Origin: Niabella sp. | GTDB lineage: Bacteria > Bacteroidota > Bacteroidia > Chitinophagales > Chitinophagaceae | Assembly: GCA_027493055.1 (NCBI GenBank) | Contig: JAPUDO010000087.1 | Coordinates: forward strand, 124,974-188,973 | DNA: 64,000 nt | Reading direction: 5' to 3' | Part shown: in pieces, positions 1 to 64,000 of the stretch | Position numbering within the stretch: position 1 is the first letter of the stretch | Layout: the number at the start of each line of letters is the position of its first letter | Translations under genes and position numbers: made by a program | Notes under the pieces: generated by a model | Told to the model about the DNA's origin: nothing | Seen by the model: only the letters and a program-made list of their open reading frames with translations | Database searches by the model: none

Positions 1-618
1 GCCCTGCAGCAATTAGGAACATTGGCTCCCGACCTGGTTTTTTTAGACATTGAAATGCCCCAGATGAATGGTTTTGAGCTGCTGGAACGTATAAACCCTA
101 TCCGTTTTAACGTGGTATTTGCTACCGCTTATAATGAATTTGCATTGAAAGCCTTTCGCTTTAGTGCCATGGACTACCTGGTGAAGCCTGTTAATAAGGA
201 AGAGCTGGACGATGTTATAGATAAAGCCGGTAAAAAACAATATTTACACAGCGCGCAGCTGCAACAGGCAAAGCAGCAGCTCAAACAGGGGCACATCAGC
301 AAATTAGCCATACCCGGCCTGCACCAGGTAACATTTATAGATATCAAAGATATTGCTTATGCCGAGGCCTCGGGAAACTATACCCATATTGTGCTTGCAG
401 ATAAGCAGAAGCATCTTGTAACACGAAAGCTCAAAGAATTGCAGGAAGTTTTGGAAGAGCAACATTTCTTACGCATACACCGCCAGTATATCATTAACCT
501 GAATATGGTTAAGGCGTTTAACCGGAATGAGAACCTGCTTACGCTTTCCACCGGTGATACAGTGCCTGTTTCGCGAAGCCAGCGGGACAGGCTGATAGAA
601 AGCTATGGATGGCTATAG
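1..618 (+). CDS. LytTR-family response regulator, 5' end missing
   Basis: DNA-binding response regulator, the output half of a two-component system whose kinase would lie to the left of the window. The reading frame is open from the first base, so the start is missing; 205 residues are visible. A receiver domain comes first: phospho-acceptor Asp16 in VFLDIEMP, the switch Thr in FATAYNEF and the conserved Lys in DYLVKPV. A LytTR DNA-binding domain follows from about residue 100 (AEASGNYTHI, then FLRIHRQYIIN). In Bacteroidota such regulators usually pair with a LytS/YehU-like membrane kinase. The target genes cannot be read from the sequence. Confidence 0.93.
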   Translation, partial: ALQQLGTLAPDLVFLDIEMPQMNGFELLERINPIRFNVVFATAYNEFALKAFRFSAMDYLVKPVNKEELDDVIDKAGKKQYLHSAQLQQAKQQLKQGHISKLAIPGLHQVTFIDIKDIAYAEASGNYTHIVLADKQKHLVTRKLKELQEVLEEQHFLRIHRQYIINLNMVKAFNRNENLLTLSTGDTVPVSRSQRDRLIESYGWL

Positions 619-688
619 TGTTGGAGAAGGGTTAGGAGAAGTCTCTTTTTCCCCTTTATACATATTACTCTGAGGCTATAAAATAAAA

Positions 689-712
689 GTGTGAGGCGTC
701 CTTGCCTCACAC
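689..712. terminator. Hairpin between convergent genes; TCCT-loop family
   Basis: A perfect 9-bp stem (GTGTGAGGC/GCCTCACAC) with loop GTCCTT. Read on the minus strand it is followed by TTTTATTTTA, so it probably ends gltD transcription. It shares its loop with hairpins near 15.5 kb and 57.0 kb. Confidence 0.6.
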
Positions 713-762
713 AGCTTTATTCTTTTGAGGGAACCTCCTCTTTTATAAACAATCCATTTCCC

Positions 763-2268
763 TTACTGAAATGACATCAGTATAGAGCTTTCTTTACTTT
801 CCAGTGCAGAGCTTCCCATAAGGTATTCATCTACTTTACGGGCGCATTCACGGCCTTCGCTGATAGCCCATACTACAAGGCTTTGCCCCCGGCGCATATC
901 ACCGGCCGTAAATACTTTGGATACATTGGTTTTATAATTGAACTCCGCGGCTTTCACGTTGCCCCTGTTATCAAGCTCTACGCCTAATTCTTCCAGCATT
1001 CCCGTATGTAACGGATGAACAAATCCCATTGCCAGCAGGGCTAATTCGCAGGGTAATTCCCGTTCGCTGCCGGGTACCTCGGTAAATTTAGCAGGCTGAC
1101 CCGGCGCAGGAGTTGTCCATTGCAGGTCTACTACTTTCAGGGCTTTCAGGTTGCCGTTCTCATCGCCAATAAACTCTTTGGTGGCAATGCTCCAATGCCT
1201 TTGTGCGCCCTCTTCATGGCTGGTAGTAGTTTTTAACAGCATGGGATAAGTGGGCCAGGGCATTAAATCTGTTCTCTCTTTGGGAGGCATAGGCAAAAGC
1301 TCAAACTGTGTTACAGATACTGCCTTATGGCGGTTACTGGTACCTACACAGTCACTGCCCGTATCACCGCCTCCTATTACCACTACGTTTTTACCGGTGG
1401 CCAGCAGCTCTTCAGTCAGTATATTGCTTTCAATATCACGATTCGCTAAAAAATCTTTACCGGCAACGCGTTTATTGTTTTGCTTTAAGAAATCCATTGC
1501 AAAATGAACACCGTTATATTCCCTGCCGGGTATAGGCAAATCGCGCGGGACGGTGCTGCCGCCGGCCAAAACAATAGCGTCATACTGACGCATCAGGTCA
1601 TTTACTTTTATGTTTTTGCCTACGTTGGCATGACATTTAAAAGTAACTCCCTCTTCCTGCATTAAAGCTATACGGCGGTCAATTACCCATTTTTCCAGCT
1701 TGAAATCGGGAATACCGTAACGTAATAAACCACCCGGTTGTTCATCACGCTCAAATACAGTAACCGTGTGACCCGCATAATTTAACTGTGCCGCAGCAGC
1801 AAGACCCGAAGGGCCGCTGCCGACAACCGCTACTTTTTTGCCGGTTCTTACGTTAGGCGCTTTCCTGGCAACAAAGCCTTTTTCAAATGCTATCTCTATA
1901 ATATGTTTTTCTATTTCTTCAATAGCTACCGGTGGCTGATTAATCCCTAATACACAGCTCATTTCGCAGGGCGCCGGGCAAATACGGCCGGTAAACTCGG
2001 GAAAATTGTTGGTTGATGTCAATATCTCATAAGCCTCACGATACTCTTTTCTATAAATAGCATCATTAAATTCGGGTATCACATTTCCTAAAGGACAACC
2101 ACTATGGCAAAAAGGAATACCACAATCCATACAGCGTGCTGCCTGGTGATTGAGTTTCTCTTCGGGAAATAGTTCTACAAATTCGCGATAGTCCTGAAGT
2201 CTTTCTTCTACCGGCTTTTTCGATGGAGTTTCTCTTGTAAATTCTAAAAATCCTGTTGGTTTACCCAT
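763..2268 (-). CDS. gltD: Glutamate synthase (NADPH) small subunit
   Basis: Supplies electrons from NADPH to the large subunit, which makes two glutamates from glutamine and 2-oxoglutarate in the cytoplasm. 501 residues, near the usual length. The N-terminal part carries the Fe-S cysteines ([14 protein letters not shown] and [11 protein letters not shown]). An FAD dinucleotide fold follows ([14 protein letters not shown], then GGLLRYGIP), then a second fold for NADPH ([13 protein letters not shown]). The C-terminal [17 protein letters not shown] is typical of the family. It lies downstream of gltB on the same strand with a 75-base gap, so the two probably share a transcript. Confidence 0.97.
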
Positions 2269-2283
2269 TGTAATTATTTCTGA

Positions 2284-2338
2284 TTTATAATTTCTGATTT
2301 GAGATTAAATTTCAAATCATTAAATCTCAAATTATAAA
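2284..2338. repeat. AT-rich inverted repeat between gltB and gltD
   Basis: TTTATAA and TTTGAGATT on the left are matched in reverse by AATCTCAAA and TTATAAA on the right, with a short unpaired offset in the left arm. It fills nearly the whole gap. It could be a weak processing or attenuation structure or a dispersed repeat; no U-run follows it. Confidence 0.4.
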
Positions 2339-2343
2339 TTGTT

Positions 2344-5300
2344 TTAAGCTATTTGTTTTTGTGCCACTTTAGCCTGCATAATTTTTTTGTATTCGCTTGG
2401 ATATACTTTTACAAAATTCTTAAGCTGGTTTTCGAAATCGTCTAAAACGAACCGGGCTACGGTACTATCGGTATATTGATAATGCTTTTCTATTTGTTGT
2501 TGCAGGAAAGCTGCGTCTTCTGCATCCACAGGATCCAGCTCAACCATTTCCATATTACAGTTACCGGCAAACTTTTGAGCAGCATCATAAATGTATGCAA
2601 TACCACCGCTCATGCCTGCAGCAAAATTACGGCCGGTAGGACCAAGTATGATAGCGCGCCCGCCGGTCATATATTCACAACCATGGTCGCCCACACCTTC
2701 TACAATCATGGTAGCGCCGGAGTTACGTACGGCAAACCTTTCACCGGCTTTACCACGGATATAAGCCTCGCCGCTTGTTGCACCATAGAAAGCTACGTTA
2801 CCTATAAGACTGTTTTCTTCAGGAACAAAACCTGCATTTTTATCCGGATAGATAATCAGCCTGGCGCCGCTTAATCCCTTGCCAAAATAATCATTGGCAT
2901 CTCCTTCAAGTTCCAGCGTAATCCCCTTGTTACAGAAAGCGCCAAAACTTTGACCGGCAGTGCCTTTTAACTGGATGTGAATGGTATCTTCTGGCAGGCC
3001 TGCATCCCTGTATTTTTTGGTAAGCTCATGAGATAAAATAGTACCCGCTGCGCGATCTGTATTTACGATATCAAATGAGGCTTTTACCGGCGTACCATTT
3101 TCCAGGGCCGGCTTAGCTGCTTCAATGAACTTCCAGTCGATAATATCATCTAAACCATGATCCTGCGCTTCATAGTGGTAAATACCTACTCCTTCCTCTG
3201 CTGGTTCTTTATAAAGAACAGGAGAAAGATCTAACCCTTTATACTTCCAGTGATCAACGCCCTCTCTTATTTTCAGTTCATCTACCTGACCTACCATTTC
3301 ATTAACCGTTCTGAAACCCAGTTCGGCCATCAGTTCACGCATTTCCTGTGTGATGAATTTGAAGAAATTTACCACATGATCTGCGTTACCACTAAAGCGT
3401 TTTCTTAATTCAGGGTCCTGTGTAGCCACGCCTACAGGGCAGGTATTCAGGTGGCATTTACGCATCATGATACAACCTTCTACTACAAGTGCTGCGGTAG
3501 CAATACCCCACTCTTCGGCGCCTAATAACGTGGCAATCACAATATCACGGCCTGAACGCATCTGTCCATCAGTTTGTAAAACCACACGGCTGCGTAATTT
3601 ATTTTTTACAAGGGTTTGCTGCGCTTCTGCAACGCCCAACTCCCAGGGTAAACCTGCATGGCGAATGGAACTTAGCGGCGATGCACCTGTGCCACCATCA
3701 TGGCCGGCAATCAGTACTACATCAGCTTTTGCTTTTGTAACACCTGCGGCAATGGTACCCACTCCCGCCTTACTCACCAGCTTCACATTAATACGTGCAT
3801 GGCGGTTAGCATGTTTGAGATCGAATATCAATTGTGCCAGATCCTCAATAGAATAAATATCGTGGTGAGGAGGCGGAGAGATCAGCCCTACACCCGGAGT
3901 AGAGTGCCTTGTACGGCCGATCCAGTCATCTACTTTATGGCCGGGAAGCTGCCCACCCTCCCCGGGCTTTGCTCCTTGTGCCATTTTTATCTGCAGCTCA
4001 TCCGCTTCTGTTAAATATAAACTGGTAACGCCAAAACGTCCGCTGGCCACCTGCTTGATAGCACTGCGCATACTATCGCCATTTTCCAATGGGGTATAGC
4101 GTGCTTCATCTTCACCACCTTCACCGGTATTACTTTTACCACCCAGGCGGTTCATTGCAATAGCCAGGGTAGTATGCGCTTCCCAGCTGATGGAACCAAA
4201 GCTCATAGCGCCGGTAGCAAATCTTTTATAAATATTTTCTGCCGGTTCTACTTCATCAATAGAAATAGAAGGGCGGCTGCGTTTAAAGTCGAACAGGCTG
4301 CGGATGGTGATTGCCTTTTGACCCTGTTCATCAATCAGCTTCGTGTATTTTTTAAAGGTGTTGTAATCCCCCATCCTTGTTGAATACTGCAATAAATGAA
4401 TGGTTTGCGGATTAAACATGTGCGCTTCTCCTTTACGCTTCCATTGATAGAACCCTCCGGTGGGTAACAGGTCCACAGGCAGTTGCTTGCGTGTAAAGCT
4501 GAAATGATGCTTTGCCAGCGCCTCCCGGGCAATTTCGTCAAGGCCCATACCCTCAATACGGGAGGTAGCATTGGTGAAGTAATTATTCACTACCTCTTTA
4601 TTAAGACCAATAATTTCAAAAATCTGGGCACCCTGGTAAGACTGAAGCGTGGAGATACCCATTTTGGAGAAAACCTTCAGCAATCCGTCACTTACTGCTT
4701 TGATATAATTTTTATGCAGTTCATCTACTGATTTATCAGACTTTATTTTACCTGTTTCTTTTAACAGTTTAATAGTTGAGAAAGCGAGGTAAGGATTAAT
4801 TGCCGTAGCGCCAAAGCCCAGCAGACATGCAAAATGATGTACTTCCCATACATCTCCGGCCTCTACAACAATACCCACTTTACCACGCAAGCCTTTTCTT
4901 GTTAAGTGGTGATGCACAGCAGACACGGCCAGCAAAGAGGGAATAGCAGCGTGATCGCCATCAATGGCCCTGTCCTGCAATACCAGTACTTCAAAGCCGT
5001 CGTTCACGGCATCCTCTGCATAACGGCAGAGCCTGTCCAGCGCGCGGCGCATGGAGCCAGGTTTTCCATCAGCTACAAAATAACACTGTATCGTTTTAGC
5101 CTGGAAGCTGCCGGTATCAATACTTCTCAGCGTTTCCAATTCGTAATTGGTAAGCACCGGCTGTTTTAGTGCTACAACGTGGCAGTCTTTTTCATCTTCT
5201 ATTAATAAGCTGCCATTGTTCCCTACAAAGGTAGCCAATGACATTACCATTCTTTCCCTGATAGGATCAATAGGCGGGTTAGTTACCTGTGCAAATAACT

Positions 5301-6858
5301 GCTTGAAATAGTAACTTAAATGCTGCGGCTGATCGCTCAAAACAGCAAGTGGTGTATCCACACCCATAGATCCGATAGGCTCTTTACCATCGGTAGCCAT
5401 AGGCGTAATAAGGTTCTCTACATCTTCTGATGTATAGCCAAACGCTTTCTGGTATTTGAAGATCTGGTCTGCTCCCAGGTCGCTGAACATTACACGGGGT
5501 TCAGGCAGCTCATTTAAGCGTATTTTATATTGGTTTAACCAATCTCCATAAGGTTTTTTTGAACAGATGTCCTGCTTTAGCTCCTCATCACTAATAATAC
5601 GGCCCTGCTCCATATCTACCAGGAACATTTTACCCGGCTGCAGCCTTCCTTTTTCTTTGATGATACTCTGGTCAATAGGTAAAGCGCCGGTTTCGGAACC
5701 CATGATTACACGACCATCTGTAGTAACGCAATAGCGTGAAGGGCGGAGGCCGTTTCTGTCTAAAGTAGCCCCGATTATTTTTCCATCGGTAAATGAAATG
5801 GAAGCCGGACCATCCCAGGGTTCCATTAAACAGGCATGGAACTCATAGAACGCTTTTTTAACAGGATCCATTTCTTCATTACCATCCCAGGCTTCAGGGA
5901 TCAACATCATCATTACATGTGGCAGCGGACGGCCTGTTAAAGCCAGCAGCTCTACCATATTATCCAGGCAGGCTGAGTCACTCTGGTCATTGCTTACAAT
6001 AGGAACCAGCATGTCCATTTCTTCTTCTGTGAACAATGGCGATTCAAAGCTGGATTCGGCAGAACGCAGCCAGTTCAGGTTTCCCTGCAAGGTATTGATC
6101 TCACCATTATGCGCTATGAAACGGAATGGCTGGGCCAATCTCCATGAAGGAAAGGTATTAGTAGCAAATCTTGAATGCACCAAACCAAATGCACTTACGG
6201 CACGTTTATCAGAAAGATCGTTATAATATTCACGCACCTGGTGGCTGGTTAACTGGCCTTTATATATCAAAGTACGGCAGGACAGTGAAGAAATATAAAA
6301 CCCTACAGCGTCCTTCTTTACGGCATTGCCGGTTATGTGTGTAGCATATTTTCGTAAAACAAAAAGTTTTCTTTCAAACTCGATGGCTGTTTCCACGCCG
6401 GCAGGACGCTCAATGAAAACCTGTTCAACAGCTGGTTCTACGCTCAATGCACTGGGGCCAATACCTGAATTAGTGACAGGCACTTTACGCCAGTGGATAA
6501 CACGCATCCCCATTTTTTCTGCTGCGCGATTAAAGATCTCGCGGCACTCTTCCCGCACCCTCAATTCCATTGGGAAGAAAACCATCCCAACGGCATATGC
6601 TTCAATGGCAGGAAGCGTGATGCCCAAATGAAGTAATTCATCATAAAAAAACTCATGAGGAATCTGGATCATAATTCCTGCGCCATCACCAGTATTGGCT
6701 TCGCATCCGCAGGCTCCCCTGTGCTCCATGTTCTCAAGAATAGTGAGCGCGTCTGAAATGGTCTGATGGTTTTTGTTGCCTTTAATATTGGCAACGAAAC
6801 CAATTCCACACGCATCACGCTCAAAAGATGGGTCATAAAGACCTTTGTTTTCTGTCAT
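2344..6858 (-). CDS. gltB: Glutamate synthase large subunit
   Basis: Catalytic subunit of NADPH-GOGAT: releases ammonia from glutamine, channels it to 2-oxoglutarate and reduces the imine on FMN. 1504 residues, full length. Cys17 in FERDACGIGF is the glutaminase nucleophile, so a short propeptide is expected to be removed. The FMN-binding synthase domain is central (GGEDEARY, KPGEGGQLPG, GHDGGTGASPL). The 3Fe-4S cluster ligands are in CIMMRKCHLNTCPVGV (C-x5-C-x4-C). The C-terminal GXGXG helix domain includes GGRAIILGPTGRNFAAGMSG. The AT-rich 220 bases upstream presumably hold the promoter; no clear TAnnTTTG box was found there. Confidence 0.98.
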   Translation of the reverse strand: MTENKGLYDPSFERDACGIGFVANIKGNKNHQTISDALTILENMEHRGACGCEANTGDGAGIMIQIPHEFFYDELLHLGITLPAIEAYAVGMVFFPMELRVREECREIFNRAAEKMGMRVIHWRKVPVTNSGIGPSALSVEPAVEQVFIERPAGVETAIEFERKLFVLRKYATHITGNAVKKDAVGFYISSLSCRTLIYKGQLTSHQVREYYNDLSDKRAVSAFGLVHSRFATNTFPSWRLAQPFRFIAHNGEINTLQGNLNWLRSAESSFESPLFTEEEMDMLVPIVSNDQSDSACLDNMVELLALTGRPLPHVMMMLIPEAWDGNEEMDPVKKAFYEFHACLMEPWDGPASISFTDGKIIGATLDRNGLRPSRYCVTTDGRVIMGSETGALPIDQSIIKEKGRLQPGKMFLVDMEQGRIISDEELKQDICSKKPYGDWLNQYKIRLNELPEPRVMFSDLGADQIFKYQKAFGYTSEDVENLITPMATDGKEPIGSMGVDTPLAVLSDQPQHLSYYFKQLFAQVTNPPIDPIRERMVMSLATFVGNNGSLLIEDEKDCHVVALKQPVLTNYELETLRSIDTGSFQAKTIQCYFVADGKPGSMRRALDRLCRYAEDAVNDGFEVLVLQDRAIDGDHAAIPSLLAVSAVHHHLTRKGLRGKVGIVVEAGDVWEVHHFACLLGFGATAINPYLAFSTIKLLKETGKIKSDKSVDELHKNYIKAVSDGLLKVFSKMGISTLQSYQGAQIFEIIGLNKEVVNNYFTNATSRIEGMGLDEIAREALAKHHFSFTRKQLPVDLLPTGGFYQWKRKGEAHMFNPQTIHLLQYSTRMGDYNTFKKYTKLIDEQGQKAITIRSLFDFKRSRPSISIDEVEPAENIYKRFATGAMSFGSISWEAHTTLAIAMNRLGGKSNTGEGGEDEARYTPLENGDSMRSAIKQVASGRFGVTSLYLTEADELQIKMAQGAKPGEGGQLPGHKVDDWIGRTRHSTPGVGLISPPPHHDIYSIEDLAQLIFDLKHANRHARINVKLVSKAGVGTIAAGVTKAKADVVLIAGHDGGTGASPLSSIRHAGLPWELGVAEAQQTLVKNKLRSRVVLQTDGQMRSGRDIVIATLLGAEEWGIATAALVVEGCIMMRKCHLNTCPVGVATQDPELRKRFSGNADHVVNFFKFITQEMRELMAELGFRTVNEMVGQVDELKIREGVDHWKYKGLDLSPVLYKEPAEEGVGIYHYEAQDHGLDDIIDWKFIEAAKPALENGTPVKASFDIVNTDRAAGTILSHELTKKYRDAGLPEDTIHIQLKGTAGQSFGAFCNKGITLELEGDANDYFGKGLSGARLIIYPDKNAGFVPEENSLIGNVAFYGATSGEAYIRGKAGERFAVRNSGATMIVEGVGDHGCEYMTGGRAIILGPTGRNFAAGMSGGIAYIYDAAQKFAGNCNMEMVELDPVDAEDAAFLQQQIEKHYQYTDSTVARFVLDDFENQLKNFVKVYPSEYKKIMQAKVAQKQIA

Positions 6859-7080
6859 AGTTCCTTATAAAAAATTTATAAAAATTTTGGTTTTTCAATA
6901 TGGAGAAGACAATCGAGAGCCGTGTAAATTAATCAAAAAAATTGGAAATTTGACAAAATTGTGACACGGAAGAGATAAAATTATCATTTATCTAAAATTT
7001 TTTAAAAATAATTAGATATTATTTAATTTTTATACCGCCGCTACAGGCAATAATATTTGTAATAATATGATCATCTTATA

Positions 7081-8331
7081 TTATACCAGGTAACTAAATA
7101 ACGCATCATCTTTATTAAGCTCTGTATAGCTGATATGATGCAGTTGCATGCTGCTGATCAGTTGCTGATAGTCATTTTTATTTTTAAGCTCGATACCAAC
7201 AAGCGCGGGCCCGCTTTCTTTATTGGTTTTCTGCATGTATTCAAACCTTGTAATATCATCATCAGGCCCTAATACATTACTTACAAAATTTTTTAAAGCA
7301 CCAGGCCGCTGCGCAAAATCTATCAAAAAATAATGCTTTAACCCTTCATATTGCAGGCTGCGCTCTTTTATTTCCTGCATACGGTCTATATCATTATTGC
7401 TGCCACTTACTATGCAAACTATATTTTTACCTTTAATAGCATCTCCGAGGAAACTCAGCGCTGCAATGGAAAGCGCTCCAGCCGGCTCCACCACTATAGC
7501 ATCTTTGTTATACAATTCCAGTATGGTGGTACATATTTTGCCTTCGGGAACCAGGATTACTTTATCCAAAACCTGCTTACATATATCAAAAGTAATATCT
7601 CCTACACGCTTTACAGCGGCACCGTCTACAAAGCGGTCGATACTGTTCAATGCTAGAGGATAACCTGCTTTCAGCGCTTCAGTCATGGAAGGTGCTCCTT
7701 CCGGCTCTGCACCAATGATTTTCGTAGCCTGACTTACCGCTTTTATAAAGCTGCCAACACCTGCGCATAATCCGCCACCGCCGATAGGAACAATCACATA
7801 GTCAATATTTTTCAGTTGCTCATAAATCTCGTAGCCAACGGTAGCCTGCCCTTCTATTACTTTTTCATCATCAAACGGGTGCACAAAGGTCATATTATTC
7901 TCTGCGGTAAACTTAATTGCCGCGCTGGCGCAGTCATCATAAGTATCACCGGTTAATATGATATCAATATTATCTTCTCCAAACATTTCTGTTTGTGTTA
8001 TTTTTTGTTTGGGCGTAATAGAGGGCATAAAGATGGTGCCCTTTATATTTAAGGCCTTGCAGCTAAACGCAAAGCCCTGCGCATGGTTTCCGGCACTGGC
8101 GCACACCACGCCACATTCCAGCTTTTCTTTGGGAAGGCTGCTCATCATATTATACGCACCACGCAGCTTGTAAGAGCGCACTAACTGGAGGTCTTCCCGT
8201 TTTAAGTAAACATTAGCTTCAAACTGACGGCTTAAAACAGTATTTAATTGTAAGGGCGTTTGTAAAACTATGGATTGTAAACGTTGTGCTGCTGACTGAA
8301 CTGATTGGACACTCAGGGAATTGGATCGCAT
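7081..8331 (-). CDS. ilvA: Threonine ammonia-lyase (threonine dehydratase)
   Basis: PLP enzyme that converts threonine to 2-oxobutanoate, the first step toward isoleucine. The preferred start is the ATG giving MRSNSLSVQ (416 residues): a 12-codon longer start would lie inside a good -7 promoter box, and this start gives the usual family length of just over 400. PLP Lys55 is in VRSYKLRGAYN and the phosphate-binding loop is IGGGGLCAG. The last 90 residues (HYFLIDFAQRPGALKNF onward) form one ACT-like regulatory domain, so allosteric control by isoleucine is likely from family knowledge. It stands alone, 7 kb from the ilv operon it serves. Confidence 0.95.
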   Translation of the reverse strand: MRSNSLSVQSVQSAAQRLQSIVLQTPLQLNTVLSRQFEANVYLKREDLQLVRSYKLRGAYNMMSSLPKEKLECGVVCASAGNHAQGFAFSCKALNIKGTIFMPSITPKQKITQTEMFGEDNIDIILTGDTYDDCASAAIKFTAENNMTFVHPFDDEKVIEGQATVGYEIYEQLKNIDYVIVPIGGGGLCAGVGSFIKAVSQATKIIGAEPEGAPSMTEALKAGYPLALNSIDRFVDGAAVKRVGDITFDICKQVLDKVILVPEGKICTTILELYNKDAIVVEPAGALSIAALSFLGDAIKGKNIVCIVSGSNNDIDRMQEIKERSLQYEGLKHYFLIDFAQRPGALKNFVSNVLGPDDDITRFEYMQKTNKESGPALVGIELKNKNDYQQLISSMQLHHISYTELNKDDALFSYLV

Positions 8332-8364
8332 AAAACATTTTATTGCTCTGACTAAAATAAAGTA

Positions 8365-8372
8365 CAAAAATA
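8365..8372 (-). promoter_or_regulatory. -7 promoter box for ilvA
   Basis: Reads TATTTTTG on the minus strand, a full match to the Bacteroidota -7 consensus TAnnTTTG, 33 bases before the chosen ilvA start. No convincing -33 TTTG was found at the expected distance. Confidence 0.5.
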
Positions 8373-8459
8373 CAAATTATGAATGGAGTGAAAATAATAC
8401 TTCAGGGAAACTCTAATATACACTTCCTACAAAATAATCATATATAAGAACAGATCCGT

Positions 8460-8467
8460 TATCTTTG
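8460..8467 (+). promoter_or_regulatory. -7 promoter box for the secreted protein gene
   Basis: TATCTTTG matches TAnnTTTG and lies 37 bases before the ATG. It is back to back with the ilvA box, so the gap holds divergent promoters. The -33 element is not clear. Confidence 0.5.
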
Positions 8468-8504
8468 GCCACCATATTGATTCTAAACCAACTTAAAGCC
8501 CTTT

Positions 8505-9656
8505 ATGTCCAAAATGCCTCTAACCAATGCTTTACATTTTTATTGCAAACTGTATAAACTAAGCGTATTTATTATTATTATTATTGGATCTGCCAACGCT
8601 CAAACTATTGGATTTGGAGACCGCGGATTCAGCAGGGGGCAGGTAATACCTGCTAACCACCAGTTCCCGCTCGGAACTAAATTTGTAAATATCTATGTTG
8701 GTAACCTCAATGGAACTACACCTTCTCCTGATGGTGCTTTATACTATATACCGCAAGAAGGTTTATCGCAACAAACGGATGGCTGGTTTATGGAGCCAAC
8801 TGTATTTAATGACGGGGGATTTGCTACTATAACCTGGGTAAACAGTATCAACAGTCTGTATTTTGACCCTAAGGCCCTTATTATTAAGACTACTGATGGT
8901 TCACCCTTTAAGTTTATAAGCTTTAAAGCCCATGACGCCCAATGGCAAACATGGGGAAACTATCTCACAGTTATCGGATATAACAATGGCGTACAAGCCG
9001 TATCAGAGAATGTCATTTTAGCTTCTCATGTTGCGCCATGGTATTCAACTGTTACGCTTACAGCAGCCGGTTTTGGAAGTGTAGATGAAGTTCGGATTAT
9101 ATATAATACAAATAACCCGGAATTTATAAGCAATAACAATCCCGATGCGAACGGGCTGTATCACTCTTTTGATACTTTTATTTTTGACGCAGTTTTACCT
9201 GTTACATTTGGCCCGGTAAATGCTGAAATCATTAATGAGCAATTACGTGTTTCATGGAATACTATATCAGAAACCAACAACAAGCATTTTGAAATTGAAA
9301 TTTCAAAAAATGGTGAAGATTTTGTTACTATGGCGAAAGTAATTTCAAAAGCTAATAAAGGTAATTCTTCAACACCCCTTCAATATGAAATATCCATTGG
9401 TACTGCAACGGCCGGTGCTTTATTAGGATTCGGAGCTTTGTCTTTATTGTTCTCTGTACTGCCTATAAAAAGCAGGAAAGCACAAATAGCATTGACTACA
9501 GGCCTTTTGACTATAGCATCATATGGATGCTACAAAAATGATAATAGCCTTGCAGGTATTGACGGGGGAAAAATTTATCTACGCATTGCCCAGGTTGATA
9601 AGGATGGCACAACATCTTACAGTAAAATAATTATTGTAAATACAGCCAACCGCTAA
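8505..9656 (+). CDS. Secreted protein with a split C-terminal domain
   Basis: Function not recognised. 383 residues. The N-terminus has a hydrophobic run (LSVFIIIIIGSANAQ) that reads as a signal peptide ending at AQ. The body is beta-rich and resembles an ordinary Bacteroidota surface protein. From about residue 235 comes the widespread C-terminal pattern (LRVSWNTISETNNKHFEIE, SKNGEDFVTM). Its second half (IYLRIAQVDKDGTTSYSKI) is recognisable, but about 55 residues separate the halves and contain two hydrophobic stretches (ALLGFGALSLLFSVLPI and ALTTGLLTIASYGCY). The gene has its own promoter box and terminator, so it is probably monocistronic. Surface or envelope location is inferred. Confidence 0.8.
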   Translation: MSKMPLTNALHFYCKLYKLSVFIIIIIGSANAQTIGFGDRGFSRGQVIPANHQFPLGTKFVNIYVGNLNGTTPSPDGALYYIPQEGLSQQTDGWFMEPTVFNDGGFATITWVNSINSLYFDPKALIIKTTDGSPFKFISFKAHDAQWQTWGNYLTVIGYNNGVQAVSENVILASHVAPWYSTVTLTAAGFGSVDEVRIIYNTNNPEFISNNNPDANGLYHSFDTFIFDAVLPVTFGPVNAEIINEQLRVSWNTISETNNKHFEIEISKNGEDFVTMAKVISKANKGNSSTPLQYEISIGTATAGALLGFGALSLLFSVLPIKSRKAQIALTTGLLTIASYGCYKNDNSLAGIDGGKIYLRIAQVDKDGTTSYSKIIIVNTANR

Positions 9657-9676
9657 CAAATGGCATAACTGATATT

Positions 9677-9720
9677 AAAAGCATTGTTTCCCAAATTAGA
9701 GAGATAATGCTTTTGATTTT
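9677..9720 (+). terminator. Terminator after the secreted protein gene
   Basis: AAAAGCATT and AATGCTTTT pair across a 20-base loop and are followed by GATTTTT. The loop is long, so strength is uncertain. Confidence 0.5.
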
Positions 9721-9779
9721 TAAATAGGAAAATTACCGGATATTAGCAGTTATTATTCCTTTACCAAGCTTTTATAAAA

Positions 9780-10925
9780 ATGAGTTTGCTGTCCAAACAT
9801 TCTGCTTCGCCGCTTAATATTTTTACTATAATGACCAGCCTGGCAACGCAGGAAAACGCTTATAACCTGTCTCAGGGGCTGCCTGATTATCCTGTAGCGC
9901 CTGAGCTGCAGGGGCTGTTACAGGAAGCTGTTACAGAAGGATATAACCAATATACCCCTATGCAGGGATTGATGAAGCTGCGCGAAAATATTGCAGAAGA
10001 GCTAAACGAAAGGCATAGCACTGATTATTGCTCGCCCGAAATAATAACCATTACACCAGGTGCCACGTATGGTATCTATACAGCGCTTACCACTATTATT
10101 GAAAAAGGAGATGAAGTCATTTATTTAGAGCCTGCATTTGACTGTTATCTGCCGGCTATAGAGATTAACGGAGGCATCCCTGTAAAAATTACTTTGAGCG
10201 CCGCTGATAATTTTGCAATAGACTGGCAAAAAATTGCCCGGGCCATCACTGCCAGAACGAAAGCCCTATTGATCAATACACCACACAATCCTACAGGTTA
10301 TGTATGGACACAGGACGACTGGGACCAATTAGCTGCAATAATTGAGGGCAGAGATATTTATATAGTGTCTGACGAGGTATATGATAGTATTGTTTATGAT
10401 GCCCATCGCCATGTACCGGGCTTTTTGCAGGAGTCTTTAAACAATAAGGTAATTTCTGTATACTCTTTTGGCAAAGCATTTCATATTACAGGATGGAAGA
10501 TCGGTTATTGCGTAGCTTCTAAAGAAATAACAGAAGCATTTAAATCAATACACCAGTACCTGACCTTCAGCGTTAACAGCCCTGCGCAATATGCGCTGGC
10601 AAAGTACCTCGAAATATATGAAAAAGGTGCTGCAGCAAGTTTGCTGCAAGGAAAAAGAGAGTTGTTGATTGAAGGATTGAAAACATCACGCTTTAAAAAA
10701 CTACCTACAAGCCAGGGAACTTATTTCCAGCTATATGATTATAGCAATATCAGCGATTTAAACGATGTGGAATTTGCAAAATGGCTCACCACAGCACATA
10801 AGGTAGCTACCATTCCTTTGAGCGCATTTTACAAAATGCCACAACCCGATAAGATAATAAGACTATGCTTTGCCAAGAAAGATGAAGTACTGAGAGCGGC
10901 TATCCAGCAGCTTGGAAAGCTATGA
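9780..10925 (+). CDS. Methionine-type aminotransferase, fold type I PLP
   Basis: Class I/II aminotransferase of the YbdL/methionine aminotransferase type, which transfers the amino group between methionine (or aromatic amino acids) and 2-oxo acids. 381 residues, full length. Visible motifs are NLSQGLPDYP at the N-terminus, TPGATYGIYTAL, the substrate/PLP motif NTPHNPTG, SDEVYDSIVYD, and SVYSFGKAFHITGWKIGY holding the PLP lysine. The sequence favours the methionine/kynurenine subgroup over aspartate aminotransferase, but substrate choice is family inference. It has no obvious operon partner; repeats follow it. Confidence 0.9.
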   Translation: MSLLSKHSASPLNIFTIMTSLATQENAYNLSQGLPDYPVAPELQGLLQEAVTEGYNQYTPMQGLMKLRENIAEELNERHSTDYCSPEIITITPGATYGIYTALTTIIEKGDEVIYLEPAFDCYLPAIEINGGIPVKITLSAADNFAIDWQKIARAITARTKALLINTPHNPTGYVWTQDDWDQLAAIIEGRDIYIVSDEVYDSIVYDAHRHVPGFLQESLNNKVISVYSFGKAFHITGWKIGYCVASKEITEAFKSIHQYLTFSVNSPAQYALAKYLEIYEKGAAASLLQGKRELLIEGLKTSRFKKLPTSQGTYFQLYDYSNISDLNDVEFAKWLTTAHKVATIPLSAFYKMPQPDKIIRLCFAKKDEVLRAAIQQLGKL

Positions 10926-10976
10926 TCGATTATTGGAATATTTAATAATCTATCCATGACGTTTACTTAACGCTTC

Positions 10977-11011
10977 AGTATAATTGCGAGTGATAACACC
11001 CGCAACGGCGG
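10977..11011. repeat. GTGATAACACC repeat, copy 1
   Basis: AGTATAATTGCGAGTGATAA followed by CACCCGC and AACGGCGG. A diverged relative lies near 44.36-44.44 kb. Confidence 0.5.
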
Positions 11012-11119
11012 TAACAGCACTGAATAATCAATATTCAACGCGCATGCGCAACAGTACATAAGATAAATAGTCTTTAACTTTACCCTGATCCTTCATACCA
11101 TTCAACCTCATTTATTGCC

Positions 11120-11467
11120 ATGGCATACGATACAATATTAGCAAACAGGGTTAGGGAACAGCTTGCTGCTGTTCCGGGTTTATCCATAGAAGAAAAGAAA
11201 ATGTTTGGCGGACTGGCATTTTTAGTAAATGATAAAATGTGCATCAATATAACCGAAGAAGGCCTGATGTGCCGCTACGACCCCGTGCTGGAATATGAAG
11301 TTGCCGAAAGAAACGGCTACCAGCCAATGATCATGCGGGGCCGCCAGCTAAAAGGCTATTGCTATGTGACCCCCGAAGGGTTTGCCTCCACAACGGATTT
11401 TAATTACTGGATAAAACTATGTTTGGATTACAATGAAGTGGCTAAAGCGGCGAGGAGGAAAAAATAA
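11120..11467 (+). CDS. TfoX N-terminal domain protein
   Basis: 115 residues forming one TfoX-N domain: MAYDTILANRVREQL, KKMFGGLAFLVNDKMC, GLMCRYDP and GRQLKGYCYV are family hallmarks. In gammaproteobacteria TfoX is a competence regulator, but single-domain forms like this one are widespread and mostly uncharacterised, so no competence role is claimed. It ends about 60 bases before the next small gene. Confidence 0.88.
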   Translation: MAYDTILANRVREQLAAVPGLSIEEKKMFGGLAFLVNDKMCINITEEGLMCRYDPVLEYEVAERNGYQPMIMRGRQLKGYCYVTPEGFASTTDFNYWIKLCLDYNEVAKAARRKK

Positions 11468-11528
11468 AGAATGGAAAGTTGTTGCGTTTAGTTAAAACTT
11501 TTCGTTTATCGTATAACATATTTAATGT

Positions 11529-11864
11529 ATGCCGTATAGGAAGAAACCATTCTTATTTTTACTGATCATTATCAGTTTTTTTGCCTGCTCAAAAAAGAGC
11601 AATGTGGATAATGATATTCCCAAAGATATTCCAGCCTGGCTACAGGAAGCAATTGTACAACTTAAAAACGTTCCAGACAAAGAGCTTTATACTGTTAAAG
11701 AGCTCAGGATAAATGGTGCCACTGTTTATATGTTCAGATCGCCAGTGCAATCCTGCATGTATTGCGATTTGTATGATAACAATGGAGTAAAGCTATCGAA
11801 CCAAATTACTCCTGATACACAAATTGAAAAAGTCAGGAATATATGGCCATCTAATCGCCAATAG
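11529..11864 (+). CDS. Small lipoprotein, DUF6970-like
   Basis: 111 residues. The signal peptide FLFLLIIISFFAC ends at a Cys, so the product is probably a lipid-anchored envelope protein; SKKSN follows the Cys. The remainder (PAWLQEAIVQLKN, then VYMFRSPVQSCMYCDLYDNN) resembles short DUF6970-type proteins. The CMYC pair could form a disulfide or bind a metal. The 3' end overlaps the convergent ABC gene by 14 bases. Function unknown. Confidence 0.75.
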   Translation: MPYRKKPFLFLLIIISFFACSKKSNVDNDIPKDIPAWLQEAIVQLKNVPDKELYTVKELRINGATVYMFRSPVQSCMYCDLYDNNGVKLSNQITPDTQIEKVRNIWPSNRQ

Positions 11865-13335
11865 TTTGCCGGAGGATAACCCGACCTTCTTCTAATACCA
11901 GCTTATGCGTAAGGCATGATGGCAGCTGTGTTTCAAAGTGTCCAACGTAAATAATGGTTACGCCATTTTTACTGATCTCATCTACCAGGTTATTGAAATA
12001 TTGTGTTTGTTGCTGGTCTAATCCCTGGCAGGGCTCATCCAATACCAATAGCTGCGGGTTTTTAATAATGGTGCGGCCTAATAACGCCAAACGCTGCTTG
12101 CCCAAAGGTTGCGTTGCCAGCAGCTCATCCCTCACTTCGTAGAGGTTTAAAAAATGCAGCAGCTCTTCTAACTGTTGCTTTTGAGCATAGCGCAGGCGCT
12201 GGTACTGCCCGTTGGCATCAAAAAAGCCGGACGCAAGACTTTGCGAAACAGTAGCATTGGCATCAAAATACCAGTGCAGCTCCGGAGATATCAAACCAGT
12301 GCGTTTTTTAATATCCCATATACTCTCACCACCACCGCGCTGCACACCAAACAACCTGATATCATTGGCATAAGCCTGTGGATGGTCCGCAGTAATCAAA
12401 CTTAAGAGCGTAGACTTTCCCGAACCATTATGCCCCTGCAGCAACCACCGTTCCCCGGCATGAACCTGCCAGTTAATATCTGTAAGCACATATTTTTCGT
12501 CATACCGTACATGAATGTCTTTCATGTAAACAAGCTCCTGTGAGGTATATTCAGGTGGGTTGGTAAGAAAAGAGGGAAGCAGCTTCTGAGCCTCACTCCT
12601 TGCCCCTTTTGTGTTTCCCCCGAAGGGCGAAATAGAGAACTTCTCATTTACACTATAAGCACTATTTACAATTTTCCCGTTTTTCAATTCTATAAGATGA
12701 TGAACACACTCCGGCAACTCCATATCATTGCTAATAATAATGAGCGTTCCCCCTTTTGCAGCATACTCATTTAGTAACTGATTAAGATGGGTGCGGGAGT
12801 CTTTATCCAACCCCGTATAAGGCTGGTCAATGATAAGCAGCTGCGGGCTTAGCCACAGCGCTTTGATCAATTGTAATTTTTTATGCTCGCCACTGGAGAT
12901 TTCAAAAAGCTGCTCGTCCAGTACTTTGTCATACTGAAATGTTGTCACCAGACTGTTTAAAGAATCGGTGTTCAACGAGTTTTCTATTCCATGCAGCTCC
13001 AGCTCCCGGCCTACAGTTACTGTATCTCTTTTTTGCTGGTGATTGTACCGCTGCTGGTAATAGAAATTCCTGTCGCCTTCGAGATTGGTAAAACGGTACC
13101 AGTTTTCTACAAAAAGCGTCCTGGCAGGTAATGCACTTTGCTTGTCAAAATTTATTTCGATGCAGCCCAAATGCTTTACCAGGCCTGCAATAGCCCTGGC
13201 CAATGTGGTCTTACCACTTCCGCTTTCGCCGCGTATGAGCCACCCTTCATTTGCTTTTACTGTTAGTGAGAGGTTGTCAATAACGGTTTTGAGGCCGTAA
13301 TGAACAGAAAGATCTTGTATGTTGAGAATAGCCAT
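11851..13335 (-). CDS. ModF-like protein with two ABC ATPase domains
   Basis: 494 residues with two complete ABC ATPase domains and no membrane part. The first has Walker A GESGSGKTT, signature ISSGEHKKL and Walker B LLIIDQPYTGLD. The second has GHNGSGKST, a degenerate signature (QPLGKQRLALL) and LLVLDEPCQGLD. This is the layout of ModF/PhrA, linked to molybdate handling in E. coli and of unclear mechanism. No permease or molybdate-binding gene is nearby, so the substrate is not supported here. The upstream 130 bases hold the remains of a toxin gene. Confidence 0.85.
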   Translation of the reverse strand: MAILNIQDLSVHYGLKTVIDNLSLTVKANEGWLIRGESGSGKTTLARAIAGLVKHLGCIEINFDKQSALPARTLFVENWYRFTNLEGDRNFYYQQRYNHQQKRDTVTVGRELELHGIENSLNTDSLNSLVTTFQYDKVLDEQLFEISSGEHKKLQLIKALWLSPQLLIIDQPYTGLDKDSRTHLNQLLNEYAAKGGTLIIISNDMELPECVHHLIELKNGKIVNSAYSVNEKFSISPFGGNTKGARSEAQKLLPSFLTNPPEYTSQELVYMKDIHVRYDEKYVLTDINWQVHAGERWLLQGHNGSGKSTLLSLITADHPQAYANDIRLFGVQRGGGESIWDIKKRTGLISPELHWYFDANATVSQSLASGFFDANGQYQRLRYAQKQQLEELLHFLNLYEVRDELLATQPLGKQRLALLGRTIIKNPQLLVLDEPCQGLDQQQTQYFNNLVDEISKNGVTIIYVGHFETQLPSCLTHKLVLEEGRVILRQTIGD

Positions 13336-13401
13336 TAATAATCGGGGTAAAAGTTAATTGCCACGGAGGCACAGATGTGGTTTTTTAATTGCCGGATGAA
13401 T

Positions 13402-13467
13402 TTAAAGCCGTTTAGCTTTTAGAATAAATCTGAATGTGAACTTGTTGGTATACTCGATCTTGTACAT
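13402..13467 (-). pseudogene. Remnant of a YafQ/RelE-family toxin
   Basis: A 21-codon frame encoding MYKIEYTNKF, ten more residues ending AKRL, then TAA. The opening closely resembles the N-terminus of YafQ-type mRNA interferases, normally about 90 residues. Its ATG overlaps the antitoxin stop as TGATG, the junction expected in a toxin-antitoxin operon. The catalytic C-terminal part is absent, and a short repeat (TGCCACGGAGGCACAGA at 13359) lies just beyond, so the gene was probably truncated by deletion or insertion. Confidence 0.55.
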
Positions 13468-13688
13468 CAGACGCTTGACCAAAAAGCTTTAAAATCAGTA
13501 ACATGTTTTGTTTTTCCTGTCCCGGCATTTTTAATAGCCTTGACAGTTTCGGAGTTAGGCAGATGGCGCGACTTGCCATTATTATTTTTTTTAGTAACGA
13601 CAGGCGCTGTTGTAATATCCAGCTCTTTTAAAAGCGGCCTGATCAAGCCAGCTTTTTTATCAGGAATATGTATCGTTAATGTTATCAT
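13467..13688 (-). CDS. RelB/DinJ-like antitoxin, probably orphaned
   Basis: 73 residues from the ATG giving MITLTIHIPDKKAGLIRPLL; a longer frame upstream looks unlike coding sequence. Small, basic, with a beta-strand then helices and the LLKELDIT segment common in antitoxins placed before YafQ/RelE toxins. It would bind operator DNA and neutralise the toxin, but the toxin frame after it is reduced to 21 codons. Assignment rests on size, composition and the overlapped toxin start, not on a strong family motif. Confidence 0.55.
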   Translation of the reverse strand: MITLTIHIPDKKAGLIRPLLKELDITTAPVVTKKNNNGKSRHLPNSETVKAIKNAGTGKTKHVTDFKAFWSSV

Positions 13689-13805
13689 ATCTAATACAAA
13701 AATACTGCTAATTGGTGGATTTTCGGGGTAACTATAGAGAATAAGCAGAACCCCTCTCAATAGCAGTACAACCTATCACCCTGCGAACGCTGTTAGATGA
13801 AGTTT

Positions 13806-15203
13806 TTATTTATCACCGCCAATGATTTCTAAGGCCTTTTTTAACGCTAACTCTTTAGGTGCTGCCACATCAGGAATTACACCGGTGAAATCATTATCGT
13901 TGGCACCTACATTATAATATAACGTACTCGAAATTGTAAGCCTTAAGCCGGAGTTAGGTAAATGGGTTGTTACAATATCTCCAAAACTTTTGATCAAACC
14001 ACCGCTTTCTTCTCCGACTATAGTACCCCTTTTATAGAATTTAAAGCATTGGACAAAGTCTGCTGCAGATGAATACGTCTGTGAATCGATCAAAAGATAT
14101 ATATTTCCATTGAAGCGCAACGGGTTATCTTGAATGCTGTTGTTATCCAGGTAGAAAGTGTCAATGGTGCCATTTTTTTTATTCAAATATTTTAACACTT
14201 CTTCGCCTGGCTGTTTGGAACCTAAGTTTTTCAATAAACGATCTTTATATAATTGACTAAGCTTTACAATGACTTTATCATACTGCCTGAATGGCTTATT
14301 TCCTATATATTGAAAAAAAGCATCACCCACATCAGAGTCCCCGCCACCATTGTCAATTAAATTAATTATGATGTTTTTTATTTTTTTATCCTTTATTAAT
14401 TTGAAGCTTGAATCTGCGAAAGCTTTAAATCCGTTCCAATCAAATTTTTTAAAATCAATTATTGCAATGCTATCTTTAATAATAAGGTTGTAGCTGCGTT
14501 TGTTATTTTCAGTATTATTTGTTGAGCGCTGATTAAATTGGTTTAACCTGTTTAAAAGTTCCTTTTGCCTAACCCCTTTTATATGCGTGATACCCGTTTT
14601 TTTACCTACTTTATACCTGATTATATAATTGCCATTGGTTTTATAAATAGTTTCAAGATAGAAGCTAAAATTTCTTGAACCATATTCAGCTCTAAAACCC
14701 GGATTCTCACCCGTATTCAGGTTAACAATTTCGTTTACTATTGCTTTTGCAGAAACGCCGTTGATACTGATAATTTCTGCGTTATTTGGAATTTCCGGTG
14801 GATAGTTGGCTTTAGCATTCTGGCAAACTATATACGGTTCTTGAATTGCCAATTTAAATATATATGGTAACTCGTAGGGGTTTTGCTTATTATAAATATC
14901 TTTTGGAATAGGCAGATCTGTATGACCATCCTGTAATTTGGCTAACAGGGGTTCAATTTTTAAATAGAAGTCAATTAAGTCTAAGCTTACTGTCAACTTT
15001 TTCTTAAGGGAATTCACCTCTCTGTAAAATTTGTCTTTAGGATATTTGTAATAAGGATTAATGTGTGTTGCCTCAACATAGCTGATTAAGGAGTCAACAT
15101 CCTGGCTCATTTGAAGTGGTGCCAGCCTTTTGCCATCCTGAGAATAAATTAAACAAGGCAGTAGCAAAGTTGTTGCTATCAATATTTGCTTAAAAAAAAT
15201 CAT
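13806..15203 (-). CDS. S41-family (C-terminal processing type) peptidase
   Basis: Secreted serine peptidase, 465 residues from the ATG giving MIFFKQILIATTLLLP; a nine-codon longer start is possible. The signal peptide ends near CLIYSQ. An N-terminal helical region and a PDZ-like segment (AEIISINGVSAKAIVNEI) precede the S41 catalytic domain, whose nucleophile is in DSQTYSSAADF, with LIDNGGGDSDV and EESGGLIKSFGD nearby. Such proteins act in the periplasm or outside the cell; the substrate is unknown. Monocistronic by position. Confidence 0.9.
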   Translation of the reverse strand: MIFFKQILIATTLLLPCLIYSQDGKRLAPLQMSQDVDSLISYVEATHINPYYKYPKDKFYREVNSLKKKLTVSLDLIDFYLKIEPLLAKLQDGHTDLPIPKDIYNKQNPYELPYIFKLAIQEPYIVCQNAKANYPPEIPNNAEIISINGVSAKAIVNEIVNLNTGENPGFRAEYGSRNFSFYLETIYKTNGNYIIRYKVGKKTGITHIKGVRQKELLNRLNQFNQRSTNNTENNKRSYNLIIKDSIAIIDFKKFDWNGFKAFADSSFKLIKDKKIKNIIINLIDNGGGDSDVGDAFFQYIGNKPFRQYDKVIVKLSQLYKDRLLKNLGSKQPGEEVLKYLNKKNGTIDTFYLDNNSIQDNPLRFNGNIYLLIDSQTYSSAADFVQCFKFYKRGTIVGEESGGLIKSFGDIVTTHLPNSGLRLTISSTLYYNVGANDNDFTGVIPDVAAPKELALKKALEIIGGDK

Positions 15204-15323
15204 AGTTCTGTTTAATATCCATACGATCAAGCCGGGCTTTTTGTTACATTTTTAGCAATGAATGTGGATAACTGATATTCAGCAGGCAAGATTTGGATAA
15301 TCTATCCAGATAAAAGGGAGACT

Positions 15324-15353
15324 TAAAAAAATTGCGCGCCTAAGGCGCGCAAT
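15324..15353 (-). terminator. Terminator of the leu-ilv operon
   Basis: Perfect 10-bp stem ATTGCGCGCC/GGCGCGCAAT with a three-base loop, followed on the minus strand by a run of T. It lies about 180 bases after ilvC, the last gene of the leftward operon. Confidence 0.85.
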
Positions 15354-15471
15354 GCGGTTCGTTTATATAGGCTGATTTATATTCCCCAGTTGAAGTGATT
15401 TCCGATGGTTATCGGAACAACACTGATGAAACCTACTCATCTGCTGGTAAAATAAAAAACAGCATATCTTC

Positions 15472-15527
15472 TATCGCCTGGAGGCGATAACATAGAAGTA
15501 CGAGGCGAGGACGCCTCGTACTTCTAT
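15472..15527. repeat. Two tandem hairpins, TCCT-loop family
   Basis: TATCGCC-TGGA-GGCGATA is followed at once by a perfect 16-bp stem starting ATAGAAGTACGAGGCG with loop AGGA (TCCT on the other strand). The same two-hairpin order recurs near 57.0 kb with different stem bases. Confidence 0.7.
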
Positions 15528-15530
15528 ATA

Positions 15531-17012
15531 TTAGGCCGTTTTAATCGCCTTCATAGCGGTCATGGCTTTACGTAATACGCGGCCCACTTCTTCTACGGGG
15601 TGATTGCGGATGGCGTCATTTACTTCCACCAGTTGTTGATTATCCACAGCGTTGTCCTTGCCCTCGTTGAAGTTTTTACCTACTAAATCGGTATCAACAG
15701 TTTTCATGAAATCTGCTAATAAGGGCTTACATGCCTGGTCAAACAGGTAACAGCCATACTCTGCAGTGTCGGAAATAACACGGTTCATTTCAAACAATTT
15801 TTTACGTGCAATGGTATTGGCAATTAAAGGCGTTTCGTGCAATGATTCGTAATAAGCAGACTCAGGTTTGATACCTGCTTCCACCATTGTTTCAAAAGCT
15901 AATTCCACGCCTGATTTGATAAAGGCTGCCATTAAAGTATAGTTATCAAAATATTCCTGCTCACCAATCTTCATATCGCCGGCAGGCGTTTTTTCAAAGG
16001 CAGTCTCGCCGGTCTCTGCTCTCCATTTCAGCAAATTGGCATCACCGTTAGCCCAGTCTTCCATCATTACACGGCTGAACTCTCCGCTCATAATATCGTC
16101 CTGATGTTTCTGGAACAAAGGGCGCATAATTTTTTTCAATTCTTCTGATACCTGGAATGCTTTTATTTTGGCAGGGTTGCTTAAGCGGTCCATCATGCCG
16201 GTAACACCACCTTGCTTCAAAGCTTCTGTAATTACCTCAACACCATATTGAACGAGTTTGGATGCATACGCCGGATCAATTCCTTTTTCTATCATCTTAT
16301 CAAAAGAAAGGATAGAGCCTGTTTGCAGCAAGCCACAAAGAATAGTTTGCTCACCCATCAGGTCAGACTTTACTTCTGCAACGAAAGAAGACCTTAGCAC
16401 GCCTGCACGGTGACCACCGGTTCCTACACAGTAAGCCTTTGCCCAATCAAGTCCTTTGCCTTCAGGGTCATTTTCGGGGTGTACGGCAATTAAAGTAGGC
16501 ACACCAAAGCCACGCAGATATTCAGCTCTTACCTCACTGCCGGGACTTTTAGGAGCTACCATAATAACAGTAATATCTTTACGTACCTGCATACCTTCTT
16601 CAACAATATTGAAGCCATGGGAGTAGGACAATGTAGCGCCCTGTTTCATCAATGGCATTACTGCGTTGATCACGCTGGTATGTTGTTTATCGGGAGTAAG
16701 ATTGATCACTAAATCAGCAGTTGGGATCAGCTCTTCATAAGTACCTACATTGAAGTTGTTATCCGTAGCGTTTTTCCAGCTTGCCCTTTTTTCTTCTATG
16801 GCTTCCTTACGTAAAGCATAAGAAACATCCAGACCACTATCTCTTAAATTCAATCCCTGGTTAAGACCCTGTGCGCCACAACCAACAATTACGATCTTTT
16901 TTCCTTTCAGCGCATCAACGCCGTCTGCAAACTCATCGTTACTCATAAATTCGCAAACACCTAATTGATTTAATTGCTCTCTGAGAGGTAGTGTGTTAAA
17001 ATAATTTGCCAT
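15531..17012 (-). CDS. ilvC: Ketol-acid reductoisomerase, class II (long form)
   Basis: Isomerises and reduces acetolactate or acetohydroxybutyrate with NADPH and Mg2+, the second common step to valine, leucine and isoleucine. 493 residues, the long two-knotted-domain form as in E. coli. The N-terminal Rossmann loop is [35 protein letters not shown] and [14 protein letters not shown] belong to the metal and substrate site. It is the last ilv gene in the leftward operon and ends before a repeat hairpin and a strong terminator. Confidence 0.97.
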
Positions 17013-17063
17013 TGTTTATTCGTGTTTTTAATTTTTGATTTTTTGTTGTAAGGATTTATTTTA

Positions 17064-17528
17064 TTAGTGAACTAATCTTCTTAGTGCCTGCGCATAGCCG
17101 TAATGCAATGCCTCGTGCGATTGTACCATAGCTATAGCTTCTTCAATATTATTTAATTCCGCATTGAAACTGGTAATATATGGAGTAAAAGACCGGCTTT
17201 TAAAAACACCGTTATTATAGTCTGCTTCCAACCGGTCAATATTGCTCAAAGATAAATGTTTAAGAAGATCAATTTCTTCCTGTGCAATAAACGCTTCGGG
17301 CTTTGATCCTTTTTTGTAACGCTCAACAAAGCTATTGTCTATATTAAGCGGCAACCCGGAAAAACGATAACAAAGTATCTGTGCAGCTACAACAATATGG
17401 CCAAAATTCCATGCTATGTTGTTATTAAACCCAACAGGTACTTTATTTAATTGCTCAATATTTAAACCATTTAACAGTTCAATAAAATTATTGCGTGTTA
17501 TACGTATGAGTCCAAAATGCTGGTTCAT
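17064..17528 (-). CDS. DinB-superfamily protein
   Basis: 154 residues, four-helix DinB/YfiT-like fold. The likely metal histidines are in AWNFGHIVVAAQ and SHEALHYGYAQ, spaced as in the family. These proteins are presumed metal-dependent, often thiol-related transferases or hydrolases; the substrate here is unknown. It sits between ilvN (17 bases upstream) and ilvC (51 bases downstream) on the same strand and must be co-transcribed with them, though no role in branched-chain synthesis is known. Confidence 0.85.
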   Translation of the reverse strand: MNQHFGLIRITRNNFIELLNGLNIEQLNKVPVGFNNNIAWNFGHIVVAAQILCYRFSGLPLNIDNSFVERYKKGSKPEAFIAQEEIDLLKHLSLSNIDRLEADYNNGVFKSRSFTPYITSFNAELNNIEEAIAMVQSHEALHYGYAQALRRLVH

Positions 17529-17545
17529 GAAATCTTTTGATAAAA

Positions 17546-18133
17546 TTACATGGTAAAGATCTTTTCTCCCTGCTCCAGGAACTCATTTTCTATTACTTCT
17601 TCGCCCGGCTCTTTATACTCAAAATCTTTCAACCTCTGGTGAAAGCCTTCACTTTCTTTCATAATGGCTACACGGGCGCCCCTTACAAATTCTACAAGGT
17701 TATACTCTCCCAGTTTTTTAACCAGCTCTTCTGTATCTTCCGTATGCCCTGTAGATTCAAATACGGTAAAATCAGGCCTTACGCAAACTACGCGTGCACC
17801 ATATTTTCTCAATATCCTTTCTACCACCATTTTTTCGGCCACCTCTTTGGTAGGTACTTTGTATAAAGCAAGCTCCTGCCAAACAATTTCATTGTTAGTA
17901 TTATAAAAGGCTCTTAAAACCTCTACCTGTTTTTCTATTTGTTTGCACAGTTTTTTTACTACTTCCTCTGTTTCATCTATCAGTATATTAAAACGATGGA
18001 TGCCATCCACTTCTGAGGAAGAAGTATTAAGGCTGTCTATATTGATTTTTCTCCTGGAGAAAATGATGCAGATGCGTGATAGCAAACCAATATGGTCTTC
18101 TGCATAAACGGTGATGGTATATTGTTGTTTCAT
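17546..18133 (-). CDS. ilvN: Acetolactate synthase small (regulatory) subunit
   Basis: Regulatory subunit that activates the large subunit and confers feedback inhibition, typically by valine. 195 residues. An N-terminal ACT domain (YTITVYAEDHIGLLSRICII, SSEVDGIHRFNILI) is followed by a second ACT-like region (RKYGARVVCVRPDFTVFEST). It is separated from ilvB by an inserted four-helix-bundle gene, where most bacteria have ilvB and ilvN adjacent. Confidence 0.95.
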   Translation of the reverse strand: MKQQYTITVYAEDHIGLLSRICIIFSRRKINIDSLNTSSSEVDGIHRFNILIDETEEVVKKLCKQIEKQVEVLRAFYNTNNEIVWQELALYKVPTKEVAEKMVVERILRKYGARVVCVRPDFTVFESTGHTEDTEELVKKLGEYNLVEFVRGARVAIMKESEGFHQRLKDFEYKEPGEEVIENEFLEQGEKIFTM

Positions 18134-18155
18134 TGTATTTATGAATTATGATATT

Positions 18156-18203
18156 GTGAGTGATCAGTAATGAGTAATCAGTAATGAGTGATGAGTGATC
18201 AGT
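18156..18203. repeat. Repeat flanking the four-helix-bundle gene, left
   Basis: GTGAGTGATCAGTAATGAGT begins a run of overlapping TGAGTGATCAGTAAT units. A related inverted sequence stands on the other side of the gene, ending at the ilvB stop. Confidence 0.6.
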
Positions 18204-18561
18204 AATTAGCAGACTTGATTAATCCTGAAAGTTGTTTATAGCAATTAACAAGAGATTCTTCTAAATACTTAATTTCATCTGCTGTTGTATAATTGAGATC
18301 CACAGCTAAATCCATTGCTGCGTCAACCTCTATGACTGAACCTCTTGAAATTTCAAAAAAACGACATCTTTCCGCATTGGATTTTCTTGAGCAGCCTTCA
18401 GCAAGATTTAAGTGAGTAGATATCGCGGCTCTGCGTATTTGGCTGACAAGAGAAAATTTTTCTTCCTTGGGGAAAGCTTCTGTCACTTTATAACAGGCTA
18501 CAACAAATGATCTTGTTAGCTTATAGACATCCATTTTCGTATGTGCCAATTGTAAAAACAT
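18199..18561 (-). CDS. Four-helix-bundle protein, 23S rRNA IVS / Avd-like
   Basis: 120 residues, all helical, of the family first met inside 23S rRNA intervening sequences (also related to the diversity-generating-retroelement protein Avd). Hallmarks are HTKMDVYKLTRSFVVACY, FPKEEKFSLVSQIRRAAIS, LAEGCSRKSNAERCRFFEIS and the DLNY segment near the C-terminus. It splits ilvB from ilvN and is flanked by related inverted repeats, which suggests arrival as a unit. No 23S rRNA or retroelement is nearby; the function of such free copies is unknown. Confidence 0.9.
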   Translation of the reverse strand: MFLQLAHTKMDVYKLTRSFVVACYKVTEAFPKEEKFSLVSQIRRAAISTHLNLAEGCSRKSNAERCRFFEISRGSVIEVDAAMDLAVDLNYTTADEIKYLEESLVNCYKQLSGLIKSANY

Positions 18562-18627
18562 AATTTATAATTTAGTACTATTTATAAACGTTCTATTTAG
18601 GTCGACAGTTAGGTGATCTGTTATTAT

Positions 18628-18648
18628 GACTCATCATTCATCACTCAC
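18628..18648. repeat. Repeat flanking the four-helix-bundle gene, right
   Basis: GACTCATCATTCATCACTCA and one further C; its reverse complement shares GTGAGTGAT and the following purine-rich pattern with the left flank. It abuts the ilvB stop codon. Confidence 0.55.
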
Positions 18649-20390
18649 TATTTCAGCCTTATTTCGCTTACGCTGCAACCCTGCGGCACCATGGGGAATA
18701 CGTTATTTTCTTTGCCTACCATTATTTCAAGTACATAACTCCCTTTATGTTCCAGCATAGTTTTTAACGCATCCTTTAAATGTTCACGCCTGTCAATCTT
18801 ATTGCTTTCTATGCCGTAGGATTTTGCAAGCATTACATAATCCGGGCTGGTGATATTTACAAACGAATACCGCTTGTCGTTAAAGAGCTGCTGCCACTGG
18901 CGAACCATGCCAAGGAACTCGTTATTCAATATCAGGATTTTCACATCAGCACCAAATTGCATGATCGTTCCCAGCTCCTGTAAAGTCATCTGAAAACCAC
19001 CATCACCAATAATAGCCACCACTGTTCTGTCGGGTGCGCCATATTTAGCTCCTATAGCCGCGGGTAGTCCGAAGCCCATAGTTCCTAAACCACCACTGGT
19101 AACATTGCTGCGCGTTTTATTGAACTTAGCATAACGGCAGGTTACCATCTGGTGCTGACCCACATCGGTTACAATTACAGCATCGCCGTTGGTCAGCTCG
19201 TTAAGCGCATTTAATACTTCGGCCATGCTCATTACGTCACCAGCTGGGTTCATTTCAGGTGCAATACACTGCTCCAGCTCTTCTTTAGCGTATTCTTTAA
19301 ATTTATCTATCCATGCAGTACGATCTATTTGTTCAACCAAAGCTGTTAGTAATGGCAATGTTTCTTTACAGTCGCCCCAAACAGGAACGGTTGCCTTTAC
19401 GTTTTTATCTATCTCCGCAGGATCTATATCTAAATGAATTACTTTAGCCTGTTTTGCATATTTATCCAATCTGCCGGTAACACGGTCATCAAACCGCATT
19501 CCTACCGCAATCAATACATCACACTCATTGGTCAATACATTAGGACCGTAATTACCATGCATACCTAACATACCAACACCTAAAGGATGGTCGGTAGGCA
19601 GGGCGCTTTCGCCCATAATAGTCCACGCAGCAGGAAGATTGGCTTTTTCAATAAAAGCGGCAAATTCCTTTTCTGCTTCGCCCAATATTATGCCCTGTCC
19701 AAATACTACAAAGGGTTTTTCGGCTTTATTAATCAGCTCCGCTGCCTGCCTAATATATTCCTGCCTTACAATAGGCTTGGGGCGATAGCTGCGCACATGA
19801 GTACATTTTTCATAGCCGGGAAATTCAAACTGCTGTACCTGTGCATTTTTAGTAATGTCTATCAAAACGGGGCCGGGGCGTCCGCTGCCTGCAATGTAAA
19901 ACGCCTTGGCCAATACATGGGGGATTTCATTGGCATCTGTAACCTGGTAGTTCCATTTGGTAACCGGTGTTGTAATATTGATCACATCTGTTTCCTGGAA
20001 AGCATCTGTTCCCAGTAAATGAGCAAACACCTGCCCAGTAATACAAACCAAAGGGGTTGAATCGATCTGCGCATCAGCCAGGCCTGTTACAAGGTTGGTT
20101 GCGCCTGGTCCGCTGGTAGCAAATACTACGCCTGTTCTTCCACTGGTACGGGCATAGCCCTGGGCGGCGTGAATACCACCTTGTTCATGACGAACCAGGA
20201 TATGTTCTATTTTGTCTTTATAATCATAAAGGGCATCATAAATTGGCATAATGGCCCCACCTGGGTAACCGAAAATAATTTCGGCTCCTTCTGCAAGTAA
20301 ACATTCAATAACCGCTTTGCTTCCCGACATGGTTTCGGTTGGCTGGGTGTGCGCTGTGGCTGTTTCTTTTTGTATTTCAAGAGTATTCAT
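18648..20390 (-). CDS. ilvB: Acetolactate synthase large (catalytic) subunit
   Basis: ThDP- and FAD-dependent enzyme joining two pyruvates, or pyruvate and 2-oxobutanoate. 580 residues. N-terminal ThDP-pyrimidine part: FGYPGGAIMPIYDALYD and the catalytic-Glu motif RHEQGGIHAAQGYAR; SGPGATNLVTG follows. The central FAD domain has GMLGMHGNYGPN and GMRFDDRVTGR. The C-terminal ThDP-diphosphate motif is GDGGFQMTLQELGTI with LNNEFLGMVRQW. Normal biosynthetic type; regulated through the ilvN product. Confidence 0.97.
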   Translation of the reverse strand: MNTLEIQKETATAHTQPTETMSGSKAVIECLLAEGAEIIFGYPGGAIMPIYDALYDYKDKIEHILVRHEQGGIHAAQGYARTSGRTGVVFATSGPGATNLVTGLADAQIDSTPLVCITGQVFAHLLGTDAFQETDVINITTPVTKWNYQVTDANEIPHVLAKAFYIAGSGRPGPVLIDITKNAQVQQFEFPGYEKCTHVRSYRPKPIVRQEYIRQAAELINKAEKPFVVFGQGIILGEAEKEFAAFIEKANLPAAWTIMGESALPTDHPLGVGMLGMHGNYGPNVLTNECDVLIAVGMRFDDRVTGRLDKYAKQAKVIHLDIDPAEIDKNVKATVPVWGDCKETLPLLTALVEQIDRTAWIDKFKEYAKEELEQCIAPEMNPAGDVMSMAEVLNALNELTNGDAVIVTDVGQHQMVTCRYAKFNKTRSNVTSGGLGTMGFGLPAAIGAKYGAPDRTVVAIIGDGGFQMTLQELGTIMQFGADVKILILNNEFLGMVRQWQQLFNDKRYSFVNITSPDYVMLAKSYGIESNKIDRREHLKDALKTMLEHKGSYVLEIMVGKENNVFPMVPQGCSVSEIRLK

Positions 20391-20397
20391 AACTCAA

Positions 20398-20428
20398 CAT
20401 TTTTATTTTTAAAATTGTTCTTTCAAAG
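20398..20428. repeat. Direct repeat flanking the ORF6N gene, left
   Basis: CATTTTTATTTTTAAA followed by TTCTTTCAAAG. An imperfect copy in the same orientation lies at 21054-21093 on the other side of the ORF6N gene. Confidence 0.55.
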
Positions 20429-20995
20429 TTTAAATCCGATGCGTTCTCGTCCATTCCATTTTCTTTCTGCAGCTTTTTCATCTAAGAGATTCTCTAACGC
20501 ATCATAAATTTGATTTAGTTGTACATCATGCCCACTGACTCGCTCCTTTAATTCTTTCAGTTGTTCTTTCAAATCACTTTGTTGTATTAATATACGCCTC
20601 ACTTCTACAAATGCCCGCATAATAGCGATGTTCATTTGGATGGCCTTATCGCTATTTAAAACACCACTTAGCATAGCTACGCCCTGTTCGGTAAATGCGT
20701 AAGGAAGGTATCTTGTGCTTATTCTACTGTTTAAGGTCACAAATTGTGATCTTTGGCCGATCTGATTATCAATCATTTGTGTATAATCAGTCACAAATTG
20801 CTCTTTCAAAGATTTCCACTCTTCAGCAGCAAGTCTAAACATAAAATCACCGGGAAAGCGTTTTATATTCCTCTTAACAGCCTGGTTAAAAACCCTAGTT
20901 TCCACCTCATACAAAGCAGCCAAATCGAAGTCGAGCATCACACGCTCACCTCTGATCTCATAAATCCTGTTTTGTATGGACTGTATAATTTGCAT
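20423..20995 (-). CDS. ORF6N-domain protein
   Basis: 190 residues. N-terminal ORF6N domain (IYEIRGERVMLDFDLAALYE, VKRNIKRFPGDFMFRL, PYAFTEQGVAMLS), a DNA-binding type known from phage antirepressor-like proteins and common as single genes in Bacteroidota. The C-terminal third is a coiled coil (LKEQLKELKERVSGHDVQL). It interrupts the operon between ilvD and ilvB, is flanked by direct repeats and preceded by the G/C-rich palindrome at 21094. Probably a mobile or selfish insertion; a regulatory role cannot be excluded. Confidence 0.88.
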   Translation of the reverse strand: MQIIQSIQNRIYEIRGERVMLDFDLAALYEVETRVFNQAVKRNIKRFPGDFMFRLAAEEWKSLKEQFVTDYTQMIDNQIGQRSQFVTLNSRISTRYLPYAFTEQGVAMLSGVLNSDKAIQMNIAIMRAFVEVRRILIQQSDLKEQLKELKERVSGHDVQLNQIYDALENLLDEKAAERKWNGRERIGFKL

Positions 20996-21053
20996 AATCT
21001 CACCCCCGCTCCTCTCCTTTGGAGAAGGAAGCAGGCCCTTTATTTTAAAATTC

Positions 21054-21093
21054 CATTTTATTTTTAAATCTCATTTGACCAACTCTTTCAAAG
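21054..21093. repeat. Direct repeat flanking the ORF6N gene, right
   Basis: CATTTTATTTTTAAA, then 15 bases, then TCTTTCAAAG. It matches the left flank apart from small gaps, as expected if a leader segment was duplicated on insertion. Confidence 0.55.
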
Positions 21094-21110
21094 CCCTCCC
21101 TTTGGGAGGG
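21094..21110. repeat. G/C palindrome after ilvD
   Basis: CCCTCCC-TTT-GGGAGGG, followed by TTGGGTGGGC, eleven bases from the ilvD stop. A type of repeat often seen beside mobile genes in this phylum; it might also slow transcription out of ilvD. Confidence 0.5.
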
Positions 21111-21121
21111 TTGGGTGGGCT

Positions 21122-22804
21122 TTAATCCTCATCCGTTACACACCCCTCGCTCGCATCTTTTACCAGCTTGGCATACTTGTACAGCACTCCATTCTTTGCT
21201 TTCAATTCAGGTTGTTTCCAATTTGCCCTGCGTTTTGCAATCTCCTCATCCGGTACTTTAAGTGTGAGTTTATTATTTACCGCATCTATTTCAATAATAT
21301 CATCATCCTCAACAAAGCCTATCAGGCCGCCTTCAAAAGCTTCCGGTGTTACGTGTCCTACCACAAATCCATGCGTACCGCCACTAAAACGCCCGTCAGT
21401 AATAAGGGCTACAGACTTTCCTAACCCTGCACCAATAATAGCGCCTGTAGGCTTCAGCATTTCGGGCATACCAGGGGCGCCTTTAGGGCCTTCATTTTTA
21501 ATTACCACTACATCACCGGCCTTTACTTTACCACTCGACAGCCCTTCTATCAGTTTCTTTTCTCCGTCAAATACACGGGCGGTTCCTTCAAACCGTTCGC
21601 CCTCTTTACCGCTGATCTTTGCAACGCTTCCTTTTTCGGCAAGATTACCGTACAATATCTGTAAATGGCCTGTTTTTTTAATCGGCTTATCCAAAGGCAT
21701 TACAATATCCTGGCTCTCAAAATCCAGGTCGGGCACATTTTCCAGGTTCTCTGCAATGGTTTTACCGGTTACAGTTAAACAGCTTCCGTCAATCAAGCCG
21801 TTCTTTAATAAATACTTCATTACAGCAGGAACACCGCCTTTTTCATGCAGGTCCTGCATCAGGTATTTCCCGCTGGGTTTAAAATCAGCTAACACAGGCA
21901 CCCTGTCGCTGACAGCCTGAAAATCATCCTGTGTTAAAGAAATACCCACGCTTCTGGCCATAGCCAGCAAGTGCAGCACAGCATTTGTGCTGCCTCCTAA
22001 TACCATGATCACAGTAATAGCATTTTCAAAAGCCTTACGTGTCATAATATCGCGCGGTTTAATATCCTTTTCTAATAAAAGGCGGATATACTTCCCCGCT
22101 TCCAGGCATTCACGCTTTTTATCTTCACTTAATGCGGGATTGCTGCTGGAATAAGGTAAGCTCATCCCCATAGCCTCAATGGCCGATGCCATAGTGTTGG
22201 CCGTGTACATACCTCCGCAGGCACCTGCACCGGGACAGCTTCTTTTTACAATTTCTTTAAAATCGCCTTCATCAAGCTTTCCTGCAATTTTTTGCCCCAA
22301 GGCCTCAAATGCCGAAACAATATTTAAGTCTTGCCCTTTATAATGTCCGGGAGCAATAGTACCACCGTATACCATTATAGCCGGGCGATTTAAACGCCCC
22401 ATAGCCATTAAAGAGCCGGGCATATTTTTATCGCAACCGGGGATAGCAATTAACCCATCATAATACTGCGCACCACAAACAGTTTCTATAGAGTCTGCAA
22501 TTACATCGCGGCTTACCAGTGAATAACGCATACCGTCTGTACCATTGCTCATGCCATCGCTTACGCCAATAGTATTAAAGATCAGTCCTACCAGGTCATT
22601 CTCCCATACGCCCTTTTTTACATCTACAGCCAATCCGTTCAGGTGCATATTACAGGGATTACCATCATATCCCATGCTTACAATGCCCACCTGTGCCTTT
22701 TTTAAATCATCTTCTGTTAATCCCAAAGCATACAACTGCGCCTGTGCGGCAGGTTGTGTAGGATCTTGTGTTATAGTTTTCGAGTATTTGTTTAATTCGC
22801 TCAT
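21122..22804 (-). CDS. ilvD: Dihydroxy-acid dehydratase
   Basis: Fe-S dehydratase forming the 2-oxo acid precursors of valine and isoleucine. 560 residues. Cluster cysteines lie in [10 protein letters not shown] and [16 protein letters not shown], with a further Cys near the N-terminus ([10 protein letters not shown]). The C-terminal [19 protein letters not shown] carries the catalytic serine. The three-cysteine pattern fits the [2Fe-2S] type better than the [4Fe-4S] type. It lies downstream of leuA with a 185-base gap. Confidence 0.97.
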
Positions 22805-22989
22805 AAAAAATAGTTATTCGAGTTTCCTTATAGTTTAATCTTCTAAATAATTTTTAATAATCAATAGTCAATGCTTAATAGTTAAGCGTAAAAAAGAAGC
22901 TACCTTTTATTTATTATTTCCCCGGCAGTGTTTATATTTCCTGATACAATTAGCCTTTTTGTCTTACACATTTGTCTGAAGCATATTGA

Positions 22990-24165
22990 TTATTGCGTAT
23001 TGGCTGCAGAATAGTTGCTTACCTTATCCGCCATCTCTTTCAGATCACTGTCTTCCACTTCTTTTTTAGCATCTGCCACGTTTAAAAACTGCTGGTATAA
23101 TTCATCTACCTGGTTACGGTCAAATTCATAGCCCAGGTTCTTAAAACGGTAAGCCAGGGCGCTACGGCCACTGCGGGCGGTAAGTACAATGCGGCTCGTG
23201 TCTGCACCTACTTCTTCAGGAGCTATAATTTCGTAAGTGGTGGCTTCTTTCAGGAACCCATCCTGATGAATACCTGAAGAATGAGAGAATGCATTGTCAC
23301 CGACGACGGCTTTATTAGGCTGGACGACCATACGCATGGTATCTGATACGAGGCGGCTCATAGGGAGCAATCTTTTTGTATTAATACTTGTGGTAAGATT
23401 TAATTCAGGATGCTTATTAATGACCATTACCACTTCTTCAAGCGATGTATTACCGGCTCTTTCTCCAATACCGTTGATAGTGCATTCTATTTGTCTTGCA
23501 CCACCCATCACTCCGGCAATGGAGTTAGCTGTAGCCAAACCCAGATCATTATGGCAATGGCAGGATAAAATGGCTTTATCAATATTAGGAACGTTATTAA
23601 TAAGGTAGGCCATTTTTTCCTGGTATTGATGAGGCAGGCAAAAGCCTGTGGTATCAGGAACATTAACAACTGTTGCACCTGCTGCAATTACTGCTTCTGT
23701 TAATTGAGCTAAAAACTGAAGATCGGCACGGCCGGCATCTTCTGCATAAAATTCAACATCAGGAACCAGGTTCCGCGCCAGCTTCACCGCGGCAACAGCA
23801 CGCTCAATAATATTTTCCCTGGTAGTATTGAATTTGTATTTAATGTGATTATCTGAAGAGCCAATACCTGTATGAATACGCGGAAGAACTGCGGGCTTCA
23901 GGGCTTCAGCAGCTACTTCAATGTCTTTTTGCACCGCACGGGTAAGGCCTGCAACGGTAGCGTTTTTTATTGCTTTTGAAATTTCGTTTACAGATGTAAA
24001 ATCCCCGGGGCTTGAAACGGGAAAGCCTGCTTCAATAATATCAACACCTAATGCTTCGAGCTCAAGAGCCAGCTTTATTTTTTCTTCCGTGTTGAGCTTG
24101 CAACCAGGAACCTGCTCTCCGTCTCTCAGCGTAGTGTCGAAAATGAAAACTTTGTCTTGTGCCAT
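22990..24165 (-). CDS. leuA: 2-isopropylmalate synthase, short form
   Basis: Condenses acetyl-CoA with 2-oxoisovalerate, the first step of leucine synthesis. 391 residues. The TIM barrel begins [16 protein letters not shown]; metal and substrate motifs are [19 protein letters not shown] and [15 protein letters not shown]. The C-terminus stops after a short accessory helix region ([19 protein letters not shown], then about 90 residues) and lacks the roughly 120-residue leucine-binding domain of longer LeuA proteins. Short forms are normal in Bacteroidota; the gene name is preferred over homocitrate or citramalate synthase because of the ilv neighbours. leuB, leuC and leuD are not in the window. 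Confidence 0.9.
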
Positions 24166-24200
24166 AAATTTTGAATCGTTATGAATGAATAAATTGCGGT

Positions 24201-24237
24201 CAGATTTTTAACGCGAAAATCACGTTAATAAAATCTG
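24201..24237. promoter_or_regulatory. Hairpin in the leuA leader
   Basis: CAGATTTT-TAACG pairs with CGTTA-AAAATCTG, with two extra bases in the right arm and a loop CGAAAATCA. It lies 36 bases before the leuA ATG, in the gap between leuA and the divergent gene. It could be an operator or part of the leuA mRNA leader. No leader peptide rich in leucine was seen. Confidence 0.4.
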
Positions 24238-24363
24238 TCTATAAAAGTAAACAATTACTATCTTGTGTAAGAAACTATATTGTAGGCGGATTTACATCAT
24301 ATAAGTTTTGATTTTTTTTCTTATTTTATTGATTATCAATAATTAACAGGTATATAAATTACA

Positions 24364-25914
24364 ATGCCCAGTAGAAGTACAGATGCCCTGTTTCAGTTGA
24401 TCAAATCTCTTGAAAAGTCGGAAAAGAGAAACCTGAAGCTGTTTGTGAACCGTAACTCCGGTTCGGAAAGCCTTAAAAGCCTCCAACTTTTTGATGCGCT
24501 GGACAAAATGAGCGAATACGATGACGCACTGGTCCTGAAAAAAGCGCCCAGCATAAAAAAACAGCAGCTTTCCAATACCAAGGCATTATTGTATCGCCAG
24601 ATATTAAGCAGCCTCAGGGTGCTGAAGGATGAAAGAAACACAGATCTTCAGCTACACGAGATGCTGGACAATGCCCGTATTCTTTATAATAAAGGGCTTT
24701 ATCATCAAACCTTAAAGATCTTAGAACGCATAAAAGAGTTTGCGAGAACACACAATCAACTCACGTATCTGCAGCAGGCTTTATTTTTTGAAAAGAAAAT
24801 TGAGGCATTATATATAACCCGGAGCCTGCAAACACGAGCCGGTGAGCTTTCTGCCGAGGCTGATACAGTTAACAAAACTATTACGAATATTAATGCATTA
24901 TCCAACCTTACGTTGCTCCTGTATGGCTGGTATATTCAAAACGGTCATGCCCGGAATGAGAAAGACCTGAAAACAGCACAGCAATTTATTGAAGCCCATC
25001 TGCCTGCTGATACCGGGAATTCTTTTTACGAAAAAGTGTACCTGTACCAGTCTTATGTGTGGTATGCTTATATCAAGCTCGATTTTCTGATGTATTACAG
25101 GTATTGCCAGAAATGGGTGGATGTATTTGAGCAGCATCCCAGGATGATAGAAACCGAAACGGCCATGTATGTAAAAGGCATGCATAACCTGATGAGCGCA
25201 CATTTCAACCTGCTGAATCATGATAAGCTGGCCTTATGTATTAAGAAGTTCAAGCATTTTGCACAGTCATCTCTGATCCAGGATACAGATAATAACCGTA
25301 TTGTCACTTATGTTTATTTATACACGGCCGTTATCAACCTTCACTTCCTGGAAGGCACTTTTCACAAAGGAATAAAGATGGTCCCCTTCCTGGAGAAAAT
25401 GTTAGTGGAGCATGCCCGTTATTTAGACCGCCACCGGGTAATGGTGTTTTATTATAAGATAGCCTGCCTCTATTTTGGCAGCGGGGATAACGGGAAGGCT
25501 ATAGATTATCTGAACCGGATCATTAACCAGAAAGATGACCTGCGCACAGACCTGCAATGCTATTCAAGGCTGCTGCACCTGATAGCTCACTATGAACTGG
25601 GCAATTATAATTTACTGGAATACCTTATCAAATCAGTGTATCGCTATATGGCTAAAATGGGAAACCTGAGCAAGGTAGAAGAAGAGATGTTCCGGTTCCT
25701 GCGCCATGCTTTTAAGTTTAACGAAAGAACTATTAAACCCGAATTTGAAAAGCTACTGAATAAGCTGAAAAAATACCAGAATCACCGGCTGGAATCCAGG
25801 GCCTTTGCTTACCTGGATGTGATCAGCTGGCTGGAAAGCAAAATCTCGGGCATTAATGTACAGGATGTGATCCGGAAGAAATACTTAAACGAACAAAGAG
25901 AAAACAATACCTGA
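24364..25914 (+). CDS. Helical-repeat protein of unknown function
   Basis: 516 residues, no signal peptide, almost entirely helical, rich in Lys, Leu and Tyr. Pairs of helices of TPR-like spacing are visible (ILYNKGLYHQTLKILERIKE and LYFGSGDNGKAIDYLNRIIN). The N-terminal 60 residues (DALFQLIKSLEKSEKRNLKL) form a distinct helical head. I do not recognise a named family; similar proteins exist as conserved hypotheticals in Bacteroidota. It is divergent from leuA and ends before a bidirectional terminator. A scaffold role is a guess from the repeats. Confidence 0.85.
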   Translation: MPSRSTDALFQLIKSLEKSEKRNLKLFVNRNSGSESLKSLQLFDALDKMSEYDDALVLKKAPSIKKQQLSNTKALLYRQILSSLRVLKDERNTDLQLHEMLDNARILYNKGLYHQTLKILERIKEFARTHNQLTYLQQALFFEKKIEALYITRSLQTRAGELSAEADTVNKTITNINALSNLTLLLYGWYIQNGHARNEKDLKTAQQFIEAHLPADTGNSFYEKVYLYQSYVWYAYIKLDFLMYYRYCQKWVDVFEQHPRMIETETAMYVKGMHNLMSAHFNLLNHDKLALCIKKFKHFAQSSLIQDTDNNRIVTYVYLYTAVINLHFLEGTFHKGIKMVPFLEKMLVEHARYLDRHRVMVFYYKIACLYFGSGDNGKAIDYLNRIINQKDDLRTDLQCYSRLLHLIAHYELGNYNLLEYLIKSVYRYMAKMGNLSKVEEEMFRFLRHAFKFNERTIKPEFEKLLNKLKKYQNHRLESRAFAYLDVISWLESKISGINVQDVIRKKYLNEQRENNT

Positions 25915-26088
25915 CAAGAGCGAATTAATCAAACACATAAACCGGTACTTTGATACTGCTAATGCGGTGCACAACATTTTTGCTGTAGGTGATAACACAC
26001 CACAGCTGGGTCCGCAGTGGCAGGGTGTTATCATCCGCCACAAAATATAAGCTAACCGGCACGTTAATGCTGTTGAATGTATTCAAAA

Positions 26089-26126
26089 GAAAAACCGTTG
26101 CAAAGATCTTATGCAACGGTTTTTTT
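26089..26126. terminator. Bidirectional terminator
   Basis: AAAACCGTTGC and GCAACGGTTTT pair across an 11-base loop, with seven T on the right and five on the minus-strand side. It separates the convergent helical-repeat gene and phosphoglucomutase. Confidence 0.85.
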
Positions 26127-26143
26127 ATCATTTTACTTTCAGA

Positions 26144-27868
26144 TTATTTCAGGTTCATATCGCTGATAATACCTTTAATTTTGGCATCCAGCTTTGCATT
26201 CACTTCATCAAACATCTCAGGGCTTTCCAGCTTTTCCTTTACACTAAAGTAAAACTTGATCTTAGGCTCAGTACCGCTCGGCCTTGCAGATATGAGAGAT
26301 CCATCTTCTGTTATAAACTGCAATACATTGGATTTAGGCAGGCTGATAGCTGATGTTTCTCCTGTTTGAACATTGGTGGCGGTACTGTTATCATAGTCCA
26401 GTACGCTTACCACTTTAACTCCACTGATCTCTTTAGGCGGGTTCTCCCTAAAGCCCTGCATCATGGCTGCTATCTGCTGCTGGCCATCCATTCCTTTTTT
26501 AGTAATAGAGATCAGGTCTTCTTTGTAAATGCCATATTTAACATACAATTCAAGTAGCTTGTCAAATAGCGTTTTTCCCTTGTCTTTTTCATAAGCCGCC
26601 ATTTCGCATAACAGGGCTACAGCGCTTATAGCGTCTTTATCCCTGATCTTATCTCCTATCATCAGGCCAAAGCTTTCCTCCCCGCCAATAACATAATTTT
26701 CCTTTCCTTCCTTCAGCCTTATCATTTCGGCAATCCACTTAAAACCGGTGAGCACACGGTAGCAGGTAACCCCGTTCCCCTTTGCCAGATCATCCGCCAT
26801 TCCTGTTGTTACAATGGTGGTAATGATCATATCATTAGGTTGGTTAATCCCTTTTTCTTTCCGGGCCTCGAGCAAATAATTAAAAGCCAGCACAGCCGTC
26901 TGGTTACCGTTCATCAGCACCCATTCACCTTTATTGTTTTTAATACCTATACCTACACGGTCGGCGTCAGGATCAGTTCCCAGTAAAATATCAGCATCCA
27001 GTTCCTTTGCCTTTTGCAAACCAATGCTCATGGTATCTTTCTCTTCCGGGTTAGGATAAGATACTGTAGGAAAATTGCCATCAGGAGTTTTTTGTTCCTC
27101 CACAATATGCACATTTTTAAACCCGAATCTTTCCAGCACCTGTGGCACTAATGTAATACCCGTTCCATGAATAGGCGTATAAACAATTTTAAGGTCGCTG
27201 TGCTTTTCAATTACTTCGGGGTACACGCTTAGCCCTTTCACCATTTCGATATACTTTTCATCTATATCTTTTCCTATAATGGTAATATTGGCTTCTCCCC
27301 CGCTCCACTTTACATCATCCACAGAGTGTATCTTTTCAACTTCCCGGATCACATTTTTATCATGGGGCGGAACCAGCTGGCCGCCATCATTCCAGTAAGC
27401 TTTGTAACCGTTATATTCTTTAGGATTATGTGAGGCGGTACACACCACCCCACCCTGACAGCCCAGGGTTCTTATAGCAAAAGAAAGCTCCGGCGTAGGG
27501 CGGAGGCTTTCAAATAAAAATACCTTAATACCATTGGCAGCAAAAACATTGGCAGTAGTTTCTGCAAAAAACCGGCTGTTATTGCGACTATCATGTGCAA
27601 TAGCTACTTTCACCTCGCCATCAGTAGACTGCTTTAAATAATTAGCATAACCCTGTGTAGCCATTCCCACCGTGTATTTGTTCATACGATTGGTGCCCAC
27701 ACCCATAATGCCCCGGAGGCCTCCCGTTCCAAATTCCAGATTCTGATAAAAAGAATCAGCAAGTTCGTTTGGGTTGTCAGATTGTAATGTTCTGATCTCG
27801 TTTTTAGTATTTTCATCATAATTGCCCAGCAACCATTGATCTACTTTTTGTTGAATTGTACTATCCAT
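26144..27868 (-). CDS. Phosphoglucomutase / phosphomannomutase family enzyme
   Basis: Alpha-D-phosphohexomutase, moving phosphate between C1 and C6 of glucose or mannose. 574 residues, the size of the Bacteroidota and B. subtilis PgcA type. The phosphoserine loop is CTASHNPKEYNGYK, the Mg2+ loop is GTDPDADRVGIG, the sugar loop is IGGEESFGLM, and the phosphate-binding loop RPSGTEPKIKFYFS is near the C-terminus. Glucose versus mannose preference cannot be read from the motifs. Monocistronic by position. Confidence 0.95.
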   Translation of the reverse strand: MDSTIQQKVDQWLLGNYDENTKNEIRTLQSDNPNELADSFYQNLEFGTGGLRGIMGVGTNRMNKYTVGMATQGYANYLKQSTDGEVKVAIAHDSRNNSRFFAETTANVFAANGIKVFLFESLRPTPELSFAIRTLGCQGGVVCTASHNPKEYNGYKAYWNDGGQLVPPHDKNVIREVEKIHSVDDVKWSGGEANITIIGKDIDEKYIEMVKGLSVYPEVIEKHSDLKIVYTPIHGTGITLVPQVLERFGFKNVHIVEEQKTPDGNFPTVSYPNPEEKDTMSIGLQKAKELDADILLGTDPDADRVGIGIKNNKGEWVLMNGNQTAVLAFNYLLEARKEKGINQPNDMIITTIVTTGMADDLAKGNGVTCYRVLTGFKWIAEMIRLKEGKENYVIGGEESFGLMIGDKIRDKDAISAVALLCEMAAYEKDKGKTLFDKLLELYVKYGIYKEDLISITKKGMDGQQQIAAMMQGFRENPPKEISGVKVVSVLDYDNSTATNVQTGETSAISLPKSNVLQFITEDGSLISARPSGTEPKIKFYFSVKEKLESPEMFDEVNAKLDAKIKGIISDMNLK

Positions 27869-28285
27869 AAAAGTTTGTTTAGGTGCTGAAGATACTAATG
27901 TTACACCTTAATGCAAAGTAAAGATTTATTCATTTTTATGGGGCCGGCAGGCAGGCAAACACATCTTAAATTCAAGTCCAAAGCAAATAATATCACCCTT
28001 TCAGGGTTTGCAAATAACCGGACAATTAAGCCTGAAAGCCCGCCTGCCGGACGGACAGGGCTGACAGGATTATAAAACAAGAGTAACCGTGTTAAAAAAA
28101 CTCCGAAGGAGTGACATAAGCATAGGAACCCGCAAAATCAGATGCGTTTGCCCTTGGCCGGCAGAGAATATAGCTCATCAAAATTGCCACAGTCCACCCC
28201 GCTAAAACGGGGCCCGCTTGTACTACATTACTTATGGCAGCCCTCATAATCGTCCAGAATCATCTGTATTTGCCATCGTATATCA
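27869..28285. other. Gene-free stretch rich in repeats
   Basis: No coding frame. It contains G/C-rich palindromic bits (GCAGGCAGGC, CCGCCTGCCGG, CCCCGCTAAAACGGGG) and the first copy of a roughly 100-bp dispersed repeat. Confidence 0.6.
28058..28155. repeat. Dispersed ~100-bp repeat, copy 1
   Basis: Begins GGGCTGACAGGATTATAAAA, contains the palindrome ACTCC-GAA-GGAGT then GACATA, and ends AAAATCAGATGCGTTTG. Copy 2 lies at 33189-33287 in the same orientation with a few substitutions. Confidence 0.8.
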
Positions 28286-29308
28286 TTACGTGGATATACT
28301 ATCAATAACTTCCTTAAACAATTGAAAAGAACGCTCCTTTTTTTGCTGGTCAAAGACCTGGGTAGCGATCATTATTTCCTGTATGCCTGTGGCTTCCAAA
28401 AACCCCGAGAGATGACGTGCAATGGTATTTTTATCGCCGATAAAAGAATTAGCAAGCATCTGTTTTACACCGTATTCCTGCTCGGGGGTCCAAAGATACC
28501 GCAGTTCCCCCGGATCAAAAGGTGGCTGTAATGGCGCCCGCTCATTGGTAAAAATACCCATGAACATTTTGTATAAAGAAGTGGAAAGAAAGACTGCTTC
28601 TTCATTTGTTGCTGCTGCAATTACATTTACACAGGCCATCGCATAAGGTTGCTGCAATACAGCTGACGGTTGAAAGTACTCCCTGTAAATAGAAAGCGCC
28701 TGCATTAACTGCGCCGGGGCAAAGTGCGCTGCAAAAGCGTAAGGCAATCCCAACTGTGCTGCCAGGTAAGCGCTGTCTGTGCTGGAACCCAGGATCCAGA
28801 GCGGCACTTCCACCCCTTCGCCCGGTAAAGCCCTGACTTTAGCACCGGCATTTTCAGAACTGAAATAGGTTTGAAGCTGTTTGATATGCGCCCTGAAATC
28901 ATACGGCGCATTAACAGGGCTGTTCCGGATGGTCATAGCTGTTAAGCCATCTGTACCAGGTGCACGCCCCAGACCCAGGTCAATTCTGCCGGGATATAAC
29001 GATCCCAAAGTGCCAAACTGCTCCGCAATAATTAATGGAGAATGATTGGGTAACATAATCCCCCCGGAGCCTACACGGATGGTAGTGGTACCTCCTGCCA
29101 CATAGCCAATTAAAACAGATGTGGCTGCACTGGCCACGCTTTCCATATTATGATGTTCGGAAAACCAGTAACGCGTATAACCCTGGCTTTCCGCAAAGCG
29201 GGCAGTTTGTAAGCTTCTTGCAAAGGTTTGCTGAAGGGTATCATCCTGGCAAACTGTTGCCAGGTCTAATACCGAATATTTTATATTACCCCGTACGGAA
29301 TGCGTCAT
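28286..29308 (-). CDS. LLM-class flavin-dependent oxidoreductase
   Basis: Luciferase-like monooxygenase using FMNH2 and oxygen. 340 residues, TIM-barrel. Family marks are TRYWFSEHHNMESVASAAT near the N-terminus, RVGSGGIMLPNHSPLIIAEQ, GRIDLGLGRAPGTDGLT, and LWILGSSTDSAYLAAQLG. It is closest in pattern to the YhbW-like subgroup whose substrates are unknown. It follows the EamA transporter with a 10-base gap, so the two are co-transcribed and may handle the same compound. Confidence 0.92.
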   Translation of the reverse strand: MTHSVRGNIKYSVLDLATVCQDDTLQQTFARSLQTARFAESQGYTRYWFSEHHNMESVASAATSVLIGYVAGGTTTIRVGSGGIMLPNHSPLIIAEQFGTLGSLYPGRIDLGLGRAPGTDGLTAMTIRNSPVNAPYDFRAHIKQLQTYFSSENAGAKVRALPGEGVEVPLWILGSSTDSAYLAAQLGLPYAFAAHFAPAQLMQALSIYREYFQPSAVLQQPYAMACVNVIAAATNEEAVFLSTSLYKMFMGIFTNERAPLQPPFDPGELRYLWTPEQEYGVKQMLANSFIGDKNTIARHLSGFLEATGIQEIMIATQVFDQQKKERSFQLFKEVIDSIST

Positions 29309-29318
29309 AAAAGTATTA

Positions 29319-30263
29319 TTAAGCGGCTGTCTTCGTCTTCAGCCTTTCAGTTTTCTTAGCCTGCTCCCTTTTGGCAAGGTTAATAAAAAATACACTGCAT
29401 AAAATAACAGCCAGCCCCAGCAGCTGCATCGTTGTTAAACGGTCGTGATTGATCCATACACCTAACAGAACAGCCACTAAAGGATTCACATAAGCATAGG
29501 TGCTTACCTGCGCCGGGCTTCTTACACTTAGTAAAAATACATAGGCGCTATACCCAATGATAGAACCAAAAACAACCAGGTAAGCTGTTGCCATCCACGC
29601 CTGTGCCGGGATCTGCGACCACTGAACGGCTGAAAAATCTTTATTGAACAAGCCTACCAGCAAAAAAGCAAATCCTGCCGCAAACATCTGCCAGGCGGCG
29701 TTTACCGATTGGGAAATATTACGCACCCTGTATTTTGAATATAAAGATCCCAAAGACCAGCTGATGTTTGCTGTGCACAGTACCAGTAAAGCAACAAAAG
29801 TGCTACTATAACCGGTAGCTGCTATTTTCTCATAAAATAAGGCAATAACGCCTAACAGGCCAATAGCTACGCCCAGGAGCGTAAATTTGTTACTGAAATT
29901 TTGTTTCCAGTTTATTTTATCCAGCAATAAGAACCACAAAGGCGCCGAAGCCAGGAAAATGGCAACAAACGAGCTGGGCAAAGACTGTTCGGCCCATATT
30001 ACCGCACCGTTTCCCAGAAAAAGCATCAGCACACCACTTATTGCAGAAGGCAGCACGGCGGCTTTATTCCAGATCTTTTCCCGGCGAAAAGCCACCCATA
30101 ACAACATTATGATTCCTGCAACAAAAAAGCGTACAGCGCCTAATATAGCAGGCGGCATGCTTTTAACAGCCATTTCTATAAAGAAATACGTTGATCCCCA
30201 AATAATGTAAACAGCGGCAAAAGCCAGTATAATCAATACAAATGATGGTTCTTTTTTGTTCAT
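29319..30263 (-). CDS. EamA/DMT-family exporter
   Basis: 314 residues with ten predicted membrane helices as two EamA repeats. The first repeat opens AAVYIIWGSTYFFIEMAVKS and includes GNGAVIWAEQSLPSSFVAI. The second includes CTANISWSLGSLYSKY and VFGSIIGYSAYVFLL, ending in the family's VNPLVAVLLGVWI. A basic tail follows. Members export amino acids, metabolites or drugs; the substrate here is unknown. First gene of a two-gene operon with the luciferase-like enzyme. Confidence 0.93.
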   Translation of the reverse strand: MNKKEPSFVLIILAFAAVYIIWGSTYFFIEMAVKSMPPAILGAVRFFVAGIIMLLWVAFRREKIWNKAAVLPSAISGVLMLFLGNGAVIWAEQSLPSSFVAIFLASAPLWFLLLDKINWKQNFSNKFTLLGVAIGLLGVIALFYEKIAATGYSSTFVALLVLCTANISWSLGSLYSKYRVRNISQSVNAAWQMFAAGFAFLLVGLFNKDFSAVQWSQIPAQAWMATAYLVVFGSIIGYSAYVFLLSVRSPAQVSTYAYVNPLVAVLLGVWINHDRLTTMQLLGLAVILCSVFFINLAKREQAKKTERLKTKTAA

Positions 30264-30486
30264 AACAATTAAGGGCAGGAGCCTTTCATAACCTATCCTA
30301 ACAAATGCAAAGTAAAATGGTTTACAAATATGCCTCCATTCCTTTTTTTATGATTTTCCCAATATACCTTCCCCTGCATTTCCTATGAATATTTATTATA
30401 GTTTTGGGTCATGAGGAACTTCTATATTCCGAAAACATTCGGGATTCATTCATTCTTTGTATAATTTATGAATAAAAAATTTCATG

Positions 30487-30494
30487 TACGTTTG
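30487..30494 (+). promoter_or_regulatory. -7 promoter box for glutaminyl cyclase gene
   Basis: TACGTTTG matches TAnnTTTG, 20 bases before the ATG. A TTTG lies 27 bases upstream, further than the usual 19-21. Confidence 0.5.
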
Positions 30495-30514
30495 CAGCCA
30501 ATTATTTGTACAGC

Positions 30515-31342
30515 ATGAAGAAACGTTCCTCTTTTTTTATAGCACTTGTATTTGCAGCAGGCATTATTAGCTGTAAGGACAATAAAAACGGTAATACCGC
30601 CACCAGTAAACCTGCAACGGATAATATCATTCCTGCCATCAGTTTATCGCTTATTAAAACCTATCCACACGACACGGCTTCATTTACACAGGGACTGGTT
30701 GTTTATAAAGGTCAATTATATGAAGGAACAGGAGGCGCAGCGTATGATGTAGTGGGCAGCAAATTTTCGCGCTTAATGAAAATTAACCTGGAAACGGGTA
30801 AAGCTGAAAAATCACTTGACCTCGACCCAAAATATTTTGGAGAAGGTATTACTATTTTAAACGATACCGTTTATCAGCTTACCTGGCGTGAAAATAAAGC
30901 TTTTGCCTATACACTTCCTGATTTTAAAAAAGTGAAAGAATTTGATATCACCACTGAAGGTTGGGGCATTACTACCAATGGCAAAGAATTAATTGTAACA
31001 GATGGTACCGGGAACTTATACTTTTATGAACCATCCACTTTCAAATTGCTGCATACACAATCCGTAACATTCAATGGTGAATTAGCCTATAACCTTAATG
31101 AACTTGAATATATTGATGGTTTTATTTACGCAAATGTATGGCAGCAGCCATATATCTTAAAAATAGACCCTAATAACGGACTGATAACAGGAAGGATAGA
31201 TATTTCAGATATCTGGGAACGCGTAAACAGTAAAGAACCCAATAATGTACCCAATGGTATTGCTTATGATGCTGACACCAAAAAGATCTACATCACCGGT
31301 AAGAAATGGCCTGAATTGTACGAGGTGCAGTTAGGACAATAA
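30515..31342 (+). CDS. Glutaminyl-peptide cyclotransferase, lipoprotein
   Basis: Converts N-terminal glutamine to pyroglutamate; beta-propeller type as in plants and bacteria. 275 residues from the ATG giving MKKRSSFFIALVF; a TTG three codons earlier is less likely. The signal peptide ends at ISCKD, so the enzyme is probably anchored by lipid. Family motifs are PHDTASFTQGLVVYKGQLYE, STGG-like GTGGAAYDVVG, LTWRENKAFAYTLPDF, TNGKELIVTDGTGNLYF and NELEYIDGFIYANVWQ. Stands alone. Confidence 0.93.
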   Translation: MKKRSSFFIALVFAAGIISCKDNKNGNTATSKPATDNIIPAISLSLIKTYPHDTASFTQGLVVYKGQLYEGTGGAAYDVVGSKFSRLMKINLETGKAEKSLDLDPKYFGEGITILNDTVYQLTWRENKAFAYTLPDFKKVKEFDITTEGWGITTNGKELIVTDGTGNLYFYEPSTFKLLHTQSVTFNGELAYNLNELEYIDGFIYANVWQQPYILKIDPNNGLITGRIDISDIWERVNSKEPNNVPNGIAYDADTKKIYITGKKWPELYEVQLGQ

Positions 31343-31400
31343 TACCTTCCTCCTTAGCAAGTATGGGCTAAATAATATTATTTAGTGGCCGCTGGTTAAT

Positions 31401-31599
31401 TGCCACAGATACACAGATATTTTATAAAAATAAATGGATAGGTTTAACACAAAATAGTTTTGCATTTTTGTAAGTTGACGAAATTTCTTTGTGCAAGGGT
31501 TTGAGAATTATTTACAAATTTACTTGCAGAAAAATAGTAGCAATATGTTAGTATATTCTGTTAAACTAAGTATCAAAGGATTTCCGTGCATCTGTGGCA
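31401..31599. mobile_element. 199-bp element with inverted ends, non-coding
   Basis: Left end TGCCACAGATACACAGA and right end TCCGTGCATCTGTGGCA are inverted repeats (15 of 17 positions). The interior is AT-rich with no coding frame. A single end-like sequence occurs at 13359. It resembles a MITE or other short passive element; no target duplication was seen. Confidence 0.45.
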
Positions 31600-31639
31600 T
31601 ATTTACTTTTTCACTAAAGATTCAAAAGATATCCCAACC

Positions 31640-32536
31640 CTATTTAGCCCGGACAACATAAATAACCGAGCAGCATTGCTGCACATTGCCAACAGCATTA
31701 ATATTGGATGCCAGGCCGTGCAAACCGGCGCTAACATAGTTGACCTTACCGGTTTTGTATTTGCTGCTCAGCATATCCACATAAAAACTGTCGAACCACA
31801 TAGGCAGCATCCCCGCAATCTCTAATCCATGTTGTTCCATTAGCGTTTGCATAGCCTTTGGAGAAAAATGATACAAATGCCTGGGCACATCATAGCCAGC
31901 CCAATACTTTCCATACACCCGGGCATCCTTGGTGGTATAATTAGGTACCGCAATAAATAATACACCATTTTTAGCCAGCAGCTTTTTCATTTGCTCCACA
32001 TACTCATGCAAGGCATGTACATGCTCCAGCACATGCCAAAGTGTAACAGCATTGAAGCTACAGGAATCTAACGAAAACAAAAGGTGAGAAGGATTGGATT
32101 CTACGCCATATTCCGTTCTTGCCAGCTCCCTTGCATCGGCATCGGGTTCAAGGCCAGACACCCGCCAGCCCTGCAACCGCATAGTGTGTAAAAAAGTACC
32201 CGTTCCGCTGCCAACATCCAGTAAATTACCTGTTTGCAGTCCTGTATATTTTTTTACCACAGCAGCTTTTTGCTTCATGGTACGAACGCGTACCCTTTGG
32301 TATAAGCGGTTGATTAGCCCTTTATTTGTATTGGTATGCGAAATATAATCTTCGGATTTATAGTATTGGCCTATCTCTTCCAATACCGGCACATCCTGCG
32401 TAAATCTCAGTGTACAATCATTACAGTGAACTATCTCAAACTCCTTGCCGCTAACTGTGTAATCCTTTACATTGAAAACAGGCTGCAGATTGTGTGACTT
32501 ACAAACAGGACAATGTGTATAATGAATAACTGGCAT
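31640..32536 (-). CDS. Class I SAM methyltransferase with N-terminal zinc ribbon
   Basis: 298 residues. The N-terminus has paired cysteines (HCPVCKSHN and VHCNDCTLRF) that look like a zinc ribbon. The SAM-binding domain follows: NLLDVGSGTGTFLHTM, SGLEPDADAREL and VTLWHVLEHVHALHEYVEQM. The remaining part includes VPRHLYHFSPKAMQTLMEQH, a pattern of Methyltransf_11/23-type enzymes acting on lipids, quinones or sugars. Substrate unknown. It lies upstream of nothing on the same strand; the A-type carrier gene is 70 bases before it. Confidence 0.9.
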   Translation of the reverse strand: MPVIHYTHCPVCKSHNLQPVFNVKDYTVSGKEFEIVHCNDCTLRFTQDVPVLEEIGQYYKSEDYISHTNTNKGLINRLYQRVRVRTMKQKAAVVKKYTGLQTGNLLDVGSGTGTFLHTMRLQGWRVSGLEPDADARELARTEYGVESNPSHLLFSLDSCSFNAVTLWHVLEHVHALHEYVEQMKKLLAKNGVLFIAVPNYTTKDARVYGKYWAGYDVPRHLYHFSPKAMQTLMEQHGLEIAGMLPMWFDSFYVDMLSSKYKTGKVNYVSAGLHGLASNINAVGNVQQCCSVIYVVRAK

Positions 32537-32606
32537 TAGTTAAATACTTAATATCCGTACAGCGAACCTTCGCCAGGCTCAGGACGACAGTACGGACAGG
32601 GTGAGG

Positions 32607-32954
32607 TTAAACGGCAAAACTGGTTCCGCAGCCGCAGGTGCTGCTGGCATTAGGATTAGAAAAGGTAAATCCACGGTTATCCAGACCTTCGCTCCAGTCT
32701 ATTTCCATTCCGGCTAAATACAACTCATGAGACTTATTAATAATACAGGGAATGCTCTCTATTTCAAACTCCTTATCATTACCCTCTTTGGCATCAAAAC
32801 CTAAAATATAGCTCATGCCGCTGCAACCACCACCCTTTACTCCTACACGCAGGTACTGTGCCTTATCAAAGCCAGGTTCATTCATCAGTCTTTTTATTTC
32901 TTTTACAGCTCCGGCGGTTAAACTTACCGGGCTGTTGGCTATAGTAGTATCCAT
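32607..32954 (-). CDS. A-type iron-sulfur carrier (HesB/IscA/ErpA family)
   Basis: 115 residues. Carries Fe-S clusters from the scaffold to target proteins. The three ligand cysteines are in KGGGCSGMSY and in STCGCGTSF at the C-terminus (C-x~60-C-x-C). VSLTAGAVKEIKRLM and LYLAGMEIDWSEGLDNRGF complete the family pattern. SUF genes are not in the window, so whether it is SufA- or ErpA-like is unclear. A -7 box ends four bases before the ATG. Confidence 0.94.
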   Translation of the reverse strand: MDTTIANSPVSLTAGAVKEIKRLMNEPGFDKAQYLRVGVKGGGCSGMSYILGFDAKEGNDKEFEIESIPCIINKSHELYLAGMEIDWSEGLDNRGFTFSNPNASSTCGCGTSFAV

Positions 32955-32958
32955 AGTG

Positions 32959-32966
32959 CAAAATTA
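32959..32966 (-). promoter_or_regulatory. -7 promoter box four bases before the A-type carrier ATG
   Basis: Reads TAATTTTG on the minus strand, matching TAnnTTTG. A transcript from here would have almost no leader. Confidence 0.5.
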
Positions 32967-33188
32967 ATTAAAACAAATCTATTATTATGTCATCGTTCGG
33001 TAACCTGGTCTATAAACATAACATCCCTACGGGATGTGCCCACACGATACGGGTTAGGATGAACGCATAAATTCAAAATCTAAAATTGACATATTGCTGC
33101 TCTTCCCCTCCCGGATGAAATATTCTATTGAAAATGTCGCTGCCGCTTTACTCCTGAAAAGCCAGCTATCTGGTCAAATAAGCCTGTA

Positions 33189-33287
33189 GGGCTGACAGGA
33201 TTATAAAAACAAGAGTACGCGCGATTTAAAACTCCGCAAGGAGTGACATAGAGCAAGGAACCCTTCAAAATCAGATGCGTTTGTCCT
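33189..33287. repeat. Dispersed ~100-bp repeat, copy 2
   Basis: Same landmarks as copy 1: GGGCTGACAGGATTATAAAA, ACTCC-GCAA-GGAGT, GACATA, and AAAATCAGATGCGTTTG. The sequence before both copies also shares CCTGAAA-AGCC. Confidence 0.8.
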
Positions 33288-33422
33288 GCCTGCGGTCAGG
33301 CCAGCTACACAGATTTACTTAATTTATGCAAACTACAATATATAATTCTCCATCTATCTGAATTACTGCTGTAGAGCAGACTGCACGACTCTGTGTTTAC
33401 AGCAAGATCGATTTTAAATAAT

Positions 33423-33449
33423 CTGGTCAGACCGAGACGGTCAGACCAG
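33423..33449 (-). terminator. Hairpin after tex
   Basis: CTGGTCAGACCG pairs with CGGTCAGACCAG around AGA with one A-A mismatch. It adjoins the tex stop and is followed on the minus strand by an A/T-rich tract, so it may end tex transcription. Confidence 0.5.
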
Positions 33450-33450
33450 G

Positions 33451-35697
33451 TTATTTATCAAATTTCTTCCTCAGTGCATCAAGGCTGGACTGGAAGTTGT
33501 TCTTTGGTTTATAGCTCACCGCGGTACCTTTGGGCATATTGGTGCGCGGCCTTTGTTCTGTTTTATTCTCCTCCTTCATGCTTAACGCAATACGCTTACG
33601 GGAAGCATCCACTTCCAGCACGGTTACCATTACTTTCTGGTTCAGCTTTACTACTTCATTAGGATCGCTTACATATTTATTGGCTAAATGAGAAACATGC
33701 ACCAGGCCATCCTGCTTTACGCCTACATCCACAAAAGCGCCAAAATTGGTAATATTGGTAACAATACCCGGCACTTTCATCCCCGGCTTCAGATCAGCCA
33801 TAGTGGCTAAACCCTCGGCAAAGCGAAACTCTTCAATCGTATCACGTGGATCACGGCCCGGCTTTTCCAGCTCCTTCAATATATCTTCAATGGTATATGC
33901 TCCTGCTGTTTCACTGATAAAATCACGCGGGTTTATCTGTTTCCTCACATCAGGCTTTGCTATAATATCGTTTACAGTGCAATGCAGTTTTTTTGCCATC
34001 TCTTCTACAATCCCATAGCTCTCCGGGTGCACCGCAGAATTATCTAAGGGATTTTCTGCATTAGGTATCCGCAGAAAGCCTGCGCATTGCTCATAGGCTT
34101 TAGGGCCAAGCATAGATACTTTCAGCAGTTCGCCGCGTGAGGTAAATCCGCCGTTCTTATTCCGGTATTCTACAATATTCTTTGCTGTTGTTGATGTAAG
34201 ACCAGACACATAAGTCAGCAAATGTTTACTCGCAGTATTTACATCAACACCTACATAGTTCACGCAGCTTTGTACTACGTTGTCCAGGCTATCTTTGAGG
34301 CGATTTTGATTCACATCGTGTTGATACTGACCTACACCTATACTTTTAGCATCTATTTTTACCAGCTCGCTTAACGGATCTAACAAGCGACGGCCAATGC
34401 TGATAGCGCCACGCACGGTAACATCTTCATCAGGAAACTCTTCACGCGCTACTTCACTTGCTGAATAAATAGAAGCACCGCTTTCGTTTACCATAAATAT
34501 GGAAACAGGTTTGCCAAAGTCTATACCCCGTACCAGCTTCTCTGTTTCCTTGCTGGCAGTACCGTTACCATAACCGATAGCTTCAATGTTATATTTACCA
34601 ACAAGATCTTTAATAGTGGCAATAGCGCCCTCCCATTCATTTTGAGGCGCATGAGGATAGATGGTTACATACTTCAGGAAAGTTCCGTTTTCGTCCAGGC
34701 ACACCACTTTACAACCTGTTCTGAAGCCCGGATCTATAGCCAGTACTCTTTTGCTTCCTAAAGGCGAGGCCAGTAATAGCTGGCGCAGGTTCTCAGCAAA
34801 CACACGGATCGCCTCCTCATCGGCAGCGGTTTTGCTGCTCATGCGAAATTCTGTTTCTATTGCAGGTTTAAGTAAGCGGCTGTACGCGTCTTCTGTTGCC
34901 AAAGCCACTTCCTGGCCTGCTTCACCAGAAGATTTTACAAATACATTTTTCAGCTCACCAATAGCCGAATCTTTTTCGATAGCAATATCCATGATCAGGA
35001 AACCTTCTTTTTCTCCACGCCTGATCGCTAACAGCCGGTGCGAGGGACAATCAGCCAGCGGCTCTTTAAAGTCGAAGTAATCACGATACTTCTGTGCCTC
35101 TTCCGTTTCTTTTTTTGTTGTCAGCACACGCGCAGCAATTACAGCGCTTTCCTGGAACATAGAGCGCACCAGCGTTCTGGCCTGCTCGCTCTCAGATACC
35201 CACTCGGCAATAATATCCCTGGCGCCCTGCAAAGCTTCTGCTTTGTCTTTTACCTGCTCATTGACAAAGCAGGCTATTTCCTCCTCACCAATATTTTTCT
35301 CCTGCGAAAAAATTAATTGTGCCAAAGGTTCCAGCCCCTTTTCAATAGCCACAGTGGCCCTGGTTTTACGCTTGGGTTTATAGGGCAGGTAAATATCTTC
35401 CAGCTCTGTGGCAGAGATACAATTTTCAATGCGCAGCTTTAATTCGGGAGTGAGCTTACCCGCAGCTTCTATGGTCTTCACCACAGTATCCTTACGCTTT
35501 ATCAGCTCATCATAATATTTTATCTTATCAATTACGTTTCCTACCTGCACTTCATCCATATTGCCGGTAGCTTCTTTCCTGTACCTGCTGATAAAAGGAA
35601 TGGTGGCGCCTTCTTCGTGCAATTGCTGCACATTGGTTACGTTCTTTACAGGCAGCGATAAATCGGTAGCTATTTGCTGTATATATTTTAAATCCAT
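33451..35697 (-). CDS. tex: Tex-family RNA-binding transcription accessory protein
   Basis: 748 residues, full length. Domains in order: N-terminal helical module (EGATIPFISRYRKEATGNMD), a YqgF/RNase H-like fold (RVLAIDPGFRTGCKVVCLDE), helix-hairpin-helix repeats (VDVNTASKHLLTYVSGL, NIVEYRNKNGGF), and a C-terminal S1 RNA-binding domain (GIVTNITNFGAFVDVGVKQD, GLVHVSHLAN). The tail is basic. Tex is a cytoplasmic protein tied to transcription and RNA metabolism; its exact action is not settled. It has its own promoter box. Confidence 0.96.
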   Translation of the reverse strand: MDLKYIQQIATDLSLPVKNVTNVQQLHEEGATIPFISRYRKEATGNMDEVQVGNVIDKIKYYDELIKRKDTVVKTIEAAGKLTPELKLRIENCISATELEDIYLPYKPKRKTRATVAIEKGLEPLAQLIFSQEKNIGEEEIACFVNEQVKDKAEALQGARDIIAEWVSESEQARTLVRSMFQESAVIAARVLTTKKETEEAQKYRDYFDFKEPLADCPSHRLLAIRRGEKEGFLIMDIAIEKDSAIGELKNVFVKSSGEAGQEVALATEDAYSRLLKPAIETEFRMSSKTAADEEAIRVFAENLRQLLLASPLGSKRVLAIDPGFRTGCKVVCLDENGTFLKYVTIYPHAPQNEWEGAIATIKDLVGKYNIEAIGYGNGTASKETEKLVRGIDFGKPVSIFMVNESGASIYSASEVAREEFPDEDVTVRGAISIGRRLLDPLSELVKIDAKSIGVGQYQHDVNQNRLKDSLDNVVQSCVNYVGVDVNTASKHLLTYVSGLTSTTAKNIVEYRNKNGGFTSRGELLKVSMLGPKAYEQCAGFLRIPNAENPLDNSAVHPESYGIVEEMAKKLHCTVNDIIAKPDVRKQINPRDFISETAGAYTIEDILKELEKPGRDPRDTIEEFRFAEGLATMADLKPGMKVPGIVTNITNFGAFVDVGVKQDGLVHVSHLANKYVSDPNEVVKLNQKVMVTVLEVDASRKRIALSMKEENKTEQRPRTNMPKGTAVSYKPKNNFQSSLDALRKKFDK

Positions 35698-36050
35698 CTT
35701 TAATTTTTAAGTGCCGGTCAATTTACCGGGATGCAAATGTAACAGCCTGTAAAAAACAAAAAAATATTTTTTGAAAGCAGTTTTCCCCATATTGGTTACA
35801 GGTTCCTGATTTCAGGTTCCAGATTCCAGGTTCAAAGTTTCAGGATTTAAACTCACTTTACCCCGATTGAAAATTAGTTATTGAATATTTCATGCCTTTG
35901 TATAGAATATCCGTACATTCAATATTCTATGTTCAACAATTAAAGCTCAGTTCCAAGTTTCAGGTTCCAGGTTTCAGGATGTGTTATTCAAGACATTAGA
36001 TCTTAGTACTTAGACTGTAACCAGTAATCTGTATCCAGCATCGAAATAAC
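35698..36050. other. Gene-free stretch with CAGGTTCC tandem repeats
   Basis: Apart from the tex promoter, it holds two clusters of overlapping CAGGTTCC and TTTCAGG units (about 35799-35843 and 35948-35979) and a CAATATTC repeat. No gene is seen. Confidence 0.6.
35734..35741 (-). promoter_or_regulatory. -7 promoter box for tex
   Basis: Reads TACATTTG on the minus strand, matching TAnnTTTG, 36 bases before the ATG. Confidence 0.5.
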
Positions 36051-37094
36051 CTATTCATATACAATCTCCGCATCTCCTCCCACCGGGAAACCCTGGCAGG
36101 TGAGCACCCTCCCTTTGGCAATTTCATCATCAGTCAGTACCTCGTTATAAGCCATCCATATTTTACCGGAAACGCAGGTAGCCACGCAGCTTCCGCAACG
36201 GCCTGCTTCGCAGCTATAAGGTACCGTAATTTTTGCTGCTTTTGCTGATGCTGTAATGCTCTGGGGATATTGCACTTCAATCGTATGTACCTTGCTGCCC
36301 ACATGCAATGTAACCCAATGCAGGTCCTTATCGGGAGGAGCCGGTAACCTGGCAGGAGGCATAGGATTGAAATCTTCCTTAAATATCTGTGCATTATGAA
36401 TACCATTGTTTCGCAAAGAAATGGTGGACATCAGCATATAATCAAACGGGCCGCAGATATAAAACAGGATATTGCTCTTATCTGTACCATTAAAATTTTT
36501 ATCGATAAGATGTGTCAATAACCAATGACTGAGCCGGCTTTGATATACATCCAGCTTATAGCTATACATAAAATGAATATGGAACCGGTGGCTGTATAAG
36601 CCCTGTAAATGCTTCAACGCTTCAAGAAAAATGGCTTCAGATTCGTTGCGGTTGCTGTAAAACAGGAATATCTTCTGCTTCGTGGTAAGCAAAAGGGTTT
36701 TAATCATGGAAAAGCAAGGTGTAATGCCACTTCCTGCTGCCAGAAAGCAAAATACTTTTCCTTCTGTTTCTTCGGGCAGCACAAAAAAACCACTGATACC
36801 GGATGTATGTAATATATCGCCAGGCTTCGCTTTATAAACCAGCCACCGGGAGAACTCCCCGTTATCCAGCTTTTTTACTGTAACCGATAACGGTTCCCCC
36901 GCTGCAGGCGATGAGGTAATGGAATAAGAGCGGCGCTGTTCCCCGCTCTTTGTATGAAATATGAATGTAATAAACTGGCCAGGCTTATAGCGGGGCTGCC
37001 AACCGTCTAAAGGCTTTAATATTAAAGTACGGGCATCAGTTGTTTCTGCAGTTACCTTAACCACTTCCACTTTCCTGATAATATTGGTATCCAT
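36051..37094 (-). CDS. PaaE-like ferredoxin-NADP(H) reductase
   Basis: 347 residues, three domains: FAD-binding barrel (RRSYSITSSPAAGEPLSV), NAD(P)-binding fold (FLAAGSGITPCFSMIK, LFYICGPFDYMLM), and a C-terminal plant-type [2Fe-2S] ferredoxin (CEAGRCGSCVATCVSG, then VLTCQGFPV, giving C-x4-C-x2-C and a fourth Cys). This is the layout of PaaE and of several oxygenase reductases. No phenylacetate genes are present, so its oxygenase partner is unknown. It lies 31 bases upstream of nothing related; the EnvC gene follows behind it on the same strand, read first. Confidence 0.92.
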   Translation of the reverse strand: MDTNIIRKVEVVKVTAETTDARTLILKPLDGWQPRYKPGQFITFIFHTKSGEQRRSYSITSSPAAGEPLSVTVKKLDNGEFSRWLVYKAKPGDILHTSGISGFFVLPEETEGKVFCFLAAGSGITPCFSMIKTLLLTTKQKIFLFYSNRNESEAIFLEALKHLQGLYSHRFHIHFMYSYKLDVYQSRLSHWLLTHLIDKNFNGTDKSNILFYICGPFDYMLMSTISLRNNGIHNAQIFKEDFNPMPPARLPAPPDKDLHWVTLHVGSKVHTIEVQYPQSITASAKAAKITVPYSCEAGRCGSCVATCVSGKIWMAYNEVLTDDEIAKGRVLTCQGFPVGGDAEIVYE

Positions 37095-37125
37095 TGCAGG
37101 AAGATACGTTAAATTACAAAGGTTA

Positions 37126-38715
37126 TTACCTTAGCCACACCCTGGGATCTATATTGCGCTCCTCGATCATTAAAATAAAGTCTAGCTTACCGCTGCCGGT
37201 TTCCTCATCTGCCGCAACAGTGCCAATGGTTTGTCCACGTGTTACAGCCATGCCCTTGCTCACGCTAACAGAAGCAAGATTGCTATACGCTGTAAAATAC
37301 TTACCATGCCTTACTACAACAAAAGACGTTCCGCCAACCTTTGAAACGCTCACCACCTCTCCGTTAAATACAGCCCTCACAGCCGCGCCTACCTGTGCAG
37401 TATAAGTTACGCCCGGGTTATCACCAACAATATCCGGCCCCACCCCTTCAATTTTATAGCGGCCAAAGCCCAAGGTGATCACGCCATCAACAGGCGAAGG
37501 TAATTTGCCACGGTTTTGAGAAAAGTCGCTGTTTAGTGCAATATCGTCTGCCTTATAATTCAGATAGCCCCCTTCAGGAGGTTTATTTGGTAGCGCAGCT
37601 GCCGGTGGTGGCGGCTCTTTAGCCCTTGCTATGGCAATGGGATCAGCATTGGCAATAACAGGATTACCAGAGACAGGCACATTACGAACAGTGCCCGTTT
37701 TGCCCGCCCCCACAGGGGCAAATTTCAGTTCCCTGGAAGGTGCAGCAGGCGCTGCTTCTTCTGCCTGCGGCACCGGTGTGGTGGAAGGCGTTACTGCTTT
37801 TGCTCCGGCCAGGGCTTTTTCTGCTTCCAGCGCCCTTTCACGGGCCCATGCTTCCTGCCGTGCTTTAGCTTCTGCCTCTGCCCGCTGTTTTGCTTCTTCC
37901 TGGGCTACTTTTTTAGCTTCTGCAATTTCTTTTCTAACCACAGCAGCAATACCGGCCTTAAGCTGTTTATCTTCCTGCTGTTTTTTGACGATCTGTTTTT
38001 GTAAAGAACCTGCCTGGGACAGCAATATCTTTGCTACTGAATCCTTCTCCGTCTTTTGCTGCTCCAGCACATTGTACTCATTGGTCCTGGATTCCAACGC
38101 TCCTTTTTTCTGTTCTTTACTTACAACCTGTTGCGAGTAACGTTTGTCAATAAGATTACGTGTTTTAACAATATCATCCATCTGCTTTTCACGATACCCC
38201 CGGTAGCTCTTTAAGTAAGCTACGCGTTTTACAGCATCGTTAAAGCTATTAGCCGAAAATATAAAATTGAGATAATCGTAGTTGCTCCGGTTCTTATAGG
38301 CATACACTACTGTTCTTGCATAGTGAGCCTTTAATGTATCCATTTGGTTTTTGAGGCGCTTTATTTCGATAGCACTGTAATAAATATCATCATCTATGAG
38401 CCTGATCTCTTTCCCTATATTATTAATATATCTTTCCTGCACTTCTATTTTTTTGTTAAGCGCCGCCAATTGGTGCAGGTTGTTGGTGCTTTGGCCTTTT
38501 ACAGCATCATAAGCTTCCTGTATTTGCCTGAGCTCTAACTGCAGCTTCCTGCGCTCTTCTTCCATTGCTGTTTTGTCGCTGGTTTTTTGGGCCGATACTG
38601 CTGATCCGGCAAACAATAAGCCCAGCAATACAGCCAGCGTTAAAGGACGGGTCCCTGAATATTTCTGCCTGGCAGCCAACAAAAATGATAGTAGTACTAA
38701 AGCCGGGTATATCAT
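37126..38715 (-). CDS. EnvC-like murein hydrolase activator with degenerate M23 domain
   Basis: 529 residues. A signal-like segment (LAVLLGLLFAGSAVSAQ) ends at about residue 43, so the start may be downstream of the one drawn. A long coiled coil covers about residues 50-220, then an Ala/Glu-rich and Pro-rich linker, then a C-terminal LytM/M23 fold. Zinc ligands of active M23 enzymes are missing: the strand reads VVVRHGKYFTAYSNLASV where YSHL is usual, and the last HxH is replaced in LDFILMIEER. It is therefore probably an amidase activator like EnvC. It follows DUF4292 by 14 bases. Confidence 0.9.
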   Translation of the reverse strand: MIYPALVLLSFLLAARQKYSGTRPLTLAVLLGLLFAGSAVSAQKTSDKTAMEEERRKLQLELRQIQEAYDAVKGQSTNNLHQLAALNKKIEVQERYINNIGKEIRLIDDDIYYSAIEIKRLKNQMDTLKAHYARTVVYAYKNRSNYDYLNFIFSANSFNDAVKRVAYLKSYRGYREKQMDDIVKTRNLIDKRYSQQVVSKEQKKGALESRTNEYNVLEQQKTEKDSVAKILLSQAGSLQKQIVKKQQEDKQLKAGIAAVVRKEIAEAKKVAQEEAKQRAEAEAKARQEAWARERALEAEKALAGAKAVTPSTTPVPQAEEAAPAAPSRELKFAPVGAGKTGTVRNVPVSGNPVIANADPIAIARAKEPPPPAAALPNKPPEGGYLNYKADDIALNSDFSQNRGKLPSPVDGVITLGFGRYKIEGVGPDIVGDNPGVTYTAQVGAAVRAVFNGEVVSVSKVGGTSFVVVRHGKYFTAYSNLASVSVSKGMAVTRGQTIGTVAADEETGSGKLDFILMIEERNIDPRVWLR

Positions 38716-38729
38716 ATTTAAGCCTGTGT

Positions 38730-39509
38730 TTACTTTTGAGTATATCCTGATGGTACTGAGAATGGGGTGCTTACCTGCCCATCAAATTCGTAAGATCTGA
38801 AATCAAGCTTTATGGTAATATTGGTTTTATAGTTTACGGCAATATCCCTGCGTGTTGAAAAGTTACGTCCCGCAACATTTGTATAATTATTATACGTCAG
38901 CAGCGCGCTCCTGTTTTTAGAAGGATCCGCATCGCTGAGCTTACTTACCGAAGGTAAATAACCTGGCATTAAAACAGTGAGCAGGTTTTTGAAATGTGCA
39001 TCCTGGGAGGTAACAATATAATTAGTGCCCTCTTTGGTAAAGCTGGCATCATCTTTATTTACGAATACCGTATTACCAATCAGCAGGTTCTGCAGTGTAG
39101 TAAAATCTACAGGCAGGCCAATTTTATCCTGCAGGTACGCCAGGCTGGTAGCTATATATTCTTTTTGGAGCTTATTCAGGATCTTTACAGAATCTTTTGT
39201 AACTAATGCCCGCACCCCTTCAAAACCCAAAATACCAGCAGATAACCAGATGGCTTCATCTTTTTTCATCACCAGCTTGGCGCTTACGCTTTTTCCATTA
39301 CCTTTTCCATCATCAAAGTCCACATCTACCTTTCCTGAAAAAGTTTTGAAACCAATTTCGTTCACTTTAGAAAGTACAGATGCCGCCGTTTCTTCTTCCA
39401 CTGCCGTTGTAGCTGCCGTATCAATTACAGGAGGCTGTTTCCTCGCTTTTTTACTGGCACTGCATGATGTAAGCGCCACTACCGTAACTATAAATAATAA
39501 TTTCTTCAT
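38730..39509 (-). CDS. DUF4292 lipoprotein
   Basis: 259 residues from the ATG giving MKKLLFIVTVVALTSCSAS; an upstream in-frame ATG lacks a signal peptide. The signal ends at TSCSA, so this is a lipoprotein. The body is beta-rich (GFKTFSGKVDVDFDDGKG, AIWLSAGILGFEGVRALV, LQKEYIATSLAYLQDKIG), resembling LolA/LolB-like folds, which suggests lipid or lipoprotein handling. It lies between dut and envC on one strand, an arrangement common in Bacteroidota. Confidence 0.88.
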   Translation of the reverse strand: MKKLLFIVTVVALTSCSASKKARKQPPVIDTAATTAVEEETAASVLSKVNEIGFKTFSGKVDVDFDDGKGNGKSVSAKLVMKKDEAIWLSAGILGFEGVRALVTKDSVKILNKLQKEYIATSLAYLQDKIGLPVDFTTLQNLLIGNTVFVNKDDASFTKEGTNYIVTSQDAHFKNLLTVLMPGYLPSVSKLSDADPSKNRSALLTYNNYTNVAGRNFSTRRDIAVNYKTNITIKLDFRSYEFDGQVSTPFSVPSGYTQK

Positions 39510-39607
39510 ATCTAAATAAACTTCCATAAGTATAATTAATATTCTCAATCCGCCTCATTACGTCTTTCGATCTTTCCGACTTCCGGACTTTTCGTCTTTC
39601 CGGCTGT

Positions 39608-40051
39608 TTATTGCTTCCCCGTATGACCAAAACCTCCTGCCGCACGCGCTGTTTCTTCCAGCGTGTCAACAGGCACCCAGGTTATCAACTCCACCTTTTG
39701 AATAACCATTTGAGCGATACGATCGCCGTTGTGAATGGTTTGGGGCTCATTAGATAAATTAATTAAAATAACTTTTATTTCTCCCCTGTAATCTGCATCA
39801 ATTGTGCCAGGCGTGTTAAGGCAGGTTAAACCCTGTTTAATAGCCAGTCCGCTGCGCGGCCTGATCTGGGCCTCAAATCCTTCGGACAACTCAATAAATA
39901 AACCGGTAGGAACCAGGGCCCTTTCCAGGGGCTGTAATACTATATTTTCTGTAATAGACGCTCTTAAATCCATTCCGGATGCACCGGAAGTAGCATAAGA
40001 CGGTAAAGCATGCTGCGATTGATTTACAATTTTAACTTCCAGTTGTGCCAT
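39608..40051 (-). CDS. dut: dUTP diphosphatase
   Basis: Hydrolyses dUTP to dUMP and PPi, keeping uracil out of DNA. 147 residues, trimeric family. The five motifs are visible: [48 protein letters not shown] and the C-terminal [13 protein letters not shown]. First gene of a group with DUF4292 and EnvC. A -7 box ends five bases before the ATG. Confidence 0.96.
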
Positions 40052-40056
40052 AGCGG

Positions 40057-40064
40057 CAAAGATA
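40057..40064 (-). promoter_or_regulatory. -7 promoter box five bases before the dut ATG
   Basis: Reads TATCTTTG on the minus strand. The spacing leaves almost no untranslated leader. Confidence 0.5.
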
Positions 40065-40131
40065 GCCTGTTGAAGCTAAAGCTGAAACCAGTTCTGAGAA
40101 TGTGGAATATTTAACAAAATATTGAATGGAA

Positions 40132-40422
40132 CTAATAATGCTGAGGCCTCTGACGCGTGTGCTTCACTCTTACCACTTCTATTCGGGTAAAACTCACTTT
40201 ATAAGAAATCCTTATTCGCTTATACTCGAACGCACGGTAGGCCCCCGTATTATTTTTTTTATAACTATCAGGTTTATATCTGTCAGGCTGCTCAGCTAAT
40301 ACAGCTACTTTTTGTTCAATTTCTGTAATAATATTATGAGCGTTTTGTGGTGAGCTCTCATAAATATATTCATAGATTTTGAGCAGGCTGTTAAGTGCAC
40401 TTTTCGCCCATATTATCTCCAT
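40132..40422 (-). CDS. ParE/RelE-superfamily toxin
   Basis: 96 residues. IIWAKSALNSLLKIYEYIYE at the start, EIEQKVAVLAEQPDRYKPDS in the middle and YRAFEYKRIRISYKVSFTRI, VVRVKHTRQRPQHY at the end match the ParE/RelE fold (plasmid stabilisation family). It would poison gyrase or cut mRNA; which one is not evident. It begins six bases after the antitoxin gene stops, so the two form an operon. Both genes look intact. Confidence 0.9.
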   Translation of the reverse strand: MEIIWAKSALNSLLKIYEYIYESSPQNAHNIITEIEQKVAVLAEQPDRYKPDSYKKNNTGAYRAFEYKRIRISYKVSFTRIEVVRVKHTRQRPQHY

Positions 40423-40428
40423 CCCGTG

Positions 40429-40647
40429 CTATTTTTTCAGCTCATGTATGGTGTTTATTACCTGTTTATGCGAATAAAAATCACCTTCAGATATTTCCTT
40501 TTCGGCCGCTTCAATATCCTTGTTGTAAAGATCAATATTTTCAACTTCCTCTTCCAATATAGTATAAATGGCCCTGATCTTTTCATCGCCAGCAGTATCT
40601 ATATACTTATGCAGGTGCTCCCGTATAATATCTGTATCAAACTCCAT
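40429..40647 (-). CDS. Antitoxin paired with the ParE/RelE toxin
   Basis: 72 residues, acidic, mostly helical (DTDIIREHLHKYIDTAG, LEEEVENIDLYNKDIE, SHKQVINTIHELKK). No named DNA-binding domain is clear, but small acidic proteins directly before a ParE-type gene act as antitoxins, and the 6-base spacing supports that. Of the type often seen in Bacteroidota chromosomes. It would repress its own operon. Confidence 0.8.
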   Translation of the reverse strand: MEFDTDIIREHLHKYIDTAGDEKIRAIYTILEEEVENIDLYNKDIEAAEKEISEGDFYSHKQVINTIHELKK

Positions 40648-40776
40648 TGCCTTTTCTTTAGTCCAAATTTACGCAAAATTCTTCATTAATATTGCCGGCA
40701 AATGATGCCAGAACAGTAAAAAGCATCTTTTAGTAATGGCTTATACTAATATTGCACGGAATACAATATTTACACA

Positions 40777-41256
40777 TTAGGCTTTCCTCAATAACACCGT
40801 AGCATAAGCTACCAGCCCTTCCTCCCGGCCTACAAAACCCATGTCCTCGGTAGTGGTGGCTTTAACAGAAACATCAGCAACCGTAATGGCACAAATACCG
40901 GCAATTGTTTCCTGCATTTTTGCAACATAAGGTTTTATTTTCGGCTCCTGTAAAGTAAGAGTAGCGTCAATATTTACCACATCATACCCTTTCTCTTTAA
41001 TAAGATCCATACAATGCTTTAATAAAATTTTGCTGTCAATATCCCGGTACTTTTCATCAGTATTGGGAAAATGAAGACCAATGTCACCTAAAGCCAGGGC
41101 ACCCAGCAAGGCATCACAGATCGCATGTAATAAAACATCAGCATCGCTATGGCCCAGTGCCCCTTTTGTATGAGGGATTAAAATACCCCCGATCCATAAA
41201 TCACGACCTTCCACCAACTGATGAAAATCAATACCACTGCCAATTCTGAAACTCAT
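40777..41256 (-). CDS. ispF: 2-C-methyl-D-erythritol 2,4-cyclodiphosphate synthase
   Basis: Fifth enzyme of the MEP isoprenoid pathway. 159 residues from the ATG giving MSFRIGSGIDFHQL, the family's usual length; a 16-codon extension upstream is not credible. Metal ligands are in IDFHQL and HSDADVLLHAICDALLGA; NTDEKYRDIDSKILLKHC and the C-terminal ATTTEDMGFVGREEGLVAYA are typical. Divergent from murF with about 70 bases between them. Confidence 0.96.
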   Translation of the reverse strand: MSFRIGSGIDFHQLVEGRDLWIGGILIPHTKGALGHSDADVLLHAICDALLGALALGDIGLHFPNTDEKYRDIDSKILLKHCMDLIKEKGYDVVNIDATLTLQEPKIKPYVAKMQETIAGICAITVADVSVKATTTEDMGFVGREEGLVAYATVLLRKA

Positions 41257-41312
41257 AATAAATGATTTGCGGCTAAGGTAAGCCCAAAATATTTTAAACC
41301 GCAAGGTTTAGT

Positions 41313-41320
41313 TATTTTTG
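41313..41320 (+). promoter_or_regulatory. -7 promoter box five bases before the murF ATG
   Basis: TATTTTTG matches TAnnTTTG. The spacing implies a leaderless or nearly leaderless transcript. Confidence 0.5.
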
Positions 41321-41325
41321 CAGCT

Positions 41326-42618
41326 ATGAACATTGAAGAGCTTTACCAGATTTATTTACAATATCCAAATGTGCAGACAGATACGAGGAAATTAAAAGCA
41401 GGAGATATTTTTTTTGCACTGAAAGGTCCCAATTTCAATGGTAATGCTTTCGTAAAAAGTGCGTTAGAAGCTGGCGCAGTATATGCCATCATAGATGAAA
41501 AAGAGTTTGAGGTCCCCGGAAAAACCATTCTGGTAAACGATGTATTAGCCACCCTGCAGCAACTGGCTCATCACCATCGCAGGCAGTTTTCTATCCCTTT
41601 TATTGCTATTACCGGAAGTAACGGGAAAACAACAACCAAAGAACTGATCCATGCTGTATTAAGCGAAAAGTACAGGGTTTATACTACCGAAGGGAATCTG
41701 AACAACCACATTGGAGTGCCACTAACTATTCTTAAAATAAAGAACGATGCGGAAATTGCGGTAGTAGAAATGGGCGCCAACCATCTGCATGAAATTGAAG
41801 GATACTGTAAAATAGCAGCACCCACACATGGCCTGATCACCAATTGCGGCAAAGCGCACCTGGAAGGATTTGGCAGTATAGAAGGTATCAGGAAAGGAAA
41901 AGGCGAGCTGTTTGATTATTTAAGAACGCAGCTCGATGCAACGGCTTTCATTATGAAAGATTATGAGTATCTGCAAACGATGAGCAAGGGTATTGGCAAA
42001 GTTATCAGTTATGGCAGTGCCGGTGCAGATATTACGGGTAAAGCAGAAGAGGGCGGCACTTTATTAAAAGTTGACACGAACATCAACGCGTCTGCCACCT
42101 CCATACAAACACAGTTGGTAGGTGATTATAATTTACCTAATGTACTGGCTGCGGTTACCGTGGGCTATGAATTTGGAGTAGACATCCATAAAATTAAAGC
42201 AGCTATTGAAAGCTATAAGCCATCCAACAGCCGGTCTCAGTTAATAGAGCATGGGACCAATAAAATCATACTGGATGCTTACAACGCCAATCCCAGCAGT
42301 ATGAAGCTGGCCGTCGAAAATTTTTCAAGGATTGACAGCAACAAAAAAATACTAATGCTGGGAGCTATGGCCGAGATGGGAGCCGCAACCGAAGCTGAAC
42401 ATGAGGCGCTCGTTAATCAAATAAAACAATACAACTGGGACCAGGTAATATTGGTAGGAAAACCTTTCCTGCCCTTTAAAAACGGGTTCATATATTTTGA
42501 GGATTCAGCTGCAGCTGCCGGATGGGCAGGGCAACAAACTTTTGACCATAGCTATTTACTGATAAAAGGAAGCCGCAGTTCGCAGATGGAAAAAATACTT
42601 ACTGCAATCACGAAATAA
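41326..42618 (+). CDS. murF: UDP-MurNAc-tripeptide--D-Ala-D-Ala ligase
   Basis: Adds D-Ala-D-Ala to complete the cell-wall precursor in the cytoplasm. 430 residues. The N-terminal part includes NVQTDTRKLKAGDIFFALKG; the ATP loop is AITGSNGKTTTKELIHAVL; the Mur ligase central domain has NLNNHIGVPLTIL, VEMGANHLHEIEGYC and ITNCGKAHLEGFGS; the C-terminal domain has ILDAYNANPSSMKLAVENF. Pairs with the DUF983 gene that starts nine bases after it. Confidence 0.97.
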   Translation: MNIEELYQIYLQYPNVQTDTRKLKAGDIFFALKGPNFNGNAFVKSALEAGAVYAIIDEKEFEVPGKTILVNDVLATLQQLAHHHRRQFSIPFIAITGSNGKTTTKELIHAVLSEKYRVYTTEGNLNNHIGVPLTILKIKNDAEIAVVEMGANHLHEIEGYCKIAAPTHGLITNCGKAHLEGFGSIEGIRKGKGELFDYLRTQLDATAFIMKDYEYLQTMSKGIGKVISYGSAGADITGKAEEGGTLLKVDTNINASATSIQTQLVGDYNLPNVLAAVTVGYEFGVDIHKIKAAIESYKPSNSRSQLIEHGTNKIILDAYNANPSSMKLAVENFSRIDSNKKILMLGAMAEMGAATEAEHEALVNQIKQYNWDQVILVGKPFLPFKNGFIYFEDSAAAAGWAGQQTFDHSYLLIKGSRSSQMEKILTAITK

Positions 42619-42627
42619 TCATATCGA

Positions 42628-43092
42628 ATGGAACACGATCATAGAAAAGCAAAAAGAAGTTACCTGGGTACGGTGCTGGGATTTTACTGCCCCCGTTGCA
42701 GGGAAGGAAAGTTATTTGAGAAACCGCTTAGCTTAAAGCTCAGCGAGATTACCAAAATGAATAAAAATTGTCCCGTATGCGGACAGGCAACTGAAATAGA
42801 AGTAGGTTTTTATTATGGCACCAGCTATGTGAGCTATATGCTTGCCATAGCTGCAAGTGTGGCCAGCCTTATTGCATGGTGGGTGATAATAGGATTTTCG
42901 GTGAACGATAACCGTATTTTTTACTGGATCATTTTTAATGCTATATTGCTTACCTGCTTACAGCCCTGGCTCATGCGCCTATCTCGCAGTCTTTGGCTTT
43001 CCTGGTTTGTAAAATATGATCCGTACTGGCATCAAACAGGCCCTGTTGATGTATCAGAAAGAATCAATAAAGAGCAGGGGAATAACTGGTAA
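42628..43092 (+). CDS. DUF983 membrane protein
   Basis: 154 residues. The N-terminus has a zinc-ribbon-like pair of CxxC motifs (FYCPRCREGKLF and KNCPVCGQATEIE), followed by two membrane helices (MLAIAASVASLIAWWVIIGF and a segment containing FYWIIFNAILLTCL). This is the DUF983 arrangement; function unknown. It follows murF by nine bases and ends before a long perfect inverted repeat. Confidence 0.9.
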   Translation: MEHDHRKAKRSYLGTVLGFYCPRCREGKLFEKPLSLKLSEITKMNKNCPVCGQATEIEVGFYYGTSYVSYMLAIAASVASLIAWWVIIGFSVNDNRIFYWIIFNAILLTCLQPWLMRLSRSLWLSWFVKYDPYWHQTGPVDVSERINKEQGNNW

Positions 43093-43148
43093 GATCACTG
43101 AGGAAACAGTTTATTGAATAGGGAATAGCCAGTAGTCAGTAGTAACGA

Positions 43149-43196
43149 CATTCCTATAGTTCATGGTTCATAATGAAGCCATGAACTATAGGAATG
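43149..43196. repeat. Perfect 18-bp inverted repeat between convergent genes
   Basis: CATTCCTATAGTTCATGG pairs with CCATGAACTATAGGAATG across a 12-base loop. There is no U-run, so it is a strong structure but not a classic terminator. Confidence 0.75.
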
Positions 43197-43239
43197 CTGT
43201 CAACTATCATCTGCCAACTGTCAGCTAATTTTCCGCTCA

Positions 43240-44181
43240 TTACTTTAATTGCTTTTGCACAAGTTCCAGCAATGCTTTTGTTTTAAGGATACCCTCTTTT
43301 TCCGAAAGCTTGCTGCCCTCATATTCAATGCCTACATAGCCTTTAAAACCAGAGTCCTTCACAATGCGGAGTATCTTATAATAATCTGTTTCCATACAAT
43401 TACCCTTTTCATCAAAATCATAAGACTTGGCGCTTACACCTTTTGCATAAGGCATCATCTCCCGGGTGCCCTTATAACGGTCATACTCTTCTGTACATAT
43501 CTTCCAGTCTTTGGGATCACGTTTTATACAAAAGTTCCCGAAATCTGGCAAAGTGCCTACATTAGGCCTGTTCACCTGCTTCATCACTCCGCTCAGCCAA
43601 CTGCCATCAGAAGAGTATCCGCCATGGTTTTCCACGATCACATTGATTTTTTCTTTTGCAGCATATTCCCCCAGGCGGGATAACCCGTCAGCCGCAGCTT
43701 TGGCCACATCCTCCCTGCTTCCATTACCCGCAGCATTTACCCGGATGGTTTTACAACCCAGGTACTTTGCCGCATTTACCCATTTATAATGATTTTCTAC
43801 AGCCTGCAATCTTTTGCTGTCGTCCAGGTTTCCAAGCTCCCCTTCCCCATCGCACATAATTAAATGATTTTTTACACCGTTGTCTTTGCAACGTTTTAAC
43901 AGCTCGTTTAAATACTTTGTGTCCTCAGCTTTGTCTTTAAAAAAGGAATTCACATATTCCACAACACTGATCCCAAATTCTTTTTTTGCCATTACAGGAA
44001 AATCAAGATTCTCCATTTCTTTTGCAAAAAGCGCTTTATGCAATGACCATTCGGCAAGCGATATCTCAAAAAATGGTTTAGCTGCATTAGAAAAAAGAAC
44101 TTCATTACCAAACGCAGGCAGTACTGCAGTACCCGCTGCAAAAACAGACAGTTGTTTTAAAAATATTTTTCTTTTCATCAT
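43240..44181 (-). CDS. Secreted TIM-barrel protein, sugar phosphate isomerase/epimerase-like
   Basis: 313 residues. The N-terminus ([20 protein letters not shown]) resembles a secretion signal, but the twin Arg of Tat substrates is absent (KRK). The body is a xylose-isomerase-like TIM barrel: [58 protein letters not shown] and [20 protein letters not shown]. Metal ligands are likely Glu, Asp, His and Glu in these motifs. Relatives act on sugars or inositols; the substrate here is unknown. It carries a -7 box 20 bases upstream. Confidence 0.85.
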
Positions 44182-44200
44182 TATACGTTTAGATGTTCCT

Positions 44201-44208
44201 CAAACTTA
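44201..44208 (-). promoter_or_regulatory. -7 promoter box for the TIM-barrel gene
   Basis: Reads TAAGTTTG on the minus strand, matching TAnnTTTG. Confidence 0.45.
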
Positions 44209-44356
44209 CGCGAAACTTGCCTGATTGCAAGCAGAAGTTTCTCCAAACCCAAAACAGGGTGTCCGTCACAAGACGATAATAATCTTTTCAGAAGAAATTT
44301 AGCGCCTGTTTAAATTTGTATTATGAAATTACTTATAAGCTATTTAATGTAGTTTT

Positions 44357-44439
44357 AGTATAGTTGCGGGTGATAATTTATCTGCCGCAGGCATGACATC
44401 CTTAACGGCGGCCACCAATGTTGGTGTTATCACCAACAT
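44357..44439. repeat. GTGATAACACC repeat, copy 2, with perfect hairpin
   Basis: Starts AGTATAGTTGCGGGTGATAA as near 10.98 kb, contains AACGGCGG, then ATGTTGGTG-TTAT-CACCAACAT (perfect 9-bp stem). The interval between the blocks is longer than in copy 1. Confidence 0.6.
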
Positions 44440-44475
44440 CTTAAATAAACTATCAGATGAATTTTAAACAGGCTC

Positions 44476-47400
44476 TTATTTTATGATCAATAACCAGCCC
44501 CTGTTTTTTTCAACCGGAATTTCCTCTCCCGGTTTAAAAGTTTTAGCAGGCTGGAAGTTTTTAACCGGGGGAGCAGTTATTTCAGCCTTCGCAGCATCAA
44601 TGCCCAGCTTTTCCCAATCTATCATTAATTTAATATTGATATCGCTATCAGCCCAGCTTGCTATTGATACCAATACAGCGCCTTGCTTTTTATAAACAGT
44701 TGCCAGTACTTTGCCGTTATCCGTTTTTACAGGGCAACCAGGGCTCCAGTAACCGATCATTTCAGAACCTTCCATTCCAAAATCGTCCCAAAGTTTCCAG
44801 ATAGGCCGCGGATCTGCATTATTGCTCCAGGGCATACGGTTAGTCATCCCATACAACATGCCCCTCCAGGCATTACCGCCATCCTGCAGCATTTCACCCA
44901 TCAGGCCAAAAGGGATGCCGCTCACTTCGGTCAGGTAAAAATCAGGACCGTTTTTCTCATAGTCAAAATATTCACCAAACCATAAGCGGTTCAGGTAAGG
45001 GAAATGCTCCATGTACAGGTTGGCGCTATTATTAAATCCATCGCTTTTATTATACTGGTTGGCCGAATGCAGGTCTATAATTCCCGGGCGACCGTTTTGG
45101 GTAAGCACACGCTTGATTCGCTTCATGGTAATCCGGTCAAATGCTACATCATCCAGGTAAATGCCGTCAATACCTACATTTTTCACCAGCCAGTTCATTC
45201 CCTCCACATAATAATTATGCCAGCGACTCATGCCACTGTTTACAATAGCTGCATCTTTTATTTCCGGAACAAACCAGGCCGCTATGTAATCCCTGCCTAC
45301 ATGCTCCTGCAACCAGCTGAATCCGCCGCCCGGCCCCGGTGAATAAATTTCATGGCCCAGGCTTCTCAGGGGAAATGTTTCATAAGCTTTATTCGATAGC
45401 TCGCGGACCGTATTATATATTTTTACTTTTAATCCTAAAGCATGAGCGCTGTCGATATATCCCTTCATCTTCTTCCATTCAATAAAAGGATAGTTAATAT
45501 AAGGGTTGATAGGCGTAGCATGATGAATATTAACTACGGTAGCTCCTTTGGCTTTAATACTGTCGGGCTTATTATATTTATGATAAAAACGCGCCTGCCA
45601 CTGAAAATCTGTGTTGATAGTATGAAACGGTGTAATGAGCAGGTTAAAATTATAATACAGCGTATCTCCTTTTTTCATACTGCGCGGGCCATTATAAGCG
45701 TTTACCAAAACAGAGCTTCCTTTTTTAAATACATCTATACCTCCTTTATCACCATTACCCCATGAAGCCGGTAATAACAACGGTTTTTGCAGATAAAAAT
45801 TAGTGTTTAAAGGGCGAACATAATGTTCATCCCGAAGGGAAAATTGCAGGCCGGCATTTACACTTCCAATCCAGCCGCCATCCTGGTTTTTGTTAGCCAC
45901 GTCCCATTTCCATAAAACAGAATCAAGACGATAGCCTCCCTTTTGACCAAGCCCCATAAAATACCGGGCCATAGCCGGTAACACAGGAATATGGAAATTA
46001 ATATCGTTAAAACCCACGTCCTGCAAAGCGGTAAGCTTCACCGTGTAAGAAAGAAAGCCGTCAAACTCCAGCGTTGCATCTACTTTCATTTCCATAGCTG
46101 CGGATGTATTTACAGCCTGCCATTGAGCAGTCCCCGCATCTTTCCTTAAAAACTTTACGCCGCTGCTTTTCCATTGAACATCCTTCTTAGAGCTGCTTTC
46201 AATAAAATGGAAGTGAATCGGCTCTAACAACAGATTGTTGGGCGTTGTACCTATTGCTGTCATTTCCGGCGTGAAAAAGGTTTGTATCTGTGCAGGAAAC
46301 CCATCTTTGTTAATCAGCACTTTTCTTCCCAAAAGGGCAACAGAACTATCTGTAATTTGTAAAGGTGTATAAGGTGCTATTACTGTGTTATCCTGTGCCA
46401 GTGTTGAGTTAAGCCATTTTAGCCTGGTTTGCTTTTGCGGTTCATTAATGCCACTATCATTTAGCGTTTTATTTTTTACCACAATAGTAAGATGAACAGT
46501 TTGCGAAGCAGCACCATCCGCCTGCACAGTTACACGGCCTTTATAAATACCCGCAGCGGTATTGACAGGAATATCAACAGCGCACCACATAGGCTGAACC
46601 GTATTAGGTGCCACATTCACTGTTTTCATAAGGGGCATGCCTTTGTAATCTGTACCATTTGTATTTATGCAGGAAATATTTTTACTTGCGATTACGTTAC
46701 CACCGGCAGCTTTTAAGTCAGAAAAGTTAATCCGCACATTTTTCAGGTTCTGCAATGCATAAATGCCTAGTTGAAAAGTAAAGTATTCTCCCTTTGCAGC
46801 CGTGTCAGTAAAGCTATTTTTTATTCCTTGCTGCACCCATCTTTGCGGCAGGTATTCCGTCATTTTTACCGGATGCATACGATCTTCAGGAAACACTATA
46901 TAACCTTTGCTGCCTGCGGTTTTAACCAGCGCCGCAGTTTCATTCTTTGTGGCAATTATTTCCATGGGATAAAAACTGTTAAAAGCATCAATAGATTCGT
47001 ATGCTTTTGTATCAGCCCTCGCAAAAACCTTTCGTAACATGGTTTGCCTGATCCATGCATCATCCGCAGTCTCTGCAGGCGCCAGATACACCCCTTTGGG
47101 ATAATTGGAGCGCCCTTCATTTTTATACGGCATATAATACACAAAGTAAGTACCAGGCCCTGCAACAGGCTCAAACAACAGGCTGCCTGATTCATTATCT
47201 GCTTTCAGCACTTTATTATTGTTAACAGGCACTGCACCCTTTTCGGCAATAACAATTACCCGCTTTTCCCCGGGATCATCATCATGGCGGCGCCAGGGAA
47301 TAACAGCCTGGGCTACGCTCCTGTTTTTTGCAAACTCAGCAGCAGTAAGATGAAGGATAAAACGGTGATTCCCCAATGAGTCTGCGTTCCATTGGAGATT

Positions 47401-47478
47401 ACCGCTTGTATATTTGATGGGCTGCGCATTAACAACTACACAGAACAGCACTAACAACGTAAGAAAAGAATATTTCAT
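44476..47478 (-). CDS. Large secreted glycoside-hydrolase-like protein
   Basis: 1000 residues with a signal peptide (MKYSFLTLLVLFCVVVNAQ). An N-terminal region of beta-sandwich type is followed by a galactose-binding-like segment and a long C-terminal TIM-barrel region: GLKVKIYNTVRELSNKAYE, VGIDGIYLDDVAFDRITMKR, GRPGIIDLHSANQYNKSDG and WFGEYFDYEKNGPDFYLTEV. The Asp pair in YLDD and Glu in the later strand could be the catalytic acids. It resembles uncharacterised Bacteroidota GH-like proteins (DUF6067 type, moderate confidence). No SusCD pair lies in the window. Probably cuts a glycan outside or in the periplasm; substrate unknown. Confidence 0.8.
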   Translation of the reverse strand: MKYSFLTLLVLFCVVVNAQPIKYTSGNLQWNADSLGNHRFILHLTAAEFAKNRSVAQAVIPWRRHDDDPGEKRVIVIAEKGAVPVNNNKVLKADNESGSLLFEPVAGPGTYFVYYMPYKNEGRSNYPKGVYLAPAETADDAWIRQTMLRKVFARADTKAYESIDAFNSFYPMEIIATKNETAALVKTAGSKGYIVFPEDRMHPVKMTEYLPQRWVQQGIKNSFTDTAAKGEYFTFQLGIYALQNLKNVRINFSDLKAAGGNVIASKNISCINTNGTDYKGMPLMKTVNVAPNTVQPMWCAVDIPVNTAAGIYKGRVTVQADGAASQTVHLTIVVKNKTLNDSGINEPQKQTRLKWLNSTLAQDNTVIAPYTPLQITDSSVALLGRKVLINKDGFPAQIQTFFTPEMTAIGTTPNNLLLEPIHFHFIESSSKKDVQWKSSGVKFLRKDAGTAQWQAVNTSAAMEMKVDATLEFDGFLSYTVKLTALQDVGFNDINFHIPVLPAMARYFMGLGQKGGYRLDSVLWKWDVANKNQDGGWIGSVNAGLQFSLRDEHYVRPLNTNFYLQKPLLLPASWGNGDKGGIDVFKKGSSVLVNAYNGPRSMKKGDTLYYNFNLLITPFHTINTDFQWQARFYHKYNKPDSIKAKGATVVNIHHATPINPYINYPFIEWKKMKGYIDSAHALGLKVKIYNTVRELSNKAYETFPLRSLGHEIYSPGPGGGFSWLQEHVGRDYIAAWFVPEIKDAAIVNSGMSRWHNYYVEGMNWLVKNVGIDGIYLDDVAFDRITMKRIKRVLTQNGRPGIIDLHSANQYNKSDGFNNSANLYMEHFPYLNRLWFGEYFDYEKNGPDFYLTEVSGIPFGLMGEMLQDGGNAWRGMLYGMTNRMPWSNNADPRPIWKLWDDFGMEGSEMIGYWSPGCPVKTDNGKVLATVYKKQGAVLVSIASWADSDINIKLMIDWEKLGIDAAKAEITAPPVKNFQPAKTFKPGEEIPVEKNRGWLLIIK

Positions 47479-47629
47479 TCATTAAAATTATTGATGTATT
47501 GTGAAAACGAACAAAAATTTGTTAATCATTTGTAAAGAACGGCGCTCCTGTTTTTTAGATTTTTATAAATGAAAAAGATTGTTTACTTTAGAAATGCAAA
47601 CAAGCTTTTTTAACTTCAAAGAATTATTT

Positions 47630-47863
47630 ATGGAAACAACTAATATCGAATTTTCCCAGGATGAATTACAGGTAACCAGGTTAGATGACATTTCAGAAAC
47701 TGCCGGAGCTTACGACGGAGATGGTGATGGCGATGGAGACGGTGGCGCTGATGGCGGAGATGGCGCTGACGGAGATGGAGGAGCCGATGGCGATGGTGGC
47801 GCTGATGGGGACGGAGGAGCTGACGGAGATGGTGGTGCTGATGGAGATGGCACAGGAGCCTGA
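47630..47863 (+). CDS. Short peptide with Asp/Gly repeat tail, putative RiPP precursor
   Basis: 77 residues from the ATG giving METTNIEFSQDELQVTRLDD; an ATG 12 codons earlier is possible but lies directly after a promoter-like box (TACTTTAG). The first 30 residues form an ordinary acidic leader ending ISETAGAY. The rest is nearly pure Asp, Gly and Ala: five DG pairs, GADGGD, five GADGDG repeats and TGA. No Cys, Ser or Lys is in the tail and Thr occurs once. The repeats use different synonymous codons. A strong terminator follows, then oxygenase and ferredoxin genes. Alternatives are a Ca2+-binding or acidic surface peptide, since DGDGDG resembles calcium loops. Modification is inferred from the neighbours. 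Confidence 0.8.
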   Translation: METTNIEFSQDELQVTRLDDISETAGAYDGDGDGDGDGGADGGDGADGDGGADGDGGADGDGGADGDGGADGDGTGA

Positions 47864-47890
47864 TCATCCTGCTATTTAAACAAAACTTTA

Positions 47891-47929
47891 AAAAGCCGCA
47901 GTGAACATTTATTTTCTGCGGCTTTTTTT
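47891..47929 (+). terminator. Terminator after the Asp/Gly peptide gene
   Basis: AAAAGCCGCAG pairs with CTGCGGCTTTT across a 14-base loop, followed by T. It stands between the peptide and the enzyme genes, so read-through would give more peptide than enzyme. Confidence 0.88.
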
Positions 47930-48081
47930 GCATTTTGCATACTTCATAATAACCGATCATGAAATGAAGCATAAGAAAACATTCTCCTAAGGAGTCCTCT
48001 GGACATTCTCATACCCAAAAACAATGAATATTTTCTTATACGAAATTCCATCTGACAATTAAAAAAACAAAAAATAGACAG

Positions 48082-49263
48082 ATGAATCATTTTTTTAAAA
48101 ATATTGTAGCCCCCTGTTCTGTTGAAGACTTTTTTAACCAGTATCATGAAAAAGATATCCTGCATATAAAAAGGAATGATGAAACTTATTATAATAATAT
48201 CCTGACCTCACAAGAGATCTCCGATTACCTGGAACGGCAAGATATTTTCTATCCGTCGGTAAGGATCGTAAAAAACGGGAAAGAAATACCCCACGCAGAG
48301 TACACACTTAAAAGCACTCCAATTGGCCATCACCGCAAGGATGGTATCATTAATACAGATAAAGCATTTGCTCTTTTTAATAACGGGGCTACTTTTGTGA
48401 TACAGGCAGGACAAAGATATTTCAACAACCTTTCTCACTGCTGCTTACAACTCTCACAAAAATTCAATGCACCTGTTCAGGCTAATTTATATATTACTCC
48501 CGATAAATCCCAGGGCTTTAACCCGCACTGGGACACACACGATGTTTTTGTACTGCAGATCTCAGGCACTAAAACATGGCATTTATATGGATTTGAAAAA
48601 GAGCTGCCTACCAAAAACCAAACCTTTGTAAGCAAGGGTTATGAAAAAGAACCTATCCAGACTATCCAGCTATGCCCCGGCGACTTTTTGTATGTGCCCC
48701 GCGGCTATGTGCATGATGCTATAGCTGATGATGGCATTTCATCGCATATCACTATTGGCGTTCTGTCTTTTACATGGGCAAGGTATTTTAATGAGATCTT
48801 CCCTCAATTGGAAGAGTTCAAAATGTTCAGGGAAGCAGTTCCTTTCTGGAAAGAAGATCTCTCTTCCTTAATAAAAGAAAAAACAGAAGCGCTTAAACAA
48901 AAACTTTCAGCGCTTGATTTTGATAAAGGAATTGAAAGACTGAATAAAAATTACAGGGCGGCACAGCCACAACCGGTACATCATTACTTTGAAAGCATCC
49001 GTACAATAAGCAAACTTTCTCCCGGCACCAGGCTGGCTTTGAATGAAGGCGTCATTTACAACTTTGTTAAAAAAGAGGAGGGTAATGAGCTGCAGCTTTT
49101 AGGAAAAGCGATACAGTTTCCCGATACAGCAAAACCTGCGCTGGATTACATTTTCAACAATAAAAAATTCACTTTACAGGACCTGCCGGCAGCAACTGAT
49201 GCAGCAAAAGAGCTGGCCGTTCAACTTATCAGGGAAGGCGTTGTTTATATTGAAGAACTATAA
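48082..49263 (+). CDS. JmjC-type 2-oxoglutarate/Fe(II) oxygenase
   Basis: 393 residues. Cupin-like JmjC domain of the ribosomal-oxygenase (RoxA/YcfD, FIH) type. Fe ligands are His149 and Asp151 in FNPHWDTHDVFVLQISGTKT and His211 in YVPRGYVHDAI; TKTWHLYGF follows the usual pattern, and Lys in that strand may hold 2-oxoglutarate. The C-terminal part is a helical and winged region as in RoxA-like proteins. Such enzymes hydroxylate side chains of proteins, including Asn, Asp, Arg and His. The neighbouring Asp-rich peptide is an obvious candidate substrate, but this is inference. Its gene follows the peptide after a terminator and precedes the ferredoxin-like gene by 12 bases. Confidence 0.9.
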   Translation: MNHFFKNIVAPCSVEDFFNQYHEKDILHIKRNDETYYNNILTSQEISDYLERQDIFYPSVRIVKNGKEIPHAEYTLKSTPIGHHRKDGIINTDKAFALFNNGATFVIQAGQRYFNNLSHCCLQLSQKFNAPVQANLYITPDKSQGFNPHWDTHDVFVLQISGTKTWHLYGFEKELPTKNQTFVSKGYEKEPIQTIQLCPGDFLYVPRGYVHDAIADDGISSHITIGVLSFTWARYFNEIFPQLEEFKMFREAVPFWKEDLSSLIKEKTEALKQKLSALDFDKGIERLNKNYRAAQPQPVHHYFESIRTISKLSPGTRLALNEGVIYNFVKKEEGNELQLLGKAIQFPDTAKPALDYIFNNKKFTLQDLPAATDAAKELAVQLIREGVVYIEEL

Positions 49264-49275
49264 AAATAGTATTGT

Positions 49276-50172
49276 TTGGAGCATAACATCAATAAAGAGG
49301 TATTTTTTTGCAGCACCGCTTCCAGATATTTTAAGGAGCAGCTGAGTGGAACGGCGGCTAATTCGGAGGTGTTTATTCTCCTGGAACATTGTAACCCTTT
49401 TCCTGAAAAAGTAATGGAGGCCCATTTTGATAAAGAGTGGCTGCGCAGCATTCAGCGGCTGGCCAAATCGTACAAAGGCAAGGTGCTGCTTATCAGGAAT
49501 AACAAAACAAATTTTAAGGACTGCAAAATATCTTTTGTTGACTGTAATGCCTGCCGCTATTTTACTATAGAAACAGCTATAGAAAATACACCTTCTGTTC
49601 AATTAGCCGACTATATAGCGGATCCCCGTACAGCGTGGCAAACAGATCCTTTTTTTGTGATTTGCACCAATGGGAAAAAAGATAAATGTTGCGCCAAGTT
49701 CGGGTTCCCGGTATATAAATTTTTTGAATCGTTCAATGCTGATGTGAATGTATGGGAATGTTCACACGTAGGTGGAGACCGCTTTGCTGCCAATGCTGTA
49801 GCTATGCCTTTTGGCATTTATTATGGCCACGTTGCAGTAGAAGACGTGGGCCACATTATGGTAAGAACGCTCCTGCGGAAAATTTACAAAAACAAATTCC
49901 GTGGCTTATCGCGCCGTTCTTTTTACGAGCAGGCTATTGAATGTCACCTGCGCGAGCACCTGCAGAACTATGATATAGATTTTGAGATCCACACACATTT
50001 ACTGTATCATGAAGGAGATACCTATAAGGTAGACGTAACAACCAGCAATAATGGCCATTATATAATGGAGTTACTGAAGGAGCGAATCTCCTATCCGCAC
50101 CGGCTTACCTGCAAATCACAAAAGCAGGAGGACCTGTCAAAATTTAAACTGACAAGATTAGAAGCGATTTAA
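49276..50172 (+). CDS. Sucrase/ferredoxin-like [2Fe-2S] protein
   Basis: 298 residues, TTG start 12 bases after the oxygenase stop; no suitable ATG is nearby. The fold is the thioredoxin-like ferredoxin family (Suc_Fer-like). Cluster residues are likely in FVICTNGKKDKCCAKFG and VWECSHVGGDRFAANAVAMP. The N-terminus has FFCSTASRYFKEQLSGTA, as in the family. It could supply electrons to the upstream oxygenase, although 2-oxoglutarate enzymes normally need only ascorbate-like reductants. Transcribed with the JmjC gene. Confidence 0.85.
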   Translation: MEHNINKEVFFCSTASRYFKEQLSGTAANSEVFILLEHCNPFPEKVMEAHFDKEWLRSIQRLAKSYKGKVLLIRNNKTNFKDCKISFVDCNACRYFTIETAIENTPSVQLADYIADPRTAWQTDPFFVICTNGKKDKCCAKFGFPVYKFFESFNADVNVWECSHVGGDRFAANAVAMPFGIYYGHVAVEDVGHIMVRTLLRKIYKNKFRGLSRRSFYEQAIECHLREHLQNYDIDFEIHTHLLYHEGDTYKVDVTTSNNGHYIMELLKERISYPHRLTCKSQKQEDLSKFKLTRLEAI

Positions 50173-50177
50173 ACCAG

Positions 50178-51164
50178 CTACTCCAGCTCCTGCTCTATGG
50201 CTTTTATTACTTCCTCAAAATAATTAACATCATTCAGGCGGCAAGCGTGTCCCATACCTCCCGGACTGAATACATTTACTTCCATTAGCTTATCCCCAAC
50301 AATATCAAGACCCACCAGGAACATACCATCTTTAATGAGCTTATAGCTTACGGCATCTACAATATCTGATACCGCTCTGGTTATTTTAGGCACTGAAACA
50401 GATCCGCCCTGATGCAGGTTACTTCGTATATCACCGCTTGCCTGCGAACGGTGTATGGCCGCTATTTTACCATCTATCTCAATCGGCTTTCCATTCAGTA
50501 AAAACAAACGTATATCGCCTTTACTGGCTTTAGGCAGGTATTCCTGCGCAACAATATAACCATCACGGCCGATGGCGTCAACAATCTGGTTGAAATTCTG
50601 GTTCCTTTCATTCACCAGGAAAACATTCTTACCGCCCGAGCCTTGTAAAGGTTTTAAGATGATATTCTTTTTGTGTGCGGTATAGAAAGCTTTTATTTCC
50701 CCAATGTTTCTTGTAATAATCGTTTCAGGGCGTACACTTTCAGGAAAGTATTGAAAATACATTTTGTTTGCCGCTCTTCCCAGTATATCAGGGTTATTCA
50801 GTACCAGCACCCCGTTCTTTTTTGCCAGCTGGCCAAATACAATACCCGCATACTGGGCCCACGGCCTTTCCTCAAGGTCGATAGAGGGGTCATTACGCAG
50901 CATCAGCACATCCAGGTCTTTTGACTCAATGAGTTTCTTTTCTGCTTTAAAAACAGCATCCATAAAAACTTTAAGGCTCCTGAACTTTTTTGCCGGAGCT
51001 TTTTTAGCATGGGCTCCCATTTGTTCAGATGCCGTATAACTAAAGTCTGCTACTGCTATGTAATACACTTCATGTCCCATTTGCAATGCCTGTAAAGCCA
51101 GGCGTGTGGTAGTAAAAGAAGGCTCTTCTCTATCATAATCGTTAATAACAAAAGCTATTCGCAT
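50178..51164 (-). CDS. ATP-grasp ligase, glutathione-synthase-like
   Basis: 328 residues. N-terminal part (MRIAFVINDYDREEPSFTTT) as in GshB-type ligases, then the ATP-grasp domain: KNIILKPLQGSGGKNVFLV, IVAQEYLPKASKGDIRLF, HRSQASGDIRSNLHQGGSV and LVGLDIVGDKLMEVNVFSPG. GDIRSNLHQGG matches the substrate loop of glutathione synthases. It joins an acyl group to an amine through an acyl phosphate. Here it is last in an operon with DUF1704 and N-formylglutamate amidohydrolase. No gamma-glutamylcysteine synthetase is present, so glutathione itself is unlikely; the substrate is unknown. Confidence 0.9.
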   Translation of the reverse strand: MRIAFVINDYDREEPSFTTTRLALQALQMGHEVYYIAVADFSYTASEQMGAHAKKAPAKKFRSLKVFMDAVFKAEKKLIESKDLDVLMLRNDPSIDLEERPWAQYAGIVFGQLAKKNGVLVLNNPDILGRAANKMYFQYFPESVRPETIITRNIGEIKAFYTAHKKNIILKPLQGSGGKNVFLVNERNQNFNQIVDAIGRDGYIVAQEYLPKASKGDIRLFLLNGKPIEIDGKIAAIHRSQASGDIRSNLHQGGSVSVPKITRAVSDIVDAVSYKLIKDGMFLVGLDIVGDKLMEVNVFSPGGMGHACRLNDVNYFEEVIKAIEQELE

Positions 51165-51174
51165 ATATATTGTT

Positions 51175-53025
51175 TTAATGTTGGATCATTTTAAAAATAT
51201 TCCCGGCCTTTTTTATGCCTTCCAGCTTCTCTGTAAATGCGCCTGTCAGAAACCGGGGTGTTACAGGAGCTTCAAATAAAATATTCCGGTGTATCAATTC
51301 CTGAACTACCGGTAAATAATCTTCACGGATCTTACCAATCAATAAATGCTTCAGATCTTTACCCCTCTTGATATAGTCTATAATATTGAGAAAACCCTTC
51401 AGGTACACAGCATCTTTTGTAAGCCCGCCACCCCTGTACACCCTCATGCAAATATTAAATGCAGCATGATGTTCAAAAGCATATTTATCCGTAAGCAGGC
51501 CAAAAGTTTCTACAAAAGATTTGCCGCTGACCATTTCATGCGTAGCAACCACACGGGCCGCAAGCGTTCTCATACGGCTGCCGGTAAGTCCGCCGGTAAG
51601 ATATTCGGCTAACACCGCCAGGCCTTCCTGTAATTCCTCGTATCCCGGAACACCTATAGAAAACAGTTCCAGCGGCTGCGCTTTACCGTTGTAATAGGTT
51701 ACCACATGCGTTCCTACTTCATGCTGTAACAATGACACTGCTCTTTTGGGAGATACGCTAAAGCCTGAATTAATATTAAGCACCCCTTTTGACACCAATA
51801 CCCCTTCCACATCATCCGCAATGCGGATATTGGTTGAAATGCTTTTATCCTGCGTGCGCAGCCATTTCAGTTCTTTCCTGGCAAGCTGTGCAAACCCCGA
51901 AGCATTTAATCTTTTGGATCCCGCCACCGGCGTCCTGACCACATCTATAGCAACCAGCAGCGCTTTTGCCATATCTAACAGCTGCTCACTAACGGGACCA
52001 AACAACTGCAGGCTGCTTAACATAAAATCATGCTTTTCTCTCTCCTGCATCATGTTCAGCATCCGATCAATCTCTTTCCGCTTATCCCTGAACAGGAACG
52101 CAATAGTAGGATCTGTAATATCTTCAACCGGCAGGTTGTATATCTTACGCTTAATGATCTCAGGATCTACCGGCATAGGCCTGTAATGGAATACAGGATC
52201 TTTTGAATAATGGTCCTGTTTAAATTGCTGCCATGCCTCATTTACGTTAATGGGCGTTACCAGCATTAAAAAGTCGAACAGCTTGGTGTAAGCCGCAAGC
52301 TCTCTGTCTATCTCTCTTGCCTTATCATCAATAATGGTAGTCCCCAGCATTTGAAAGTGGGACGTAATAAAGGTAGTTTGTAACCGTATAAATTCAAAAA
52401 AGCTTTTACGTAAAGCCTTGCTGTAGCCGGCTCTTAATTCACGCAGGAATAGAGGATAGGCTTTCCCGGTAACCTCGTTTATGTATACCGGTGCAATTTC
52501 TATTCCCATCAAGGTAATACCCTCTTTTTCCAGCTGCTCTTTCTCCAGCAAAGCTTTCATTCCAGGCGGCGCTGCAGGCGTTTCCTGCTTTTTTAATACA
52601 GAAGTTTTGCCCCAGGAATGAACAGGAATTTTACCAAGCTCAGTATCTAATTTACGCGCGGTGGCAACAGCGCTCTTTTGGCTTATATATATAGTAAAGG
52701 GTGAGCGGTAAGCCAGTGGAATTTGCCAGGCTTCCACCAGCAGGAACCCTTTGAACTTATCAAAGAAAACGCGGGTCACTAACTGTACTATTTCCCGTAA
52801 CAAGCCATCAGGGCTGTCCTCTGCTATAAGGTAAGCAGATTCTGTTTTACCCAGGCGTCCGGGAAAATAATCCTTCCCTCCTGTTAAGCGATATACCAAT
52901 AAAAAAGGAACCGGCTTTTCTATTTTCAGAATGCCATTACCAGGCAGGCTGATATGTATAGGCTCTGCCTTTTTCAGCTTGTCCTGTAACCTGTTCAATA
53001 TTTTCTGGCTGGTATCCGTCATCAT
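51175..53025 (-). CDS. DUF1704 / QEGLA-family metallopeptidase-like protein
   Basis: 616 residues. The family is known in databases as the 'flavohemoglobin expression-modulating QEGLA motif' group and as DUF1704, the same family as the eukaryotic tyrosine carboxypeptidase MATCAP. HEVGTH (residues 435-440) supplies the zinc ligands and catalytic Glu, and QEGLA (466-470) gives another acid. About 400 N-terminal residues are helical. A carboxypeptidase activity is thus plausible; it has not been shown for this protein. It overlaps the amidohydrolase gene by four bases (ATGA) and leads the ligase gene by ten, so the three are translationally linked. Confidence 0.88.
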   Translation of the reverse strand: MMTDTSQKILNRLQDKLKKAEPIHISLPGNGILKIEKPVPFLLVYRLTGGKDYFPGRLGKTESAYLIAEDSPDGLLREIVQLVTRVFFDKFKGFLLVEAWQIPLAYRSPFTIYISQKSAVATARKLDTELGKIPVHSWGKTSVLKKQETPAAPPGMKALLEKEQLEKEGITLMGIEIAPVYINEVTGKAYPLFLRELRAGYSKALRKSFFEFIRLQTTFITSHFQMLGTTIIDDKAREIDRELAAYTKLFDFLMLVTPINVNEAWQQFKQDHYSKDPVFHYRPMPVDPEIIKRKIYNLPVEDITDPTIAFLFRDKRKEIDRMLNMMQEREKHDFMLSSLQLFGPVSEQLLDMAKALLVAIDVVRTPVAGSKRLNASGFAQLARKELKWLRTQDKSISTNIRIADDVEGVLVSKGVLNINSGFSVSPKRAVSLLQHEVGTHVVTYYNGKAQPLELFSIGVPGYEELQEGLAVLAEYLTGGLTGSRMRTLAARVVATHEMVSGKSFVETFGLLTDKYAFEHHAAFNICMRVYRGGGLTKDAVYLKGFLNIIDYIKRGKDLKHLLIGKIREDYLPVVQELIHRNILFEAPVTPRFLTGAFTEKLEGIKKAGNIFKMIQH

Positions 53026-53813
53026 TTTACGATTGGGTTCCTGCTCTTTATTTCTTTGGACAAAAAGCCTACCGATAACGCGAGCAGCTGTTTCAGCCCG
53101 TTTATATGTGGTATATTAGCTATGCCCGTCCATTCATCCATGAATGTTTTTTTGAATTCAACTGAAAATACGGCACCATATTCGCCATAATGTTCAATGA
53201 CCCACCGGGCAAATGCACCACCTTTAAAAATAATATTTTGCCGGGCATCTGTTTTATGATCCAATGCATCTGCTTTTGCAAAAAAATTTGTTAAGCGGTT
53301 ACATAGCCCCTGCCACTTCTTCCCGTTATATGCGGTACCCATATTTATTTCAGGATGGGTTAGGGCATCAGCTTCTGTATAAGGATTTTCCCGGCGATGA
53401 TTATAGGAATGCACATCAAGAATAAAAAAACAGCCGTGTTCTTTTATTGCGGCTTCAATTATACCAGCAACAGCATCGTAAAATAAATCATAATCTTTAT
53501 GGAGCTTACGGATAGCACCCGCAGGTAAGTCATTCCAGACATTTAACCCCCACGCATCTTCCGGTTTTAAATAAATAGCTTTATCCTTTGTCCTGTTCAG
53601 GTCAAGCTGAAAGCGCGAAGTATGTACCACCACTTTACTGACAGGAAGATCAGCGATCATGTATCCTGTATAAGGATCTTCCTCACGGGAACGGCCCTGT
53701 TCACCCAGCAGAAGGTAATCGTGCAAGGTATTGTCAATGAAATGCCCGTCGTGGAGCGCAAAAGCGATCACAGGAGTTGCTTTATCATCAATGCTGAAAA
53801 ATGGGGGGCTCAT
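53022..53813 (-). CDS. N-formylglutamate amidohydrolase family protein
   Basis: 263 residues. Zinc metallohydrolase fold as in histidine-degradation HutG and relatives. Motifs are FALHDGHFIDNTLHDYLL, VVHTSRFQLDLNR, CFFILDVHSYNHRRENPY and AVFSVEFKKTFMDEWTG. No histidine-utilisation genes are near, so it probably cleaves an amide bond of another small molecule or a C-terminal modification. It overlaps DUF1704 by four bases and lies 106 bases after the LuxR-type gene. Confidence 0.87.
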   Translation of the reverse strand: MSPPFFSIDDKATPVIAFALHDGHFIDNTLHDYLLLGEQGRSREEDPYTGYMIADLPVSKVVVHTSRFQLDLNRTKDKAIYLKPEDAWGLNVWNDLPAGAIRKLHKDYDLFYDAVAGIIEAAIKEHGCFFILDVHSYNHRRENPYTEADALTHPEINMGTAYNGKKWQGLCNRLTNFFAKADALDHKTDARQNIIFKGGAFARWVIEHYGEYGAVFSVEFKKTFMDEWTGIANIPHINGLKQLLALSVGFLSKEIKSRNPIVK

Positions 53814-53919
53814 ACTTTTGTAAAGACAAAAAGCAGGCCATTCCGTATAAGAAACAAGCTGTTATAATGATAATCCTTTTTTTTAACCCACGCTAACAGG
53901 ACCTACACTAATGAATACT

Positions 53920-54681
53920 TTAAATTAAACTGTAATTGGCTGCACAGGTAACTGCTTCGGTTATGCTTTTTACATGCAGCTTTCTGAAAATATTTTTTTT
54001 ATGATACTTGATGGTTTCCGGCGAAAGGGAAAGCCGGGAAGCGATCTCTTTCATTGTAAACCCCCTTACTGAAAAATAAAGGATTTCCTTTTCTTTTTCA
54101 CTAAGCAATTCATCATTAACCCTTTTCCATACGGATGTACCTAAATCAAAAGACCATTTTCCCGGATCGCCCGCCTTTTGCATAATAACATTTCCTGATT
54201 TTTTTTGCGAAGACAGTGAGTTAACACACAGAACAAGCCATATCCGGCCCTCGTCATCACACGCAAGTGGTGTAGCCTTGTTATTGATCAGTATTGTATG
54301 CTTACCGGGTTGTAATAAGTGAAAATCGCAGGACATGCTTAAATATTTCCTGTCTTCGGCAGCAACACTTTCAAAAAAACCGAACGCCGCAGCATTCGCT
54401 TTTACCAGCATGTCAATATCACCTGCAGGCACCTGGTTTAAATAAAAACCATACCCCATGTTCTTTACTTTATCAGCAGTGTATCCACATAAGAAAAACG
54501 GATGATCCGAAACGTATGCAAAACCTCTTTTTCTGTAATCAACTATGTAAACGCTTTGATAGGAAGCCCTGGCAAAGGCTTCGGCTGTTTCAATATATGC
54601 TGCCAGCCTTTGGCTATCGTAAACAGATATTTTTTTGCTTGCGGATACCGGCTTAAAAAAATCTTCAATATCAGCTTTCAT
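53920..54681 (-). CDS. LuxR-type transcription regulator with PAS-like sensor
   Basis: 253 residues. The first 180 form a PAS-like sensory domain (YQSVYIVDYRKRGFAYVSDH, FLCGYTADKVKNMGYGFYL). The C-terminal helix-turn-helix is of LuxR/GerE type: LSEKEKEILYFSVRGFTMKE, IASRLSLSPETIKYHKKN. The ligand is unknown and no autoinducer synthase is present. It heads the leftward operon with the amidohydrolase, DUF1704 and ligase, and faces a divergent outer-membrane protein gene across an 18-bp palindrome that may be its operator. Confidence 0.9.
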   Translation of the reverse strand: MKADIEDFFKPVSASKKISVYDSQRLAAYIETAEAFARASYQSVYIVDYRKRGFAYVSDHPFFLCGYTADKVKNMGYGFYLNQVPAGDIDMLVKANAAAFGFFESVAAEDRKYLSMSCDFHLLQPGKHTILINNKATPLACDDEGRIWLVLCVNSLSSQKKSGNVIMQKAGDPGKWSFDLGTSVWKRVNDELLSEKEKEILYFSVRGFTMKEIASRLSLSPETIKYHKKNIFRKLHVKSITEAVTCAANYSLI

Positions 54682-54742
54682 AGTATGCTCTTTTATGCAC
54701 TACCCATTTGTGTAGTAAAAGTAAAGCTTTGATGACATACTT

Positions 54743-54760
54743 TTACAACTATAGTTGTAA
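54743..54760. promoter_or_regulatory. Perfect 18-bp palindrome, candidate operator
   Basis: TTACAACTA-TAGTTGTAA is a perfect palindrome without a spacer, ten bases before the ATG of the outer-membrane gene and 60 bases from the divergent LuxR gene start. Length and position fit a site for a dimeric regulator such as the LuxR protein. It overlaps the likely transcription start of the barrel gene. Confidence 0.6.
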
Positions 54761-54770
54761 TCCTTATCAG

Positions 54771-55412
54771 ATGAAAAAACAATCAACGCTGCTGCTTATT
54801 TTTATATTATGCATTATATGGTGCCAGGCACAGTATGATAATGATCATTTTTCTAAATTAAAGATTGCTGTTTCAGGCGGGTATGCTTACCGGCTTGGGA
54901 AAAAACCTTCCGGTGATCAGTACTACAAAAACATCAGCCATGGCCCGGTGTTTACGTCAGATCTTACCTGGTTCTGGAACCAGAAAAACGGAGCCGGTAT
55001 TCATTATTCCTACTTTACCACATCCGGCACATCTAATAACCTGGGAGTAAATAGTAATATCAACATTCAGTTCATTGGCCCTGTTTACCGGGTGCAAAGC
55101 ATAAGCGCCAACGAAAAATGGCAGGTAACTTCAGGTATAGGCTTGGGGTATATGAGTTATACTGACAAAGGCTGGATCAATTTTGGAATGCCCGGCAGCA
55201 GTACTATCAAAGGCGCTTCATTAGGATCTTTAATAGAAGCCGGTGTTGATTATAAAATTGTGAAAGGATTATCTGCCGGGATAAACCTTAACCTGCATGC
55301 AGGATATTTATCCAGGATCAACCATAATGGCTCTTCTATTAAACTTGATTCCAAGAACAGGGAAAGCCTGTCAAGAATTGAAGGCGCAGGCGGGCTCAGG
55401 TATAGCTTTTAA
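54771..55412 (+). CDS. Outer-membrane beta-barrel protein
   Basis: 213 residues from the ATG giving MKKQSTLLLIFILCII; a longer frame upstream overlaps the palindrome. The signal peptide ends at WCQAQ. The rest alternates hydrophobic and polar residues in short strands (KIAVSGGYAYRLGKK, GAGIHYSYFTTSGTSNN, INIQFIGPVYRVQSI, GLGYMSYTD) and ends GGLRYSF with the terminal Phe typical of barrels. Function unknown. Divergent from the LuxR-type regulator and perhaps controlled by it. Confidence 0.85.
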   Translation: MKKQSTLLLIFILCIIWCQAQYDNDHFSKLKIAVSGGYAYRLGKKPSGDQYYKNISHGPVFTSDLTWFWNQKNGAGIHYSYFTTSGTSNNLGVNSNINIQFIGPVYRVQSISANEKWQVTSGIGLGYMSYTDKGWINFGMPGSSTIKGASLGSLIEAGVDYKIVKGLSAGINLNLHAGYLSRINHNGSSIKLDSKNRESLSRIEGAGGLRYSF

Positions 55413-55464
55413 ATCCGGTGTTGTAATATAACTGATAAAGTAAAAGAAGGTGTGGCATGCCGGT

Positions 55465-56118
55465 TTATTGCTGACCGGGTCCATTTTTTAAAAACCACAT
55501 ACAGGCCTGCTGCAGGCCACATTCGCGACATTTAGGATTGCGTGCCACGCATATATAGCGGCCATGCAAAATCAACCAGTGATGCGCTTTATGAATCAAT
55601 GCGGCAGGTATATTTTTCACCAGTTCTTTTTCTACAGCCAAAGGCGTTGTGGCAGATTGCGGCACTAAACCAATGCGCTTGCTTACCCTGTTTACGTGCG
55701 TGTCCACTGCCATATTCGGTTGTCCTTCTATAACAGAAGTAATTACATTAGCTGTTTTGCGCCCCACGCCGGGCAGCGTTACCAGCTCGTTTACAGTCAT
55801 GGGAATCTCTCCGTTAAAATCCTCAACAAGCTTTTTTGCCATCCCTGCCAGGTGCTTACTTTTATTATTGGGATAGGAAATGCTTTTAATTAACGGAAAA
55901 ATATCTTCAGCAGAAGCTTTGCTGAGGCTGGCCACATCAGGGTATTTTTCAAATATAAAAGGCGTGGTTAAATTCACCCTTTTATCAGTGCATTGTGCCG
56001 AAAGAATAACTGCTACCAATAGCTGGTAGGGGTTATCATACACAAGCTCCGTTTCAGGCTCCGGCATGTGCACCGAAAAATAATCTATTACAAACTGATA
56101 GCGTTCCTTTTTTGTCAT
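55465..56118 (-). CDS. nth: Endonuclease III
   Basis: DNA glycosylase/AP lyase removing oxidised pyrimidines. 217 residues. Helix-hairpin-helix LVTLPGVGRKTANVI contains the catalytic Lys, and AVDTHVNRVSKRIGLV contains the catalytic Asp. The [4Fe-4S] ligands are in CVARNPKCRECGLQQACMWF (C-x6-C-x2-C-x5-C). A complete, ordinary member of the family, alone on its strand. Confidence 0.97.
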   Translation of the reverse strand: MTKKERYQFVIDYFSVHMPEPETELVYDNPYQLLVAVILSAQCTDKRVNLTTPFIFEKYPDVASLSKASAEDIFPLIKSISYPNNKSKHLAGMAKKLVEDFNGEIPMTVNELVTLPGVGRKTANVITSVIEGQPNMAVDTHVNRVSKRIGLVPQSATTPLAVEKELVKNIPAALIHKAHHWLILHGRYICVARNPKCRECGLQQACMWFLKNGPGQQ

Positions 56119-56215
56119 AAGAATTTAGAAAACGCTAAGGTACATGCTGAAAATCAGATTCGTTGCTTACAACCTAAAGAATTAAATGTTCGTCTGACGT
56201 TTAAATCCTTCCTTT

Positions 56216-56542
56216 ATGAAAGCGACAAAGCTGCTGATAGTTATTAGCATTGGCTGTCTCCTTGCAGGTTGTGCCATACAGCGTACCAGTAAATTTACAC
56301 TTGATACCATAAAGCCTGGCATGAGCAAAGAAGAAATAACAGCTGTGGCTGGCAAGCCGTACAAGCAAACTTTTCATTTTGGAGCAGACAGCTCATTGTA
56401 CGAGATCTATTATTATAAAGAAACCATCTGGAAAAACAATTGGTTCGAAGTTAATAATATGCTCCATTTCAAAAATGGGAAACTGGAATCATTAGAGCAG
56501 GGACGCGAAAAGCACCTCTACACAGAACACAAAAAAAATTAA
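56216..56542 (+). CDS. BamE/SmpA-like small lipoprotein, copy 1
   Basis: 108 residues. Signal peptide LLIVISIGCLLAGCAIQ ends at a lipobox Cys. The body has the OmlA/SmpA-like signature (LDTIKPGMSKEEITAVAGKP, then a beta part ending NNMLHFKNGKLES). BamE helps assemble outer-membrane proteins in proteobacteria; whether this one does is not known. A paralogue starts 22 bases downstream, so the pair arose by duplication. Confidence 0.8.
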   Translation: MKATKLLIVISIGCLLAGCAIQRTSKFTLDTIKPGMSKEEITAVAGKPYKQTFHFGADSSLYEIYYYKETIWKNNWFEVNNMLHFKNGKLESLEQGREKHLYTEHKKN

Positions 56543-56564
56543 TCCTACACTTAAACCCATTTTT

Positions 56565-56900
56565 ATGAGCCGGCTATTCACTCCATTTATTATCCTTATT
56601 TTATTGACTATCGTTTCCTGTGCTTCTTTAAAGTCTGCTTCATCCAAATCAGACAACATAAAGCCGGGGATGAGTAAAGAAGAAGTGATCAAACTATTAG
56701 GAAGGCCCACACACAATACCTTTTATGAAGAAGATGACGGAACTTTATTTGAAACACTAGTGTATGAAAAGCTCGTCCTCAGGGGTAATTGGTATACGTA
56801 TGATGATATACTTGAGTTTAAAAATAATTATTTAAAGTCCCGCTATCAGGGTCCGGAGCGTTATCACAGCAAAACCATGCAAATAGGAGATGGAAAGTAG
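56565..56900 (+). CDS. BamE/SmpA-like small lipoprotein, copy 2
   Basis: 111 residues. Signal peptide ends at IVSCASLK. Shares IKPGMSKEE with copy 1 (SDNIKPGMSKEEVIKLLGRP) and the later YDDILEFKNNYLKS, matching NNMLHFKNGKLES. The C-terminus differs. Same transcript as copy 1. Function unknown. Confidence 0.8.
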   Translation: MSRLFTPFIILILLTIVSCASLKSASSKSDNIKPGMSKEEVIKLLGRPTHNTFYEEDDGTLFETLVYEKLVLRGNWYTYDDILEFKNNYLKSRYQGPERYHSKTMQIGDGK

Positions 56901-57217
56901 CGAGCAGGTACGTTCTGCCCTTCGTCTTCTGACCTCCGACTTTTCGACTGTAGAGTTGAGCGATTAAAGCCTTTTTATTTAAAAGGTCGCCACAGGCGAC
57001 AGCATAAATATTGCGAAGTGAGGACGCTTCGCACAGCGCACCATAAAGGCCCGAAGCTGAAAGCAAAATGCAGGACGCTGATTTCAGGACAGGACACTTC
57101 CGACTTCGGTCTTCAGACTTAATTCGTATTGACCATTAATATTCAACAATCAATGTTCAACGCTCAATATTCATTTTTGTCCGTCTTCGGTCTTTCTAAC
57201 TTCCTGACTTTCCCGAC
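56901..57217. other. Gene-free stretch with repeats
   Basis: Holds several overlapping GTCTTCGGTCTT/CCGACTTT units, a double hairpin of the TCCT-loop family, and a tandem CAATATTCA/CAATGTTCAAC block. No coding frame. Confidence 0.6.
56986..57033. repeat. Two tandem hairpins, TCCT-loop family
   Basis: GTCGCC-ACA-GGCGAC is followed by AGCATA and TGCGAAG-TGAGGACG-CTTCGCA; the central AGGA (TCCT on the other strand) matches the hairpins near 0.7 and 15.5 kb. Confidence 0.65.
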
Positions 57218-58420
57218 TTATCTCGCCGCCGCCTTAAACAGCCAGGAATCTTCCAGCGCTTTAACCGTAACTACAGCCCCTGCAAAAGCAGCAGCAGTTA
57301 TATCGGGCCGCGCCAAAACCACTTTGAGCCGTTTCGACTGCAACGAAACCTTTCCTTCCATTAACAGGAAAATTTCAGCGGTAGCTATATCTAATGTAAT
57401 GCTTTCTCCTTTCTGAAGCTTATAGGAGCTTAATGAGAAGTCCTTCACCGGAACTTTATAGTGTTGAGTGGCAGCCCTGGCTTTTTTAATTATTTTGGGA
57501 TGGGTAGCCTCACATTTGGTATGCTTTAACAGCTCCGCGTTGTCTATATGTTTTGTTGTAAGCCCTCCCCTTAAAACATTATCGCTGCTGGCCATAATTT
57601 CCACGTTCTGCCCTTCAAGGTAAGCATGGGGCACACCGGCATCCTGGAAAATTGACTGTCCTTTTGTCAACCGTACCAGGTTAAAAAAGTAAACAGAAAA
57701 TATGCCCCTGTCAATTACACCAGGCCTGTCAAAAGTGAGCGCAGCCCGGGCCGCCCAGAAATTTTCATCATCTTTTTGCAACGTTCCGTTTTGATACAGC
57801 GGCAGTATGCGGCTCAAAAGCGGCTGCAGCACTTCATTCACCTGCTCCTGCGGCATTTCCATCGCCATTTTATATAGCCCGGCATACCCTTTCTTTTTGA
57901 AAACGGATTTAAATATTTTCAGCTCTTTTATTTTGGTAAGAATGGCTTCCAGTTCATCTTCCGGTTTAAAACCATGTAACAGGTAAAACTCACTCATAGC
58001 CACCATCAGCTCCGGCTTATGGTTGGCATCCTTATAATTCCTGTTGGGCGCATCAATAGGAACACCGGCTTTGTTCTCCTGCTCAAAGTCAATAGCAGCC
58101 TGCTTTTTAGAGGGGTGCACCTGTATAGACAACATATCCTTCACATCTAAAACCTTTAAAAGGTAAGGCATATTACCAAACCCTTTCAGCACATTATCCC
58201 CCAGGGCCTTTACACCATTAGCCGCTATATAATCCCTTAGCAATACTTCTTCCCCATTGGCCAGTATAAGCATACAACCAGCCTGCGGATGTACTCCCAG
58301 CCAATACTCTGCAAAAGGCTGCATGTTGGGGTTCTCTATTTGTAACAGGGATGGTATATAAGAGATGCCGCCCCAATCATAATGTTTTATACTTCCGCTT
58401 AAAGGTGCTAACTGCTGCAT
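57218..58420 (-). CDS. manA: Mannose-6-phosphate isomerase, class I
   Basis: Zinc enzyme interconverting mannose 6-phosphate and fructose 6-phosphate. 400 residues. N-terminal KHYDWGGISYIPSLLQIEN, zinc-site motifs LSIQVHPSKKQA and YKDANHKPELMVAMSEFYLL, and GVPHAYLEGQNVEIMASSDN with VLRGGLTTKHID. Full length. Divergent from yraN. Confidence 0.95.
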   Translation of the reverse strand: MQQLAPLSGSIKHYDWGGISYIPSLLQIENPNMQPFAEYWLGVHPQAGCMLILANGEEVLLRDYIAANGVKALGDNVLKGFGNMPYLLKVLDVKDMLSIQVHPSKKQAAIDFEQENKAGVPIDAPNRNYKDANHKPELMVAMSEFYLLHGFKPEDELEAILTKIKELKIFKSVFKKKGYAGLYKMAMEMPQEQVNEVLQPLLSRILPLYQNGTLQKDDENFWAARAALTFDRPGVIDRGIFSVYFFNLVRLTKGQSIFQDAGVPHAYLEGQNVEIMASSDNVLRGGLTTKHIDNAELLKHTKCEATHPKIIKKARAATQHYKVPVKDFSLSSYKLQKGESITLDIATAEIFLLMEGKVSLQSKRLKVVLARPDITAAAFAGAVVTVKALEDSWLFKAAAR

Positions 58421-58457
58421 ATTAATTTTTTATAGTAAATTCAGGTAAAGATAAGCA

Positions 58458-58814
58458 ATGGCCGATCATAATGAACTGGGTAAAAACGGTGAGCAACTGG
58501 CAGCAGGATTTCTTGAAGCCAAAGGCTACACTATTATTTGCCGTAACTGGCGCCATGCGCATTATGAAATAGACATTATTGCCACTAAAGGTAAAAAATT
58601 ACACTTTATTGAAGTAAAAACAAGAAGCACTTCTTTTTACGGCCATCCCGAGGAGAGTGTAACAAAAAGAAAATTCAGATTTCTTCAGAACGCTGCCGAT
58701 GAATACCTTTTTCTTAACCCCGGGTATAAATGGATACAATATGATATTGTTTCCATCACTTTTCAGAAAGCCGGGCCACCGGAATATTTTTTACTGGAAG
58801 ATGTTTTCCTGTAA
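58458..58814 (+). CDS. YraN/UPF0102-family nuclease-fold protein
   Basis: 118 residues. Fold of the PD-(D/E)XK superfamily: LGKNGEQLAAGFLEAKGYTI, NWRHAHYEIDIIATKGKKLH and the catalytic FIEVKTRSTSFYGHPEE, TKRKFRFLQNAADEYLF. The family is widespread and its function is not established. Usually near rRNA or tRNA-processing genes; here it sits between manA and a lipoprotein gene. Confidence 0.93.
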   Translation: MADHNELGKNGEQLAAGFLEAKGYTIICRNWRHAHYEIDIIATKGKKLHFIEVKTRSTSFYGHPEESVTKRKFRFLQNAADEYLFLNPGYKWIQYDIVSITFQKAGPPEYFLLEDVFL

Positions 58815-58860
58815 GTAGAATTACCTGATATAAATCACCCGGCTAAACAATTTTTTTATG

Positions 58861-58868
58861 TAGGTTTG
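58861..58868 (+). promoter_or_regulatory. -7 promoter box for the lipoprotein-xerD pair
   Basis: TAGGTTTG matches TAnnTTTG, 47 bases before the lipoprotein ATG. Confidence 0.45.
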
Positions 58869-58915
58869 TTGCTTCAGTAACCTGATATATTATTGCAGAA
58901 CAAAAAATTCAACAC

Positions 58916-59584
58916 ATGAAATTATTAAGCATTACGTTTGTTATTGCCATTCTTGCCTTCGCCAGCTGTTCAGACGGTGGCAAAGGAACTGCGTCCCAGC
59001 CATTTTGCAGCGACACTACCTGCTTAACCGAGCCTATTGTTGTTCGCTCTGAAGCGCCCGACAAACCTTTTGTAAGAATAAGTTTTAAAGACTGCCGGAT
59101 TGATTCCATACATTGGGAAAAGGGTGGAATGGGCGTAATTAAAGACATTGTTTTTAACGAGTTTATAGAAAAACCGGTTGTTCCTTCCAAACAGTTCCTC
59201 ACTACAGATATTATAGACGGCAAATACGCCTGGATAAAATTTAACGATTGTGCTACCGGCCGGGGTTATTTACTGAAGCTGCCTTTTGATCAGGGAAGTA
59301 TCGCTGCCAACAAGTTTACCAGCGCTATCAACAATTTTGATCCCAAATTCAAATTGGAGAACGGGCTTGTAGCTTATTACGATAATACCTTCATTTATGT
59401 AGAAGATATGGCTACCGGGCAGATTGCCAAACAGCTGCTTACAGATACAGGCGTTACAGGAATAGATTATGACAATATCCATAGCCTTATTGATTCAGTA
59501 AATATTACCAAAAGCAATATTTACGCTAAGCTGATTGTGAAAGGCAAAGAAATAGTGCATAACAACCCGCTCTCTTTCAAATAA
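58916..59584 (+). CDS. Lipoprotein of unknown function
   Basis: 222 residues. Signal peptide ends at LAFASCSDGG, so a lipoprotein. Three further Cys are near the start (QPFCSDTTCLTE, FKDCRIDS), then a beta-rich body (KYAWIKFNDCATGRGYLLKL, KLENGLVAYYDNTFIYVEDM) that looks like a single propeller or lipocalin-like fold. I do not recognise a family. Its stop is three bases before xerD, so the two are co-transcribed. Confidence 0.8.
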   Translation: MKLLSITFVIAILAFASCSDGGKGTASQPFCSDTTCLTEPIVVRSEAPDKPFVRISFKDCRIDSIHWEKGGMGVIKDIVFNEFIEKPVVPSKQFLTTDIIDGKYAWIKFNDCATGRGYLLKLPFDQGSIAANKFTSAINNFDPKFKLENGLVAYYDNTFIYVEDMATGQIAKQLLTDTGVTGIDYDNIHSLIDSVNITKSNIYAKLIVKGKEIVHNNPLSFK

Positions 59585-59587
59585 TCC

Positions 59588-60487
59588 ATGTGGGAACCAT
59601 ACAAAAAAGGGTTTAAAGCATATCTTCAGTTAGAAAGATCTCTTTCTGAAAATTCAACCTGGGCCTACCTGCACGATTTAGATAAGCTTACCCAGTTTCT
59701 TGAAATAAAAAATATTAAAAAGAATCCTGCAGCCATTACGCTGCAGGATTTGCAGTTTTTCATACAATGGATCGGCGAACTGGAGATGACAGCAACCTCG
59801 CAGGCCCGCATTATTTCCGGCATTCGCGCCTTTTATAAATACTGCGCGCTGGAAGATATAGTTACAGAGGATCCCACCCTCCTGCTGGAAGCTCCAAAAA
59901 CCAAACGGGCACTGCCGGATGTTTTAAGTTTTGAAGAAATAGAAAGTATCATTTCCTGCATTGACCTCAGCAAGCCCGAAGGCACCCGTAATAAAGCTAT
60001 ATTGGAAACGCTTTATAGCTGTGGGCTTCGTGTAAGCGAAATAGTAAACCTGCGTATCTCACAATTATACTTAGATGTAGGCTATATAAGGGTTACAGGC
60101 AAAGGCGATAAGGAAAGGCTGGTGCCTATAGGCAGCCCGGCTATAAAGTATATTGATATTTACAGGAAAAATATCCGCAACCATATTGCCGTAAAGCCCG
60201 GCAATGAGGACATTTTATTTTTAAACAAGCGCGGGCAAAAGCTCACCCGTGTTATGATCTTCCTGATCATTAAAGATCTTGTACAGAAAGCAGGCATATA
60301 TAAAACCGTTTCTCCACATACGTTCCGCCATTCGTTTGCCACGCACTTGATAGAAGGCGGTGCCCACCTGCGTGCCGTGCAGGAAATGCTGGGCCATGAA
60401 AGCATTACCACCACAGAGATCTATACCCATCTGGATAAGGAATTTCTGCGTAAAACCCTGGAGCAGTATCACCCATCATTTAAATAA
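59588..60487 (+). CDS. xerD: Tyrosine recombinase XerD-type
   Basis: 299 residues. SAM-like N-terminal domain (AYLQLERSLSENSTWAYLHD) and catalytic C-terminal domain with the expected residues: Arg in YSCGLRVSEI, Lys in VTGKGDKERLVP, His-x-x-Arg in SPHTFRHSFATHLIEGGAH, His in MLGHESITTTEIY, and the nucleophile Tyr in EIYTHLD. Resolves chromosome dimers with a partner recombinase; no second copy is in the window. No att sites or prophage are nearby, which argues for the housekeeping enzyme. Confidence 0.94.
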   Translation: MWEPYKKGFKAYLQLERSLSENSTWAYLHDLDKLTQFLEIKNIKKNPAAITLQDLQFFIQWIGELEMTATSQARIISGIRAFYKYCALEDIVTEDPTLLLEAPKTKRALPDVLSFEEIESIISCIDLSKPEGTRNKAILETLYSCGLRVSEIVNLRISQLYLDVGYIRVTGKGDKERLVPIGSPAIKYIDIYRKNIRNHIAVKPGNEDILFLNKRGQKLTRVMIFLIIKDLVQKAGIYKTVSPHTFRHSFATHLIEGGAHLRAVQEMLGHESITTTEIYTHLDKEFLRKTLEQYHPSFK

Positions 60488-60858
60488 TTTACCGGCAGCC
60501 AGCTTCATCTAAGCCTACATTGCGGCAATATGTTTAGATTTATACACCCCTGCTGCCATATCATTTTAGTTAAGCAACGATGTGCTGCGAAGCATTTTGT
60601 TTCACAGGACTATGTTGTGGGCTTTGGCTACATTTAAAAAGTAGGTAAGGCTTCGGGACTTGTAGTCCCGAAGAGCGATAGAGGGTGGCAGCGTCTCAGA
60701 AAAATTCGGAAGTTTTGTAGGGGTGAGGTAGACTATAAATTAATAAGGAGATTTTTTCTGTGCGACAATTTGGAATGCACCCAGTGTTACCACCCGTAAC
60801 TATAACATCATTTTTATTCGCTATTTTTACCGGCAAAAAATATATAAATAATATACAC
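60488..60858. other. Gene-free stretch with perfect hairpin
   Basis: Non-coding apart from a possible leader of the next gene. It contains CTTCGGGACT-TGT-AGTCCCGAAG at 60651-60673 (a perfect 10-bp stem), which may end the lipoprotein-xerD transcript or be a dispersed repeat. Confidence 0.6.
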
Positions 60859-61689
60859 ATGAAAAAATTACTTCTATCTATTGTATTGCTAAGTGCTTTA
60901 TCTTATGGAAAGGCGCAGATAAAAATGCCTGCCCCCAGCCCGGCCCAGACAGTAAAGCAAGAATTCGGACTATCCAGTATTGAGCTTTCTTATAGCCGTC
61001 CGGCAATAAAAGGCCGTAAGATATTCGGGGACCTGGTTCCTTACAATGCAGTATGGCGCACAGGGGCCAATGGCGCTACTACGCTTAATTTTGGAGACGA
61101 TGTAATTATAGGTGGTAAAGAAATCCCTGCCGGCAAGTATGGCCTGTTAAGCATACCGGGCGCTGCTTCATGGACGTTAATTATCACCAGGCAAACAGAT
61201 GTGACAAGCCCTGCTGCTTATAAACAGGATCAGGATGTGGTAAGAGTTACAGCTAAAGTAAAACCACTGACCACCAAAGTAGAAAACTTTACGATCCAGT
61301 TTGACAATATTCAGCCGGAAAGCTGCGAGCTGGTGATCAGCTGGGATAAATCGGCGGTAAGCCTCCCTGTAAAAACCAATATAGATGCAAGGATCATGGC
61401 ATCTATTGATGCGTCAATGAGCTCTGATAAACCCGCTTATTTCCAGGCAGCCGCTTATTACCTTGAAAGTGGAAAAGACCTGAAAAAAGCGGAAGAATGG
61501 TTTGCCAAAGCAGTTGAGGCCCAGCCTAATGCTTTTTGGATAAGATATCAGCAGGCCCGTGCCCTTGCCAAACTGGGTAAAAAAGCAGCGGCAAAAGAAG
61601 CTGCTCTGAAATCAAAAGAGCTTGCTCTTGCTGCTAAAAACCAGGATTATGTAACCTTAAATGACAAGCTGATCAGTACGCTTAAATAA
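60859..61689 (+). CDS. DUF2911 periplasmic protein
   Basis: 276 residues from the ATG giving MKKLLLSIVLLSALSYG; a 33-codon extension lacks a signal. Signal ends at YGKAQ. The DUF2911 domain is clear (VKQEFGLSSIELSYSRPAIK, IFGDLVPYNAVWRTGANGAT, GGKEIPAGKYGLLSIPG), then a C-terminal helical repeat like a TPR (AEEWFAKAVEAQPNAFWIRY). Common secreted proteins of Bacteroidota, function unknown. Lies 84 bases before a DUF6263 gene on the same strand. Confidence 0.9.
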   Translation: MKKLLLSIVLLSALSYGKAQIKMPAPSPAQTVKQEFGLSSIELSYSRPAIKGRKIFGDLVPYNAVWRTGANGATTLNFGDDVIIGGKEIPAGKYGLLSIPGAASWTLIITRQTDVTSPAAYKQDQDVVRVTAKVKPLTTKVENFTIQFDNIQPESCELVISWDKSAVSLPVKTNIDARIMASIDASMSSDKPAYFQAAAYYLESGKDLKKAEEWFAKAVEAQPNAFWIRYQQARALAKLGKKAAAKEAALKSKELALAAKNQDYVTLNDKLISTLK

Positions 61690-61773
61690 CAGGTTTCATT
61701 AATGAACCTCTTTCCGGGTAACGCCTGCCAGCAGTGGGTATTATATAGTTTTACAGAAACAATAAAAGTATAC

Positions 61774-62652
61774 ATGAAGTCTGTCTTGATATCTATAGCC
61801 GTTATATTACTTATAAGCTGTCCGGCTTATGGCCAGAAAACCTATACCCTGAAATTCAACCCTGCAAACGGAAGTAAATATGAGGTCCTGACAGGCATGA
61901 AAACAAAAACTTTTCAGAACATACTGGGGCAGGATCTGGAGTTTAATATGGATTATAATATTCATATGTCTTATAATATTGCGGCAGAAGGAGCTAACAA
62001 AAAATTGAACATGACTTACAACAGGCTGCAGATGAGTATGGATGTGATGGGACAAACAGTAAACATGGACAGCAATGATACCGATTCTTCCAACATTGCC
62101 AGCCATGCCTTTAAAGCGCTGCAAGGGCAAACCATGAGCGTGGTTTTAGCTCCTGATGGAAAAGTGGTTAAGGTAGAAGGTATGGAAGAAATCATGCAGA
62201 GATTAGGAGCAGACGAAATGCAGAGGCAAACAATACAGAGCGTTTTAGGAGAAGATGCCATGAAAAACCTTATGCAGCAATCTTTTGGGTTTTATCCTGA
62301 AAAGCCTGTAAAAGTTGGCGATTCATGGACATCAGCTTTTACCCTGAAAAACCCTTATATTATTTCCGGAACAAGTACCTATACCCTGGCTAAAGTAGAA
62401 GGCACAAGAGCTTTCATTAATACTGTGAGCAGTTTAAAAACCGACAGCACTTCTAAAATGACCGCAAACGGCATTGAGATGGAACTTGACCTTACAGGCG
62501 ATGTAACCGGCAATACAGAAGTTGATATTGAAACAGGTATGCCTATGATTACCACTGTAAGACAAACATTAAAAGGAAATATTGAAGTGCAGGGCCAGAA
62601 AGTACCCATGGCATCCGGCATTGATACCCGGATCACAGTAACAAAAAAATAA
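61774..62652 (+). CDS. DUF6263-family secreted protein
   Basis: 292 residues from the ATG giving MKSVLISIAVILLIS; the earlier ATG 24 codons upstream has no signal. Signal ends at PAYGQ. The body is a large beta-barrel-like fold with repeated Lys/Thr/Val strands (TYTLKFNPANGSKYEVLTGM, KVGDSWTSAFTLKNPYIISG, EVDIETGMPMITTVRQTLKG). Function unknown. It ends at the bidirectional terminator facing accC. Confidence 0.85.
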   Translation: MKSVLISIAVILLISCPAYGQKTYTLKFNPANGSKYEVLTGMKTKTFQNILGQDLEFNMDYNIHMSYNIAAEGANKKLNMTYNRLQMSMDVMGQTVNMDSNDTDSSNIASHAFKALQGQTMSVVLAPDGKVVKVEGMEEIMQRLGADEMQRQTIQSVLGEDAMKNLMQQSFGFYPEKPVKVGDSWTSAFTLKNPYIISGTSTYTLAKVEGTRAFINTVSSLKTDSTSKMTANGIEMELDLTGDVTGNTEVDIETGMPMITTVRQTLKGNIEVQGQKVPMASGIDTRITVTKK

Positions 62653-62668
62653 CAGCTGTATTCTATAA

Positions 62669-62703
62669 AAAACGGGCACTATCTGATGGTGCCCGTTTTT
62701 TTT
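62669..62703. terminator. Bidirectional terminator facing accC
   Basis: AAAACGGGCAC pairs with GTGCCCGTTTT across a nine-base loop, with eight T on the right and A-rich sequence on the left that reads as T in the other direction. It overlaps the accC stop. Confidence 0.85.
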
Positions 62704-64000
62704 ATTTCTTCAGCTGGAAGGTTTCCAGGAACTTGGTATTAAAGTTCCCATTAATAAAATTCTCATCTCTCATCAACTGCAGGTGAAAGGGAATAGTAGT
62801 TTTAACACCTTCTATCACGTATTCGCTCAAAGCACGATACATGGTATCTATAGCTTCTTCCCGGGTACGGGCCACCGTGATCAGCTTGCCGATCATGGAA
62901 TCGTAATAAGGAGAAATGGTATATCCGGCATATACATGGCTATCTACTCTTACACCATGCCCGCCCGGCACATGCAGGGTGGTTATTTTACCCGGAGATG
63001 GGCGAAAATCATTAAACGGATCTTCCGCATTGATGCGGCACTCTATACTGTGCATGTGGGGAATATAATCCTGTCCTGAAATTTTTTCTCCCGCAGCAAT
63101 TTTGATCTGTTCTTTTATTAAGTCGAAATTGATCACTTCCTCTGTAACGCAATGCTCAACCTGTATGCGGGTATTCATTTCCATAAAGTAGAAATTGCGG
63201 TGCTTATCCACCAGGAACTCTACAGTGCCCACACTCTCATACCCTATAGCCGCAGCGGCTTTTTTTGCAGCATCACCCATAGCTGTGCGTAGCTCCGGTG
63301 TCATAAAAGGCGAGGGAGATTCCTCCACCAGTTTCTGATGGCGGCGCTGAATAGAACAGTCTCGTTCACTCATATGACATACATTGCCAAACTGGTCGCC
63401 TGCAATCTGTATTTCTATATGGCGTGGTTCTTCCACAAATTTTTCCATATAAATACCATCATTTTTAAACGATGCTGCCGCTTCCATTTTAGCTGTATCG
63501 TAAGCTTTCTCTAATTCACCTTCTTCCCATACTATGCGCATACCTTTACCACCGCCACCGGCAGTAGCTTTTAAAATAACAGGGTAACCAATCTCCAGTG
63601 CCAGCACTTTAGCCTGGGCTACGCTTTCCAGCAAACCTTCTCCGCCCGGAACCACAGGAACCCCCGCTTTGATCATAGTTTCCTTAGCTGTGATCTTATC
63701 GCCCATCTTATTGATCATATCAGCCGTAGGGCCTATAAATTTGATATTGCTTTTATTGCAGATATCCGCAAATTTTGCATTTTCTGCCAGAAACCCATAA
63801 CCCGGGTGAACCGCATCGGCATTGGTAATTTCAATAGCCGCCATAATATTGGGGATATTAAGATAGGACTCTGTACTGGCAGGACGCCCTATACAAACCG
63901 CTTCATCAGCAAACTTCACATGCAGGCTTTCGCTGTCTGCTGTAGAATAAACAGCAACGGTTTTGATACCCATTTCCCTGCAGGTCCTGATTACCCGAAG
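62702..64000 (-). CDS. accC: Biotin carboxylase subunit of acetyl-CoA carboxylase, 5' end missing
   Basis: ATP-grasp enzyme that carboxylates biotin on AccB, the first committed step of fatty-acid synthesis. The frame is open to the right edge and continues [10 protein letters not shown] before the visible [10 protein letters not shown], so the first few codons, about 15, lie outside. The ATP loop [20 protein letters not shown], the catalytic [19 protein letters not shown] and [18 protein letters not shown] are complete. Family length would be about 445-450 residues. accB would be expected upstream, outside the window. Confidence 0.96.

Follow-up and report, generated by a model that had tools for sequence, protein, structure and literature searches.

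In the accessible parts of PMC12707348 and PMC12257519, the JmjC-domain enzyme of the biphenomycin-type RiPPs, BipG/BpmG, to which the cupin-like PbsQ is related, is reported to hydroxylate Orn. There, as at the Niabella locus studied here, an Fe(II)/2OG enzyme and a ribosomal precursor are encoded in one cluster. The likeness is one of description, and the accessible text has BipG/BpmG acting on one Orn of a short core in the company of many other enzymes, whereas here the tail is an Asp/Gly repeat and a Suc_Fer-like protein is the sole further conserved gene product. PF08007 JmjC proteins with RRE-like domains, and bacterial homologues of ~30% identity in RiPP-like contexts, are reported in the available portion of PMC12710340. 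They have the same Pfam domain as the Niabella JmjC protein but, in that portion, no stated substrate, Asp-rich precursor or Suc_Fer partner. The sequence (phmmer) and fold (Foldseek) searches both gave NO66, MINA53 and YcfD (RoxA) as the nearest solved enzymes; their targets are His or Arg residues in ribosomal proteins, and the Niabella peptide tail contains neither. Formation of β-hydroxyAsp in a precursor, as we propose for Niabella, is described in part of PMC13060819 for the MNIO PesHI, with one Asp of PesA2 hydroxylated, and is cited for SmaO in part of PMC13097080. PesH, however, is an MNIO and not a JmjC protein, and one hydroxylated Asp in PesA2 differs from the repeat tail of Niabella. 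The sequence-only reading of this DNA had known of no described system of this composition. For the peptide this held, in that our searches of the open-access literature found no Asp/Gly repeat precursor of the Niabella kind, but JmjC proteins in RiPP contexts had already been published, as the available portion of PMC12710340 makes clear.

The locus lies in a stretch of 64,000 nucleotides (the window) from Niabella, a genus of soil bacteria. Its features are as follows.

47584..47591, + strand: candidate promoter -7-like element, TACTTTAG; TA[CT]TTT[AG] in 6/6 clade A upstream sequences
47630..47863, + strand: peptide gene, 77 aa, from the ATG at 47630 to the end of the stop codon at 47863
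47630..47713, + strand: peptide leader, residues 1-28, METTNIEFSQDELQVTRLDDISETAGAY, from the alignment of 15 distinct Niabella peptides
47714..47863, + strand: Asp/Gly/Ala repeat tail (putative core), residues 29-77 and stop, with the period-6 unit GGADGD
47890..47927, + strand: terminator-like hairpin followed by a U-run, between the peptide and JmjC genes
48082..49263, + strand: JmjC oxygenase, PF08007, 393 aa, with H149/D151/H211 and K164
49276..50172, + strand: Suc_Fer-like (PF06999) thioredoxin-like protein, 298 aa, TTG start

We take TACTTTAG (47584..47591) to resemble the Bacteroidota -7 consensus. The sequence-only reading had proposed an operon in which a 77-residue peptide, made up of a leader and an Asp/Gly/Ala tail, comes first, with an oxygenase and an Fe-S protein behind it on the same strand. 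The peptide gene and its composition were reproduced, and the peptide, JmjC and Suc_Fer-like genes are all on the + strand in that order, the last beginning 12 nt past the JmjC stop. The locus is nevertheless not a plain three-gene operon, because the hairpin (-18.6 kcal/mol, z -4.99) splits the peptide from the enzymes; an inverted repeat and T-run are found at a constant position in both Niabella clades (6 and 9 sequences). No Rfam element reached its gathering score within 47400-50300. Since the hairpin follows the peptide gene, we infer that it would pass only part of transcription to the enzymes, leaving the peptide in excess. Genes for a QEGLA/MATCAP peptidase, a glutathione-synthetase-like protein and an N-formylglutamate-amidohydrolase-like protein (50178-53813, - strand) were rejected as parts of the system, as L002 to L007 do not have them next to the trio. 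A MATCAP-type peptidase (PF08014) was seen near the trio only in the window, L008 and L009.

The tail (residues 29-77, 49 aa) consists of 17 Asp, 24 Gly, 7 Ala and 1 other residue. The border after residue 28 is putative, a reading of the peptide alignment with no cleavage site known. That alignment omits L001, which is the window, and L016 and L018, whose contigs have the lengths of those of L003 and L005. In it M1, E2, V15 and R17 are invariant, T16 is conserved in at least 90%, and the leaders share an xLxVTR-like motif. As had been predicted, the leader is conserved while the number of repeats differs from peptide to peptide; in the manner of a RiPP locus, a short precursor with a conserved leader and a distinct core adjoins a modifying enzyme. 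A degenerate DNA pattern for DGDGGADGDG was found in 2/296 Bacteroidota genomes, that of the window and another Niabella genome. All 8 places fall in the peptide gene or its orthologue and a reversed control gave 0 in the same genomes; therefore the repeat is not due to chance. In seven sample orthologue pairs, each within one clade, pS in the tail was 0.66-0.79 versus a pN of 0-0.09. The tail is, judged from sequence, kept by selection within clades. Between the two clades, over all cross-clade pairs, the tail shows 529 amino-acid versus 1035 silent codon differences. The only Pfam/NCBIfam hits to the peptide, TrAA12, ClfA, SdrC and ClfB, were below cutoffs, look composition-driven, and were rejected. 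No export signal was seen in the Niabella peptide, and inspection by eye found no conserved transporter or protease adjoining the trio in either Niabella neighbourhood; some known RiPPs also lack local genes for leader removal and export.

The JmjC protein matches PF08007 (JmjC_2) with an E value of 7.8e-28 (97 bits, cutoff 22). H149, D151, H211 and K164 are invariant in 7 aligned sequences, the window included, and align with NO66 residues, so that the HxD...H iron ligands are intact, as had been read from the sequence; the lysine equivalent to K164 presumably binds 2OG. By their titles, the solved enzymes closest to the Niabella protein are hydroxylases of histidine or arginine, and NO66 and MINA53 are lysine demethylases as well. 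FIH and YxbC, the latter titled 'putative asparaginyl hydroxylase', were weaker matches than NO66, MINA53 and YcfD. An FIH-type Asn/Asp hydroxylase assignment was rejected: FIH was absent among the 16 phmmer matches listed and appeared from rank 41 down in Foldseek, with YxbC ahead of it. This corrects the earlier comparison with JmjC oxygenases of the FIH/RoxA type: RoxA is among the nearest enzymes, and FIH falls far behind. To our knowledge, no enzyme of the NO66/MINA53/RoxA-like JmjC group is known to act on Asp. In the AF2 model (mean pLDDT 69.9), residues 317-390 form four strands, a helix, a short strand, a helix and a strand. The JmjC C-terminal domains were compared by hhalign with one PqqD-like RRE and did not match it (probability 0.3%). 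NO66-type enzymes also carry a winged-helix-like C-terminal domain.

The trio was sought in other genomes, as the sequence-only reading had suggested, and was recovered within the genus. It was complete in 9 of ten Niabella genomes sampled and wholly absent in the other, and the peptide gene adjoins the JmjC gene in six further Niabella contigs. JmjC-ferredoxin pairs lacking such a peptide would have spoken against the proposal; every JmjC gene seen in the examined Niabella genomes and contigs came with the peptide. Two neighbourhoods were distinguished in the window and eight contigs: in one clade GH123 lies upstream (assigned by Pfam in the window), and in the other a glutaminyl-tRNA-synthetase-like gene (assigned by eye). 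These observations bear on the possibility that the peptide serves, unmodified, as an Asp-rich metal buffer and that the oxygenase has its substrate elsewhere, such as a ribosomal protein. Asp/Gly repeats are able to bind Ca2+ without modification, and the closest characterised structures are indeed ribosomal-protein hydroxylases. A ribosomal hydroxylase, however, would be expected family-wide, whereas a JmjC search of 394 genomes gave strong matches only in nine of the same genus and in one relative of 28% identity, along with five weak partial matches. Given also the co-inheritance of the trio in two neighbourhoods, a parallel pairing of JmjC with an Asp-bearing peptide in Acidobacteriota, and JmjC relatives in RiPP-type loci, we regard the unmodified metal buffer as very unlikely.

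The acidobacterial set comprised 15 related JmjC genes, 14 from one search plus that of G776, and next to 13 of them lies a gene whose product combines a Tat-like signal with an Asp-bearing tail (found partly by eye). A composition filter flagged this neighbour in 6/10 close homologues, the rest being found by a looser motif search set post hoc, and in G853 the neighbour was seen after more flank was added. Its repeat number varies in ten close acidobacterial genomes. Neither JmjC gene of G1014 has an Asp-bearing Tat-like neighbour. In a subset of 31 of the JmjC loci collected, DxD repeats (at least 5 in 40 aa) were found near the JmjC gene in 6/31 versus 0/182 control windows; 22/31 loci had at most 2 DxD motifs, and outside the Niabella and acidobacterial groups such repeats are absent or weak.

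The acidobacterial and Niabella genes might be unrelated, their Asp-rich tails having arisen twice, which is compatible with the main Niabella reading. In the JmjC tree the two groups do not come together, albeit with weak deep forks and with long branches flagged. The tree omits the JmjC genes of L002, L008 and L009, which frame changes disrupt in the assemblies, and that of G853, which spans two frames; the G661 gene (L036), which holds two stops, is included only as a 288-aa piece, and some Streptomyces rows have over-long starts. The leaders differ, being Tat-like in Acidobacteriota with no such signal in Niabella, as do the repeat units (TDSDQA or DSDGSDAAPA versus GGADGD). Against two origins, both groups have a JmjC neighbour and variable DxD repeats, and by eye an acidic patch precedes the tail in both (LTDEDITTVR versus NEDELQVTR). 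The tails may be convergent; we hold separate origins to be a tentative possibility, somewhat less probable than not, and if the tails had converged on one type, that in turn would favour a common JmjC chemistry.

Other JmjC relatives, at 28-38% identity, occupy different RiPP-like loci (several by eye; 12/126 plasmid records with a match were examined). Among their companions are a lasso-type Asn synthetase (PF00733), an NHLP-leader precursor (TIGR03793, above cutoff) and an MvdC/D-like ATP-grasp, below its cutoffs. Relatives in Streptomyces and Pseudonocardia adjoin short peptides ending ...YVNIQ or ...SDGND.

The third gene had been read as sucrase/ferredoxin-like, and its product matches PF06999 well above cutoff (E 6e-23, 82.3 bits versus 34.9), with C130-x7-C138-C139 and H164-VGGDRFAAN invariant in 8 aligned sequences, the window included. 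Proteins of this family carry Fe-S clusters, as the Niabella protein may. No hit to PDB sequences was obtained, and the AF2 model has a mean pLDDT of 52. No Suc_Fer-like gene was found in the JmjC loci examined outside Niabella, many of which had short flanks. Co-inheritance in Niabella hints weakly that the protein might help the JmjC enzyme.

Because the trio is co-inherited, the leader is conserved, and acidobacterial pairs and RiPP-type relatives exist, genomics gives good support for the JmjC enzyme acting on the peptide, which is likely its substrate. We think it reasonably probable that the locus produces a RiPP-type modified peptide whose Asp residues are hydroxylated repeatedly under leader guidance, with a Suc_Fer-like redox partner. 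The small gene would supply leader and Asp/Gly repeat tail. The JmjC protein, as an Fe(II)/2-oxoglutarate enzyme of NO66/MINA53/RoxA-like fold, would bind the leader, with its C-terminal winged-helix-like domain as a possible contact, and would hydroxylate the β-carbon of 14-18 tail Asp residues. The Suc_Fer-like protein would be a dedicated redox partner that re-reduces the JmjC iron or acts on the metal-loaded product. His, Arg and Lys are absent from the 15 distinct Niabella tails, and Asp is therefore the most probable site, the alternatives being Ala, Ser, Thr and Gly.

The enzyme could instead desaturate or crosslink the peptide, oxidise Asp onwards as far as aminomalonate, or hydroxylate Ser, Thr, Ala or Gly. 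Part of PMC13097080 cites SmaO/SmaX as turning Asp into β-hydroxyAsp and then aminomalonic acid, a title cited in PMC12710340 concerns 2OG-dependent RiPP macrocyclization, and a dedicated Suc_Fer partner hints at more than the usual coupled cycle. Such chemistry appears unlikely: the titles of the nearest solved enzymes name hydroxylases, some of them demethylases too, and BipG, a JmjC RiPP enzyme, is a hydroxylase in the accessible part of PMC12707348.

With repeated Asp hydroxylation as the preferred reading, the locus suggests a family of modified peptides that has not been described before and whose members possibly bind metal. A hydroxylated tail would make this a minimal RiPP system of one peptide, one oxygenase and one Suc_Fer-like protein, in which a single modification is placed many times along a repeat. 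Asp would then join His, Arg and Orn as a target of the NO66/MINA53/RoxA-like group, and the system would be a simple one in which to study how a single chain is hydroxylated repeatedly. A PF08007 JmjC gene adjoining a DxD-repeat peptide gives a search handle for further members, and the acidobacterial counterpart a way to ask whether such peptides are exported.

The product would be a chain of carboxylates and β-hydroxy-acids suited to hard metal ions (Ca2+ or Fe3+), and such an array would raise a testable metal-binding role, which is speculative. A fuller version, which we rate as quite unlikely, has ribosomal poly-(β-hydroxyaspartyl) metal-binding peptides that stay in the cytosol in Niabella, leave by the Tat route in Acidobacteriota and are counterparts of the hydroxyaspartate siderophores; the RoxA-like JmjC enzyme would make a hard-metal ligand array out of a DxD repeat and the Suc_Fer-like protein would load or reduce the metal. 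By eye, G776, G853 and G1033 have no PepSY_TM- or imelysin-type neighbour. In G982 the acidobacterial peptide gene has a PepSY_TM gene next to it (as, by eye, it does in G936), and two imelysin genes adjoin the JmjC gene in G775, a thin lead toward a metal-binding peptide.

The sequence-only reading placed a repeat peptide gene first on one strand, followed by JmjC and Suc_Fer-like enzymes, and this arrangement was borne out, both enzymes scoring above their Pfam cutoffs.

Genes of the trio in the window
47630-47863, plus strand: peptide gene, 77 aa, read from the sequence
48082-49263, plus strand: oxygenase gene, 393 aa; JmjC_2 (PF08007), 97 bits against a cutoff of 22
49276-50172, plus strand: Suc_Fer-like gene, 298 aa, TTG start; PF06999, 82.3 bits against a cutoff of 34.9

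The oxygenase and Suc_Fer-like genes are separated by 12 nt. The peptide reads METTNIEFSQDELQVTRLDDISETAGAY, and the 49 residues after this form a tail made up of 17 Asp, 24 Gly, 7 Ala and a single residue of another kind; against family profiles the peptide gave sub-cutoff matches only. The stretch from the peptide gene to the JmjC gene contains a hairpin and T-run (-18.6 kcal/mol, z -4.99), found also in relatives (z -3.80 in contig L013, z -5.06 in L005). Its position is constant across both Niabella clades, and in L013 the stem is retained despite substitutions in both arms. Such a hairpin would suit a precursor made in excess over its enzymes. Adjoining the trio on the minus strand (50178-53813) are glutathione-synthetase-like ATP-grasp, QEGLA/MATCAP peptidase (PF08014) and N-formylglutamate amidohydrolase-like genes, a set that by eye also adjoins the trio in contigs L008 and L009 and not in L002-L007.

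Of 394 family genomes searched for JmjC, nine matched strongly, all of the same genus; the other matches were one at 28 % identity (genome G136) and five that were weak and partial. The peptide gene, adjacent to JmjC, and the Suc_Fer gene were each present in all nine (the window's own genome, G022 and seven others), and neither was found in G189, the sole same-genus genome listed without a JmjC match. Thus the trio, which the sequence-only reading had proposed seeking in other Chitinophagaceae, is present in nine same-genus genomes and absent from G189. In eight Niabella contigs from the GTDB collection (of which two duplicate genomes already counted), the peptide gene lies upstream of JmjC and the Suc_Fer gene downstream, the latter as fragments only in L009. 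With the window included, two neighbourhoods are seen: in one clade the trio follows a GH123 gene, in the other a gene named by eye as glutaminyl-tRNA-synthetase-like. Outside the genus, 294 family genomes gave one weak Suc_Fer match (G082, E 7.9e-7, residues 34-100). Among 296 Bacteroidota genomes, a degenerate DNA pattern for DGDGGADGDG matched in 2, which belong to the window's genus, and at 8 places, every one inside the peptide gene or its orthologue; reversing the pattern as a control gave 0 matches in the same 296 genomes.

Alignment of 15 distinct peptides (63-82 aa) agreed with the expectation of a constant leader and a variable repeat number. M1, E2, V15 and R17 are common to all, inside an xLxVTR-like motif preceded by an acidic patch. 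The tails carry 14-18 Asp, vary in unit number and Ala/Ser content, and lack His, Arg and Lys throughout. For seven intra-clade sample pairs, pS was 0.66-0.79 and pN 0-0.09 in the tail, and pS 0.48-0.96 and pN 0.09-0.22 in the leader. Over all intra-clade pairs, tail codon differences were 368 silent versus 61 amino-acid in clade A and 715 versus 46 in clade B; cross-clade pairs gave 1035 versus 529. Because amino-acid differences are few and silent ones many inside the clades, the repeat is, judged from these codon counts, kept there by selection, yet the clades differ from each other.

By phmmer and Foldseek the JmjC protein is nearest to NO66, MINA53 and YcfD, followed by YxbC ('putative asparaginyl hydroxylase') and then FIH. 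Seven aligned sequences all have H149, D151, H211 and K164. The AF2 model (mean pLDDT 69.9, moderate) has a strand/helix domain at the C-terminus, which did not match one PqqD-like protein in a single hhalign test. PMC12710340 describes eukaryotic PF08007 JmjC proteins that carry a fused RRE-like domain, and bacterial homologues in RiPP-like contexts. We propose that JmjC would bind the leader and hydroxylate tail residues with Fe(II), O2 and 2-oxoglutarate. By their PDB titles, the closest enzymes of solved structure act on His or Arg, whereas the Niabella tails have neither; since Lys is also missing, hydroxylation is likely to fall on the beta-carbon of Asp. In the excerpted sources, the RiPP JmjC enzyme BipG hydroxylates Orn (PMC12707348), and precursor Asp beta-hydroxylation is known for other enzymes (PMC13060819), including SmaO, as cited in PMC13097080. 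The Suc_Fer-like protein may be a redox partner, and we infer that the product could bind metal. No export route was seen in Niabella. As to the claim that no such system had been described, excerpts of the open-licence PMC literature yielded no Asp/Gly repeat precursor with JmjC and Suc_Fer partners, and to that extent the claim stands; it does not extend to JmjC enzymes in RiPP pathways, which these excerpts show to be already in print.

JmjC matches at E 1e-30 or better occurred in 12 of 297 Acidobacteriota genomes (14 genes); G776 added one gene. Thirteen of the 15 adjoin a gene whose product has a signal judged Tat-like by eye (RRSF, RRSY or RQSF) and an Asp-bearing tail, which suggests that these peptides may be exported by the Tat route; both G1014 genes lack such a neighbour. 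In ten close genomes the tail units are DSDG or TDSDQ-type, variable in number; 6 of these 10 neighbours were flagged by a composition filter and the rest by a looser search set later. The remaining neighbours belong to a second G775 gene, G1033 and G853 (by extended flank), that of G1033 having DSDTG repeats beside an MvdC/D-like ATP-grasp scoring below cutoffs. The G1033 locus (L082:5980-9095), with JmjC, this Tat-like peptide, the ATP-grasp and a further precursor-like ORF, is a possible JmjC-tailored graspetide locus. At L080:7333-8769 and L081:4323-5754, a PepSY_TM gene (identified by Pfam in L080, by eye in L081) comes shortly after an acidobacterial Tat-like/Asp-repeat gene and in the same orientation. 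Directly downstream of the G775 JmjC (L010:7168-11048) are two genes for imelysins (M75) together with one for a di-haem oxidoreductase, with none seen by eye in G776. The JmjC tree (47 rows), with weak deep forks and long branches flagged, did not join the Niabella and acidobacterial groups.

At least five DxD in 40 aa were found near JmjC in 6 of 31 loci, all Niabella or acidobacterial, versus 0 of 182 windows elsewhere, and at least three in 9 of 31 versus 2 of 182, the 31 loci being non-independent and the near-JmjC value the better of two windows; the other 22 loci had two or fewer. Six Bacteroidota relatives outside the genus were examined (L031-L036). In L031 there are a lasso-type Asn synthetase and a precursor-like gene whose lasso match falls below cutoff, and in L035 an NHLP-leader precursor (TIGR03793, above cutoff); L032, L033, L034 and L036 have RiPP-like surroundings by eye only. 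The lasso-type L031 cluster (4996-10457) ends in JmjC and includes the Asn synthetase (Pfam), a PqqD-like gene (by eye) and two near-identical 54-aa precursor-like genes, both ending GVGSDGGIADCSLS. L032:4798-7608, where a tandem pair of JmjC genes stands with a methyltransferase and with a small gene that reads ...KVWGGNDGGTPTNPNDANGG..., is possibly an undescribed RiPP locus. On the 12 plasmids examined of 126 with a JmjC match, relatives lie near LanM and an NHLP secretion gene and near radical SAM genes; the one in Streptomyces clavuligerus is near a 48-aa peptide ending DNDPSDPPIAIADPDPFDPVI. Among the Streptomyces/Pseudonocardia plasmids L065-L071, cupin/JmjC genes stand beside aldo/keto reductases in L067-L069 and L071, with tiny peptides ending SDGND in L067 and L068; in L065, L066 and L070 the cupins are paired and accompanied by M13 peptidases, and the tiny ORFs there end YVNIQ or YHVNIQ.
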